Source: Albula goreensis (taxonomy: Eukaryota; Chordata; Actinopteri; Albuliformes; Albulidae). Taken from it: a stretch of DNA of 64,000 bases. Shown one piece after another: positions 1 to 64,000 of this stretch. The notes beneath the pieces were generated by a model. That model ran no database searches, was not told where the DNA came from, and worked only from the letters and a program-made list of their open reading frames with translations. Both the position numbers and the translations under genes were made by a program. The stretch's first letter is position 1. The number at the start of each line of letters is the position of its first letter. The stretch spans positions 47,819,405-47,883,404 of the forward strand of contig CM040743.1 in NCBI GenBank assembly GCA_022829145.1. The letters run 5' to 3'.

Positions 1-74
1 TACCAGTGCATGTATTTTTCTAATTAAACAGATTTGTTGCAGCAGTGCTGATTCTCTGTGTTGCCTCATCCCAG

Positions 75-326
75 GTGAAAGTCTGGTTCCAGAACCGCAG
101 GATGAAGTGGAAACGGGTTAAGGTGGGCCAGGTCCGGCCCAAGGGGGAGAGACTGGGTCAGCCAACACCAGGAAGGGGGCCCTGCTACTACCCCCACTTC
201 CCCCGCACGAAATCCATTTCCACACCGCCATGCCAGGACAGCAGACCCACTCTGACTCTGTGGGATGCGAGGACAGCCGAGACGGCACTGAGCATGCTCA
301 GTCTTGATGCCCCTCCCCCTCGATGA
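75..326 (+). CDS. meox2: meox2 last exon (partial, apparent frameshift)
   Basis: This is the 3' exon of a mesenchyme homeobox gene, a homeodomain transcription factor of somite, muscle and vascular development; the upstream exons lie outside the window. An acceptor (ccag) precedes position 75. The exon opens with VKVWFQNRRMKWKRVK, homeodomain helix 3, the usual place of the MEOX intron. The open frame runs to TGA at 324-326, but its tail after VK does not resemble MEOX2. From 122 the frame shifted by one base reads GGPGPAQGG, then RKGALLLP, then GQQTHSDSV and CEDSRDGTEHAQS, ending at TGA 305-307. This matches the known MEOX2 tail (KKGTLLP, QQTGDS, EDSHDSDHSSEHA). One G therefore seems to be missing at 120-124, either a real mutation or an assembly indel. 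meox2 is preferred over meox1 because of that tail and the neighbours sostdc1, ankmy2, bzw2 and tspan13. Confidence 0.9.
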   Translation: MKVWFQNRRMKWKRVKVGQVRPKGERLGQPTPGRGPCYYPHFPRTKSISTPPCQDSRPTLTLWDARTAETALSMLSLDAPPPR

Positions 327-746
327 AAGACTCCGCCCTCCTCACTCAGGAACTAAACACTAGAGGGCCGGTACTCCTCCCTACTTTCATCTCAAACTAA
401 GCATGTCAACTAACGCAAGGGCGTGTGTATGCAAATTTCATTCTAATCAATTACCGCTGCCTTAATTGATTCAATTACTCGTTCAGTAATATCCTTGTGC
501 CTCTATGTATTTTCCTAGTTGAAGCCCAGAATATAGTCAGCAAGCCATCATTAATTTCATATACAGGAACAGTACTTCACCCATGTACTCCACTGGAAAC
601 CATCGCGCTATCCCTATACGTCTTAGAGACATCTGGACATAGAAAAGGACCATTTATGATATCCAGGGGAACCCAGGGATAAAACATGTTTTTGAAAGTT
701 TAAATCTGGTTTCAATATTTGACGGGTTGCAGTGCCCATCAATAAA
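327..746 (+). other. meox2: meox2 3' UTR with poly(A) signal
   Basis: AT-rich sequence follows the stop, with an AATAAA hexamer at 741-746 as the first good poly(A) signal. The end of the transcript is inferred, not seen. Confidence 0.5.
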
Positions 747-3700
747 ACTGTAAATATTATAAAGTAAGATTAAACTGAAGGACAGCGCTCCTCTATTGTC
801 GATATTTATTAAAGCAAGGGAGAAAACCAGAGACAGTGATTTGTTTTGCAGACAAACTCCCTCATTAGAGAGATGTGAATCTTACAGTTTTACTATTTCC
901 ATGAACTAGGCATCTTCTCTGAGTTTTATGAAACTGTAAGCACATCACTAATTTATTGAAAACTATAGTTATCCCTCAGAAATGATCTGTTTTATATGGA
1001 AGTCATATTAAGTAAAGATAGAAATGGATCATCTTCTCCCTGTGTGTTCTCTCTGGGCTTCAGAGCTGATGTGGCTCTGTGCTGCGGCAGATTGATCGTT
1101 AGGGAGGGTGTTACATATTAATATCACAGTCAGCTACCATATAGGTCCGTCATTAGGGAACAATATTGAACATAATTGTTACTGAAATGAATAAGATACT
1201 TGGAGTGCATTAGCAGGTGCATAAGACAATCATTACAGTACTGTTACATTTAAAATTAGCATACAGGCTATTAGTGAGATTAAATGATTGATTTAAAGGC
1301 CAATCATTACATAGCTGAGCTTAATTTTGGTAGTTAGACTTGTGTGGTGGGTGGGTGGGTATTATAGGTTGATCAGTGAGTGAAAATTTAAACCGCAACT
1401 TAAGCAAATCCAGTGTTGTATGCGTCTTTATCATTGCCATGGAAACTGCATTTTGGATATCCTCTCATTTTTGCACTGTTTGGTTGCACTGCCAACATTA
1501 GTCACTACTGTACCATGTCAGTCTTTGATTAAATCTGATTCGCTGGCATCAAACTGAACCTGCAGCCACATTTATTATTGTTTATTAGTTACAATGTATG
1601 GTATGACAGAAATGCTTCTCATTGTTGATTTTGATTAATAAATGATATGTTTCTTCTGAAAAGAAATCAAATCTTAAAACTCTACGTCATTCAAATAATC
1701 CTGGATCAATTATTCTCGTCACATTCGTCTGTTCAATTCCAGGGAAAAATTTTGTATTGCGATGTACACTCTCAATGACATAAATAAAACATCACAAAAC
1801 CGAAGTTAGTTTTACTACTTTTCTTTGTCAGGAAACGTACAGTTTACATATGAATGGGTGATGAAGATTGGTTTCTTTTTTAACCATATTATTGGTAGAG
1901 AGAGCAATTTACCAACATTTTTTCAGAAACGTACGTACACGGCAACAACAGAATAAAAACTGAAAGGTTAGGCTTGAAAGAGACTTACGAGGGTATTGTT
2001 CTTAAATTTCTGAATCATGGTTGAATGAAGTTGTTTAACTAAAATTTACCTAGGTAAATGACGGTTACATCGTTGTACAATTCAATTTAAATGAGTATGT
2101 ATGTATTAATTTAGGCTTATGTTTTACTCAGTGTTGAGGCCGGTGTTCTGAACTGAATAGTTTCAAACACAGTGACCGTTTTTTTGTTCTCAGTTAGGAC
2201 CGTTTAACCGCCCGTGGAACGTCAGAGGAGGCGAGACGGCGCGACTGCCGTGCCGCGCCGCGGGGCGCACAGGATTACAGCGCGTTTGTATCTGTGGTGC
2301 CGCGGGAATGGGTCTGACAGGAAATCCACAGCTGCGCTTTCCCAGATTTAAGACCTCAGCGACTGTACAGACACCACGGGGTCTTTCATTTCAGGCCATC
2401 TTGAAAATCATTTAAAAGGGTCAAATTCATAAATATTTAATAGCCCATATGAACAAATGTTAGATGACAATATTGCATATTGCAAAAATATATCTTGAGT
2501 CATGCTTCATCTTTTTTAAGGAATTAAACTGGACTTAGGCACTAATGTTAAAACAGGCATTCTTTTTTTTTTTAAAAATAAAAATATTGACAAAAAGTTT
2601 CAGTTATTTGCACAGATACAAAAAGATGATTATCGTTTCTGTGTGTACAGGTTAGGTTTAGGTTAAGAGATGATTTAGCATGAAAGCGAAGAGTTCAGTT
2701 TACAACCAACAGAAAAATGAAAGTGACGGTTTTTATTTGAAGTGAAGCAGTGTACAGATCCTATTGGTACTCACGGTTTATCCGCTGTGTCACCCAGACA
2801 AATTCCCTCAATAAGGACGTTCAGCTGCAAAGTTTGTTTAAATGTAGCATACAATGTACACATTTTCAAATAGGTTGGTAAATACTTTTTAAACGTGTAG
2901 TTTTATTATACAAATTATTTTATGGAAATATCATATCAAACAATTAATCAATCGTTTAATTGTAAAGGTGGAGCTGGTAAGTTTGAGGTGTTTAAGGTGC
3001 CGATCGGTTTTCTGATTAATTTACTGCGGAGAAATAAACTCAGACCAATTTAGAATCGCAATGGAATTATGCTTACAGAATGTCAGTGTCCGTCTATTTT
3101 TAAAACGTGCAGAACGAGAAAAAAACACATTTTTACACAGTTTATTGGTGTTCGAGGGTGTGTGTATGTGTCCGTTTGCATGAGAATTTAAAAAATATTA
3201 AAATTAGAGGTGAATCAAAGACGAAACTCATAGAAAACAGATTAAATAAGTCAACAGAATTGCTTCCCCTAGGATGTGGTTCTGTACATGGTTAACGTTA
3301 GGAGGGCAAATACATTTTGTTGGCATTTTTGTCATTCAGAACAAACTGTTCATTACATAATTGTCAATGCATTCACATACCTTTGTACGGTTCCCTGTAA
3401 GATATGTTTTATTTTTATTTGCTTGTTTGACGGTTACTCAAGTCAGAAGAGGGGATGGGTAAGAGCTGATCTGGTTTGCAGAGGCTGCACAGAATTCCGA
3501 GGTAAAACGTTAATGTTTTTTACGGGGCTCACAAAAGGAAAGGGTTATTTACAATCCTCTCTAGGCGTTTTTAAGTATCCAGATGTTTAAACGGATGGGT
3601 TACCTGTGCGCTTATACAAGAAACCGGAAACCGCGCAGATGTTGACGGTATCGTAGCAGGGGGTATCTCGTAGGAATATTGTTTTCATATAACCAGCATA

Positions 3701-4075
3701 AGTTTAAAAACTCCTGCCCCTGCGTTCCATGTGTTGCAGTTATATAGAGTTATGAAAGTCAGATAAGCGGCATATCAAGCCTGAACTGGGAGAACGGGTC
3801 GAGGCCTCAGGGTCCTGAGGGCATCCGGAGTGAACGTGACTGGTGCGCATGCGCAATGCTTCTGCTGAAAGCTCACAGTGCGAGAGACTGGTCGTGAGAA
3901 AGTACAGGTGCTCGTGGGTAAGAGTTCTGCACCAATGCTGCCGCGTGCCACTTACACTGTGAGTTGCACCTGGGATAAAACATCTGACCGATGTCAGCAA
4001 CAAACAGCAATGTAAACTATTTAATTCAATGTATTGCCATGATAACAATGGCTTTATAACAATGATTCTAACATT
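747..4075. other. Intergenic, AT-rich, no gene seen
   Basis: No convincing coding exon was found. The stretch about 1020-1380 is low in simple repeats and rich in homeobox-type ATTA/TAAT cores, so it resembles conserved non-coding DNA beside developmental genes; this is an impression without alignment. A short GC-rich block with several CpGs lies at about 2205-2300. The open frames at 3107-3590 show no recognisable protein. Confidence 0.4.
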
Positions 4076-4079
4076 CTAA

Positions 4080-4195
4080 GGCACACACACACATGCACAC
4101 CTGTACTGATGTGCACACACACACACACACACACAGACTTGCACTGGTAGGCACACACATGCACACGCACAAACACCTGCACTGGTGTACACAGA
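4080..4195. repeat. (CA)n-rich microsatellite
   Basis: Imperfect CA runs interrupted by short TGCA and CTGTACTGATG blocks. A purine-rich patch follows at about 4225-4310. Confidence 0.85.
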
Positions 4196-5162
4196 ACAAC
4201 AGAGAATTAGCCAGACAGATTGAGTGAGGGAGGGGGAAAAAAAAAGAAAGAAAGCATTTACAAGAAAAAGAGAAGAGGGAGAGGAAGGGGGGAAAGAGAA
4301 AGAGTGAGGACTTTGCGGGGATGGTGCTTCTGTACTGCCAAAAGTACAGGCTGGGCTCTAATGATTTGAATACAGTGCAGATTTGCACAGTTCCACAGAT
4401 ATTCACAACAATCAAATGATTTCATTGCAAGGCTGAAAACTAAAAGCTGGGTGCAGCGATTCTCACCCTGACAGGAACAATACACAGAATATATTCCTCC
4501 AAAAAGAACCTGACAGTGTCACAGACAACAAAATATCAGCAAAAAAAGGAAAGACTTTTTTTTTCCTTTGTGTACAATTAATGTTAATCAAGAAAAAGAT
4601 CCCAAAAAGACCCACCCAGAAAACACAAGCACAGAGTGGTGATGTGGGGGTCCACAGAAATATAATATAAAATCTAAATATCTACATACAAATATATAAA
4701 TATATATGACCTCAAAAATATATGAAATATATTTGCGCTGAAATATATATATAAACCTTGAGGTTAGTCTGCGACTGTGCAGGTTTTTGAACTGAACGGA
4801 TGACGCAGCGATGCTTTTTTAAAAGTCGTGTTTCTTGGAGGGGGGGTAAACCTCCAAGGACTGTCCAGGACCACTGAAGCTCCTCTGGGAGGCGAGGCAG
4901 CTGGAGACAACCCGAGAGGGTCAGGAAGCACCATGGAGCCAGCGCAAAGAGTCCCACCATATTTCACCAGTGCATTGGGTAGAAAATGAATCCCAAACTC
5001 GGCGGTTGTGGCAGGCAGCGGTCGGACACAGTCCCAAAGCTTTATTGTTGTCAGCTGACCGGCTGTAGGTGAATATTCCCTCTCTGTAATTACGCTGTCA
5101 CGTCGGACCACAACAAACAGGAGACTCAAACTGGGTCTGACAGCTCTCATCTCTGAGAGTGA

Positions 5163-5510
5163 GTCAGGATGCACATGCAAGAACACACATACAATGCATA
5201 CACACACGCACACACACTCACACAGTCGCACAGACACACATATAATGCATACACACACACACTCACGCACGCACGCACACGCATGCACTCACAGTCGCAC
5301 AGACACACATATAATGTATGCAAACACAAACACAAACATACATGCAAGGACACAGACACACACACATACACACAGACCAACATACATGCAAGGACACATG
5401 CACACACAAATACACACACAAACATACACATGCAAGATCACACAGACACAAACATATATGTACATGCAGACATGCACATATGCACTCACTTACACGCTAA
5501 CCTAATTGTA
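5163..5510. repeat. Long imperfect (CA)n array with higher-order repeats
   Basis: About 350 bp of CA-rich DNA. Larger units recur, such as GTCGCACAGACACACATATA and CATACATGCAAGGACACA. Several frames stay open on both strands only because of composition. Confidence 0.85.
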
Positions 5511-5515
5511 TATAA

Positions 5516-8095
5516 TATGTAGCTATACATATATACAATATCCACAACACACCAATCACAATTCCTTCCCATTTTTCTCCAAAGACAACAAAACTTCTGT
5601 ACATATATATATAGATACATGAAAATGGAGAGAAGGAGAGAGAGAGGTCTCTATGATTCACTGCACACAGAGCAGAGAGTTCGTGCTCTCTCACACCCAC
5701 AGAGAGTATATAAGGACTTACAGCTGATTCACTTAGCCGTATTGTTTGGGGAAAAATGTTTACGATGGTCATGATTCATTAAGAGAATGTCATCTGCACT
5801 GGCTATTTTTAATGTCCTGTGTCTTATTTACAAACATATAATTTATGCTGAAATTAAGGTTTAAAATTTAGCATCATCAGTATGTAGATTTCTTGGTTTT
5901 TCTTCTCAAAGTTCCTGAAGTGTCATTTTTGTTGTTCATATTTCCTGTGATTACCTGTGAATAGATGTTGTGAGATAATTTAGAGAGCACTGTCCTGGCA
6001 ATGTTATCCCACCCCAGATCATAAGTTTGATCAGAATTTCCCCAATTTTCCCTCATAGGTAACTGGAGCTTCCCCTTAATCAGTTTCTCTGTGATCATGC
6101 AGTCTTATGAGTCATGACCCGGTATGACCAGGACTCGAAGAAATGTAATCGCTCATGTTGAATTGTAGAAATACAGCGCCCCCTTGAGGGCAAGTCTGGG
6201 TCATGTGGCAAAGGACCAAGCTGTTTGTGAAATTGCTCTTCCACCTTAGAAGGCAGGTCCATCTTCCCAGTACCTGGCTTCCTCTCTCCCGGAGGCAGAG
6301 ACACAGGCATCTGGGATCGTTTAGTCATGTCTGCCACTAACTGTGATGACACATTAGCCTGATGATGTCATAGTTTTTGCTGTGTTACAGCACCTCTTTT
6401 ACCTGAAGCTGATATAATCTTAGGATAAGCTTTTTGTGGTCTTCAGTATATTTTCTGGTCTGTGTTTTAATAATACTTTATTTGTTTTAAATGAGGCACA
6501 AATTAATAATAGATTAATAAATGAATGGGCATTTGTCATTGACTGAGGTCCCTGCTGTAAGGCAGAACAACTTGAGCATCTTTAGGTTTTTTATTTCTTC
6601 CTTCTGCCCACCGGGGTATTTGCTAAGGTGAATTAGGTTGAGAACCTGCCTTACGGTTCAACGGCTGAGTCCAAGTAAGGATTCAAACCAGCAACCTCCT
6701 GGACACAATTGCTAAACCACAACTGCCTAGCGGCTCATGACCATGACAGTCTCACAATGAAGAATAATATTTAGTATTACTCTAATAACATAATTAGTAG
6801 CTTAATTAAACACTACGGATGTTTTGACTGGATATCTGACTTCTAATTTGGCATGAGATTAGAACATCCAAATTCACAGTGAAACGATTATGCATTTACT
6901 GCGTCTCTTCCTGTCATCTTATTCCACATCTATGGTCCGCTAGTGAAGGGCGTGCTTTGAGCTGACCTCCAGAGGGAAAAAGGAAGTACGACACCACATA
7001 AACTTATGAGGATTTTGTCCAACTCCACCGCTAGATGTCGCTGTAATATCATAAATCAGTTCCAGCGCCATAGGATTTTAGAGATGCTAAAGACCGTTGG
7101 ACTGAGGTGAGAAACTTCCCAATACAACAAATAGAAAACACTGGACATGCATTTTCTCAGTCAAGCAAACAGTTTTATGACAGATTTTCAAACACTGTAC
7201 TAACTACTGACGTCAGAAAATTAAATAGGTAACGCCAGTTTTATCGAAGGTGGCTTGTTTACTTATACTGCTTGCTAAGTCACAGTGGCAGTAACGTTAC
7301 ATCTTGACTGCTCAAGTGGCTGCTCATATTGCCAAATAGTAAAGACGTAGCTATTTGCTGTGTATTTTGGATTCATACACCCTGCACTTTGAGTCTTTAA
7401 AGATAATTATGCCCCATTGTGGTTAGAGCCAACATGTGTTTCTAATGGGAGCAGTCAACAGAAAAAAGAGGAGGGGAAAAAAATCTGTCATTTGTGTGAG
7501 TTCGGATAGTTGACATCCACACCGCACAAAGTCCTCGGGAAACAAGTTTCTTTTATGTTCTTCTCGGTCGCCGGTGTCTGGTCACGAACTACGAGAGAGT
7601 TGTGACACCGCGTTGCTCGCTAAAACGCGCCGAGGTTTAAAATATGGTCTGAAGGTCTTGAGCTGGAACAGACCGTAAAACATGACAGGACTGTAGAGCT
7701 AAACCTTAGCGTGAGCACCGCCACAGCTCTATCCCGCTCATAGGGCCGATGCGTAACGGCTATTCCATTATGGAACCGTAAAGAACTGATTTCGGAATAA
7801 CTGATAAAACGAAAACCAGCAAAAAAGGCGGCCTTGCAGGACTGGAACTGATGTCCGCCAGTGTTGGCGTTCTCATCTGGTCTGTATGTATCTAAACGCG
7901 AAACATTACTTGCTCTTCGGTAGCTTACGGCCCATCACATACCTACCGAGCGGGGATTCTCTTCTTCTTAGGTAAAGTGTCTGTTTGTGCTAAGTGCTTT
8001 CTGGTTGCCATGATTCGTGCATTTACAGGTATTAATTATATAGCAACTTATTATATTTGCTTTGCAGAGACCTGGCACAGGACATCAGCTGAATA
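5516..8095. other. Intergenic, no gene seen apart from one SINE
   Basis: AT-rich unique sequence with a tRNA-like SINE remnant at 6618-6730. Open frames here are short and unlike known proteins. No CRPPA exon, the human neighbour between MEOX2 and SOSTDC1, was recognised. Confidence 0.4.
6618..6730 (-). mobile_element. tRNA-derived SINE remnant
   Basis: On the minus strand the head reads CTAGGCAGTTGTGGTTTAGC, followed by a box-B-like GGTTTGAATCC. This is the RNA polymerase III promoter layout of a tRNA-derived SINE. The 3' end is unclear. Confidence 0.55.
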
Positions 8096-8101
8096 AACAG
8101 T

Positions 8102-8124
8102 ACACACACACACACACACACACT
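8102..8124. repeat. (CA)n microsatellite
   Basis: A short nearly pure CA run. Confidence 0.85.
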
Positions 8125-8427
8125 AGGCCAACATGTCTCTTGGGGGAATGTTACAATTTGATATTATCCCATTAAATTATAACACCTCCTGGCTGGATTT
8201 TTTTTTTTTTGGCGCTGAATAATTTTCAGCTTACAGAAGTACATCCAGAACAGAACTGACATTAGAAATCTCTCTCTTTATACTCGGCCAACGTGCTGTG
8301 AGAGACAGTCCTGTGGCTGTGAGGGACTCACATTTTTAATGCTTAATCATCAGCAGTCAAACAGGCTTCCAATAACTACACTGAAAGGTGATTTGTTCAC
8401 CCAGGACACCTGTACAAATAACCAGAA

Positions 8428-8684
8428 ACACGCACACACACACACACACTCACAGGCACACACACACACACTCACAGGCACACACTCACACAGGCACACA
8501 CACACACACACAGAGCTCTCTCACACAGTCACACACACAGAGCTGTTTCACACAGTCGCACACACACACACACAGAGCTCTCTCACACAGTCACACACAC
8601 ACACAGGCACGCACACACACACACAGTCACACGCACACACACACAGAGCTCTCTCACACAGTCGCACACACACACACACAGAGC
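8428..8684. repeat. (CA)n array with embedded AGAGCTCTCTCACACAGTC units
   Basis: CA runs alternate with an AGAGCTSTYTCACACAGTC block that recurs several times, so a higher-order unit has expanded with the microsatellite. Confidence 0.85.
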
Positions 8685-8854
8685 AGTAATCGGGGTACGA
8701 CTCCAGGACCACACAGGAACCCCAACCAGTAAATACCTGCAACTCCCATCTATGTTTCCATGATTGTTTACTGACATACAGCACACACGCCAAAATGTGC
8801 CACGAGGAAGAGGAGGAATCTCCAGAGTCCCTCAGTAATCTGGTACAGTGACAG

Positions 8855-8885
8855 AGTGTGTGTGTGTGTGTATGTGTGTGTGTGC

Positions 8886-8933
<48 letters not shown>

Positions 8934-8941
8934 TGTGTGTA

Positions 8942-8974
<33 letters not shown>

Positions 8975-9006
8975 GTGTGTGTGTGTGAGTGAGTGTGTGT
9001 GTGTGT
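8855..9006. repeat. (GT)n microsatellite
   Basis: About 150 bp of GT with few interruptions. It lies 170 bp from the CA array and in opposite strand sense, so the two could pair as an inverted repeat. Confidence 0.9.
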
Positions 9007-10340
9007 TGTGGTCCTCACTCATACAGAGCTGTGAGGTGTTTCATTGTTATCCTGCACTTCATAAATAACTCTATTCTCTGATTGCACAATTAACTCAGCT
9101 CATCTGGTTCCTTGAGTCTAAACTGGTGTAAAAATGTTCTCTCTCCTGCCTTTACCAACAAGCGCTAATGTATAGTACCCCCAAAAAAAAAAAAAAAAAA
9201 ACAAAGTAAAAAACCTGCCCTGAAAACAAGATCATGCCTACCATCTAAACCGGAAACATGTTATTTAAAGATATTGACAGGAAATCTTATATCTGATCCT
9301 TGAGGGTGGTCAAAAGAACAGGAGTCGGGCTATCAGTAGACTTGCATATAGTGGAGTGATTGGCATAGGAATATGTGTGCATGTTCAAGGGTGTACCACA
9401 AAGAACACTGGTTATCCAGCTAACTTTGGTAAATATGATGAAACTGGCTGAGCACTATTAAACTAGCTCCAAATCAATTTTAATGTGCTCAAAATACACA
9501 GTAACAGCTAGTGTACATCTGCCCGTGAGCTGGGGAACCGCACCCTTTGTTCAGGAGGTGTTCCTTCTGCAAAAAGTTGTGTCAGTGGATTTACCGCCTT
9601 ACACCGGAGGAGAGAAATTATCAATGCCTAGAAAAAAAAAAACAAAAAACTTCAAAGCAAAGTAAGCAGGATTAAGGTGCGACTAATTTTGGAGCTGAAA
9701 TTCCCACCGTTTAAGTTGGAGGCCTGGCTCAGAGCCATCTGGAACGGGGAAAAGATCCGGAGTTTGATCGCCTCTCGTTTGTTGTGGTTGTAAAATAACA
9801 CCTCAAGATACTTGAACAAGGAGTAGAGGAAATAAATGCCTTCTCTGTAATGTCTCTCTCTCTCAGACACATACACACACACACACACACACTAATGTCA
9901 GTGTTGACTGTGGAGTGGTGCGTATGTAGCATTAGCGTTGACCAAGGAGGGAGGGATTTTGTCAGTAGGAATATCCTTGTTTCACTGTTCTACAGTGACC
10001 TCTGCTGGTCAGGCAAATACACCTCCAATTGTTATCCACACAATCACTCTTTTCTTCACCTGTTCGTTCACTCTCCAGTTTTCATTCTCACCCTCTCCCT
10101 TTCCATCTTGATGGTTTCTTTGTTTCTTTTTCTCTCTCTCTTATTCATTTGCTCAATTGCTTTATGTCTTCCTCACTTACTTATTCACTCTGTTTCTTTC
10201 ACAGACACTTTCACATTGATTCTCGAACACTTTTTTTCCTCTCTCTCTCCCTTTCTCACTCCCTCTCTTTCTCCACCTTTCTCCCCCTCATAAACACCTG
10301 TAATCTCTTCTCATGTTCGTGGCTCCTTGTTTGCAGCTCC
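9007..10340. other. Intergenic, no gene seen
   Basis: Contains an A-tract at 9184-9201, a CA run at 9869-9892 and a pyrimidine-rich stretch at about 10040-10290. The frames open across the pyrimidine-rich stretch are low complexity. Confidence 0.4.
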
Positions 10341-10344
10341 TCTG

Positions 10345-10496
10345 ACAACAAGGGCTTCCTACACATACATCACCATGGCGACGATGAGGGCTTCCAACAC
10401 ATACATCACCATGACGATGATGAGGGCTTCCAACACATATATCACCATGATGACGATGAGGGCTTCCAACACATACATCACCATGACGACACCTTT
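10345..10496. repeat. 36-bp minisatellite, about 4 copies
   Basis: The unit contains GAGGGCTTCCAACACATACA followed by TCACCATGACGATGA. The 36-bp period keeps reading frames open; one plus frame reads HHHDDDEGFQHI per unit. No start, splice context or homologue supports translation. Confidence 0.85.
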
Positions 10497-10711
10497 TGGC
10501 GGCCTCTGACAAGGGGATCCAGTATCACCGGTGCTGTTTCCTCTCAGCCGCCGTGGCAACCCTGGAGGGGGGGCAGACAATCAAACACTGTCACTGTGTC
10601 CAGATGGTGTTACCAAAACGGCACAACCAAGTGTGCAGAAAAGTGTCTTTCTTTCCCCCTTTCTGGTACACTGCTGGTGAGAAGATAATTATATATTGCA
10701 TAATATTGTGT

Positions 10712-10887
10712 GGGCAGCCTGTGGTCTAGTGGCTAAGGTACATGACTGGGACCCTTGAGGTTGGCAGTTCAAGCCCCAGTCCAGCCACAAGCAAGAACAC
10801 CATTGCTGTTGGGCCCTTCAGCAAGGCCCCTAACCCCACAGTGCTCCCAGGGGGGACTGGCCCTTTGGATAAAAGCATCAGCTAAAA
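10712..10887 (+). mobile_element. V-SINE-like SINE, plus orientation
   Basis: The head reads GGGCAGCCTGTGGTCTAGTG and the box-B-like part is GGCAGTTCAAGCCCC. A central part with TTGCTGTTGGGCCCTTCAGC follows. The tail TTTGGATAAAAGCATCAGCT is the hallmark tail of fish V-SINEs. A diverged inverted relative sits at 25118-25306. Confidence 0.8.
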
Positions 10888-10989
10888 TTACTATTATAAT
10901 AAGTATTTAAAAAAAGATAATTGTAGATTGTGCATAAAATAAATACTTCCATTGTCAGAGTAATGGTTAGATTGTGTATAAAATAAATT

Positions 10990-11013
10990 ATTCATATATA
11001 TATATATATATAC
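10990..11013. repeat. (TA)n microsatellite
   Basis: A short AT/TA run followed by CATACACAC. Confidence 0.85.
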
Positions 11014-11019
11014 ATACAC

Positions 11020-11915
11020 ACTTTCACTGACAGAATAGATTGTCAGAGTAATGTTCACTAAGTCAAACTGTTCAGTTAAATTCCAAAGAAGAAGAAGGAG
11101 GCTGAGTCATTAGGACCTGATTTACTTATTATGTGCAAAAAGACTAGGAGTAGTGATTGGTTGAGGTGGTTTACTTGCTCCAATCACAAATCATGTTACT
11201 GAAATAGTGTGTGCCAAACTCTTAACATGGGCCAAAGGCTTTGATAAATCCAGCCCATACTACTGAGGGTTTGAGGATACAGAGATAAACAAAAAGAGTT
11301 AGGGATTTGATTAACAAAGACAGTGTAATCGTATTAAAAGTTTGGTTTAAAGTTTTGATACAGTCGAGACTCAATCATCCGTCCAAAAACCCGTTACCGC
11401 AAATAATCTGCCTGGTCACGTCAAAACACAAGGATCTCTTTAGCAGATTATACGATTAGGAAACCGCCCATGGCAGCAAATTTCCCAGCAAAAACACTGT
11501 GGTGGGCAATGCCGGCGGAATTTCGTGAACCTTCCTTTATTCTGTTTTCTTTTGGTGAGCACGTAATCCGAGGATTGGTTCACACGCTAAAATTCAGAAA
11601 CCCCCCACCGCAGTTTGTTTAGGCGTGGCATTCGATCCAGCTCACCATGAAATCGCTGGACTCTGACAGGAACACGACTCTTTCTTCTTCAGCCTGTATT
11701 CCTTTGTTTTCTTTCCTTCCAAACTTCTGGAAATGGAAGTTACAGTTTGTTAGATTACTGCATTTTTTGCCGAAACAAGTATGGCCGTTCCTAGGGAGCT
11801 GTAGCCAGAGTTACGCTGAAGGTCAACAGTTGACTCAGCTTGAATGGCCACCTCCAACTGGATCTTCATCAACTGGTAAAAGATCCTGATCTGGTAGAAG
11901 AAGCAACTACCCACT
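11020..11915. other. Intergenic, no gene seen
   Basis: Unique sequence without a recognisable exon. The frame at 11647-11889 has no known relatives that I can see. Confidence 0.35.
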
Positions 11916-11917
11916 GT

Positions 11918-12192
11918 CAGGTTATGAGCAGCCTGGTCAGGCTCATAGCGCTGTAAGGTTATGAGCAGCCTGGTCAGGCTCATAGTGCTGTAAGGTTATG
12001 AGCAGCCTGGTCAGGCTCATAGCGCTGTAAGGTTATGAGCAGCCTGGTCAGGCTCATAGCGCTGTAAGATTATGAGCAGCCTGGTCAGGCTCATAGTGCT
12101 GTAAGGTTATGAGCAGCCTGGTCAGGCTCATAGTGCTGTAAGGTTATGAGCAGCCTGGTCAGGCTCATAGTGCTGTAAGGTTATGAGCAGCT
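11918..12192. repeat. 37-bp minisatellite, about 7 copies, hairpin unit
   Basis: The unit core is GAGCAGCCTGGTCAGGCTCA followed by TAGYGCTGTAAGGTTAT. Each unit contains AGCCTG-GT-CAGGCT, a 6-bp inverted repeat with a 2-bp loop. The array is nearly homogeneous, with C/T differences at one site. Confidence 0.9.
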
Positions 12193-12199
12193 TGTTTGG

Positions 12200-13550
12200 A
12201 ATAGTCAGGGCCTCGTTATGAGCTAAAAGATGAAAAAGACACTTTTGGGTATTTCAGTACAATTAGTATTACGTTTACACTGCAGTGGCATAGTAGCTCC
12301 AGAATGACAACTTGTGACAAAATATTAACATTTGAAAACAAAAACTATTTTTTTGTCCACCCATAAATCAAGTTTCATGTGAAAAGTTTTATTTTTTCCT
12401 GACTTTTTTATACTTAATCTGAAACGGAATAAGTTCACAAAGTTTGACATTGTCAGAGATGTATAAAACGACCGCACAGCAAATGGACAGGAACGTGAAC
12501 AAATCAATTATTTCTGCTGTCAAATTTATATCGCTAAACAGAAACATTTTTTTCCAGTGATGAATCCGTTCCTAATGTTCTATAAATGTCTGTACACAAA
12601 TAAGCACGAAATCAAAAACAGAGACCAAGCTTGGGCCCTTGGCAGGGCGCTGGAATCGTGCAGTCCCAAAATCGACTGACAGAGAGCTGGAAATGTAAAA
12701 ACCTGTTATGGCAAACACATGTAAACGTTTTCATCGATCTGGAAAGAAATACACTCTTCAGTGAAATATGTGGATATGTTTGTGTGATAAGAGCTTCTCG
12801 CACGATGGAAATCTGGTTGAAATCCAGTGTCTTAAACTAAGGTCAGGATTCTATTTTTCAGTTATTTATTTATTTATAATGCATTTCACCAAAGTAGTTT
12901 TCTCTGACCTCAGTTCTCTGTTTCAGGGATGACCTTGGGAAATGGAGGTGGGTGGAGACTGTGAAGGACTGGGTAGCCACTCAGATGTGGCAGCATTTAG
13001 ACAACCGGTTTTGTGGGACTTGAAGCAGATGTTCGTCCAATGAACAGAACGTTCATGGTGAAATGTATTTATTGGAATAATTTCTGAGGAATAATTTCAA
13101 ATTCAATGTTCTATCCTGTTTGCCAATGAAATTGATTTAATTAAGATGGAGGCGACAAGGAGGAGGAGAAAAATTTTCACCATGGATAAATCAATTAACA
13201 GTTTTTTAAGAATAACAAATATGACATTAATTAAAGAGAATTGTAACAGCCAAATGATTATTAATGATTGTCTCGACATCTATCTCTTTGGTGGCCATTT
13301 TATTCTCAAACTATCTTTTCAGACTATTGACTAACTGGCAGACATTTGTGGAGAACAGAAAAAATTATTTTTAATATGTTCACCAATATTAGCTAACATA
13401 ATCTTCATTATGACTTTGTTAGAGGCTTGTCAGGTTTGCATATAAAACAGTTTATGGATATGGTGCATGGTTTATGATATGGCTATATTAATTTTGACAA
13501 AGACTTAAATTAGTAAGTAAAATCAATAGGGGTAGTATGTGGTTGAGGCA
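12200..13550. other. Intergenic, no gene seen
   Basis: AT-rich unique sequence; open frames up to about 70 codons show no recognisable domain. Confidence 0.35.
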
Positions 13551-13555
13551 AATAC

Positions 13556-14126
13556 CTGCAGACATTGAAGCCCTCCAGAACTGGAGTTAAACTGCAAACA
13601 CTGCCCCTCCAGGGCTGGAGTTAAACCTGCAGACACTGCTGCCCTCCAGGACTGGAGTTAAACCTGCAGACACTGCGGCCCTCCAGGACTGGAGTTAAAC
13701 CTGCAGACACTGCGGCCCTCCAGGACTGGAGTTAAACCTGCAGACACTGCGGCCCTCCAGGACTGGAGTTAAACCTGCAGACACTGTGGCCCTCCAGGAC
13801 TGAAGTTAAACCTGCAGACACTGCGGCCCTCCTGGACTGGAGTTAAACCTGCAGACACTGTGGCCCTCCAGGGCTGGAGTTAAACCTGCAGACACTGTGG
13901 CCCTCCAGGACTGGAGTTAAACCTGCAGACACTGTGGCCCTCCAGGACTGGAGTTAAACCTGCAGACACTGTGGCCCTCCAGGACTAGAGTTAAACCTGC
14001 AGACACTGCAGCCCTCCAGGACTGGAGTTAAACCTGCAGACACTGCGGCCCTCCAGGACTGGAGTTAAACCTGCAGACACTGCGGCCCTCCAGGACTGGA
14101 GTTAAACCTGCAGACACTGCCCCCTA
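13556..14126. repeat. 37-bp minisatellite, about 15 copies
   Basis: The unit includes CCTGCAGACACTGCGGCC, then CTCCAGGACTGGAGTTAAA. The core CTCCAG-GA-CTGGAG is a 6-2-6 inverted repeat. The same unit in the same orientation forms a second array at 25742-26455. Confidence 0.92.
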
Positions 14127-14129
14127 CAG

Positions 14130-17100
14130 AACTGGAGCTGTATATCCTTGGGCTAACTCCTCCAAACTAACAGGATTTGCACAGTTTTACAGCCTGTATT
14201 CATATGGCATCTCAGGGTAGGATCACTGATCTAGGATCAGGTTGCTACTGTCCACATCTAAACCATCGTGAGCCAAAAGTGTACAACTGATCGGAGTATA
14301 CTCAGAGAAACATTATAAATAAGGGCCCAGTTCGTTCTAAAGACCTATATACTTCATACAAAAGAATATCCACAGAGATATTCATGGCAAATGTATTGTT
14401 TAGAAGAGTACTTGAGGGAATGTGGAAAAGTACATGGAGTAATATTTAAATAATTGTGGGATGTGGTTGAAAAAAAACACAGGTCCAGTTTCAGGGATGC
14501 AAATTATGGCAAATTGAGGTTCACAATACAATCGCTCAGTTCCAAATATGTCCCGCGTTGTGATTATTCAATATTTTGCAATGTTCTTTTCAATATGACA
14601 ATAGAAGCTATTGTTGCATTTAGTGTGTGCTTGCGCGCGCCCCATGAATTGACTAGGCGATGAGTGCCTCTGCAGCGGGTGGAGCTGTATTTACTTCAGT
14701 GAAGGTAAACACGCAGCTGCGAGGAAAACAGCCCTCCACACACGCACACTGTTGTCAGTGGATCACTACCAAGCGCAATAAACAATTAGCCTACATGAAA
14801 GCGTAATCACGGAATGTTTCTTACCTGTGAATGGGATTGGGAATGGTAAACTACTTCCAAACTTCGTTTTTCTCTCCGCTCTGGTTAAAAATAAGGTATT
14901 TACAGCGTAAAAGTTGGCCTGAAGACTGAAATCCATGCCAACACTTTTAATTCTTTAAAAAAAAAAAAAATCCTAGAGGGCGCCATAGTTATTAGGCTAC
15001 CTCAATACTAGAGCCATACATTTGTGTATGCGTATATCCGGGATTACGTTCTATATTGTGTTCCAGCGATCATTGGCCAAAGTTTTGCCTGTATTGGTTT
15101 CCTCAAAAAACTTATCGAATGAAAACACTTGGCCGAGAGATAGAGGCTGAGAACTTCGTTATGCAGGTAATTATGTTATTGATGTGTTAATGTTTCTTAA
15201 CCCCCACCCCCTGCCAAAAAGAATTTAACTGGGAAAGTAGTCCATCTTGTCGGATTACGCAGGTCGAGATCTGTGTTCCGGTTGATGTGTCTGTTGGTTA
15301 CGACTCGTTTAATGGTGGATTGCATAGAAGGTTTTTTGTCGTGGTTATTTTGCGTTCAACAACCCGATCAGAAAAACACAACTGTTTCTAATTTTTCACG
15401 TTTTTAACACTCTCTAAGTATCTTTTTTGGATACTCTCCCAGTTGGCCCACTGTCATTCAGTGTACAGATCGCCAAATCGCACACACATTTATATCAAAG
15501 CAGTGGTCTGTAAAGTATGTAAAAAAATTCTTCCTCGTGCAGAAGTCAAGATGTGTGTTTGTGTGTATAGGAGCTGGTCTTCAATCATCCACTGAGTTTA
15601 ATTAAGCTGACAGCAATGTGTGTGGTTAGTTTGTTTATATGTGTATGTGTGTGTTTGTGTGCGTAGGGGCTGGTCAAGTTGAGTCATAGTCACTCGATTT
15701 ACTTCAACTGGGAGGTGTGTGTGTGTGTGTGTGTGTGTGAGTGTGTGTGTGTGTAAACTTGTCTCTAACTGATTGCCAGACAGCCGTAAAGAGAACTTCT
15801 GCTTATATTGTCTGTCAAAGGAGGAAAAACGGCCACCTCTAAGCCCAATGCCTGGTTTATAAACACATGCAAATCTTGGTTGCAAATGGATTATGAAAGT
15901 TGAATGATTAAATACAATAAAAGAGGATGTGCCAATCGATATGTAAGGGAATGCAGCGAGTTTTTCCATATCAGTTCTTTTTTGGGAGGCTGTGAACAAG
16001 TGACTGGGTCAGATTCATGTTTTCAGATAACCTGTGTCTGCTATTTTTGAACGTTTATTTATTTGTTGGCTTGGAGTGACCATTTGCTTGGGCAACCTAT
16101 TTTTTAAAAAATTGAGGCCAAAAATAACCTGATTTGATGGGTCAGGCATAAGTAACACTGGCAAGAATCAGATGTGAATCAGATTGAAACCACATTCACA
16201 TTTGGTCCAAATCAGATTTGAAAAAAAAATTAAATTCCATGTGACTATTTTGCAGTCAAGAACAAGATGAGATGCAAATCAAATTTGGGAGAAAATGTAA
16301 TTTGAATCACTTCAAAATGTCCAAATATGACCTAAATATGAACCAATGTTTTTGTTGCAATCAATTACCCGGGTTCAATTATCGGATCTACAGCAGTGTT
16401 AGTCTTTTGCAGATTACAGATTAGTAAAATGTTTCATCAAAAGATATGAGAACACCGTCCAGCTGTCTTTCACAGGTTTTGTGTTGCTAAAATGTCAAGT
16501 CATATATACATTCTCATGCATCCATCACCTGAATGGTCAGTTTTTCATTTCTAAATGTTGTGTTGTCATATCAGTTGGTTACAGTTTTACAAAAGCAAAT
16601 TGCCATCTCTTTCTTTATTACATTTTTCAAAGAATAGTGAATGTCACATAGCTAACCCCCAGCTACTGCTTATTACAACATTTCATAAAACAAAATTACT
16701 CTTACTGTAGTCCACCAAATAAAAAACAATGTAAAAATATTTTAAAAGGCATTATGAAAATATATTACATGATGGTATTACTGTTAAGCCACAAATGCTT
16801 ATTTAAAAAGAGTACAGGGATATTTAAAAGGCATCTAAACAAAAATGTCAGGCAATGGAAAGTATTTGCATATCGTTGCTGCTCCATGTGTTTTTGCTTG
16901 TGCATCCATAGACTCATAGGTTGCGCTTCTTTCCAGTACACCATAAAGGACGGATATTTTATGTTTTTAACGCTCCCCCCACCCTTTCCCCACCAAAAAT
17001 GAGCGATGCTACCAGCCCCATCCGCCTCAAAGCGCCGCAGGCTCAGGAGGATGTGGCCGCATGCATAACCCCTCCGGTCCCCACGGCAACCAGCCTTCAC

Positions 17101-17390
17101 TATTTTCTGGACTGCAGATGCTATATCAGTGGGCCCTGGTGCAGTCCGGACTCAGGACGGGGCGGGGGGGTCCTCCTGGCTTAGCCAGTTCAGCCCCGAT
17201 GAAGGGCTTTAAGGATCCAGTAATTCTCTCCCCTTCACTCTGTGTGCACTTCTGAAACGCAGTGTTACACATTCACACTGCACATTTACAGTCAGTTTAT
17301 CTCCTGCTTCTTCCTGCTACACTCACACACGCAACCATCCTGCCCCTCTACCCCTGTCACTCTCCTCTTCCTCCTCCATGATTTGTGGGT
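14130..17390. other. Intergenic, no gene seen
   Basis: Mostly AT-rich, with an A-tract at 14957-14970 and GT repeats at 15616-15663 and 15715-15754. No exon was recognised. Confidence 0.35.
15715..15754. repeat. (GT)n microsatellite
   Basis: Forty bases of GT with one GA interruption. Confidence 0.9.
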
Positions 17391-17394
17391 GGTC

Positions 17395-17400
17395 TTTATT
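17395..17400 (-). promoter_or_regulatory. sostdc1: Candidate poly(A) signal of sostdc1
   Basis: AATAAA on the minus strand, about 380 bp past the sostdc1 stop. This is a plausible 3' end, inferred from position only. Confidence 0.45.
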
Positions 17401-17641
17401 TTGTTGGAATTTATGATGAAATGTTTTGCAAACCAGCATACATGCGCGGTCTTTCAGTCATACAGTACTGGTGTGTGTGTGAGTGGGATAAGGGAGGGGA
17501 AGTCTTAAATATTCTCATAAACTAGGTGCCACAGACAGCAGTGAAATATCATACATTAAACAGTTGCTGTTGTCAGAGGGACTCATACAGGTTTTCATTT
17601 TCACATAATTCACTTACACAGGTAGATATTTCATTGAAGCT

Positions 17642-17756
17642 AATCAGGCGAAGTACCTTTGTTCAAGTGCTCAGCGGCACTGCCCCCCACCATCGGAATG
17701 AAACCTGCAAACTCTGAGCTACGAGCCCAATTTGCTAATCACTATACTACGCTGCC
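17642..17756 (-). mobile_element. tRNA-headed SINE in the sostdc1 3' UTR
   Basis: On the minus strand the element begins GCAGCGTAGTATAGTGATTA, continues with GGGCTCGTAGCTCAGAG and has a box-B-like GGTTTCATTCC. It begins about 23 bp after the sostdc1 stop codon and in the same orientation as the gene. Its head resembles the 47-bp satellite units at 35650-35985 and 41571-42378. Confidence 0.7.
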
Positions 17757-17779
17757 AGTTACTGAAATGCTACTAAAAG

Positions 17780-19344
17780 TCAGTTTTCGGGTTGGGTCTG
17801 ACCCCGGCCCTCCTTGGCCGCGCCTTTCCCCCGCTTTGGCCGGGCCTGGACCTTGTCCTTCTCCTGTTGCCGCGGCGACCCGTCGGGCACTGTGGCGGAG
17901 TCGTTGTGCTGGCGGGAGTACCGCTTGCACTTGCAGGCGGTAACCACGGTGATCCTGTAGGTGCGGTCACTGCCGTCCGGGCAGCGTAGCTGGACACGCT
18001 GGCTCCGGGTCCGATCCGTGACACAGCGCCACTCCTGCGCGTCCCGCCGGGCCCAGAACTTGCGGCCGGAGCCCGGGCCGGAGCTGATCCAGTTGGGCAG
18101 CATGTGGGCCGGCAGGCAGTCCCCAGCGCAGACCAGCTCCTTCACTGGGCTCAGGCTGGTGCACTGACCGTCTGAGATGTACTTGGTGGAGCGGAGCTCA
18201 CGGCAGCCCACTGGAGTCTGCTCTGCGTCTGTGTGTGTGTGTGTGTTTATGAGTGTGTGTATTTGTGCATGTGCATGTATATGTGTGTGAGGGAATGAGA
18301 GAAAGAGAGTGATAGAGAGATGAAATGAGTGTACACCATGTCATCTGAAGAACATTATAATTTGAATGTGCTGCGTCATTTATCTATGATCAGGCGCAAA
18401 CACAGGAATTTTAGCTGTATAACAGGTTTCTCCGCTGAGCAAACCGCAAACCAAATCTCATATCCAGTTCTCAGGCAGTGAAAGATTTCAGAAGCCAGCG
18501 GATCCTATTGCATACTTCCTGTGGGGTGGGTGACCCCCGTCCTCTCTCACTGCTGCCACTCCACTTACACCAGAACCGTTTCCAAAACTTTGCGTAATCG
18601 TGAACTTTGGTGCCAAGCCTTACCTCATCTGATTACTGTCTCTGAAATAATGGACAGCAGTGACCCAGGTCAGCTGATATCCAACCAGCTAGATGTGTAA
18701 GTGATTTCAGAAACACTCATCAGAGGTCATTTTACTTAGAGGAAAGTTTGGACTTCATGCAAAACAAAAAAAACAGGAGTCTGATTTGGTGCAGCATGTG
18801 TGGGAACCGACACAGCAGCATAAATACCGCATGAGCCAGATCCGTTTCATCTTTGCTCATTGTCTTAATGCCGAAAAATGCATTGTAAAAAATTTTATTT
18901 CACGTTAATAGGAAGATATTAACATGGATTCTCTAAATGAAATACACTAAATTATGATAACTCACTGGAAAATCAGATAACTGGATTAATTAAACTGGCA
19001 AATAACTAAGCTGTCCAAATTCATTAGATCCAACAACTGCATACAGTTTTAACATTAATAATCAATTTTTATTGATGTGATTGATTTTATTGATTATTAA
19101 TCAATTTATAAGTCTTTAGAACCCATGCGCAAAATGAAAGCTCACCACTCGTGTCTGTATTGCTCAAACGTCTTCCCCCGCTGCGTGCCCGATTCAGCGA
19201 AATGTTACCCAGTGCGTCCTGGAGCGGGCTGTCCACGGGCTGCGCGCTCAGAATCTCCGTGGCGTCATTGGAGAAAGCCTGACAGCCCTCCGTCACAACG
19301 CAGAACAAAAACAAAAGCTTGTACTCGCGTGTAGTCGCGGGCAT
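17780..19344 (-). CDS. sostdc1: sostdc1, sclerostin-domain secreted BMP/Wnt modulator
   Basis: Two exons: 19344-19146 and 18228-17780, joined in phase 1, giving 215 aa (the human protein has 206). Residues 1-23 form a hydrophobic signal peptide ending near EGCQAF. FSNDATEIL and the GGRRLSNT stretch match SOSTDC1 and not SOST. The C-terminal cystine-knot domain spans about 75-170, with cysteines at 75, 89, 100, 104, 135, 149, 165 and 167, including VGCRELRSTKYISDGQC and TACKCKRY. Potential N-glycosylation sites are N47 (NIS) and N175 (NDS). The tail is basic. The family is secreted, binds BMPs and LRP5/6 and modulates BMP and Wnt signalling. The exon 1 donor is GTGAGC. The exon 2 acceptor is preceded by a CA repeat instead of a pyrimidine tract. 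The gene is intact. Confidence 0.95.
18229..18290 (-). repeat. (CA)n tract abutting the sostdc1 exon 2 acceptor
   Basis: On the gene strand, CACACACACACACAG runs straight into exon 2, replacing a normal polypyrimidine tract. The repeat is interrupted by ACTCATAAA and CATGCACA. Confidence 0.85.
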
Positions 19345-19452
19345 GGCTGCTCATAGAATCAGGAGTCAACAAAGGTGTTCAAGTCGCGATGCTCAGACTC
19401 TCTGGTGATCTGATGCGACTGCACGGCTGGAGCAGCACGCGCTGTGAGACCC

Positions 19453-19459
19453 TTATATA
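19453..19459 (-). promoter_or_regulatory. sostdc1: TATA box of sostdc1
   Basis: TATATAA on the minus strand, inside GGGGTATATAAGGG, about 110 bp upstream of the start codon. This predicts transcription starting near 19425 and a 5' UTR of about 80 nt. Confidence 0.6.
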
Positions 19460-19479
19460 CCCCGCGCCGATTTTGAGAA

Positions 19480-21937
19480 CGGTTCACGCGCAATTGATGG
19501 AGAGATTCTGAATGAAAACTGGCTGGCCTGGGACAGTGTGCACGTGGGTACGCCCACCTCTCACTGCTAGGGATTGATGTTTTAGTTACCTGCAGCGCTG
19601 AAAAGGATCAAGCAATATAAACATCTGCGATAGAGCAGTACATACTGAGGAGTGGGGCTAATGTGTGCCACAACATTCACTGCTCCTGTCTGTTATGTTC
19701 ATGTTCAGTTTGTTTTTATAGCACTGCTGTCGCTGCGTATATGACTCGTCATTATAAAGCACGAGCCTGGTCTGCTGCACGAGACAAGTGATGACTAAAA
19801 TTTTTTGTGGTATGTTTACAAATTCATTAATCACCCACAGTACAGTACAGTATGTGATATTAACTCATATATTAACTCTAATGTATTTGTTTAATTTCAC
19901 CAAGGATACCTAAATCACACAATGTTAATTTGATCTGAAATGCAAAAAAGTGTTTGTTTTTTTTAACTTGGTATATGTAAACGTTTAGTGTCAGATCAGC
20001 TGTACAGAGTAAATAAGAGTAATCACTGATTCTGGCCATAATAAAAATCTTATTATGAGTAAATGCGACCCCGCTGGAATCTGCTGCGTCACAATGAGCT
20101 TTGAATATCTTACTGAGCGGGAAAATAAACAAATATTCTTTAGGGTGCGATCATAAACATGCGTAGCCAGCAACCGGGGGACCTCCCGAAAACATTCCCT
20201 AACCACACAGAGGCAGAACTCGTTCGGTTTGCCTGTTGTATTTTTTTCAGTTAGTCCTCTCTATACAGAAGGACAAAAGAGAAAATTCGTCCTTTTTCAT
20301 ACAAGGGCTTTACCCTTTCCATACTTTAGTGGATTAACTTCAGGACGTCTGTGTCGTTATGTCTTCAACTTTAAATGATCCATTTGAAAGTATGTTGAAA
20401 AAAATCTGTTCGTGCTTGCTTCACGTAAAAGTGACCTCACTTGAAACCGTGTAGGTAACCGTATTGTTGAGAGTATCTCTTTCTCTTTTTTGATGGCACG
20501 TTGTGCCATAGCTGTCACAGTTGTCAAAGTCTCTTATTACCCGACCATCAGCGAATCCCTTTCCTCCTCTCCAAAACTTTAGGAAAGGAGCAATGCTTCG
20601 ATGAAAAAACATAACCTGCGGCCGTAAAAGGAGATCACGGATACATGATACTGTGTAACGTTTCGCTAATTTCTTACAATCCCTTCCCAAAAAACGGAAA
20701 TCTGAGCTTGCGCTTTTCATGTCCCCGTGGAACCATAAAGACGGTGACATATTTGGGGAGGATAGGGTGATAATGGGACAGGGGGAGCACAGAGGGTTTT
20801 GAGTTATGGGTGTATTGACACATGGACAGGACAGGAGCGTGTTCGCTGGCAGGGAGAAGACCCCGCGCGGCGGTTCCGGGCCGGGATCCGTGTGAACAAT
20901 GAGAGGGTAAAAAACTTCAAGAACAAAGATGTAAGAGAACCGGTAATGGACTCCATAGAATTCCGCCTTCAACCCCTCGGGATGCGCTGCTGGAGAAAGC
21001 TCTGACAATGGGCTCTCCCCCTCAATATCCCGATTTCTGTGGGAGTCTGCAAGGGGTCTGCAAGTTTTCCGACACAGGGTTTTAGAATGATGGATTCCAT
21101 AAAATGTGTATCAGTTATGTTTGTTTTCTCTTTGCACTTGCAGCCAAAATGTTTTGATTTTTCGTTAGCTTTTTGTTTTTTCAATTCAAATACAAAACAA
21201 TAATAATAATTTTTATTGTTATTATTATTATTACACAGTAATAAGAGTAGTAAACTTTCTCTGTACAGTACAGATCACAGTATGTGATCCACCAATTGTT
21301 TAGAGAAAGTCTGCCATCTAGTGGTATTAGGTCACCATTTTCTCTGAAATATGACGGGTATTATGTTACTGCAATTGTTTGCAGGAAAAATATACTAGCA
21401 TGCACGTTTACAGTGCAGCTGCTGCTATAATAAAATCCTGAAATATTTTCTGTCAAAGCTACTGACAGAGTGTTGACTATATTTGAGTGCCAGAAAAAGC
21501 AAAGCCACATTTTCATGGCAGCGGTAATTTAGCTAAACCTGCTCAAGATTAGTTATGGGGAAAATTAGGTTTCATGACACCATAAATGGGTTGAGCTACC
21601 ATATGCTCCCGGTTCCAGACTGAGCTGAACCAATCATTGAGTTTTTCTGTGGACAGCAGAAGGTTTTGATTGGCTAAAAGAAGACTGTGACTGGCAGTTG
21701 GTTATAGCTCCTGCTCTCATGGGGCCCATGAAACTGCTCTCTCTCTCTCTCTGACGTCACTATTGGAGATGCAGCGATATTAGACTGGCCAAACCCAGGG
21801 CTAACAGCACAGTAGTGTCATGAGTAGGGACCCAGGTTAAGTTTCCCCATGGTGTAAGTCTCAATTTCTGTATGGGTAAATGACTTAGCTAGTTTATTGC
21901 ACACACAGGTTTTATAAAAGCTAATGACATAAGTCTG

Positions 21938-21940
<3 letters not shown>
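19480..21940. other. sostdc1 upstream region, no gene seen
   Basis: AT-rich and mostly unique. A minus-strand frame of 195 codons at 20421-21008 has no recognisable domain and no gene context, so it is not annotated. The human neighbour LRRC72 was not recognised here. Confidence 0.35.

Positions 21941-21941
<1 letters not shown>

Positions 21942-22001
<60 letters not shown>
21942..22001. repeat. (GT)n microsatellite
   Basis: Sixty bases of uninterrupted GT, likely polymorphic. Confidence 0.95.
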
Positions 22002-22003
<2 letters not shown>

Positions 22004-22176
22004 CATTTGTACATAGTGTTCAGGGGAAATTTGCTCTTTAGTCCCAGTCTCAGGCACTGGAACTATCATTCTGAATCATTCTTGCTGGAAAGCCGCTCGT
22101 TTCCTTTGGCATGGTCTTTAGACTTTTCCATCAGGCCAAAATTAAATCAGCAAAATCTCGAAATACATGAATGCTG

Positions 22177-22182
22177 TTTATT
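22177..22182 (-). promoter_or_regulatory. ankmy2: Candidate poly(A) signal of ankmy2
   Basis: AATAAA on the minus strand about 700 bp past the ankmy2 stop. This would place the GT arrays at 22453-22839 in the 3' UTR. Confidence 0.35.
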
Positions 22183-22452
22183 GATGCTGAGACAGAACAA
22201 TGGGGCAAAGAGCCACTTCAGTGCAGTCAACTTGGTTAAAAAAACAAACACAGGCATGGAGCATGGGTTCCACCATCACGTCTTTAAGGATCTCCATTCC
22301 GGGAGAATGACACCTCGCGTGTGCCCTCTGGAGCGCGCTCAGTAGTGTAGGTAACCACCAGCCTATGGGGCGGCCATTTTGTGTCCATGTTGTACAAACA
22401 CATGATAGATAACAGTAATATTGAAAAGGAATGTGAATATACAATTGTCCAA

Positions 22453-22784
22453 CTGTGTGTGTGTGTGTGTGTGTGCATGCGTGCATGTTTGTGAAAGTTT
22501 TTATAGGTGTGTGCATGAGTGCATGCGTACGTGTGTCTGTTTATGCATGTGTTTATAGGTGTGTGTGCATGTGGGCATATATGCATGTGTGTATGTAAGT
22601 GTGTCTGTGTGTGTGCATGTGTTTACAGGTGTGTGTGTATGTAAGTGTGTGTGTGTGTTTGTGCATGTGTTTACAGGTGTGTGTGTATGTAAAGTGTGTG
22701 TGTGTTTGTGCATGTGTTTACAGGTGTGTGTGTATGTATGTGTGTGTGTTTGTGCATGTGTTTACAGGTGTGTGTGTATGTAAG

Positions 22785-22839
<55 letters not shown>
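22453..22839. repeat. GT-rich array with about 47-bp higher-order unit
   Basis: GT-rich DNA in which GTGCATGTGTTTACAGGTGT recurs about every 47 bp from 22610, ending in a pure GT run. The end lies about 40 bp from the ankmy2 stop codon. Confidence 0.85.
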
Positions 22840-22840
<1 letters not shown>

Positions 22841-22877
22841 TATATAAGTCTTTAGGTGTATATAAGTGTGGGAGCTG

Positions 22878-25800
22878 TCAGTCCTGGTCCTGGCTGTTGC
22901 GTGCAGTGTGAGGGAAGGTGGGAGGGTCAGAGGGGTCCACTAAAGGGGGACTGAGGGGGCCGAACCCGGAGCAGATATTCAGGAGAGAACCTACAGCCTC
23001 TGGAAGCTCCCGCCCATCTTCCACTGTGGAGGGAAAACAAAAGCAAAAACATGCACACACCTGTTACCTGCACAATAGAGACTTCTGCACCCGCCACACG
23101 GGACATACTCCAGCCCCCAGCACAAAGAAGATTAAGAATCAGTCGCATACCGATGGAGGCGCGTTGCTCACTCTGCCTGAGGGTGGCGCTCTCCCGCTGA
23201 TCGCTCTGCTCCTGCAGCGGCCTGCAGACCCGCCTGTGGGTGAACCAATGCAGCTTCTGGCAGGCCAGGCCACAGTACACCACCTGCAGCAATGACATTC
23301 ATAATAATAATAATAACAACGCTAATGCTAATATCACTGCTGCTGCAACTACTGTCCTGCTATTGCTAATACTGTTGCTGCTACCAATGCTACTGCTACT
23401 AATAATGCTAATGCTAGTATCACCATTGCAGGCTAGGGCACTGACTTCTACCTATTATCCTGGCTGTAATAAGCTGCATAGATCAATGCCAGGTTTTTGG
23501 GGTGGGGAGGTGGGCACAGGGGAAAAGCATATACCTTTTTGCAGATTGAGCACCTCTTGTCTGCCCCTTTGTCTCCACAGGTGGTGCAGAACTCTGCGTC
23601 CGTGAAGCCCACCTGGCCAGAGAGCGCTTGGGTCAGCACCGAGAAGGCTGTGGGGTCCTTTCCCTGGAGGCCACAGAACAACAGTTCCACACAGTCACCA
23701 TAAGAGGGCGCCAAAGAAACACAGTCTGGATCTCAAACTCTGTGGTAGATCTTACAGTCCTCTGTTCCAGTGATAGCCAATGAAAGGGTGGAAAACTAAC
23801 CGGCTGCCATAGCAACCAAATGTTCAGTTCCTGTGGATCCTTAATGTGATTGGCAGAAAACAAAAACCAGCACATGCAGCGGAACCCTGGGACCAAACCT
23901 GAGCACCACTACTCTACAGTAACCAAACAGTAAAGTGCAGCTCTCTCTATTGGGTCAGTACTTTGGGATGAACAGGTCAATCTACCTGCTACCTGAACAG
24001 AATGTGGGGGAGGTCACTTTCTCAGCGTTAATAAAAGTATTCATAATACAAAGGTGCCCTTTTCTAATGTTTTTGACCCCACCCCAAACAGAGTGGTCAT
24101 GCCGCTGGTCAGTCATGTTGACAGACAGACAGGCAGAAGGACAGAAGGAGCGGGCGAGACTCACCACCTCCACGGGCGCGATGCTGCTGACCAGCTGCTG
24201 CAGTAGAGGGTGGCCTCGCAGTACGGAAACTTCCGGATACACTCCCTGATGAACTTCTCCTGGTACTGCGGGAACCCATCGCTGTCACGCCCATTCAATA
24301 AGCTTGGAGAGGACAGCAGAAAAACACACACACCCAGAAAAATAGGTTACACCACTTTTTTTTTTTTAACAAAAATCCACTTATTTGGATGTTTCATCCA
24401 TGATAATATGAGCCCTGTCTGAAAATGTATCCTTAAAAATATTTATGTGCAGGCACTGAGCCTGAGATCCCTGTCAGTGTCAGTGCTACAGAACTACATT
24501 TCCCAGAATCCCCCTCACCTCTGGAGCAGGTGGTCGAGTGAGTCGTCGCTGTCTCTGAGGAAGGCCAGGCACTTGCGCAGGACGCAGCTGATGTAGTGCA
24601 TCTTCATGGCCAGAACCTCGTTCATGTCCTGCTGCTTCACACACTGCTCGCTGATCAGCTCCATCACGCGAGAGCACTTCTCCAGCGCACCCACGTCCAC
24701 CAGCAGGGGGCTCTCTTTCACCAGCATCACCATCTGTGAGACAGGGCCCATGGGATGAGCAACCTCACTTAGCACCCCCTAGTGGTCAGAACTGGGTTTC
24801 TTCAGAATTTGTGACTGAACTGTATAGACAGATTACATTTTAATTACAAAATTAATTTTCATATTCAAGCCCAAGATGAAAGAATAAATATAATTTAATG
24901 AAAAAAGATAGTCAGTAAGACTGTGTAATCTGAACTGGCCTTCATTTAGCGGTGGAACCCAGACAGTCAGGAGACACCCAGAACACTCTCACCTCACCAT
25001 TTTCTGTTCTTTAATTTTGTGTTTTGAGTTTTTGATTTGTTTACATTTAAATTTTCATACAGTGTATATTGTATGTGCATACAATAAACTTTGTACTACC
25101 TCTATAAACTTTGTACATTTAGCAGATGCTTTTCTCCAAAGCGACATAAGTTGATTAGACTAACCAGGGCCAGTCCCCCAAGGAGCAATGTGGGGTTAAG
25201 GGCCCAACAGCAATGGTGCTCTTGCTGTGGCTGGACTGGGGCTTGAACCACCAAACCAATCAGAGGTCCCACTCATTTACTTTAGCCACTAGAATACAGG
25301 CTGCCCTCTTCTTAAGTAAATGTCTTACATATATATTTATTTGTGTACAGAGTGTGCAAATCATGTTATTGGGAATATAAAATTAGTTCTGCTTCTTTGT
25401 GCCTATCATTACTGCAATTCCTTGGTTCACCAGCAGATGGCTCTCCTTCCCCAGCCTAACTGTCTGTGACAGGTGGTTGGTGGACCAAACACTCACTGGG
25501 CACTGGGTGGGCAGGTGTCCCTTGAGCACTCATGAAAGGAAATGTTGCCGAAATTTTAAGGTATGAAGAAAAACCCAGTGGACTTCTACACAATGCTGGG
25601 GAAGTGAAACCTTTCTGCTGCAAAAGCCTTGCAAAAGCAGTGTGGTCAAGAGCTATAGGTCCTCTCACTTACTGCTATTATTTTCTATCCAATTATATTT
25701 ACTAGTGAAGGTGGGTCTAAGGTATGGACCAGAGCTCTGTGGGTGATTATTCAGCCCTGCAAACACTGCGGGTTCAACCTGCAGACACTGCGGCCCTCCA

Positions 25801-28800
25801 GGACTGGAGTTAAACCTGCAGACACTGCAGCCCTCCAGGACTGGAGTTAAACCTGCAGACACTGCAGCCCTCCAGGACTGGAGTTAAACCTGCAGACACT
25901 GCGGCCCTCCAGGACTGGAGTTAAACCTGCAGACACTGCGGCCCTCCAGGACTGGAGTTAAACCTGCAGACACTGCGGCCCTCCAGGACTGGAGTTAAAC
26001 CTGCAGACGCTGCAGCCCTCCAGGACTGGAGTTAAAACATGCAGACACTGCGGCCCTCCAGGACTGGAGTTAAACCTGCAGACGCTGTGGCCCTCCAGGA
26101 CTGGAGTTAAGCCTGCAGACACTGTGGCCCTCCAGGACTGGAGTTAAACCTGCAGACACTGTGGCCCTCCAGGACTGGAGTTAAACCTACAGACACTGTG
26201 GCCCTCCAGGACTGGAGTTAAACCTGCAGACACTGCGGCCCTCCAGGACTGGAGTTAAACCTGCAGACACTGCAGCCCTCCAGGACTGGAGTTAAACCTG
26301 CAGACACTGCGGCCCTCCAGGACTGGAGTTAAACCTGCAGACACTGCGGCCCTCCAGGACTGGAGTTAAACCTGCAGACACTGCGGCCCTCCAGGACTGG
26401 AGTTAAACTTGCAGACACTGTGGCCCTCCAGGACTGGAGTTAAACTTGCAGACACACCTGCTAAATATAGACAGGCACGGAGGGGTAGAGGAGCTCTAGT
26501 CATGTGACCAGGTGTGGAATTTGGCAGGGTCAGCTTACACGCTTAGCACAGCGGGAGATGGAGGCATGGCACTCAGTGGTACATGGCATCATGAGATCTG
26601 TTTGTTTGACAGCCAACCTTTCATCTGCCAGACGCAATTCACAGCTCTGCGCCTCGCGCACTGTACATGATACCATTTCAGCATACTTTATCCTGAAAGC
26701 TTAACATTTATTTAAAGTTCCACACACTCCACCACCTTTGAAAACTTGTTGATCCTTAACCAGCTGATTCTCATAACTGTGAGTTGTGGCATGGTTCCTA
26801 AATTTTGAGGAAAATGTCCCGAATCAAAAATGGAGTAGTGAAATCAAGTTGGTAAAAATACATTGACTGAAGCTCTGCAGGCATGAAGTCTAATCAAAAC
26901 AGATTAATAACTGCCAAGCATTAAGTTTCTGTATGTAAACTTTATTGAATATGTTGGCCTGATTGTTTTTTAATTATGTATTTGTGGAAAAATTTTGGTT
27001 AAAGTTGTAGTAAAAACTGATCTTGACTGGATTTGATATAATACCTGTCACTCACCTTGACTGGTTTGATGCTGTAAGTACCTGTCACTCACCTTGATGG
27101 GGTTGGATTCTGTAAGTACCTGTCACTCACCTTGACTGATTTGATGTTGTAAGTACCTGTCACTCACCTTGACTGGTTTGATGCTGTAAGTACCTGTCAC
27201 TCACCTTGACTGGTTTGATACTGTGAGTACCTGTCACTCACCTTGATGGGGTTGATGCTGTAAGTACCTGTCACTCACCTTGACTGGTTTGATGCTGTAA
27301 GTACCTGTCACTCACCTTGACTGGTTTGATGCTGTAAGTACCTGTCACTCACCTTGACTGGTTTGATGCTGTAAGTACCTGTCACTCACCTTGACGGGGT
27401 TTGATGCTGTAAGTACCTGTCACTCACCTTGACTGGTTTGATGCTGTAAGTACCTGTCACTCACCTTGACTGGTTTGATGCTGTAAGTACCTGTCACTCA
27501 CCTTGACTGGTTTGATGCTGTAAGTACCTGTCACTCACCTTGACTGGTTTGATGCTGTAAGTACCTGTCACTCACCTTAACGGGGTTTGATGCTGTAAGT
27601 TTCACTCACCTTGACTGGTTTGATGCTGTAAGTACCTGTCACTCACCTTGACTGGTTTGATGCTGTAAGTACCTGTCACTCACCTTGACGGGGTTGAGGT
27701 TAGTAGTCATGATGATGCGGTGGAGAGGCCCCGCCAGTTTTGGGGGGAGCTTGGGCTCGCTGTCCTGGCCCTGGGGCTGGGTGTAGTACTCCAGACGCGC
27801 CCGAGAGAAAAAGTTATTGATCACAGTGACACAATCGTGCTGGCCTGGGGGAGGGAGAGAGAGAGTGAGAGAGGTGTGCTTTCAACATCTGTCGAATATG
27901 GGTGAATGTGTTTGTCATTTGAAGTGTGGGGGTGGAGAAGGTTGTTACGGTCTTTGTTCATTGCTCTTTATATCCCCTGCTTTAGCAACACAAGATTATC
28001 TTATCATGCTAATAGAAGACGTTTTGCATTTGAAAGAGGGTCTTTACAATTGACTCCATACTGATACACTGACCCCTGCTCCTCACTGACCACTGCTCCA
28101 CACTGACCCCTGCTCCACACTGACCACTGCTCCACACTGACCCCTGCTCCACACTGACCCCTGCTCCACACTGACCACTGCTCCACACTGACCCCTGCTC
28201 CTCACTGTCTACTCTTTCACTCAGACCCCTGCCCCTTCCCTCTCTCTTTCTCTTACCCACGAATGCCGCCATCTGAGCTGCAGTCCGACCCACGGAGTTC
28301 ACAGCGTCTGTCTCCGCCCCCGCGTCCAGCATCATCCAGGTGATGTCCGTCTTACCTGGCAGAACAGAAAAATTAGCACGGTGTAGCCATCCCGTACCTG
28401 AGAGGGCGGCGAACATTAGCGTGGTGTAGCTGTTCTGTACCGTACCTAAGAGGCCGGCGAACATTAGCACGGTGTAGCCATGCCGTACCTGAGAGGCCTG
28501 CGAACATTAGCACGGTGTAGCCGTGCCGTACCTGAGAGGCAGACGAACATTAGCATGGTGTAGCTGTGCCGTACCGTACCTGAGAGGCCGGCGAACATTG
28601 GCGCAGTGTAGCTGTGCCGTACCGTACCTGAGAGGCTGACAAACATTAACACGGTGTAGCTGTGCCGTACGGTACCTGAGAGGCCGGCGAACATTAGCGC
28701 GGTGTAGCCGTGCTCATGCTGGTCACAGTTGACGTTGGCTCCATGCTGCAGCAGCAGTCTGCACATGTCTGCTTCCCCCTTATAGGCTGCATGCATCAGA

Positions 28801-31800
28801 GGACTCATTCCATACTGGGGGGGGAGGGAGGGGGAGAGACGGGGGAAAGAGGAAGGGGGGCAGTGAGAGATGGGGAAGTGGTGAAAGGGGGAGGGAGGGA
28901 GGGGAGAAGTGATCGAGAAAGAGAAATGGAGGACAAGAGGGAGAGAGAGAATGGAGAGATGGAAGGGGAGAGAGACAGAGATAGAGATGAGTCACAGAGA
29001 GGTGGTGGAGGGAGAGTATCAGAGAACACGGGGAGGAATGATGGGGGAGAGGAGAGAAGGAGGGGAAGACCCAAGACAAAGGAACACGTTAGGCATTCAG
29101 TTCACAGAACCAGCTGAAAGACCAAACTACACTGACTACACCCTGGGAGAGATGGAGAAACACCTACCTCAGCCAGGAAAAATTACACATATTTTAAACG
29201 GTACCATAACAATGTAAAACACCTGTGCTTCCCAGTATGTCTGCCTTACAACGTTCTGTTGTACAAAATGGCAAAGAGCAAAACGAAAGCACTTTATTTG
29301 AGTGGACACAACACAAAGGGCACTGTCCAACACCCTTTGGATGTATACCGGTTTTCCTGCATTTGTTACCTTGAGAAGGTGCTGTTGTGCAGTTGCATAA
29401 AGTGTAGCAGCCAAACGGAGGCGGCTAACTCACAGCCCACGTGACACTGGCGTGAGAGAGAGAGAGGAACAACAAAAGAGCGAGCGGACGCATCTGATTC
29501 TGACAGACGCTCGGGGCACTTGTGAACTTTTGTCCCCAGCTGTTGCGTTTCGCCCCGCGGACGGCACCCCGCGGAGTCTGTGCGCTACATCTAGTGGCGG
29601 CTCGTCATTATCGCCGCGCCCTGAAGTGCTTCCTCCTCCGCCACTCCACAGTCGCCGCCACATGACGGCCAGACAAAAGGAAACATATGCTCCTTCTCCC
29701 AGCGCCATTTTGCTCTTTTTCCCCTGAGAGTGTGATCTGAGGACTTTAAACCTTGATCACACATTTCTTTCACTCGCTGCCTTTCAGTTCCCACCCGGAT
29801 CCCGGGAGACTCCTGTGTGTGTGTGCTGGTTTTCATTCCAACCAAACTTTCCATTCAGTAAAGGTTATTGAGGACGTTCTGCTGGATTCAATCAAATCCG
29901 CCAAGCCTCTTTAAAGGCATAAAGCAATTCAATCAAAACTTTTTTGATTGAATTGCATATATCCTATCAGACTAAGTGCGCTTCTCTAGCCTATTGAGTG
30001 TAAGCACCATGATTCTGTACTGAAACATCATACAGGCGTTTGATCTTTGCCATTTTCTTGGCCTTGGAACTCTTCAATTGTTTCAATGACCTGGTGTCTA
30101 CACTTCATGCATTTTGCACATTTAAATGTAAGTATTAGTTCCCTAACAACTGTTAAAAGTTTTATATACATGAATATTCGATATTCATTCTTTACAACTT
30201 GGATATCTATTTTCCCAAATGTGCTCTTAACACAGTACTTCACAAGTAACCAGACTGTAGTCTTGAGTTCAGAGTATACAACTGAGGGAACCACAAAAAG
30301 AACCTTTTAGGAAAGAAAACATTTGAATTTAATGATCAGAAATGAGTCATATGGACAGCAATCAGAGTTGTTTTAAATTTTAACCACATACAACTGAGGT
30401 CCAAAAAAATGCTGTTAAAAGCTCAGATAGAAAAGAGCAATGGGGTTAAAAATAAGGTCTCTTCAAAATGAATGAATGCAGCCGGAGATCAATCAAATGT
30501 GGCAATTGTGACATCACACACTGTTCCATATGGACTTGTGTGTTCTGACCAATCCCCTCCCTCCATTGCGTTCTGACCCCTCCCCCCCTCTTACCTCATC
30601 CAGACAGTTGACTCTGACATCCTTGCAGTCCAGCAGCCGTGAGGCTTCTTGAACGTTTCCTAATAGAAATTAATATCCAGGAATTAGCATATGAGCTACA
30701 TGAGCATACCCATACAGAAGGCCTATGTAATGAATACACATTGAGTTAATATCCAGGCATTAGCATATGAGCTACATAGAGCATACCCATACAGAAGGCC
30801 TATGTAATGAATACACATTGAGTTAATATCCAGGCATTAGCATATGAGCATATGAGCATACCCATAGAAGGCATAATGAATGCCATTGAGTTAATATCAG
30901 ATTAGGCCTAGAGCATACCCATACAGAAGGCCTAATGAATGCACACATTGAGTTAATATCCAGGCATTAGCATATGAGCTACATAGAGCATACCCATACA
31001 GAAGGCCTATGTAATGAATGCACATTGAGTTAATATCCAGGCATTAGCATATGAGCTACATAGAGCATACCCATACAGAAGGCCTATGTAATGAATACAC
31101 ATTGAATGGTTCAGTGTAGATTTAAATTTGACAGAGTTTCTATCAGTCTGATAGCTACATCACATGTACTCTATCAATGTAAAATGCACTAACCAGATTT
31201 GGGGTTGAAATAAACACTAGACACCTCTCTGTGCATGGGTGTATATGTAAGATAAATATATATCAAAGTTTCTGTTTGTGTATGTATGTGTGTATGAGAG
31301 AGAGAATCCCATCGGTTCAAATATGTATTATCAAATAACTGTCTTATATCTCACACAGTGGCTGCTAAAATGTGGAAAATGTCTCAGAATTTCTGCCGAA
31401 CTTTTACTACTATTTAAATAACAAAAAAATGATGACCCTGACCTGTTACATACAAGACTGACAAATGGAGCTAAATATAAACTAGTAATGATGTTGTAAT
31501 AAATAAGCTATAACTACACAGTGAGGGTTGAATTGCAATCGATTAGGTACAGAGAAGAGTGTCCATAAAAAAAGTGTGAAATATCACATTTTTCCAGGTG
31601 TGGTTATTTGGACATTTCATACATGAAACTGTCGATAATAAGTTATGGATTTAACACCTGTGAAATGCTGGCATCACGCCAATCTTGTCTCCACATGTGA
31701 AAATTTTGAAAGCAATTTTTCATATTAAATTTTTTGGAAGATATTATAAAAGAAGAACATACACCTCACTAACATTCAACAAAACCAACATAATACTGCT

Positions 31801-32355
31801 GTCCAATGAGCTTACAGACCTTCCAGCTACAGCACAAGTCATAAACAATAGACATGTATTAAAGTGCCTGGCATAACTAGGTGCCTTTGTTCAAAGAGAT
31901 ATATTGAAAAATTGTTATTGTTGTTGTTGCTGTTGTTATAATGAAATATCAGTTCAACAATGACAACAATAGTATGTTCTTTCCGTTTTAAACTTAATTT
32001 TAAACCTGAGACTACTGTGGTAATTAATCTGAAAAGCTGGAGGAATCAGAATTAATATATCCTTGGAAGTTTTGTTTTAGTCCAGGTCTCAATCAGTGTA
32101 ATAAAGATGGTATGACATGGTTATGCCCCAAGCTCAGAACTCAGCCTCATGTTCTTGGACTTCATAAATATGTAAAAACGTATGAATGCCATGAATGACT
32201 AATTGGCACATTAATACATATAATGTCAGCCATTTAAAACAACATGCTCATGTGAAAATAAGATTTTACCAGTTTTAAATGACTTTACCTGCGGCAATAA
32301 CCTGCAATAATTCCTTCTCGTCGGCGGATAGCTGTCCCTTTTGCGGAGCGGTCAT
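22878..32355 (-). CDS. ankmy2: ankmy2, ankyrin-repeat and MYND-finger protein (frameshift in exon 7)
   Basis: Ten coding exons on the minus strand: 32355-32289, 30659-30595, 28814-28676, 28355-28257, 27844-27684, 24733-24519, 24302-24165, 23663-23535, 23283-23151, 23023-22878. All have GT-AG borders and consistent phases. With the 2-bp defect discounted the product is 429 aa (human 441). Ankyrin repeats lie at about 45-155 ([45 protein letters not shown]). A conserved middle includes [15 protein letters not shown], and a MYND zinc finger spans about 320-357 ([35 protein letters not shown]). Known family role: transport of adenylyl cyclases to cilia and restraint of Hedgehog signalling. Exon 7 is 138 nt where 136 is needed; CT is duplicated in the ATLLQQL codons near 24204-24208. 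As read, the protein would end at about 304 aa without the MYND finger. Several introns carry repeats derived from its own splice borders. Confidence 0.93.
23301..23425. repeat. Degenerate trinucleotide repeat beside ankmy2 exon 9
   Basis: AAT, GCT and CTA triplet-rich DNA starting about 15 bp upstream (gene sense) of the exon 9 acceptor at 23284-23286. Confidence 0.7.
24204..24208 (-). other. ankmy2: 2-bp insertion in ankmy2 exon 7
   Basis: The gene strand reads GCCACCCTCTACTGCAGCAG where one CT less would give A-T-L-L-Q-Q as in the family. After it the correct reading continues in another frame ([14 protein letters not shown]). Confidence 0.85.
25118..25306 (-). mobile_element. V-SINE-like SINE, minus orientation
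   Basis: On the minus strand the head is GGGCAGCCTGTATTCTAGTG, the box-B-like part GGTGGTTCAAGCCCC, the centre TTGCTGTTGGGCCCTTAACC and the tail AAAAGCATCTGCTAAA. It belongs to the same family as the element at 10712-10887 and lies in ankmy2 intron 5. Confidence 0.8.
25742..26455. repeat. 37-bp minisatellite, about 19 copies
   Basis: Same unit and orientation as 13556-14126 (GCAGACACTGCGGCCCTCCA and GGACTGGAGTTAAACCT), here in ankmy2 intron 5. Copies differ mainly at the CGG/CAG/TGG position. Confidence 0.93.
26456..27046. other. Intronic unique sequence of ankmy2
   Basis: Part of intron 5; nothing recognisable. Confidence 0.4.
27047..27690 (-). repeat. 37-bp minisatellite made of the ankmy2 exon 5 donor
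   Basis: On the gene strand each unit reads TACTTACAG, then CATCAAACCAGTCAAG, then GTGAGTGACAGG. The true exon 5 end is AACCCCGTCAAG followed by GTGAGTGACAGG at 27684. About 17 extra copies of this donor follow it into intron 5. Some units keep the exon-like AACCCC or AAACCCC, which supports an exonic origin. Each unit also holds an acceptor-like TTACAG 16 nt before the donor. Confidence 0.93.
28065..28206. repeat. 17-bp tandem repeat, about 8 copies
   Basis: The unit is TGCTCCACACTGACCMC, in ankmy2 intron 4, starting about 50 bp downstream (gene sense) of the exon 4 donor. Confidence 0.88.
28371..28720 (-). repeat. 43/48-bp array from the ankmy2 exon 3 end and donor
   Basis: On the gene strand each unit resembles GGCTACACCGCGCTAATGTT, then CGCCGGCCTCTCAG, then GTAC. 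This is the coding end of exon 3 ([12 protein letters not shown]) plus its donor. Six full extra copies and one partial copy follow the true exon end at 28676. They fill nearly all of the 320-bp intron 3 up to the exon 4 acceptor at 28356. Units are 43 bp, or 48 bp when GTACC is doubled. Confidence 0.93.
28817..29080 (-). repeat. Polypyrimidine tract of about 260 nt before ankmy2 exon 3
   Basis: The plus strand is almost all purine (GGGGAGGG, GAGAGA, GGAAGG runs), so the gene strand is a very long C/T tract ending in CCCCCCCAG at the exon 3 acceptor. Confidence 0.8.
29430..29720. other. CpG-richer patch in ankmy2 intron 2
   Basis: Contains CCCCGCGGACGGCACCCCGC and several other CpGs in an otherwise AT-rich intron. 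Its function is unknown, and no exon was recognised. Confidence 0.3.
30668..31105. repeat. 77-bp tandem repeat, about 6 copies, beside ankmy2 exon 2
   Basis: The unit contains TTAATATCCAGGCATTAGCA, TATGAGCTACATAGAGCATA and CCCATACAGAAGGCCTATG. The array starts about 8 bp upstream (gene sense) of the exon 2 acceptor. The third and fourth copies carry internal deletions. Confidence 0.9.
31110..32288. other. ankmy2 intron 1, unique sequence
   Basis: AT-rich; no exon or repeat array was recognised. Confidence 0.4.
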
Positions 32356-32851
32356 TCTTAACTTTACTTAGACCTTTGGTGTTTTTGGGCAGAAAACTCG
32401 AACAGGTTGCTTGTTTCCAAACTGGCGCCCCCCTACGGTCCTCTGCCGCTCAAAATAATGCTAAGACCGCTTCAGGACCACGCAGATTTATGTGGTCACG
32501 AGCGCCGTGAGTGTTCGTGTGGAATGTTCCATAAACTGTACACAGGGGTAGCTACTTTGACCAGGTTTGTGAACTTATCAAATCGTGAAAAATTACCTCT
32601 CAAACATTCTTACCCGTAGTTACTGAATAGTTATTATCGTAACAGTAAATATAATAGGGTGGCCATATTTTTACTCATTACACTTATTTGCTAGTAAGAT
32701 TGTGGATGTAAAATTGTACCCCCTGTGTTTTCCACGCTACGGATTTTGCCCGCTGTACTTCAGCCCGCACCGCTTGCCTCGCTCTGACATTACAAATTTC
32801 TTCCTGACTTGAGTTGTTCCCACAACTTGGTACCACGGCAGCCACAGCGAG
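32356..32851. promoter_or_regulatory. Candidate divergent promoter of ankmy2, with possible plus-strand non-coding exon
   Basis: The ankmy2 start codon lies at 32355. About 500 bp away on the plus strand GCCACAGCGAG is followed by the strong donor GTAAGA at 32852, a possible non-coding first exon of bzw2 or another RNA. In human, ANKMY2 and BZW2 are arranged head to head. The exon start cannot be placed. Confidence 0.35.
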
Positions 32852-35580
32852 GTAAGACCAGATCGACTGGGAAGTTCACATATTTAATACGCTCTAATTT
32901 CATTAATCTGATACAATTTCAGCCTTGTCGTTCTCATCAACACGGGATGAGCTAAACTGCTAATTCTGTTTCTAATAGATGTTTTATTACGTTATTATTG
33001 CCTCTGATCTGCCAGGCTACTTAAGGAGATGCGCATGCAGTTTTACATTAGGCTATATGCGGGCACTTCGTTTACAAGTTCATATACAAATAAAAATCTG
33101 ATAAATCAATGCTAATCATTTAGATTGTCTTCACTGGATGGTGTTGCCACCGCATAATATTTTTGAATATAAACGTTTTTCGCATATCCATGTGTTTATT
33201 TACTATCCTCGAGTTTGTCAGTTATTTTAGCATGCTTATTCTGCTGGTACCACGATTCCAATAAGTCTGAAACTCTCAGAGGAAGATAGCGGAATTCAAA
33301 ATGCTCCCAAATCTCAGTGAACGGTTCCCTCAAATCTTATCCATCTTATCCATCAGAACACATCGTCCTAAGCACATATTTGCCCTCCGCAAATATTATC
33401 ATTGTCTTACAATTGTACATTACTGCGTATGTCTTTAGAATAACGTTATTCCGAAGAAGCTGTCATAGGTTTGCTTTTGTAAATTTGGAATGTAGGCTGT
33501 TTCAAGCACCAGTTTAGTATTTATTCAAGTGTTCGTGTCTTGGTTTTCACTGCCTGTTACATTCTCTCAGTCTTTACTGTATGGATGCACTGCATTTGCT
33601 CCAGCGCTCAGATCGTACCGCGAAGTTCATGGCTCGCGCATCACTTTGTGCCACAGCCTAATCGTTGTGACAGCGTTGCAGGATGACCCTGAGTAGTCCC
33701 GCGCTTGCTTTCTAGTAAAGCCCGTGCGCCTTAGACCTTCAGCCCAAAGCACTCAGTGTTTCTTAGAGGAAGTAGTTCAGTTATGTTGTGTGATGTTTGA
33801 ATAAGGGCTTATCTATATATCAAGGGGAAATAGACATATTTGCAAATAAATAATGTTGTAAATAAGCAAACATGAAATAATTTTTACAAAATATTCTTAT
33901 TTCAGGCACGTGTGTAAGCGTTACGTAAAACCTGTTGAGCTCAACCATCAATGGAATCCCCAAAAGTAACTGGGCACTTGCTGACAACGCGTGCACACTT
34001 TCTATGGCTCCCTCTTGGGGTTCTACAGAAAACCCCTCTGTGCATTCACTTTTGCTGCTCCGAGTCCCTGAAAATTGTTGTATTGCCTGAGCGCCACTGT
34101 TACAAACCTCGAGAAATACAAGGCAATGTCGTGGTGCAACGGTGCCAACTCTTAGCAAGGTTTCCTACTCCACGTACACGCTGCATGCACAGCAAAAATT
34201 GTATTCAGGGAGCAATGCAGAAGAAGGAAAGGTGTTTCTGGATGCAGCGGCAGTTGATGGGAGGGGATGGGCTGTGCGCTCACTAAAATTAGCCGTACAT
34301 TAGTGCTACATGACTGTTCGGCGCTTACTACTATATTTCGCCCTTGGCACAGGGGCATAACTAGCGCTTTAAAAGGCTACGATGTATGCGCAGTCTCTCT
34401 CTCCCCCTCTCTCTCTGGCTCTCATCACGCACTCGGGTCTGACACACTTTCCGTTGGGTGTTTATCTCGTCGGCAGGGAGACCTGGCTCAGAGAAACGTG
34501 GCCGTCCCTAGACTGTTGAGTTCGTGCGGTTCGCCCAGTTCATCTCCCCCCACCCACCACAATCCAGTTCACCAGTTAAGACCGGTGCTGGCGCACAGTC
34601 AAACAGCAGAGTCCACCCGTTCATATTTGGGTGAGAGCATTCGCAGAGCTGGAGCCCACTTGTTACATTTGGGTTTTGACTGTGAGCCAACTCTTTTAAT
34701 CAGCCGAAGTTTTAAATGTTTAACATTTGTCGCCTTCCCCAGGAGCGCCAGGCAAGCGTTGGAAATCATATAAACATTTTAGCGCTGCTGTATTCTGTCA
34801 AAACATTTCTTGGAATACTTGGGCCCAGTTAATTCCTGAAGTAGGTCAGGGAAAAGTCTCTCCATTCCAAAATGATATGATATTCTCAGATTTTTATATA
34901 TCTGTGCGCTCTGACCACCAAGTTTCCAGGAACTTCATGACAGGTTTGTTATTTTAAGCGTTGGTTGTAAGTGTGTGTTTGTTAAGCGAAATGCGGGCTG
35001 CACGAGGCTACACCGCAAAAAAAAAAATAAAAAACAATAGGGACCGATGCACGTGACTCACGTGAAAATGTCCATGGATGCGGATCCAGCGTTAAGTTTA
35101 ACACTGCCTCTTGAGCGCGTGACCCACCGTTATCTTCAGTAATGGCAGCTGGCGGGTGGATTGCACTCTCCAATGTAAAACCCTCGCCCTGAAAGACGTT
35201 TTTTCACACTGAAGTGTGAACGCTGTTTGAAATGCTGAGTTTGAATGAAAACTGTTGACAGCATTGGCCTTGAGTTAGGCGTTAGCTAACACCTAGGGGG
35301 CAGTTCCCCAACACTTCTTACAAACAGTAGACCCTGGCAAACCAATAAAAATTCAAGTAACACATATGAGGGTTTCTGATGTAAAGCTGTGAAAGTCTAA
35401 TCTTTGTGCAGTTTGTGTGTGACTCAAATGCATAATGTAGCCTTCACTCCAGACACTTAACCTCAGATAGAACATATACACAACTTTCTTTCGATGTTTT
35501 TAAAAAAAGTTGACCATTTTGTACCTAAAAGGGTACAAACACTTACACAAATTGTCTCTGTTCCTTTAGTTGTTCTGTCT
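32852..35580. other. Intergenic between ankmy2 and bzw2, no gene seen
   Basis: Mixed composition. The 168-codon frame at 34267-34773 lacks recognisable domains. Confidence 0.35.
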
Positions 35581-35584
35581 GTGA

Positions 35585-35985
35585 GGAGAGAGTACAGAAC
35601 AGCACCATGAAGTACAATTAGGGTTCCTAATTGTAGCTTGTAGCTCAAAGGTTACAGTGTACTATAATGGTTGGGGAGCTGGGCTTGTAGCTCAGAGGTT
35701 ACAGTGTAGTGTAATGGTTAGGGAGCTGGGCTTGTAGCTCAGAGGTTACAGTGTAGTGTAATGGTTAGGGAGCTGGGCTTGTAGCTCAGAGGTTACAGTG
35801 TAGTATAATGGTTAGGGAGCTGGGCTTGTAGCTCAGAGGTTACAGTGTAGTATAATGGTTAGGGAGCTGGGCTTGTAGCTCAGAGGTTACAGTGTAGTAT
35901 AATGGTTAGGGAGCTGGGCTTGTATCTCAGAGGTTACAGTGTAGTGTAATGGTTAGGGAGCTGGGCTTGTAGCTCAGATGTTACA
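35585..35985 (+). repeat. 47-bp SINE-head satellite, about 7 copies, plus orientation
   Basis: The unit reads GTGTAGTGTAATGGTTAGGG, AGCTGGGCTTGTAGCTCAGA, GGTTACA, like the RNA polymerase III head of a tRNA-derived SINE. Upstream is a block with GAACAGCACCATGAAGTACA and the hairpin ACAATTAGG-GTT-CCTAATTGT. The same unit and the same flank occur inverted at 41571-42430. Confidence 0.92.
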
Positions 35986-35989
35986 GTAC

Positions 35990-37590
35990 GAAATAGGTGG
36001 AAAGAGTTTCTGCTTCTGTCTGTGACGTGAACGGAAAAACACAGCCTCATGTTAAAAATCTGGAGTCACTGTTCTACGATGTGTGATGCACGACTCTTGA
36101 CTCCTCTCTGCTTTGTGATCCGTGTAGGAAGGTGCCTGTTTTTTTTGTTGAGGTGAATCATGTTTCCCGGGTAATTTAAACAGCGTAAATTGCATCCCCG
36201 TCCCCACGGGTCTCCGCGCCTGCTGAGATCGGAGCTCAGGGGAACTGTGATGGAACGGAAGTCCTTGGTGGCGTCAGAATTGTTCACAGCTGAGGGCACG
36301 CGATGTACGAGAGCGGAGCGAGACAAATGCCCACTGACTCACCTGCAGCAGAAAACACTGCACAGACATGACTCCATTACTGAATTGCCACCCCCAGTAC
36401 TTTCATTAATTTTTCAAAAGGGAGAGCTTTTGTTTTGTTCCCTTTTCCATGCAACTGGGGTTTTCACAGAGTGGCTGTACTACTCTGACATTCATGGAAA
36501 ACACTGACAATCACTGTGGGAAGCCTCCGGTTCTCCCCAGGAGACGGGCCGCTGACAAAGTCCTCTTAACGGGAGCAAGTCTCATTAAGTGGTTATTCAT
36601 TTCACATCATTTGCACTTTTAAAAATGATTTTATTATTTTTATTTTCATGTGTTCCATGTTATCCAGTAATGCATTTTTGGACAGTATCAAAGAACATTC
36701 AGTTCAGTTTCTATTTATTAACATTAGAATGGCCTGCATAACAACAAGAGATTGTATGCTTTCTTAAGGTTTGGTTTTGAGGCCATGATTGTGTAAAGCA
36801 TACGTAATTGTTTACTAAGTGCAAAACTGTTTTGCAGATTTCAGAAAGACTAGGAGAGCATGTGATTTGCTGAGGTAGTTCATTTGCTCCAATCATAAAA
36901 AGTGTGCAAAAATGGGACCGTGTGATTGGACAGGGCCTGTTATGTCACCATGGGCTGGGCTGGAGCATTACCACTAGATTTGCACCTGAAATATAGCCTA
37001 ACGTATAACTTTCAAAAACATGGTAGTGTGTTTTTATTCACAAATACTATTTGGGAAGTTCATTTAGATTATTCCTGAATTTGCCAAAAGGTGTGTGTTC
37101 AGAAAATAAATTGTATAATCTGAATATGTCTTTAGTGGGACCTGTTTCTTGTTGTTCTGAAACATGTCTATGGTCACAAGTTTTAAACCTCTGTGTCTGA
37201 ATCACAGATCTCCCACTGAGGAGTTTAACAGACCAGTGTTACAATGATAATAAAAAACCTTCATACCCAGAAATGAACAGTGTCTTGCTGTTACAAAGAT
37301 TGGTTAAGCCATTACAAGATGAGACGCTCAGCAATGCTGTATTAAAGAAGTGCCGTTGAAAACTGACTCTAGATGTACAGCATTCACTGACAGTCTGCAG
37401 ACTCACAAAGACAGAGCACAGGCCAAACAAACTAGGAACAGGAATAAAAAACCAAGTGAAAATAAAAGATAATCAAAAACTCAGAGAAGCTCAAACGCGT
37501 TTTCACGGTCGATGTTGATTTGTCATTGGTCGATGCCGCACATTAGGTGTGGTATTTGGTGTGTGACTGTTTGCGCGAGTGGGTGAAAGT
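35990..37590. other. Intergenic, no gene seen
   Basis: Unique sequence up to the GC-rich bzw2 promoter area; nothing recognisable. Confidence 0.35.
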
Positions 37591-37861
37591 GCGTGTGGTG
37601 TAGCGCGGACCGGACCTGACCAGCTGCTGGGGAGCTCGCGCCCGGCGCGCGCCGAGGCCGGCGGGTGAGTGTTTTTTTGTCGGTGCCCTTGGCAGTAATA
37701 CGACACGCGCCCCAGACTTGCGTTCGTTCACACGGCCCGGGATGAGCCCCGCTATATATAGCGGGGAGATCACGAGGTCGGGCTAGAGCCGACGTTCGCT
37801 GCGCGAGTAGAGTGCTCACGATCGCTTGAAATCACCGCTGTTAACGAGGAACAAATAGCTG
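37590..37861 (+). promoter_or_regulatory. bzw2: bzw2 promoter area and candidate non-coding first exon
   Basis: GC-rich, CpG-rich DNA (CTCGCGCCCGGCGCGCGCCG) is followed by a TATA motif at 37752-37760. A candidate first exon ends at 37861 before GTAAGC. A second possible donor, GTGAGT, lies at 37665. No coding start is present, consistent with the first coding exon at 39274. The transcription start is inferred from the TATA position. Confidence 0.5.
37747..37766. promoter_or_regulatory. 20-bp perfect palindrome around a TATA motif
   Basis: CCCCGCTATATATAGCGGGG is its own reverse complement and sits about 100 bp upstream of the candidate first-exon donor. Confidence 0.75.
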
Positions 37862-38829
37862 GTAAGCCTGTTGACTTGATTTATGCGTTTGTTTAATTTT
37901 TTTTTTCTCCGATATTGATTTTTTAAAATCGTCATTAGACCACGTTTGTGACTTGCATATACAAGAGGACCAAAGCTTGGTACTGTTTGAATATCTTGGC
38001 TCAAGTTGATGGTCCAGCTGGCTGTCCTTACTGTGCGGTTACTGTTGCCTCTTTCACTTGCCTTCCCAGAAAACATGGTGAGAAGTCACCAAAAGTTAAA
38101 TAAAAGGTGGAAAAGACAGAAATCACATGCATAATATTATACAGTATTTGTAAACATGGAGTTATTGGAACACTTGTGTTCGTAATTAAAAGTAAAGTGC
38201 CTTTGGGGTTAAATTGAATCTGGTCCGAGGTGATTAAGAAGGCTGTCCTCAGTGAGATTTATGGGGTCATCACCCTCACTGCTTTGGTGCCGCTTTGCTG
38301 TTGAACTTTGATATATGAGTTTAAGCAAAGCTTGCTGTTTTCCCTGACCAATTCTGACACATAGAAAATGAATGAGGAATCTAATTAAATGCTTTAAATG
38401 ACCTATATAAAGTTCTAGATTGGAGGTTGTGGAACTGTGGTTTGCAGGTCTAAACCTGGGTCCTGCAGTGAATTATTATTTTTTGTTTTTCAGTTGAATC
38501 TGTAAAGTTAGTGAATGCTTGTGAGGGCTTATATGAGGTTTTGTAAACCTCCTGTGGAGCGGAGCTATAGTATCAATCCCTGCCTCGTTTTATCCAAGCA
38601 AATGTATTTTTCGCACCGCAGCCTGTGCTGTCATTGGTCCAAATGACACTGATATTTGCGCCTCCCGTTAATGAACCCACGCTTCCCCATCAAAAGTCAG
38701 TTCAGATGCATCCAGCTCCGTTGCCCGGGGAACCTGGGTCTTTAGTTTGGAGCAGCTGCTGAAGGCTGTGCTTTAAAACCACAGGATGCATGAGCAGACA
38801 GGTGGAGGTGTGTGGCACAACTAAAAGCA

Positions 38830-39236
38830 CACCCAAAGACAGGTGCACCTGGTGAAATGTAAAAACAAACCTGGGAATGAGTATACCTGAGGACATGTAA
38901 AAAAGCACACCTGGTGGAGTGTTGACCAGTGAGTGCATACCTTAGGATAGGTAAAAGCACATATGAGGACATGTAAAAAGCACACCTGGTGGAGTGGTGA
39001 TCGGTGAGAGCATACCTTAGGATAGGTAAAAGCACATATGAGGACATGTAAAAAGCACACCTGGTGGAGTGGTGATCGGTGAGAGCATACCTTAGGATAG
39101 GTAAAAGCACATATGAGGACATGTAAAAGCACACCTGGGGGAGTGGTGATCGGTGAGAGCACACCTGGTGGAGTGGTGATCGGTGAGAGCACACCTGGTG
39201 GAGTGTTGATCGGTGAGAGCACACCTGGTGACAGGT
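38830..39236. repeat. Compound minisatellite in bzw2 intron 1
   Basis: The 75-bp units hold GCACACCTGGTGGAGTGGTG, ATCGGTGAGAGCATACCTTA and GGATAGGTAAAAGCACATA. They then collapse to 30-bp units (GCACACCTGGTGGAGTGGTG, ATCGGTGAGA). The array ends 37 bp before exon 2. Minus-strand frames are open throughout but are repeat artefacts. Confidence 0.88.
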
Positions 39237-39280
39237 AAAGCAGATAAAAAGTGTGTCTCTGTGTCTCCTGCAGGATTTTT

Positions 39281-42200
39281 ATGAATACCGGTAAGCAGCA
39301 GAAGCCAGTGCTAACAGGCCAGCGGTTTAAGACCAGGAAAAGGGGTGAGTCCCACACACCTCCCGCCCCTCTTAAACCCCCAGCCATCCTGCAGGGGGAA
39401 GGGCTTTACTGGGCTGAAGCAGCCAGTCACTGTGCAGGTGGAAGGTGGGGATCAGACTTTAATGCTGTGTCTGACCTTTGACCCGACCTTTGACCCGACA
39501 GTGCCTTGCCCCTCCCCTCCACAGCTAGGGTCATTCAGCAGCATAGAAACACACACAAACACACAAGTATTTACAAACATTACCTCACTTGCTGGGACTC
39601 ACACACAGAAACTCACAGATACTCATACACACACACACAGCCACAGATATTCCCACAAACATACACAGACAGACACACACATACGTACATGTACCCAAAC
39701 ACACATACTCAGACATTAAGGTGTGCACACACATACTGCCCTCTCCCTCTCTTAAACCCGAGCTCTCTAGCTGCAATCAGTGTTACAGACTTCCTCTCCT
39801 TTTAGGGCAACAGCCAACACACAGAGTTCTCAAAACATTCTTACATCACCGCGGGGACGTGACAGTGTTTCCCGGAACACCCAAGCCACCCAGTGTTCCG
39901 CCGCTAGCCGCTGCTAAGCTCAGATAACAGGAAGCCAATCTCCAAATACCCCTGTTGTTTGACATGGAGACTGTGTTTTTAATAACGTCTGGCTGGCAAT
40001 CTTTTTCTCACTTGGGGGAACAGTCAGAATACATAGACTGCACTGCGAATGGTATGACAGACACCCAGAAACAGCTATATTTACATATGTGTCCGTGTAC
40101 ATGTGTGTTTATATATAAATGTGTTCATGATAATCCAGTATATATATATAAGCTTATCCTGTACACACACGCACACAAACATATATATATATATGTTTAT
40201 ATATATAAGCACACATAATCATGAGACATGACAAATGAAGGATGAAACTCATACCTTTAAACTATCAATTACAATAAACAGGTTTGTATTTACTCTCCTT
40301 TTTAATCAATCAAGCTAGTAACTGGGTTTATTTGGATGAATAATCAATGCCAACATTCCTTATCTTGACATAGTGTTTTTCTTAAAATCACTGTCTTGTT
40401 TACCATTTGGGACAGGTTGTGTGATTTGTGGGTGAATGTACTCTTCATTCTCTGTGCAGGAGTAATATTTGAGGATTGATGAATATGAAAATACCCATAA
40501 TAGAGCCGACAGTTACTCATGGAAAAGCATGTATCATTTTCAGCCAGCTGAGGTTCGTTTGTAGAAAGATAACGCCGTAGGGAGAAAGAGTAGTGCAAGG
40601 GACAATTAAGAGGACGGTTATCTGTGATTACCTGCCAGCGGATTACTCAGATAGTTGGCACAGTCGTTAATCAAGTCAAACAAAATAATGAAATGGAGGA
40701 CAAGAACCAGTTTAAAGGTAAGATTTGAGCTACTGCTCCAACCCCACGAGGTATTTCTGACAGTATATACGTATATTTGATTAAGTCTTTGGATACTTAA
40801 ATTGAGGCAAGACATAGCAATGAGTTATGCTCGTGGTTGATGTGTGTGGTTTACAGACATTGACCATCCTGTGTTGGTGTCCTTTTTACTGTTTGATATA
40901 AATATAAGCCAGCAGGGACGTTAAGGTCACTAGTGTGGCCCATTTCGCTGAACTCTTAACTCCAGGGCTCAAACGCCAGCCTGTTTAAAGCAGGGCTTAG
41001 GTCTGTGGTCTGTGGTCTGTGGCCTGTGGTCTGTGCTGGCACGTGTCTGAGTTGAGCTCTCTGTAATGTGGTCTGTCTCTGAGAGGGGAAGGAGAGGGGG
41101 TTTTAAGCTGCTCTTCCTCCATCTTTCCTTCTTCTGCTTTCTCATTCTGTTCTTCATCTCATTAACCCTCTCCTCCTCCTGGTCCTTCTCCTCCTCTTCT
41201 TACTTCTTTTCTTCTTCTCCCTCTCTTTCCCCCCTCCTCCTCTTCCTCCTCCCTCCCTCACAGATGAAAAGGAGAAGTTCGAGCCCACAGTGTTCAGAGA
41301 TACGATTGTTGGGGGGATCAGTGAAGCCGGAGGGGACCTCGATGCTGTAGCCAAGTTCCTGGATGTCACCGGGTCCCGCCTCGACTACCGTCGCTATGCC
41401 GACACCCTCTTCGACATCCTCATCGCTGGGAGCATGCTTGGTGAGTCCCACCCATTAAACCTTCAACTTCTGAGTTACAGTTTATCAGCAGTTTACAAAA
41501 ACCACTATTTTTTATAGGGTTAATGTCCTTTTTACTTTTTCACTGTAACTTTCACTCAGCTTTTTGTGCCCACCATAACCTCTGAGCTACAAGCCCAGCT
41601 CCCTAAGCATTACACTACACTGTAACCTCTGAGCTACAAGCCCAGCTCCCTAACCATTACACTACACTGTAACCTCTGAGCTACAAGCCCAGCTCCCTAA
41701 CCATTACACTACACTGTAACCTCTGAGCTACAAGCCCAGCTCCCTAACCATTACACTACACTGTAACCTCTGAGCTACAAGCCCAGCTCCTAACCATTAC
41801 ACTACACTGTAACCTCTGAGCTACAAGCCCAGCTCCCTAACCATTACACTACACTGTAACCTCTGAGCTACAAGCCCAGCTCCCTAACCATTTCACTACA
41901 CTAACCTCTGAGCTACAAGCCCAGCTCCCTAACCATTACACTACACTGTAATCTCTGAGCTACAAGCCCAGCTCCCTAACCATTACACTACACTGTAACC
42001 TCTGAGCTACAAGCCCAGCTCCCTAACCATTACACTACACTGTAACCTCTGAGCTACAAGCCCAGCTCCCTAACCATTACACTACACTGTAACCTCTGAG
42101 CTACAGGCCCAGCTCCCTAACCATTACACTACACTGTAACCTCTGAGCTACAAGCCCAGCTCCCTAACCATTACACTACACTGTAACCTCTGAGCTACAA

Positions 42201-45200
42201 GCCCAGCTCCCTAACCAATATACTACACTGTAACCTCTGAGCTACAAGCCCAGCTCCCTAACCAATATACTACACTGTAACCTCTGAGCTACAAGCCCAG
42301 CTCCCTAACCAATATACTACACTGTAACCTCTGAGCTACAAGCCCAGCTCCCTAACCATTATACTACACTGTAACCTCACAATTAGGTACCCTAATTGTA
42401 CTTCATGGTGCTGTTCTGTACCCTCTCCCCGCCGGCCCGATATGCCCCTGAAGGTGGTATTTATCAGCGCAAGGGCAAAGTGACGGCGCAGGGTTTAGCC
42501 AGATTAATGGCGTAATGCCTTCTAATCGCTGTCTGTGTGACAGACACACGACCGTGGCTAACCGCGCCGCGCTGCTATCTGCCTAGCACCACAGAGACGC
42601 TCTTTTGCTAGCTGTTTCCTGACTTCACCCACAAGCTGTGCCACCATGTAACCTGGCCCTGCTGCCGGGTGAAGCTAGGCAGGACTGGGTTTTGTTAGCG
42701 CTGACGCTGAGGAGGTGTGGGCTCCTATAGCGGTGAAGCTAGCGGTGAAGCTAGCTGAGGATAGCTTTGAAGCTAAGCTCCTGACTCAGTGTGATCATTA
42801 AAGATCCCATGGAGCTTAGACTGGGTGGTTCCCTGGTTTACTTTCTTCCTCTTCCTCTTCGTCTCCTTCAGTTGGAGAGAAAGCTTTAACCTTACGCTAT
42901 CCACTGTAACCTGAGCAAAAAAAAAAAAAACGATTTAGACCTGCCGTCGTAAACCTGTCATAACCAATAATTTCTGGGCGTGACCGATATTTCCTGACCA
43001 ATCATATCAAGCTTAATGAAGGCAGTTCTAAGAAACGGGCGGAGATTTGAACCGTTGATTCAAACATCAACTGCGAGACTCAGTGTAGTATTGGGCCGGA
43101 CAGTGAGAGGAGATGTGTGAAAATGCGTCACACTTTTACAAACCTGCCTGTGAGAGGCTGGGCAGTGCTCCGCTCTCCTGGTGTGGAGATCTCTGCGATC
43201 TCTGAGATATCTGGACATTTCATCTTCCAGTTCTCCAAAAGAGGAAGGGCTCTCCATTTCTGTTATATGACATGTGACTGCATTTTACACTGCAGGGAAA
43301 CCCCGATTTTATGCGCCCCGTTTTAACACGAATTCGGATATAACAAGAAGAGTCATCGGACCTTTTTTAGCTCAACATTGGGTCAGTTTGAACGTTGATT
43401 TTCTTGAACCACGATTTAGCGCAACCCCCTCCCCCCTTTTTTCGCGATGACATTTTATGGACCTCAGCGATCGCATGGATCCAATATTTCAGACCTCCCC
43501 AAACTGCACTTTCAGAAAAGGAGCTGCATCTTGGATCTCTGGAGACGTTATCCCGTCAGCTCAGAGACATTCACCGTTCACCGTCTGTGATCCGACACAG
43601 CGGCTGGTCGTCCTGCAGCTGAGCTCAGAGACGGGACGCCCCAGGGGATTATGGGATTAGACGGTGGAGAGGAAGCCGTGCATGCTGGGATATCCCCTCT
43701 CGCTCACACTCTGCCGTTTCTCCTCGTGGAGCTTCCTCTGAGTTTTTACACGGTGAATGAGAGTGTTTGCATGTGCCACACACCTGGGGAAAGCTCTGTG
43801 CTTATTTTCACTTATTTTTACATATTATTTCACATTTTTGTTGTGTATTAAAAGTGGGGGGAAAAAAGAGTGACTGGATAACTTAGAATTGTATTCAGTT
43901 TTGTTATCCAAGTTAAAATAGACATTTATTGAAATGAAAATCAAGCCGAAATCTTCTCTTAAGAACAGCTTGAGTGAGCTGGAGACGCAGTGAAAACAGA
44001 TGGGTCTTCGCTGGTTATGACTGAACAGAGCTGTGCGTTCAGTGGGACCGCATTGGGTATCAACCACAGTCACAAGCAGAGTAAATAATAAAGCCTGTTT
44101 ATTTTTCTTTCGTTGGTGCAATTAGCGTAATTAGCCCCGGGGGGGTCGATGTTGTGCCTAGCGTTCCCCAGGCAGTAGGTCCAGAGGCCTGCGGCTGCAC
44201 CCCTAGGGGGTAGGAACCAGTGGTGTATTGGAGTATTTACACATGTATATGGAGTATACCCACCTAAAGGTCTGGGTGACATTACCCACAATCCTCTACA
44301 ACTGAGAGCGCCTCAGTATGAAACCGCATCAGGTGCTGAAGAAGTCCAGGATGAACTTTGACCCCTGAACTTTAACCCCTTATGATCGAATGGAGTGCAG
44401 CGTGTGCATGTTGCGTGGCAACAGGTTCTATCTCTGGCTTCCACTGTTTAGGTTACAGTCAGGTTAGGTCAGGGTGAGAAACCAGACAGCCTACCACCTT
44501 CCCCCACCCCCCTTCAGCCAAAGTAAAGCTTGCTGTCCTTGTGAAATGGGGGAAAGGGGCGCTTGTTCCCGTCAGTCGATAGAGCCTCACCCCGCCTTGA
44601 CCCGCCCCGCCCCGCCCTCTCTAAACGGGGGTAATTAGCTCTCTATCTCCCCCTCTGATCCGAGTCTGAGCTCTGCCTGTCAACCCGAGTACAGCCTGAG
44701 GGCTGACCCCACGTCACGGTGTAAGCAACGGCATCGCCATGACGACCGGGGGACTCGGCGGTGCGCAGGGACTGCACGCGTGTGAAAAATGTGCATAAAT
44801 ATAATACATAAATAAATATAAATATGTTTTCATGAACTGGACATTAAAATATGATCAACATATTTCTTATACATATAAATTGATGGACTGTGTAGCAAAA
44901 TTACATAGTTTATTTTATTTTTACTTTCACTTTTTCAAACTTGCAGTTTACTGTATACTGTCACATACTGTAGGGTTATGTTTTATAGTGGTGAAAAGTT
45001 TCGGCAGCAGCTGATAAAGTATTCACAGGGAAGAAAAGGAGGAGAGAGGAAAGCAGTAAGGAGGTTAGGAGGGAAGCTACCTGAGTATTCAGATCGGACG
45101 CTGTTATTTTGGTGCTTCTCCTGGGTGACGGATACTGGGAAAATGTGGAATGCGTTTTGTGGAACATCGGCCTGTTTGTTTGCAGCCAGCGGGTCACCAT

Positions 45201-48200
45201 GAGAACGGGGTCGCCACGGTTATTGCCGACAGGCAGGTTGAGGACGTGGTTACCAGCTGCATGCCTCCCCTTCGGAAGGAACATTCCGGGGGGTCTTGGG
45301 GGTGGGGGCAGAGCTGTTTTAACCCCCCTGCTGTGGGTGTACATTCTCGGTCACACAGTGTTAATGTACAGACTTTCCACAGTGTTACATCACTGAGTCA
45401 CAACACCGGAATCACCCATAACTCAACCACACGACTCACATGATTGGTCCAAACACCCATCAATCAATCACTGCCTCGTAACGATTGGTCTCCATGTTGA
45501 TAAGCTGAATGCTCTACAGTAACAATCGGCCAATAAGTTGCTGAACTGATTGCTCTCTTGTAAATATGGAGCAGTACTCCCAGGGTTGGATTGGGTACTG
45601 ATATCAGGAAGTTTTGTTTTACAGACAGTTTGCATTGCTGGGAACATCTTGCCAGATTATGCATTAGAGACAGATACTTGGAGTACTCAGTACTGGACGT
45701 TCTGCACACTGAATGATGACACTAGCTAAGCTGAACGGCCTGATCTCATCATTATGTTCTTGTTTTCTTAGGTTGTAATGATTGGTCCAGATAAAAGAAT
45801 CACTGACTGTTGTACCAATCAGCTCACATGGCAAATTATTCATGCAACTTCACTCATTTGCATGGTGATTGTGTTCATCACCTGCTCTGTTTATTCATTA
45901 TTTGGTTGTTGGTTTTTGGACAGTATAAAGCATGGATATAACCTTTGGTCATTACTCTTGTTTGCCTCCCTTTCCCTCTCTCCCTCCCTCTCTCTCTTCA
46001 CCTCCCCACACTTCCACCCACCCTCCTTCTCCCCGTATCTCAGTGTAATGAGGTATTGTGCCGTGACTCTGCTGCTCCTGTCAGTGTAATCTCTGTAAGC
46101 AGGATGTGACAGGATGTGGAGCTCCTCTCTGTCCATCATCTCACTCCTCCTCCAGCATCCCTCTCTCAGTCTGTCCATCATCTCACTCCTCCTCCAGCAT
46201 CCCCCTCTCAGTCTGTCCATCATCTCACTCCTCCTCCAGCATCCCCCTCTCAGTCTGTCCATCGTCTCACTCCTCCTCCAGCATCTCACTCTCAGTCTGT
46301 CCATCATCTCACTCCTCCTCCAGCATCCCCCTCTCAGTCTGTCCATCATCTCACTCCTCCTCCAGCATCCCCCTCTCAGTCTGTCCATCGTCTCACTCCT
46401 CCTCCAGCATCCCCCTCTCAGTCTGTCCATCATCTCACTCCTCCTCCAGCATCCCCCTCTCAGTCTGTCCATCATTTCACTCCAGCATCATCCCCCTCCT
46501 CAGTCTGTCCATCATCTCACTCCTCCTCCAGAACCCCCTCTCAGTCTGTTCATCATCTCACTCCTCCTCCAGCATCCCCCTCTCAGTCTGTCCATCATCT
46601 CACTCCTCCTCCAGCATCCCCTTCTCACTCTGTCCATCATCTCACTCCTCCAGCATCCCCCTCTCAGTCTTTCCATCATCTCACTCCTCCTCCAGCATCC
46701 CCCTCTCAGTCTGCCCCCTGCGCATGCCGTAGTCAGCGATGGCCAGCGTTTCAACTGCATCCACTTTTAAAATATCACTTTGTAATGTATGTACCTGAAC
46801 TGTAATATTGGGTTGTTTACTGTTTTTGTATGGTTAGATCACTTGCAAAATAACATGATTTGTTGAAATTTGTTCATAATCATTATTGTGACTACATAAC
46901 CGCTTTCTTTTACGGTTGCCGCTGTTTATTGATTTGATTGTTTTGTCATCTTTAAATTTCCTTGACAGGTTAATCAACAGGTTCTCAGTGGTGTCATACA
47001 TTTATATTATATTTATATATATTTTATATTTTTCTGGTTGCTGGGACTTCAATCGATGTCTAAGCTGCTGCAAAACTTTGTTTCAGGCTATTACTTTTTA
47101 AATAATCCTTCGCCTGACCAGCAGGGGCGCTTTTAGCTTCTTGACCTTTGCCCCCCTGTTGACCTTTGACCATAACTTTTCCTCACAGCTCCAGGGGGGA
47201 CTCGAATCGACGACGGGGACAAGACCAAGGTGACCGATCACTGCGTGTTCACCGCCCCCGAGAATCACGCTGCCATCCGCAGCTATGCTCAGGTGAGCTG
47301 TCTGTCTGTCTGTCTCGTTTACGTATTACGCACACATTTAGGAGACTTTCTTAACCAAGAGTGACTTACACAGTTTACTTTTTACACGCATTTATGCAGC
47401 CAGAGTTTTCCACTGGATCACAGTGCTCAAAAACCTGCAACCTCTGAGTCCCAGCTCCAGCTCCCTAACCGTTATATTACCCAAACACCCAGAAATATGT
47501 GCTATTAAATACCTTTAAACCTTTATCAGGCCTTTGGGTGGCACAAAAGTCTCCTGTTCATTAAACAGCTGTGGAATAAAGAATAAAGTCACATTTTCAT
47601 GGTGCAGCTGGCAGTGCAATAGCACGGTGTTTGAGCTCCAGCCATGCTATCACTAGCTATGGCTGGAGGTCCACATCGGCGAACCAACAATTAGCTCAGC
47701 TGCTGTAGGAAAAACTAAGTGTTAAGCTAAGAGTTAAGCTGGTTAAAATTCACTCACATCAGTCTCACTGCTCACTCACTGGCGCCCCCACATGGGCAGC
47801 CTGGGAACTGCAGGATTTGTATGTCATATCTGCACCCCCCCACCTCCCCGTCTCGGTTTGTCTGTGGCTCAGGTGAACAGTGTTTTTTTTTGGGGAGGGG
47901 GCAGGATGAGGGATGAGAGTGGTAGCATTGGCGTGATGGGGCGGTTCTTGTCCCAGGCTTGGTGGGGGGGGTGTTGGGGGTGCTAATGCTCCTTAATCCC
48001 CAGGATATCCACTGTGTCACCAGAGAGCGTCCTTTTAACATAATCCTGTTGGATTAACTCTGTGGTTCTTTTATCACTCTGTCTCTCTCTCTTTCTGTCC
48101 GTCTCTCTCTATGTCTGTGACTCTCACTCTGTTTGTCTCTCTCTCCCTCAGGTGAACATTAATATCATATACAGACTGATGGGCAATCTTGGCCTTTTTA

Positions 48201-51200
48201 GTATCTGGGGTTTTGTGTACTTTGGATGTTGATGGTTCCCTGTGTTACTTTTTGAATTTGCTTGTTTGTTTGTTTCATTGTTGTCTGTAAACAAAGATGT
48301 ATATATACATACATATATATATACATGACGGTGGAAATGCAGCTGTGTTCTGTGTTAAATCAGAATGAAGAGTTAGGGCTGTCTCTCAGCCTGTGGCAGG
48401 GAGGTTCATATTTTGTAGCCAAATTTACGCAGCATCCTTCCTCTCCCAGACGGAGCCTAATGTCTGTGTTTTGGAAAGGGATGGGAGGTTTCTGGAGTGT
48501 AATTTAAAGTTTGTCTGTCCTGCATCCTGTGAGAGGACACACAGCTCTGTCTCACTCTGTTGGTGTTTGCAGTGTGAGCACGGCCTTCCCTCTGTAGGGA
48601 CCCAGTTCTGCGGCGTCAGCCCGTCTCCATGGCCAGGCTGCACTCTCTGAGTCTGCCTACCAATACCTCTGTCTGTCAGTCAGCCCATATCCCTCTCTCA
48701 GCCCAGTCCAAAATCTCATACTACACCCTGTATAGCAGGCAAAAATCAGTGCTCATCGTATGTAGTGTGTAGGAGAAATCTCAAACAGGCTGAATCAGTA
48801 TGCGAGCGTTACCTGGATGGCGTACTGCCTCCTGTAAAATTCTGCAGTGTGCAAGGCCTGCACACTGCGCTATCCCACAAGGCCGTTGGGTGGATAGATA
48901 CCAAAGAAGAAGATGGCAGAGTTCTCTGAAGTTTGATGACAGATGAACATCAGTTGTAAACTTCCAGCTGTCAGACTGAAGAAAATAGAGACTGAAAACT
49001 TGTGTACTGCACTGGGTAGTCAGCACTATGCTGATGTAAGAGCAGTACGCTTTTGTTCGAATTTAGTAGGCTCTGATTATTTTGCGAGTTCAGACGCAGG
49101 GTTTTTTGCTTTTTTGAGACATGCAAAATGTTAAACGACAGAAAAAGAAGCTGTTTTGCTCCACAGTCTCTTAAATACAGACTCTCTTTTGATCCTTAGT
49201 AACTCAATATTTTTATTTCCCCTGATTTAAAATGGTAATTTTATTCATAAATATTTACAGGTTTTCAATAAGCTCATACGGAGATACAAGTACCTGGAGA
49301 AGGCTTTCGAAGAAGAAATGAAGAAGGTAAACTTTGTTAAAAACTTTTTTTTTTACTAAGAGTTTTGGGTGTAGTGCATTTGATAGTGTGCAAATGTGTG
49401 ATGTTCTCAGATTACTGCAAATTGTACAAATTGTAATGACATCATAACATGAAATAATGAAGATGTTATGGTCAGGTCAGGAGTGGTTTTGCTGCAGATA
49501 GAGATGGCTCGTAGTAAGACTGTTCGCCATGCTAAACAAAAAGTCATGCAAGCTGGAGGTGTCTGATTGGAACGGTGTGGTACAGCGACACCTAGTGGAG
49601 GGACATGAAACTTCTCTTCGTTCAGATTTTTGAGCCGTGTACATTTCAAGAATGAAGGAATGGGGGAGGAAGGAAGGAAGGAATGAAGTGTCAAAAGAAT
49701 GAATGAAGAAAGAAAGGAAGGAGATGGGGAAAGGGTGTCAGATGGGGAAAGGAGGAAGCAAGGGAGAGAGGAAAGAGGGAACACAGGAAGGAGGAAAGGG
49801 GCAAGAGGGAAGAGTGAGCCGAATATTTGAACAGGTCCAGTGATTGATCCACTGTTTGATTGAATATGTGTGTGCGTGTCATTTCCTGTTCTGGGCGTGT
49901 CACTTCCTGTGTAGCTGCTGCTCTTCCTGAAGGCCTTCAGTGAGGCGGAGCGGACTAAGCTGGCCATGCTGACGGGGATCCTGCTGGCCAATGGGACGCT
50001 CCCGCCCTCCATCCTCACCAGCCTCTTCAGTGACAACATCGTCAAGGAAGGTCCGTTGTCATGCCGATGCTCCCTCATAGAATGAGTTCCTTAAAAAACT
50101 GATCTGGGTACATTCTGACATGCTATGTGTCAAGTTCAAGCTCAAAGTGTACATGTCTGCAGTGAAATACTTGCTCTTGCCTTCTCCATAATGACATGCA
50201 CTTGGGCCTGTATATGGATTTCAATACACACAACATCACGGACAGTTAACTCTGCATAGCACTTTTGTGGAAACATAAGTCTCCAAGGTGATTGGCTGTA
50301 CTCCATGGTAACTCTCCTGCACACCTGTGCAGGTATCTCGGCGACCTTCGCGGTGAAGATGTTCAAGGCCTGGATAGCGGAGAAAGATGCCAATGCAGTC
50401 ACCTCGGCCCTCAGGAAAGCTAACCTGGACAAGAGGCTTCTGGTGAGAGGGGACTACATTACCCACAATTCCAATGCAAAACACATACAGATTCATGCAC
50501 TTAAGCATTGGCACACGCACACAGACATGCCATCAATAGTGTGTCCATTTAAATACAGCTATAAATGACCTGGCAGGTGAAATTCAGCTCACTTTCAGTT
50601 TTTGTAGAATCTTTTCAGGCACAGTAAGGGGCAGCTGTCATATTTGTAGACCAGCGTTTTAGACCGCCATTAAAGGAGGATCAGGGCAGTGTCACTATCA
50701 CTCTGGATGGCAAATCTCACTCACAGCAGCAGGTGCATTTGAGGGTTGATTATGTCTCCCCCTGGTGGTCAATTACACGAACTGTTTTGAGAAGCATTTG
50801 CTCACTAGCGAATCACAGACAGCTATTGCAGAGGGTGAAACTGCAGTTATGCATCACATCCTGTTGTCTAACCATGGTGTTGCATGACCTGAGTCCATAA
50901 AATTGACATTTCTGTGAAAGTATGAGTATTTTTACTCACTCCTAAAATGACTTGCCACATGTCCTCATGTACATCTGTTCAAATATTACAGTGATATGAG
51001 TGTGACATGACTATCATAAATTTACTGACCATTTGAGGGGATGTTACTTTAGCAGCTAGTTGCTGTGAACTGTTGCATCACCACTCTGTGCTTCTTTTTT
51101 GCAATATTTTTTTCCAAGAAAGCCGAGAAATATGATTGGCCAGAGCGATCCTTTACAATAGTGTGATTGGCTGAGCTGTGTTCATCTCCACAGGAGCTTT

Positions 51201-53388
51201 TCCCGGCCAACAAGCAGAACGTGGATCATTTCTCCAAATATTTTAACGAGGCCGGCCTGAAGGAGCTGTCTGAGTTCCTCCGTCTCCAGCAGTCCCTGGG
51301 AACCCGCAAGGAGCTGCAGAAAGAGCTGCAGGAGCGCCTGTCTCAGGAGTGCCCCATCCGAGAGGTAATACACCTGCACACACCTGTGCTGCGCTTATTC
51401 TCACCTGTACACACCTGTGCTGCGCTTATTCTCACCTGTACACACCTGTGCTGCAATTATTCTCACCTGTACACACCTGTGCTGCGCTTATTCTCACCTG
51501 TGCATACCTGTTAACATAGTTCCTGTATAAACGTTTACACGCTTTTATATATAAGAGTGTCTCTTCTGAGAGTTAATGCACCTGCACACACCTGTGCTGC
51601 TCTTTTTATCACCTGTATACACAGTCCCTGTATATAGTAGCACACACCTTTGTATACAGTAGTGCTCCTTCTGAAAGGCGCTGCACCTGTATACACCTGG
51701 GTACATCTATACATCTGTACTGCACCTGAACACCACTATAGACACTTGCACCTTACCTGTACCCACCTGTACAGACATGTACACAGCTTGACACAAATCA
51801 CCTGTACACATCATTAATGCACCTTTTCACCTGTATAAAGGAATGTCCCATTGAAAGACTCTGCAAATTTACACACCTGTACCCTTCAACTGTGTGTTTG
51901 TGACACAGTGGTGTATTCTCTCTCCATAGAATGTGGTGTGTTTGACACAGTGGTATATTCTCTCTCTAAAGATAGTGGTGTGTTTGACACAGTGGTATAT
52001 TCTCTCTCTAAAGATAGTGGTGTGTATGACACAGTGGTATATTCTCTCTCTAAAGATAGTGGCGTGTTTGACACAGTGGTATATTCTCTCTCTAAAGATA
52101 GTGGTGTGTTTGACACAGTGGTGTATTCTCTCTCTAAAGATAGTGGTGTGTTTGACACAGTGGTATATTCTCTCTCTAAAGATAGTGGTGTGTTTGACAC
52201 AGTGGTATATTCTCTCTCTAAAGATAGTGGTGTATGTGAAAGAGGAGATGAAGAGGAACTCTCTTCAGGAGCACGCAGTGATCGGGCTGCTGTGGACCTG
52301 CCTGATGAACGCAGTGGAGTGGAACAAGAAGGAGGAGCTGGTCACTGAGCAGGCCCTCAAACACCTGAAGGTAAGGAACCCAGTCCTCACACTCACACAC
52401 ACACACACACACACTCAGACTTCACACACACACACACTCAGTCCTCACACTCACTCTCAAACACACACACACACACACTCAGTCCTCACACTCACTCACA
52501 CACACACACACACAAGTAAACTGACTGAAGTTTTTACCTATGTTATATTAATAGCATAGCAAGATATTTTCTGGTCCAAATGCTATGCCCTACCTGGGAA
52601 TTGAACCTGCAACCTCTGTCTCTCTGCCCTCCTCCCCAGCACTATGCCCCTCTCCTGGCTGTGTTCAGCACACAGGGCCAGTCGGAGCTGGTGCTCCTAC
52701 AGAAGATCCAGGAGTACTGCTACGACAACATCCACTTCATGAAGTCCTTCTCCAAGATCATCGTGCTCTTCTACAAAGGTGGGGAGATGATGATGAGGAT
52801 GGTGATGATGAAGATTGTTGTGCTGGTTTCTTGTGAAGACTGGAATGATAATGACTATAGCAATAATAGTGATACCGATGTGATGCAGGTTATGATGGTG
52901 ATGAAGATGATGAAGGTTGTGGTAATAATGATGATGAAGGTGATGAGGATCTTGCCGTTGATGTCTCTGTCCATAGCGGACGTGCTCAGTGAGGACACCA
53001 TCCTGCGCTGGTACAAGGACGCCCACGCTGCCAAAGGGAAGAGCGTGTTCCTGGAGCAGATGAAGAAGTTTGTGGAGTGGCTGCAGAACGCAGAGGAAGG
53101 TAACGCCCACACCTGTCTGAAGTGGCCAATCAGGATTAGGCCTGGTGAACATGTGACAGTGCTTCATATTTCGAGTAATGTACGGATCTCAGCTCACATA
53201 TTACCTGATTTTTTTGGGACTGACTTTCATTCTCAGGGGTGCTGAAACGTGAGCTATTGATCAAAATGTTTGCGATTCATTTGTATGGAACTATGAGATG
53301 CAGTGTCAAATATCAGCCACATGGGGGCAGTATTGATTTGTTTTCTCCTGTGTCTCCAGAGTCTGAGTCTGAGGGTGAGGAAGACTAG
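39281..53388 (+). CDS. bzw2: bzw2, eIF5-mimic W2-domain translation regulator
   Basis: Eleven coding exons: 39281-39344 (exon starts 39274), 41264-41440, 47189-47292, 49261-49326, 49915-50050, 50333-50442, 51194-51364, 52224-52370, 52640-52778, 52977-53099, 53360-53388. All junctions keep frame and give 421 aa (human 419). The protein starts [21 protein letters not shown] and continues [26 protein letters not shown] and [10 protein letters not shown]. It contains [19 protein letters not shown] and [13 protein letters not shown]. The C-terminal W2 (MI-C) domain, about 250-415, ends in the acidic tail [11 protein letters not shown]. The family (5MP) resembles the eIF5 C-terminal half, binds eIF2 and eIF3 and modulates start-codon choice; it acts in the cytoplasm. 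The ATG is the family start. The donors GTCCGT (exon ending 50050) and GTGGGG (exon ending 52778) are weak. The acceptor of the exon at 52224 lies in a 42-bp repeat. Confidence 0.96.
40860..41262. other. bzw2 intron with 10-bp repeats and long pyrimidine tract
   Basis: GGTCTGTGGT-type repeats lie at 41000-41036. From about 41110 a C/T-rich tract of some 150 nt leads into the exon at 41264. Confidence 0.6.
41571..42430 (-). repeat. 47-bp SINE-head satellite, about 17 copies, minus orientation
   Basis: This is the reverse complement of the unit at 35585-35985 (plus strand ACCTCTGAGCTACAAGCCCA, GCTCCCTAACCATTACACTA). It is followed by the same flank in inverse sense, with ACAATTAGG-TAC-CCTAATTGT and TGTACTTCATGGTGCTGTTC. 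It lies in the bzw2 intron after the exon ending at 41440. Confidence 0.92.
42431..46105. other. bzw2 intron, mostly unique
   Basis: Holds an A-tract at 42917-42930 and GC boxes (CCCGCCCCGCCCCGCC) at about 44598-44620. A run of modest open frames at 43050-43850 has no recognisable product. Confidence 0.4.
46112..46712. repeat. 43-bp minisatellite, about 14 copies
   Basis: The unit is CTCTCAGTCTGTCCATCATC, TCACTCCTCCTCCAGCATCC, CCC. Because 43 is not a multiple of 3 and the unit lacks stops, all three plus frames and a minus frame stay open for about 190-230 codons. Each copy holds an acceptor-like CTCCTCCTCCAG. Confidence 0.92.
47330..47480 (-). mobile_element. tRNA-headed V-SINE-like element
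   Basis: On the minus strand the head has GTTAGGGAGCTGGAGCTGGG and ACTCAGAGGTTGCAGG, and the tail has GTGTAAGTCACTCTTGG. It lies about 40 bp after the bzw2 exon ending at 47292. Confidence 0.65.
47490..49255. other. bzw2 intron, no further gene
   Basis: Unique sequence with pyrimidine-rich patches at 48070-48150 and a short TA-rich run at 48299-48325. Confidence 0.4.
51368..51510. repeat. 31-bp tandem repeat just after a bzw2 exon
   Basis: The unit ACACCTGTGCTGCGCTTATT, CTCACCTGTAC occurs about 4 times, starting a few bases after the donor of the exon ending at 51364. Looser CACCTGTAC repeats go on to about 51830. Confidence 0.88.
51893..52235 (+). repeat. 42-bp array carrying eight copies of a bzw2 splice acceptor
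   Basis: The unit is TTTGACACAGTGGTATATTC, TCTCTCTAAAG, ATAGTGGTGTG. The true acceptor is TCTCTCTCTAAAG before ATAGTGGTGTATGTG, with the exon starting at 52224. AG ends recur every 42 bp at 51929, 51971, 52013, 52055, 52097, 52139, 52181 and 52223. Reading from any of them stays open and in frame with the exon, adding 14 codons ([14 protein letters not shown]) per unit. The first copy ends CCATAG, closer to consensus than AAAG. Confidence 0.95.
52384..52516. repeat. (CA)n array after a bzw2 exon
   Basis: CA runs separated by CAGTCCTCACACTCAC blocks, starting 13 bp after the exon ending at 52370. Confidence 0.88.
52780..52955. repeat. GAT/GAG-rich repeat filling a short bzw2 intron
   Basis: GATGATGAGGATGGTGATGA-type triplets start in the donor region of the exon ending at 52778 and recur until about 22 bp before the next exon at 52977. 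Confidence 0.75.
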
Positions 53389-53862
53389 CCCAGGACCCCC
53401 GCTGTGTGCTTCCTGTGGCCTGCCTGTTGACCGCTAGTTGCCGTTTCAGCATCCACTTTGGACTCGTAGCCCCCTTTCTGTCCCCCCTATGTCCCAGAAT
53501 CACTCCAGAAAGTCACCAGAACCCTGGGTTCAAATTTAGAAATGTGCACAGAGAGTCTGAAAGAGGTCGGGATTACATTGCTCACACAATATTTTATTAT
53601 CATTATTATTATTACTATTATTATCATCATTAATTTGTTTTTGAGCATCACTGGTTTGGGACTCCTTTTACAAAAACGCTATTCAGGTACAATAAAAACT
53701 CCTCAGTGTGTGTGTTTGCATAAGTATGTGTGTGTTTGTGTGTGTGCGCGCGTGTATGTGTGTGTGTGTGTGTGTGTGTGCAGGTCCCTTCCACATCCAC
53801 CATCGTTCTAACTAAAGCGTGAATGTTACTCAACAAAAGCTTTCTTTCTTTTTATGAATAAA
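53389..53862 (+). other. bzw2: bzw2 3' UTR with two poly(A) signals
   Basis: AATAAA occurs at 53691-53696 and 53857-53862. Between them lies a GT repeat (53703-53782), and before them an ATT-rich repeat (53591-53632). The two signals suggest two possible 3' ends. Confidence 0.6.
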
Positions 53863-53864
53863 AG

Positions 53865-56380
53865 TGTTTTCTCTTTTTTTATGTACTAAGCTTGAGTAGT
53901 GTCATTCCTGCTGTTTCTTTCTTATCATTCTCTTGAGTAATTTTTCTTCTGGGGTTTCTCAATGTGATACCAAAAAATATGTTTTTTAAAGAAAAAAACA
54001 CAACTACAAACTGCCAAAATCTGTACATTGTGACTAATCTCGAAGACAACTTGTAACAGAAACATCCCATAATGTTCCGTTTAAGCATTCCAGGACAACT
54101 TGGACTTTTCAAGGCTAATCTTATTTCCCATATTTACTTAAAGAAATGTTCAGACGGAAACAGAGACATGTAACTCAGGAGTTCATGGGAGAACAGAATG
54201 CCTTCTAAAAGTCACCCTGTAACTCTACAAAAACAGGACAGACGCGTCACACCAGCGATATATACAAGACAGACATCGTAGCACAAAGGGGAAGTTGTTG
54301 TAGGAGGAAGTCGGAAAGTTTACCACAATAAACACACGGACTCTGACATGTCTGATTTATTAACTCAGTCATTGTGCATCATTTTCAAACCACAAACCTG
54401 AGATACGTTGCAAATCATATCTCACAAAAAAATCATCATGATGAGTCCAGCAGTCCTCCCGTTCTGATTCGATGAAACAGAACTCCCCCATTGCCATAGT
54501 AACCTTTGTCCCCGGTGATGCCCGTTCCATTCAGAGAAGGGCAGCGATGGCCGCAGGCTGCTGGTCTACCCCGGCGCTAAAACACAAGGTCTTGATTTAA
54601 GATCATGATTAATTGATAAGTTGAAGAGGTCTGACCAAAGGCTGAAAACACCATGGGGCCCTTTGATAAGACTCCAGCCAGAGCTGTGGACCTTTCTGTG
54701 GCTCTCTGCCCCATCCTGGGAGACAATATGGACTCAATCAATCAATCACAACATTGTGTTCACAAGACCCGCCTATCGATACATGTTTAGGTCAGACGAC
54801 TTCCTTCTACCCAGATGGATAATCTCAATTCAGGGCATTAAAAGGACAGGAGGAAAATTATTGTGTAAAGATATTGTTGTAAATTCAATCAAGTTATTGT
54901 CATTTTGTTGATGGGGGTGGGGGGGCTATTGTATAACAAGGAGAGATAAATGACCCCCTTCCCCCCACACCTGGCCTCTCCTATCTGCCTAGAATACTGC
55001 ATTCAGGGAGAAGATCCACAAGTTCTCTCTGCTCACGACTGGAGTAGAACCCTGTAAAGAACCGGCTGAGGAAAAACAACATCATCAACAACAACAACTC
55101 TGACAATAATAGAAGAAGAACACTATCAGTAACGGAACAAGTATGGCTACAAGTATGGCTGGAAGAGGCTGAGAGGGACGGGGAGAGGAGAGTCCTCAGT
55201 CTGTGTCCGTGGGAAGGTCATGTCACTAAAGCTCCAGTCACTAAAGTCATTGGCCTGCCCCCCCAGCACCTTGTCATCTGTGAATCTATGAATCTCAGCT
55301 GTTACTGTGTTCAAGTGTTTCTCTGACTTTTACACTCTCTCCTCATCCTCCTCATCAGTAAGCGCTACAGAGGACAGAGGCCCTCGCTCACCTTCCCTGA
55401 GTCGCGAGTGATCGGAGCCGAGGAGCCCCGATGCACGTCTGACCTGATCAGAGGGGGAAACGAAACAGAGATTCATTTCCTGGACCTCCATCATCAAACG
55501 GGATGATGAATCTTTGATGAGCGACGTGTGTAACCTGAGCTTCGCTACAACAAAAGCGCTACGGCCTACGCTGTGACCGGCCATGGTCAGGTTTACTGGG
55601 CCTGCTGTAGCGTGCTCTGCGTTTCATGCGCGTGTTTGACAGTGGCTTTCTAGTAAACGAGGAATCATTTTGGTTGAGATCCAGCTGCAATAAAAAAACG
55701 GTTCTGATACTGGATAATTTTCCACATGAATTTAATTTACACTTGTCAACACCTCTGTGTTAATTTTATTTATGAAACACCACCATGCACATAAACAGGT
55801 TATTTTCAGCAGCTCTTGGGCAATGTTAACAGAACACAGTGATACTCGACTATCTCAGGTAGGCTTGATTATCTCAGGTATTTTCAGATCCTCGCTGAAC
55901 AATAACCTGTGGATTTTGAACTCCGGGAAAGTCCACAGGGCCCTGCAGGGAAAGGGGCTGTTTTCGCTTCTCTTAATCATGGAGGATTCCGGTGAGAGCA
56001 CGCCCTCCACAGACTATAAACATTCCCAAAAACTTCAGCTTCTCAAAATAACCCTGTAAAGTAATGTGAATGCTGTAATGTAACAGTCTGTGCCCAGTAT
56101 AATTTCATTATGAGGGGTAAGGAATGCCAGTGAATCCACAGTGTGCCAGTTCTTAAGAACAACCCGTGAACAAGGGCGTGTTTGTTATCGTCTGCACTGC
56201 ACCTGCTTTTACCTGGAACGCTTGACGTCAGTCAGTCACACAGCATCCGCGGTCATGGGGTCTGGGGCGTGGCCACAGGCCGCATCACCCCGCAATGATT
56301 TGCATTTTGACGGACAGGCACGCAGCAGGGACCAATGAGAGGCTTCCGGCTCTTTGGGCGCCCTCCCCCCCGCTACATTG
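53865..56380. other. Intergenic between bzw2 and tspan13, no gene seen
   Basis: Unique sequence. Open frames at 54621-54911, 55330-55584 and 55757-56059 have no recognisable domain. Confidence 0.35.
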
Positions 56381-56554
56381 TAGTCATATGCTTTTTCTCA
56401 GGCTTCTCCTCCTGTTTGCTCGCCAACGTCTTTTCTCTTGGGTCCGTGCATCATTTTAAGGACTTTATTTGCGACTCTCCGTTTAGCCTCAAGGTAGATT
56501 AGCCAACGTTATTACACAGAATAGGATTTGGGACCCTAAAAACCAGCATCCGGG

Positions 56555-59500
56555 ATGGCGTGCGGCGGCTTTACCTGCTCCAAGAACGCTCTCTGTGCGC
56601 TCAACATCCTCTATGTTGTAAGTATGCGCTGTCGCAATTGACCATATGGAGCAACACGACATAAAATCTCATTCAATGGCCTTTGGTTCTGGTTCATAAA
56701 ACACCTTTTCAAAATATGAATAAATTTATATAGTCGATACTTTACAAATGTGTACTGAGATTGAGTAAGCAACGCTGTAATTAATTATTCAGGGAGCTAA
56801 ATTTGCCCGCTATTAAACTGGGTCCCGTCCTGGAGGGTCCGGTTTCATCTGCTGTCAGGCCAGGGTGGAAAGTCGTTTCAGCAATAACAGCGAAATTTAA
56901 AACACTTCTCTCGGCTTTCATCGACTCACTTCCTAATCTCTACTCTCTCCACTACGGACCATCCTGTTATTGTTGTGTTAAAGCTTCACTCTCTCGCTTT
57001 GTTTCTTCTGAGCTGACTGGCTTTCGGTATTTTCCATACCAGTGTAGAATATTCACAGATTTTACTTTTTAAAATAAGCATTCTCCTGCTGACAGCCAAC
57101 GCGTTTTGTTAATTATAAGTCTATCTCTAAAAATATGTTGCCAAATGACGAAAGCAAGGGGTGACCAGGATTCATGTAACCCAAAGAGCATGGTTCGACA
57201 GTTCTATGAGCCTTGTATAGCGTTAACTGTCCTGGGGTAAAGGTCTTACAAGAAAGTCGACCTGCGACAGTTCATTTTTACTGTATTTCACTCTCAAATA
57301 GCATTTTTTCACGTAAACTGTGCCGCACACACACTCTGGTGCGCTAGGTGTTCTGCACATTTGTCCCGTGTTTTGGTTTTATCGCGTCCTGTGAGGGTGG
57401 AGCAGATAAAGCTTGTTCAACGTCCAGCCTCAGCACGCGCTGCCGGGGCTGTAAGCGCGAGCTCAGCCTCGGAGGCTCCGCACGGTGCAGCTCGAGCAGG
57501 TGTCTCCAGACTTTAAAATCTCAACGTCACCTGAAGTGATCAGCATAGAGCGCAACGCCACCTCAGTAAAACCGTTAAAATCCTTTGTCTACGACACAAG
57601 TACTTGGAATCTGGAATCATTTGTAATGTTCGGATGTCATGTAACTGTAGAAGATATGCAGTGTGAACTTATTCATAAAGCACTTGATTATGGCAGCAAC
57701 TGCAATATTGTTTGATATTTGTTTTGCTAAGGACCCCTCTTGAGCTCAATTGTTGGTCTCAATGTTGGAATTAGTTTTATGCAAACAGCACTGGAGAAAT
57801 CTGAGATAAAGAGGAACCCTTTTCAAATGTCAGATTATTATATGACCAAAGAATAAGGTCTATGTGACAAAATCACAAAATAAACATTTATTCATGAAAT
57901 CTTGTGGTTATTTTTTGCAATCTTACACCTGCTGGAAGAGGCTGTCAGATTTTTTTTTTTTTGTCATTATGAAATTATGCATGTTGCATTTTAAGTCAGT
58001 TTTGAGATTAAGCTGGTATGCATACAAGAGGGTTCTGGAATAAAGAAAATAATTATCATGGAATTATCATTCTGCTTCTGACTCGCATGGAACATTTGTG
58101 GTCTGATTCTGCATACTGTGCAGTTTGTTAGGTAACACAGTGAACATTCTGGCCCAAAGGAGAGATAGATTAGATTAGATAATACTTTATTTTCTGTTTT
58201 ACAAAGCTGCTTTTATGCAACACAAACAAAACGCACTGTAAAACATGATATGGTCGCAGTATTTATGAAGTTAATGCAACCGTTTGCATGGATCCTTTTG
58301 AGAGGTATTGGCTTGCTTTACTTTTTCCAATCTTCTGAAAATACTTAATTTTAGGAGGGTTGAGAGTAAGGGAGCAGAATGCACCTGCAGGACAGACACA
58401 AGGAGAGCAGTGATTGGACAGACAGAGAGCACACAGGTGCTTGTGTAAGCAGGCTGAAAGGTTAAAGTTCATTCTGTAGACATGGCAGCCTCTGTTCTTT
58501 TGGGTCTGGGAGATGATGATTTTTTATTATTTATTATTATTATTATTGTTGTTGTTGTTGTTGTTGCATTGGCTGTTGTAATAATTATAATAATAATATC
58601 AAATACAAACTGAAAATCCAATAAAAATCATAAATGGTACTGTGTGTGAATTATGATTTGTATAATTTTCTACAATTTATATCTATATATTTGCAATACA
58701 TTATATATATTGTAATTGTATAAATATATAACAAATATTGTTAGGGTTTGGGTTTGGGTTTGGGTTTTGATTAGGGTTTGGGTTAGGGCTAGGGCTAGGG
58801 TTAGGGTTTGGGCTAGGGTTAGGGATTAGGGTTAGGGTTAGGGTTAGGATTAGAGGGTTAGGGTTAGGGCTAGGGCTAGGGCTAGGGTTAGGGTTAGGGT
58901 TAGGGTTAGGGTTAGGGTTAGGGCTAGGGCTAGGGGCTAGGGCTTTAGGGCTAGGGCTAGGGTTAGGATTAGAGTTAGGGCTAGGGCTAGGGTTAGGGTT
59001 AGGGCTAGGGTTAGGTTAGGGTTTGAGTTAGGGCTTAGGGCTAGGGTTTGGGTTTGGGTTAGGGCTAGGGCTAGGGTTAGGATTAGGGTTAGGGCTAGGG
59101 TTAGGGTTAGGGTTCGGGTTCGGGTTAGGGTTAAGGCTATGGCTAGGGTGAGGGAGAGGGCGAGGGTTAGGGTTAGGGTTAGAGTTAGGGCTAGGGTTAG
59201 GGGGCTAGGGCTAGGGCTAGGGCTAGGGTTTGGCTAGGGTGAGGGCGAGGGTTAGGTTAGGGTTAGGGTTAGGGCATCAGCCAGCCGCTTTCTCTCAGCA
59301 CACTGGTCATGATTCCATTTGGATTATCATTTACGTTTGACTCCTCCATTCAGGTTAAAAGTGAAAATAATTCTCTTTTCTGTATATCTTTCCCCATCTC
59401 TTCCCCCTCTTCTGTCCTTCTTCTGTCTGTATCTCTCCATCTCTCAAACTTCCTCTCTCCCCCAGATGGTGAGTTTGCTGATGGTCGGCATAGCGGCGTG

Positions 59501-61806
59501 GGGGAAGTGGTTCGGTCTGGTCTCCAGTTTCCAGGTTGTGGGTGGAGTTATCGCGGTGGGCGTGTTCCTGTTTCTGGTTGCCGTGGTGGGGCTCATTGGA
59601 GCAATCAAGCACCACCAGGTCCTACTGTTCTTCGTATCCTTTACACACATTTACACACTCGTTTACACTCATTGACACACTCGTTTACACGCTCAATCAC
59701 ACGTGCACGCACACACACACACCTGCCTAATTAATTGTATTTGCATCTACTTGTTATTATTCTGTGTCTCATTCAGCATGACCAGTTTTGATGAGAGCGT
59801 GATTTCATAGATAAATAACTGCCAGGTTTATGGCAATTATCAGTCAGTCACAGAAATACACACAATTAATGCAGTTTCTATGACAACCAGAGAAGGATAT
59901 TTAAAAATGAAAACCAGTAAATAAAGTCTTATGTTTTACCATCAAATGGAATGGGATCATTTTTCATTGAACTGAAAATGAGACATTTTCAACACAAATG
60001 CGATCGTTCTTCTGTGAATCCATTTTTTTTTCTCTTTTCAAAGAGCGATATTTTGCTCTTTATTCCAGTTGCCATGGTTGCAAGCCTTCATTAGACAAGG
60101 TTCTTCTGTTGCAGAGCTCTGAGCCAGGAATTCACCGGTGGGCTTCAGGGTGTCACAGTAAAAGCTGTTGAGTGCTGGTGTTGAGTTGCAGTGTTGAGTA
60201 TGTGTTCAGTGGATTCTCTGTTTATCTACAGTGGATTTTCTTGAGTGTGTGTTGAGTGTGTGATGAGGGAGTATTGAGTGTGGGGTGAAGTAGTGTTGAG
60301 TCACTGTTGAGCATGTAGGGAGTGATCTTTGAATGTGTGGCAAACTTCCGTTGAGCCTTTGGTGAGTCAGTGTTGAGTGTGTGGTGAGTCGGTGTTGAGT
60401 CAGTGTTGAGTGAGCATTGAGCCTGTTGTGAGTGACCGTTGAGTGAGCGTTGAGGTTTATTCCTTGACTGCAGGGCTCAGTACATGATTATCCTGTTCCT
60501 GGTGTTCGTGGTGCAGCTTTCGGTCTCCTGCGCCTGTCTGGCCATCAACTCTGAGCAGCAGGTATGTGTGCACTAAAAACAACGGTGCTACATAAACACG
60601 GGTCATAGTGATGAAGTCATTGAACCAAAACTGGTGCTCATTTTATACCAAAGGTTTTGATTGGCTTCACAAAGCCAATGATTGACAGCTGACTGTAGTT
60701 TCCCCCACAATGGGATTCATGAAGCTTAGTTCTCCGATCATCAGTGGGTCACTAAGCCACTATGTCTCTCCTGTATAGCACCACCTGCTGGAGATTGGGT
60801 GGAACAACTCCCAGACGACACAGAGAGACGTGGAGAAGAACATCAACTGCTGCGGCTTCAATTCCTTCGACTACAATGGGACTTGTGAGGCGGTAAGATG
60901 CTACTTCCTCCTCTTTACTGTATGCACAATCATAACATTCAGAACTACTACTGTTACTTGTTTATGTGGTACATGTTTAGGTCTTATCTATGGCTATGGG
61001 AAAATTGCTTTAGGAGATTTACTTCCTGTGTCCAGTTTCTAGAATCACCATTGCCTCTCTATGATTCAGTTACCACTTCTGATGAATCACACAATAGAAT
61101 GGATGTGTGAAACAATACACTTTCTAAGCCAATCAAATCCGCCGTCAGAAATCTCCAGACACCAATCAAAACCCACGTGTCATATAACCCAACATTGCTG
61201 TGAGGCTGTGAGGCGGGCTGGCCTCAGCCTTATCTGTGAGCGCCTGAGATATGCTCCACAAGCGTTTGTGGGTGTTTTGTTTGTTAAACATTTCAACGCA
61301 TTCTTCTGTTTGATTTTGGGATTTGGCCGCTCTGAAGAAGAAAGCCTGTTTGCGAAACACCTCGTGACAGGAGCACTCTGACTGAAGATTACAGTCTTGA
61401 TTACACACATATTCTCTTCCCCATCTCTCCACCTCTGTCTCTCTGTCTCTCTCTCCATCTGCTTCTCAGAGCTGTTTCTCCAGCAGAACGTGCTCCACAT
61501 GTGGAGAGACGATCCAGGACCATGCTGACGAGATCCTACGCTTCGTGGGAGGAATTGGCTTTTTCTTCAGCTTCACTGAGGTGAGCAGGCACAGTCAGAA
61601 CCCTGAAACCCTGCTTCAGTGTATAGTCAGAACTCTGCTGTGTGTCTGAGGCAGTCGTTTACCTTACTGTTCACCTGTACGATCAGCTGACCTGACAGAG
61701 TCTGTCTCCTCCTCTTTAATCTCGGTTTCAGATTCTGGGGGTGTGGTTAACGTACAGATACAGAAACCAGAAGGACCCACGAGCCAATCCAAGTGCCTTC
61801 CTGTAA
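56555..61806 (+). CDS. tspan13: tspan13, tetraspanin-13
   Basis: Six coding exons: 56555-56617, 59466-59633, 60481-60561, 60779-60892, 61470-61580, 61732-61806, all phase 0, giving 203 aa (human 204). The start [17 protein letters not shown] matches the family. Four membrane segments lie at about 13-35, 43-63, 78-100 and 166-190. The large extracellular loop holds the CCG motif at 128-130 (NCCGFNSF) plus cysteines of [18 protein letters not shown] (113) and NGT (137) are possible glycosylation sites. The ending [16 protein letters not shown] is the known TSPAN13 C-terminus. Tetraspanins organise membrane microdomains; TSPAN13 has been linked to calcium-channel modulation. The donors GTATCC (59634) and GTATGT are less typical. 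Intron 1 holds a telomere-like tract, intron 2 a degenerate GTTGAGT repeat. Confidence 0.96.
56618..58735. other. tspan13 intron 1, 5' part
   Basis: Unique, AT-rich in its second half, with an ATT/TTG triplet run at about 58520-58566. No gene was seen. Confidence 0.4.
58740..59274. repeat. Degenerate interstitial telomere-like repeat
   Basis: About 535 bp of TTAGGG units mixed with the variants CTAGGG, TTTGGG and ATTAGGG, all in one orientation. It ends about 190 bp before tspan13 exon 2. Confidence 0.93.
59640..60160. other. tspan13 intron 2, 5' part
   Basis: A CA-containing stretch lies at 59643-59725, then unique AT-rich sequence. Confidence 0.4.
60165..60455. repeat. Degenerate GTTGAGT/GTGAGT repeat
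   Basis: GTGTTGAGTCAGTGTTGAGT-type units of about 9-20 bp, ending about 25 bp before tspan13 exon 3. Several copies read GGTGAGT, the donor consensus. Confidence 0.75.
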
Positions 61807-63131
61807 CTGACCAATCGCAACGCTCCACACTTAAACGGACACTTTGTATTTATCCCGGCAAACGGTCCCACCGGCACGGCCCTGCGATGGCGTCGGGTGC
61901 TTTCCTGAAAGTGTTGTGTTTGAGTGAAGTGTACTCTGAGTGTCCACTATCCCAGTCACTCCTGTCTCCCGTGAAACATCGCCGAGGTCTCCACGGTAAC
62001 GGTACTCCTTATGGATTCTCAAATATTGATGCTGGCTTCAAATTGTGGAGTTGAAAATCACCAGCAAGGTGGGAGTTTAATTTTAGTTTTTGGAACTTAA
62101 TCATTGGTGGAGCTACTTTGTGCTCCAGTCAAAATGCACAGCTCCCCAAAGCAAATTACTGCTTGGTTCCAGACACCAGTAACATGTGATTTATCTAATT
62201 CAGAGAGGCTCTACGTTGGAGGGTGCCCTGTTTTTTGTTCATGCTTTCCATTGCTAGAGCCGATTGCTTCCAGAGGCAGTCCTACTTAAACACTGAGAGA
62301 GTACTGTTGCTCTTTGGACCTCCAAAGCACTACACAGTCTCAGGCTGGCGGGAGCAAACACAGTGTTTATCATATATGTATCATAATATACATATTTTCA
62401 CATTACCCTCCTATTTCTCTCATTCTCCATTTTTTTCTATCTCTGCTCACCTCTCTCCTCTCTCTCTTTTCTCTCTCAGCCCTCTGCCTTTAATGTCCCC
62501 CCCCCCAACCTTAGATTCAGCGGTATCTAGGGAACTTGGTTTCATTTCGAATGATATGTGAATATTCCTTTGTGTTTTAAACAGAAAATGGCTGCTGTGC
62601 TATTCAATGTGACAACTGTAATTCAGACCACAGTCTTGTTGGTGCATAATGAGTCTATCGATTAATATATTTATACCATTTATTTATTATCTATAATCAA
62701 TGACAGATAATCAGATGTCTCTAAATGGTATATATTCTGATACAGTGTTCTTGAAAATACTAATCGGATTCAGCTTTTCCTTGTTGGTCTGTGAGAGTTT
62801 GGTTCCAGACTTTCTGGTTGTACTTATGTGTGTACTGTGTGCATAAATATTCATGGATGTCTACTCGATTCAAACAGTCCTTTTCCTAAAAGGGAAGGTC
62901 GGGTTATCGAACATTAGGGGTAATGGACATACAGAGGGAGGGCAAGTTCATTCTGAAATAACGGGCGATCTCCACGTTTTGTAGCAATTTCAGATGCGAT
63001 TGTTGATCGACGTCGTCTCTGTGTTTCTTGGCTCGACCTGCATCAATCGTTCACCGGAGCGTGTGCCGTGAAATCTGATAATCTTGTGAACTATGCACCT
63101 GCTTGTTCTACGATTGTAAATCACCATTAAA
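61807..63131 (+). other. tspan13: tspan13 3' UTR
   Basis: Long AT-rich tail with an ATTAAA signal at 63126-63131. The extent is inferred from that signal. Confidence 0.45.
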
Positions 63132-64000
63132 GGAAAAGATGTTTGAAAAACCTGTTGTCGGTTTTGTCATTGCTGGGTCATCGTGAGAACAGCGGAGTGA
63201 CCTCTACTTGTCTATTTTTTCATGTGTTTATTTTTCACATCATTTATTATTTTCTCCCATGTAGCCTTATCCAAATAGGCATGCACACTGTTTGTAGATG
63301 TTGTTGGTTTTAATCAATTTGAATAGAATTCATGCAATACAATTAGTACATTTTTCTTCATATAAAACACTGGTAACCAAGGCCTTTGTTCTTTACTTTC
63401 CTTTTTCATTTTCTGTGAGTACTACCCTTGAGCTGTTTCTGTAATAAGCCTCCAAAGAACAAATCCTTGGCTTTGAAAGTACGCTTGTTTTGTCTAAGAC
63501 CCGAGAGTTATTGACAGAGAGCAAACAAGATCTAAAAGCCACGCGGTTTAAAAAATGTTTGAAATGTTCTCCTCCTTTTTCCTCTCACAGGATATGAGTT
63601 GCCATAGCTACGCAGAGTCGCTACGAACTCAGTCGGCCGAGTGGCTATCACAGAACGTCCGTAATGTAATGTTGACTGAGGCCAGACTACGGAGAGTTGT
63701 AGCATTTTAGGCACCTTTTTGAATGAAAATTCACCTTTCCCCCATTGTGTAAGCTGGGTCTCCATTGTATTCCTCAGGACAGGCATTTGTTTGTGCTGGT
63801 TGCCATGGAAACAAACTTGCCCCCCCCCCCCACCACAATAACTCAAGCCAGGGTCAGCTGAGGTTTGGTAACCTAGCAACATTGTGTTCCAGGGAAATGT
63901 CACTCAACCATGCGCTAGCCCCACCCATTCAGGATGTGAGCAGGAACAGGCACACAAACACAGACGCATTAGCCCAGATTTCCAGTTTACACAGGAAGTG
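63132..64000. other. Downstream intergenic, no gene seen
   Basis: No exon was recognised. The minus-strand frame at 63532-63903 includes a poly-G stretch and resembles nothing known. In human the next gene is AGR2, which would lie beyond this window. Confidence 0.35.

Follow-up and report, generated by a model that had tools for sequence, protein, structure and literature searches.

Eight in-frame copies of a splice acceptor in a minisatellite at a bzw2 intron/exon border of Albula goreensis

What does a gene make of an exon whose splice acceptor is repeated in tandem? The question is raised by bzw2 in a 64-kb window of Albula goreensis DNA (the whole stretch that was analysed), from a 932-Mb assembly, where it is located ~2.1 Mb short of the end of the 50.0-Mb contig C3. 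One bzw2 intron ends in a 42-bp array that presents eight AGs to the following exon, and the choice among these is left open by general splicing rules. Probing the window by tblastn with human protein sequences mapped three genes: ankmy2 (minus strand, ~32.3–23.1 kb), bzw2 (39.3–53.4 kb), and tspan13 (56.6–61.8 kb). From these maps 46 splice junctions were placed, every one with GT or AG. The array's host is recognisable as BZW2/5MP by a 5MP HEAT domain followed by a C-terminal W2 domain, its exon-joined model of 417 aa matching PF25504 at 1.4e-95 and PF02020 at 8e-25 in Pfam.

The array occupies the 3′ end of an 859-nt intron (51365..52223, plus strand). Upstream is an exon at 51194..51364 (+) that ends in ECPIRE with the donor GTAATA, and downstream is an exon of 147 nt at 52224..52370 (+), followed by an intron of 269 nt. 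Tandem Repeats Finder (TRF) delimits the array at 51894..52233 (+), with a period of 42, 8.1 copies, 95% matches, and no indels; with head-to-tail units in the range of ~10–100 bp, it is a minisatellite. In register with the exon start at 52224, the common unit is ATAGTGGTGTGTTTGACACAGTGGTATATTCTCTCTCTAAAG, and it contains a 3′ splice site in full, with pyrimidine tract, AG, and first exon bases, mostly together with a branch-like TTGAC. The AGs end at 51929, 51971, 52013, 52055, 52097, 52139, 52181, and 52223. A 24-base core of the unit was matched eight times in the window at up to three mismatches, compared to a maximum of zero in 100 shuffles. The original prediction had described both the contents of this unit and eight acceptor copies with AGs at exact 42-bp steps from 51929 to 52223; TRF and register alignment confirm that this observation was real and precise, while the interpretation placed on it is, as a whole, partly supported.

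The copies are not equally alike. Seven of them (51930..52223, +) are identical to one another at 39–42 of 42 positions and each ends in AAAG, whereas the intron-side copy (51888..51929, +) is the most divergent (31–33/42 identical to the others) and ends in CCATAG, both endings being as originally described. Such a distribution is as would be expected of an array under ongoing homogenisation. Six of the eight copies have TTGAC 26 nt ahead of their AG; it is absent from those ending at 52055 and 51929, the latter being without a consensus branch motif though it is the upstream-most and best-scoring copy. Elsewhere in bzw2, a second array (31-bp × 4.5, 51371–51511, +) starts within the same intron, 7 bp past its donor, and does not span that donor. 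A 42-bp × 14 pyrimidine-rich array at 46128–46713, 475 bp ahead of acceptor 47188 in a bzw2 intron, has CCTCCAG and CTCTCAG in most units and is acceptor-like in appearance; it spans no known junction.

The ancestral site among the eight can be recognised from paralogues. Eighteen bzw2-like matches were found in the genome, all in three places: the window gene, C5, and C21, the latter two taken to be bzw1 paralogues. Both have an intron at the same position and phase as the array-bearing bzw2 intron. Their upstream exon ends in ...GAC|GTGAG, and the next exon, CAG|ATC AT(T/C) GC(C/T) TA(C/T) GT(G/C) AAG GAG GAG ATG AAG (IIAYVKEEMK), aligns to bzw2 free of gaps. TRF found no array in the homologous intron on C21 or C5, and neither paralogue has residues inserted at this junction. 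Because the paralogues share the intron and do so without the array, 52223/52224 is the ancestral junction, in agreement with its earlier designation as the normal one, and any upstream AG would consequently add residues. An intron common to both bzw1 paralogues also rules out intron gain at bzw2 by tandem duplication. No retrocopy that might serve as a fossil of the spliced mRNA was found, as all 18 matches fall in the three places named above. A search for relatives of the exon in viral contigs gave 11 pattern matches, of which none was confirmed.

The anatomy of the array is explained without recourse to a special function. It is probably a junction-spanning minisatellite with its exon-nearest copy in use and with occasional in-frame leakage, and this simpler account is favoured here. 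A segment of ~42 bp across the bzw2 intron/exon border would have been tandemly duplicated, presumably by slippage or unequal exchange, and the array would then have grown to eight copies. The copy at 52223 would make the conserved protein, the other seven would normally leave with the intron, and the occasional leakage would bring n × 14 residues into the bzw2 protein. Duplication across a junction always leaves the exon whole and next to an undamaged splice site, with the spare copy entering the intron, and for this reason growth of an array may be tolerated as long as the exon-side copy is used or, for units divisible by three, whichever copy is used. The stretch at 51894–51908, ahead of the array proper, is identical to exon positions 52230–52244 at 12 of 15 positions in register, and the array unit is identical to the exon start at 17 of 21. 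The former match could be a slippage seed or a decayed copy, and it does not decide between the two.

The upstream AGs are by no means poor acceptors on paper. With 52223 itself left out, the other 22 of the 23 known window acceptors gave a matrix on which 51929 scores 7.30 and 52223 scores 5.58, the six sites between them also scoring 5.58 (one 5.78), relative to a leave-one-out median of 7.19 for the 23. A second, approximate vertebrate matrix gave 10.5 for 51929 versus 8.8 for 52223 with an identical ranking, and the first copy is therefore stronger than the normal site by both measures, as had been predicted. Together with the branch motif at six of eight copies, these scores make most units credible as complete acceptors, and the role of the upstream AGs as acceptors is itself credible but unproven. 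For human competing acceptors at least 20 nt apart, a preference for the upstream one is reported, which is strong with intron definition and weaker with exon definition (PMC9225289). As the first copy combines the upstream position with the best score, the main site may be other than 52223. With every site in frame and scoring equal to or better than the normal one, these same human data (PMC9225289) could be taken to mean that the upstream acceptors are used regularly, generating a family of bzw2 proteins extended by n × 14 residues, over a range set by individual copy number. One could go on to propose that the long exon from 51930, beginning after the best-scoring AG and the first in line, is the main form, and that its 98-aa repeat is a constitutive, lineage-specific addition.

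The predicted insert speaks against both proposals. Translation bears out the claim that all eight AGs are in frame and could add up to 98 residues in 14-residue steps, as no stop codon interrupts the frame from 51930 across the seven units of 14 residues (98 aa) and on into the bzw2 exon. Openness alone is weak evidence, since 37% of mononucleotide shuffles of the unit leave the exon frame open and two of the three frames through the array are open. The 98 residues are very hydrophobic (GRAVY +1.36, versus −0.19 for the exon) and include 8 Cys and 7 Trp. The units differ by I>N in the first and then by L>M, V>A, and Y>C once each, so that the codons that differ, which are few and thus weak evidence, are non-synonymous in four of four cases and give no indication of protein constraint. 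Use of the upstream AGs would expand the exon from 147 to as many as 441 nt, in excess of 250 nt, and neither bzw1 paralogue has an insertion. Regular use of the upstream acceptors is, in light of these points, unlikely. The long exon as main form faces all of them and, in addition, the weaker branch motif of the first copy and the failure of the long exon (51930–52370) to match any Pfam family at E up to 1, and can be given very little credence. The array was likewise rejected as a coding repeat domain, there being no Pfam match and no sign of constraint in the few codons that differ. The insertion point, placed by offset at about residue 272/273 of the 417-aa model, falls between HEAT_5MP1_2 (12–252) and W2 (337–413); the proposal of length variants inside the W2-domain region does not hold for W2 as Pfam delimits it. 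A functional reading of the upstream AGs is, then, possible but unproven.

The closest known system is the VNTR in intron 18 of human ABCA7, whose 25-bp unit has the exon 18 donor as its first two bases and whose length varies from ~12 to 427 units (PMC5954066). As at bzw2, a minisatellite abuts an exon and its unit includes that exon's splice site. The ABCA7 array, as reported, lies on the donor side with a 25-bp unit that shifts the frame, whereas that of bzw2 lies on the acceptor side with a 42-bp unit that preserves it, and most bzw2 units hold a branch motif, tract, and AG, unlike those described for ABCA7. A transcript retaining one unit has been reported in RNA for ABCA7 (PMC5954066), and with this precedent leakage into the upstream bzw2 copies is plausible.

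Donor-side arrays resembling that of ABCA7 were found twice in ankmy2. The first (28392..28713, minus strand) covers the 3′ end of an exon and its donor at junction 28675, with units of 42–48 nt. The 320-nt intron concerned (28356–28675) consists entirely of seven such repeats of the preceding exon's end and donor, each beginning with GTAC and ending with AG, and the last unit supplies the acceptor; the first three donors past the true one are in frame and the next three are out of frame. The second (27042..27697, minus strand) is a 37-bp array covering an exon 3′ end and its donor at junction 27683, with 18 AAG|GTGAGT sites including the true donor, at steps of 37–38 nt with one of 34. A 77-bp ankmy2 array (30670..31105, minus strand) is borderline, lying 11 bp from acceptor 30659, and was not counted as spanning. 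Introns are said to have arisen from tandem arrays, with tandem duplication multiplying splice sites, in a model reportedly put forward by Zhuo et al. in PNAS in 2007. The bzw2 array likewise multiplies splice sites by tandem duplication, but without intron gain, and the all-repeat ankmy2 intron resembles that model more than bzw2 does.

Three of the 18 window arrays with a period of at least 25 and at least 2.4 copies span a known junction, where random placement of one unit would expect 0.38–0.50 (P 0.006–0.012, a range that reflects the unit length chosen for two arrays and the stretch allowed); for a first set of 15 window arrays, P was 0.003–0.013. The test was made after the cases had been seen; the local excess reaches significance, though largely post hoc. 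Outside the window, the loci L002–L051 contain 15 arrays by the same thresholds, at least five of which span a junction; L020, a repeat of L048, was left uncounted, and the arrays of L034 and L036, being without a gene model, were left unjudged. At L035 (C3:48300000–48309000), which was picked by position only, three of five arrays are junction-spanning (expected 0.11–0.22, P 9e-5 to 7e-4), one at a donor and two at acceptors (291–443, 6385–6832, and 7122–7387 of the locus). This locus holds a FAM117-family gene that we take to be glcci1.

Two of the remaining loci are in myosin genes, which were selected around exons and are junction-dense. At L048 on C23, a 38-bp × 17.7 array (6471–7141) repeats an exon end (...SFQTVSALFR) together with its donor. 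The first copy reads GTAGGA and all later copies read ATAAGA or ATAAGG, with the consequence that the decoy donors are dead, AT replacing GT in every copy after the first. The 42-bp array at L016 on C14 (2170–2930) adjoins an exon start and spans a donor junction deduced from the donor consensus and Pfam; a degraded copy of the exon start (GTGAACTACCCAGTGGGCGCTCTG) lies at its far end, as would be the case had the acceptor been part of the first duplication. These loci bear on another proposal for bzw2, namely that the array was selected because several acceptors would raise the chance of U2AF/U2 finding the exon, whichever copy is used. Retention of the branch motif at the same distance in six of eight copies, and similar arrays at other junctions, would fit such avidity, but the later L048 copies have lost the donor GT, the opposite of what it predicts, and homogenisation yields uniform units anyway, which makes selection of this kind highly improbable. 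It is harder still to credit that the assembly is at fault and that the copy number, or the array itself, is wrong. Tandem arrays are generally error-prone in assemblies, but the bzw2 units carry private differences in register, a DNA search found the array sequence once in the assembly, and similar arrays occur at many places.

A genome-wide probe of three AAGGTGAGT spaced 20–50 bases gave 86 matches, versus 103 for the reversed word as control. Grouped, these represent 18 places for the probe (one being ankmy2) and 10 places among the 100 listed of the 103 control matches, with a one-sided binomial of 0.09, or 0.24 if the three unlisted matches are three more places. There is no clear genome-wide excess of minisatellites at donors over the control word, and given the 86 and 103 matches a special preference of minisatellites for junctions is not established. 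Because AAGGTGAGT is often a true donor, arrays at exon ends are explicable by proportional origin. Judged by their flanks, five of the 17 non-ankmy2 places have an exon ending at the array, one more probably does (C14:232971, without a Pfam match), and 11 have none, one of these lying in an intron of a TPR39-like gene. Two of the five are above Pfam's cut-off (Topoisom_I_N and Vma22/CCDC115), two are below it (Carn_acyltransf and RhoGEF), and the fifth is without a Pfam match and resembles DOCK proteins. Arrays at exon ends are, in short, not rare in this genome.

Location within contigs was also recorded, with 8 of 18 probe places and at least 2 of 10 control places (C9 and C20) lying no more than 1.5 Mb from a contig end. 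Arrays with a period of at least 15 and at least 2.4 copies number 24 in the 64-kb window and 7 in 27.6 kb of three other distal C3 stretches; the remaining stretches, mostly compact myosin genes that are not a neutral control, have 6 in 155 kb. Human subtelomeres are reported to be VNTR-rich (PMC7608644). Between tspan13 exons, 2.1 Mb from the contig end, the window also contains a long hexamer array (58740–59274) with a GTTAGG consensus close to the telomere repeat, in 88 copies with 82% matches. One 37-bp unit occurs at two places (13554–14137 and 25772–26455), and one 47-bp unit occurs in opposite orientations at 35636–35987 and 41576–42378. Both are dispersed minisatellite families, a hint that arrays, or an element carrying them, have spread.

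Related phenomena are described in other systems. In human genes within segmental duplications, internal tandem repeats located at exon-intron boundaries are reported to alter splicing, with units averaging 30 bp in 4 copies and 27 intron modifications after manual inspection (PMC2812944). Those cases, as presented, concern human paralogues and novel introns, whereas at bzw2 the repeat took in an existing junction of an old intron shared with bzw1. NAGNAG sites are alternative in-frame tandem acceptors 3 nt apart (PMC3250501), and differ as described from the bzw2 acceptors, which are spaced at 42 nt and have separate tracts and, in most copies, separate branch motifs. In Caenorhabditis elegans, the dispersed intronic minisatellite family CeRep25B has been linked to multiple alternative splicing, proposedly via regulatory motifs (PMC4039745); it is like the bzw2 array in tying an intronic minisatellite to splicing choice, and repeated splice sites are not part of its description as summarised there. 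Within the openly licensed literature, as represented by titles and the beginnings of abstracts, we recognised neither a minisatellite on the acceptor side made up of complete in-frame 3′ splice sites nor junction-spanning minisatellites as a common feature of fish genomes, which is weak evidence of novelty.

It is tempting to suggest, if only tentatively and with the odds against it, that minisatellites repeatedly take in junctions, that a sizeable set of conserved genes borders its exons with arrays of their own splice sites (bzw2, ankmy2, the FAM117-family gene, myosins, a topoisomerase I gene, a CCDC115 gene, and others), and that in-frame units among them provide standing length variants that are mostly hidden until the splice balance shifts. 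Taken more widely, the pattern points to a simple way in which repeats could grow on splice junctions without breaking genes, and changes in repeat length at such arrays could sometimes alter splicing; the human counterpart in ABCA7 is reportedly associated with disease risk. Gene models beside junction-spanning arrays need care, since wrong exon ends and false protein repeats are possible. The bzw2 intron is itself a natural series of near-identical, complete, in-frame acceptors whose true site is given by two paralogues, and it could be used to ask which site vertebrate splicing favours: the first, the strongest, or the one nearest the exon. Were upstream copies indeed used, the unit being a multiple of three, changes in copy number would supply bzw2 with in-frame variants of protein length.
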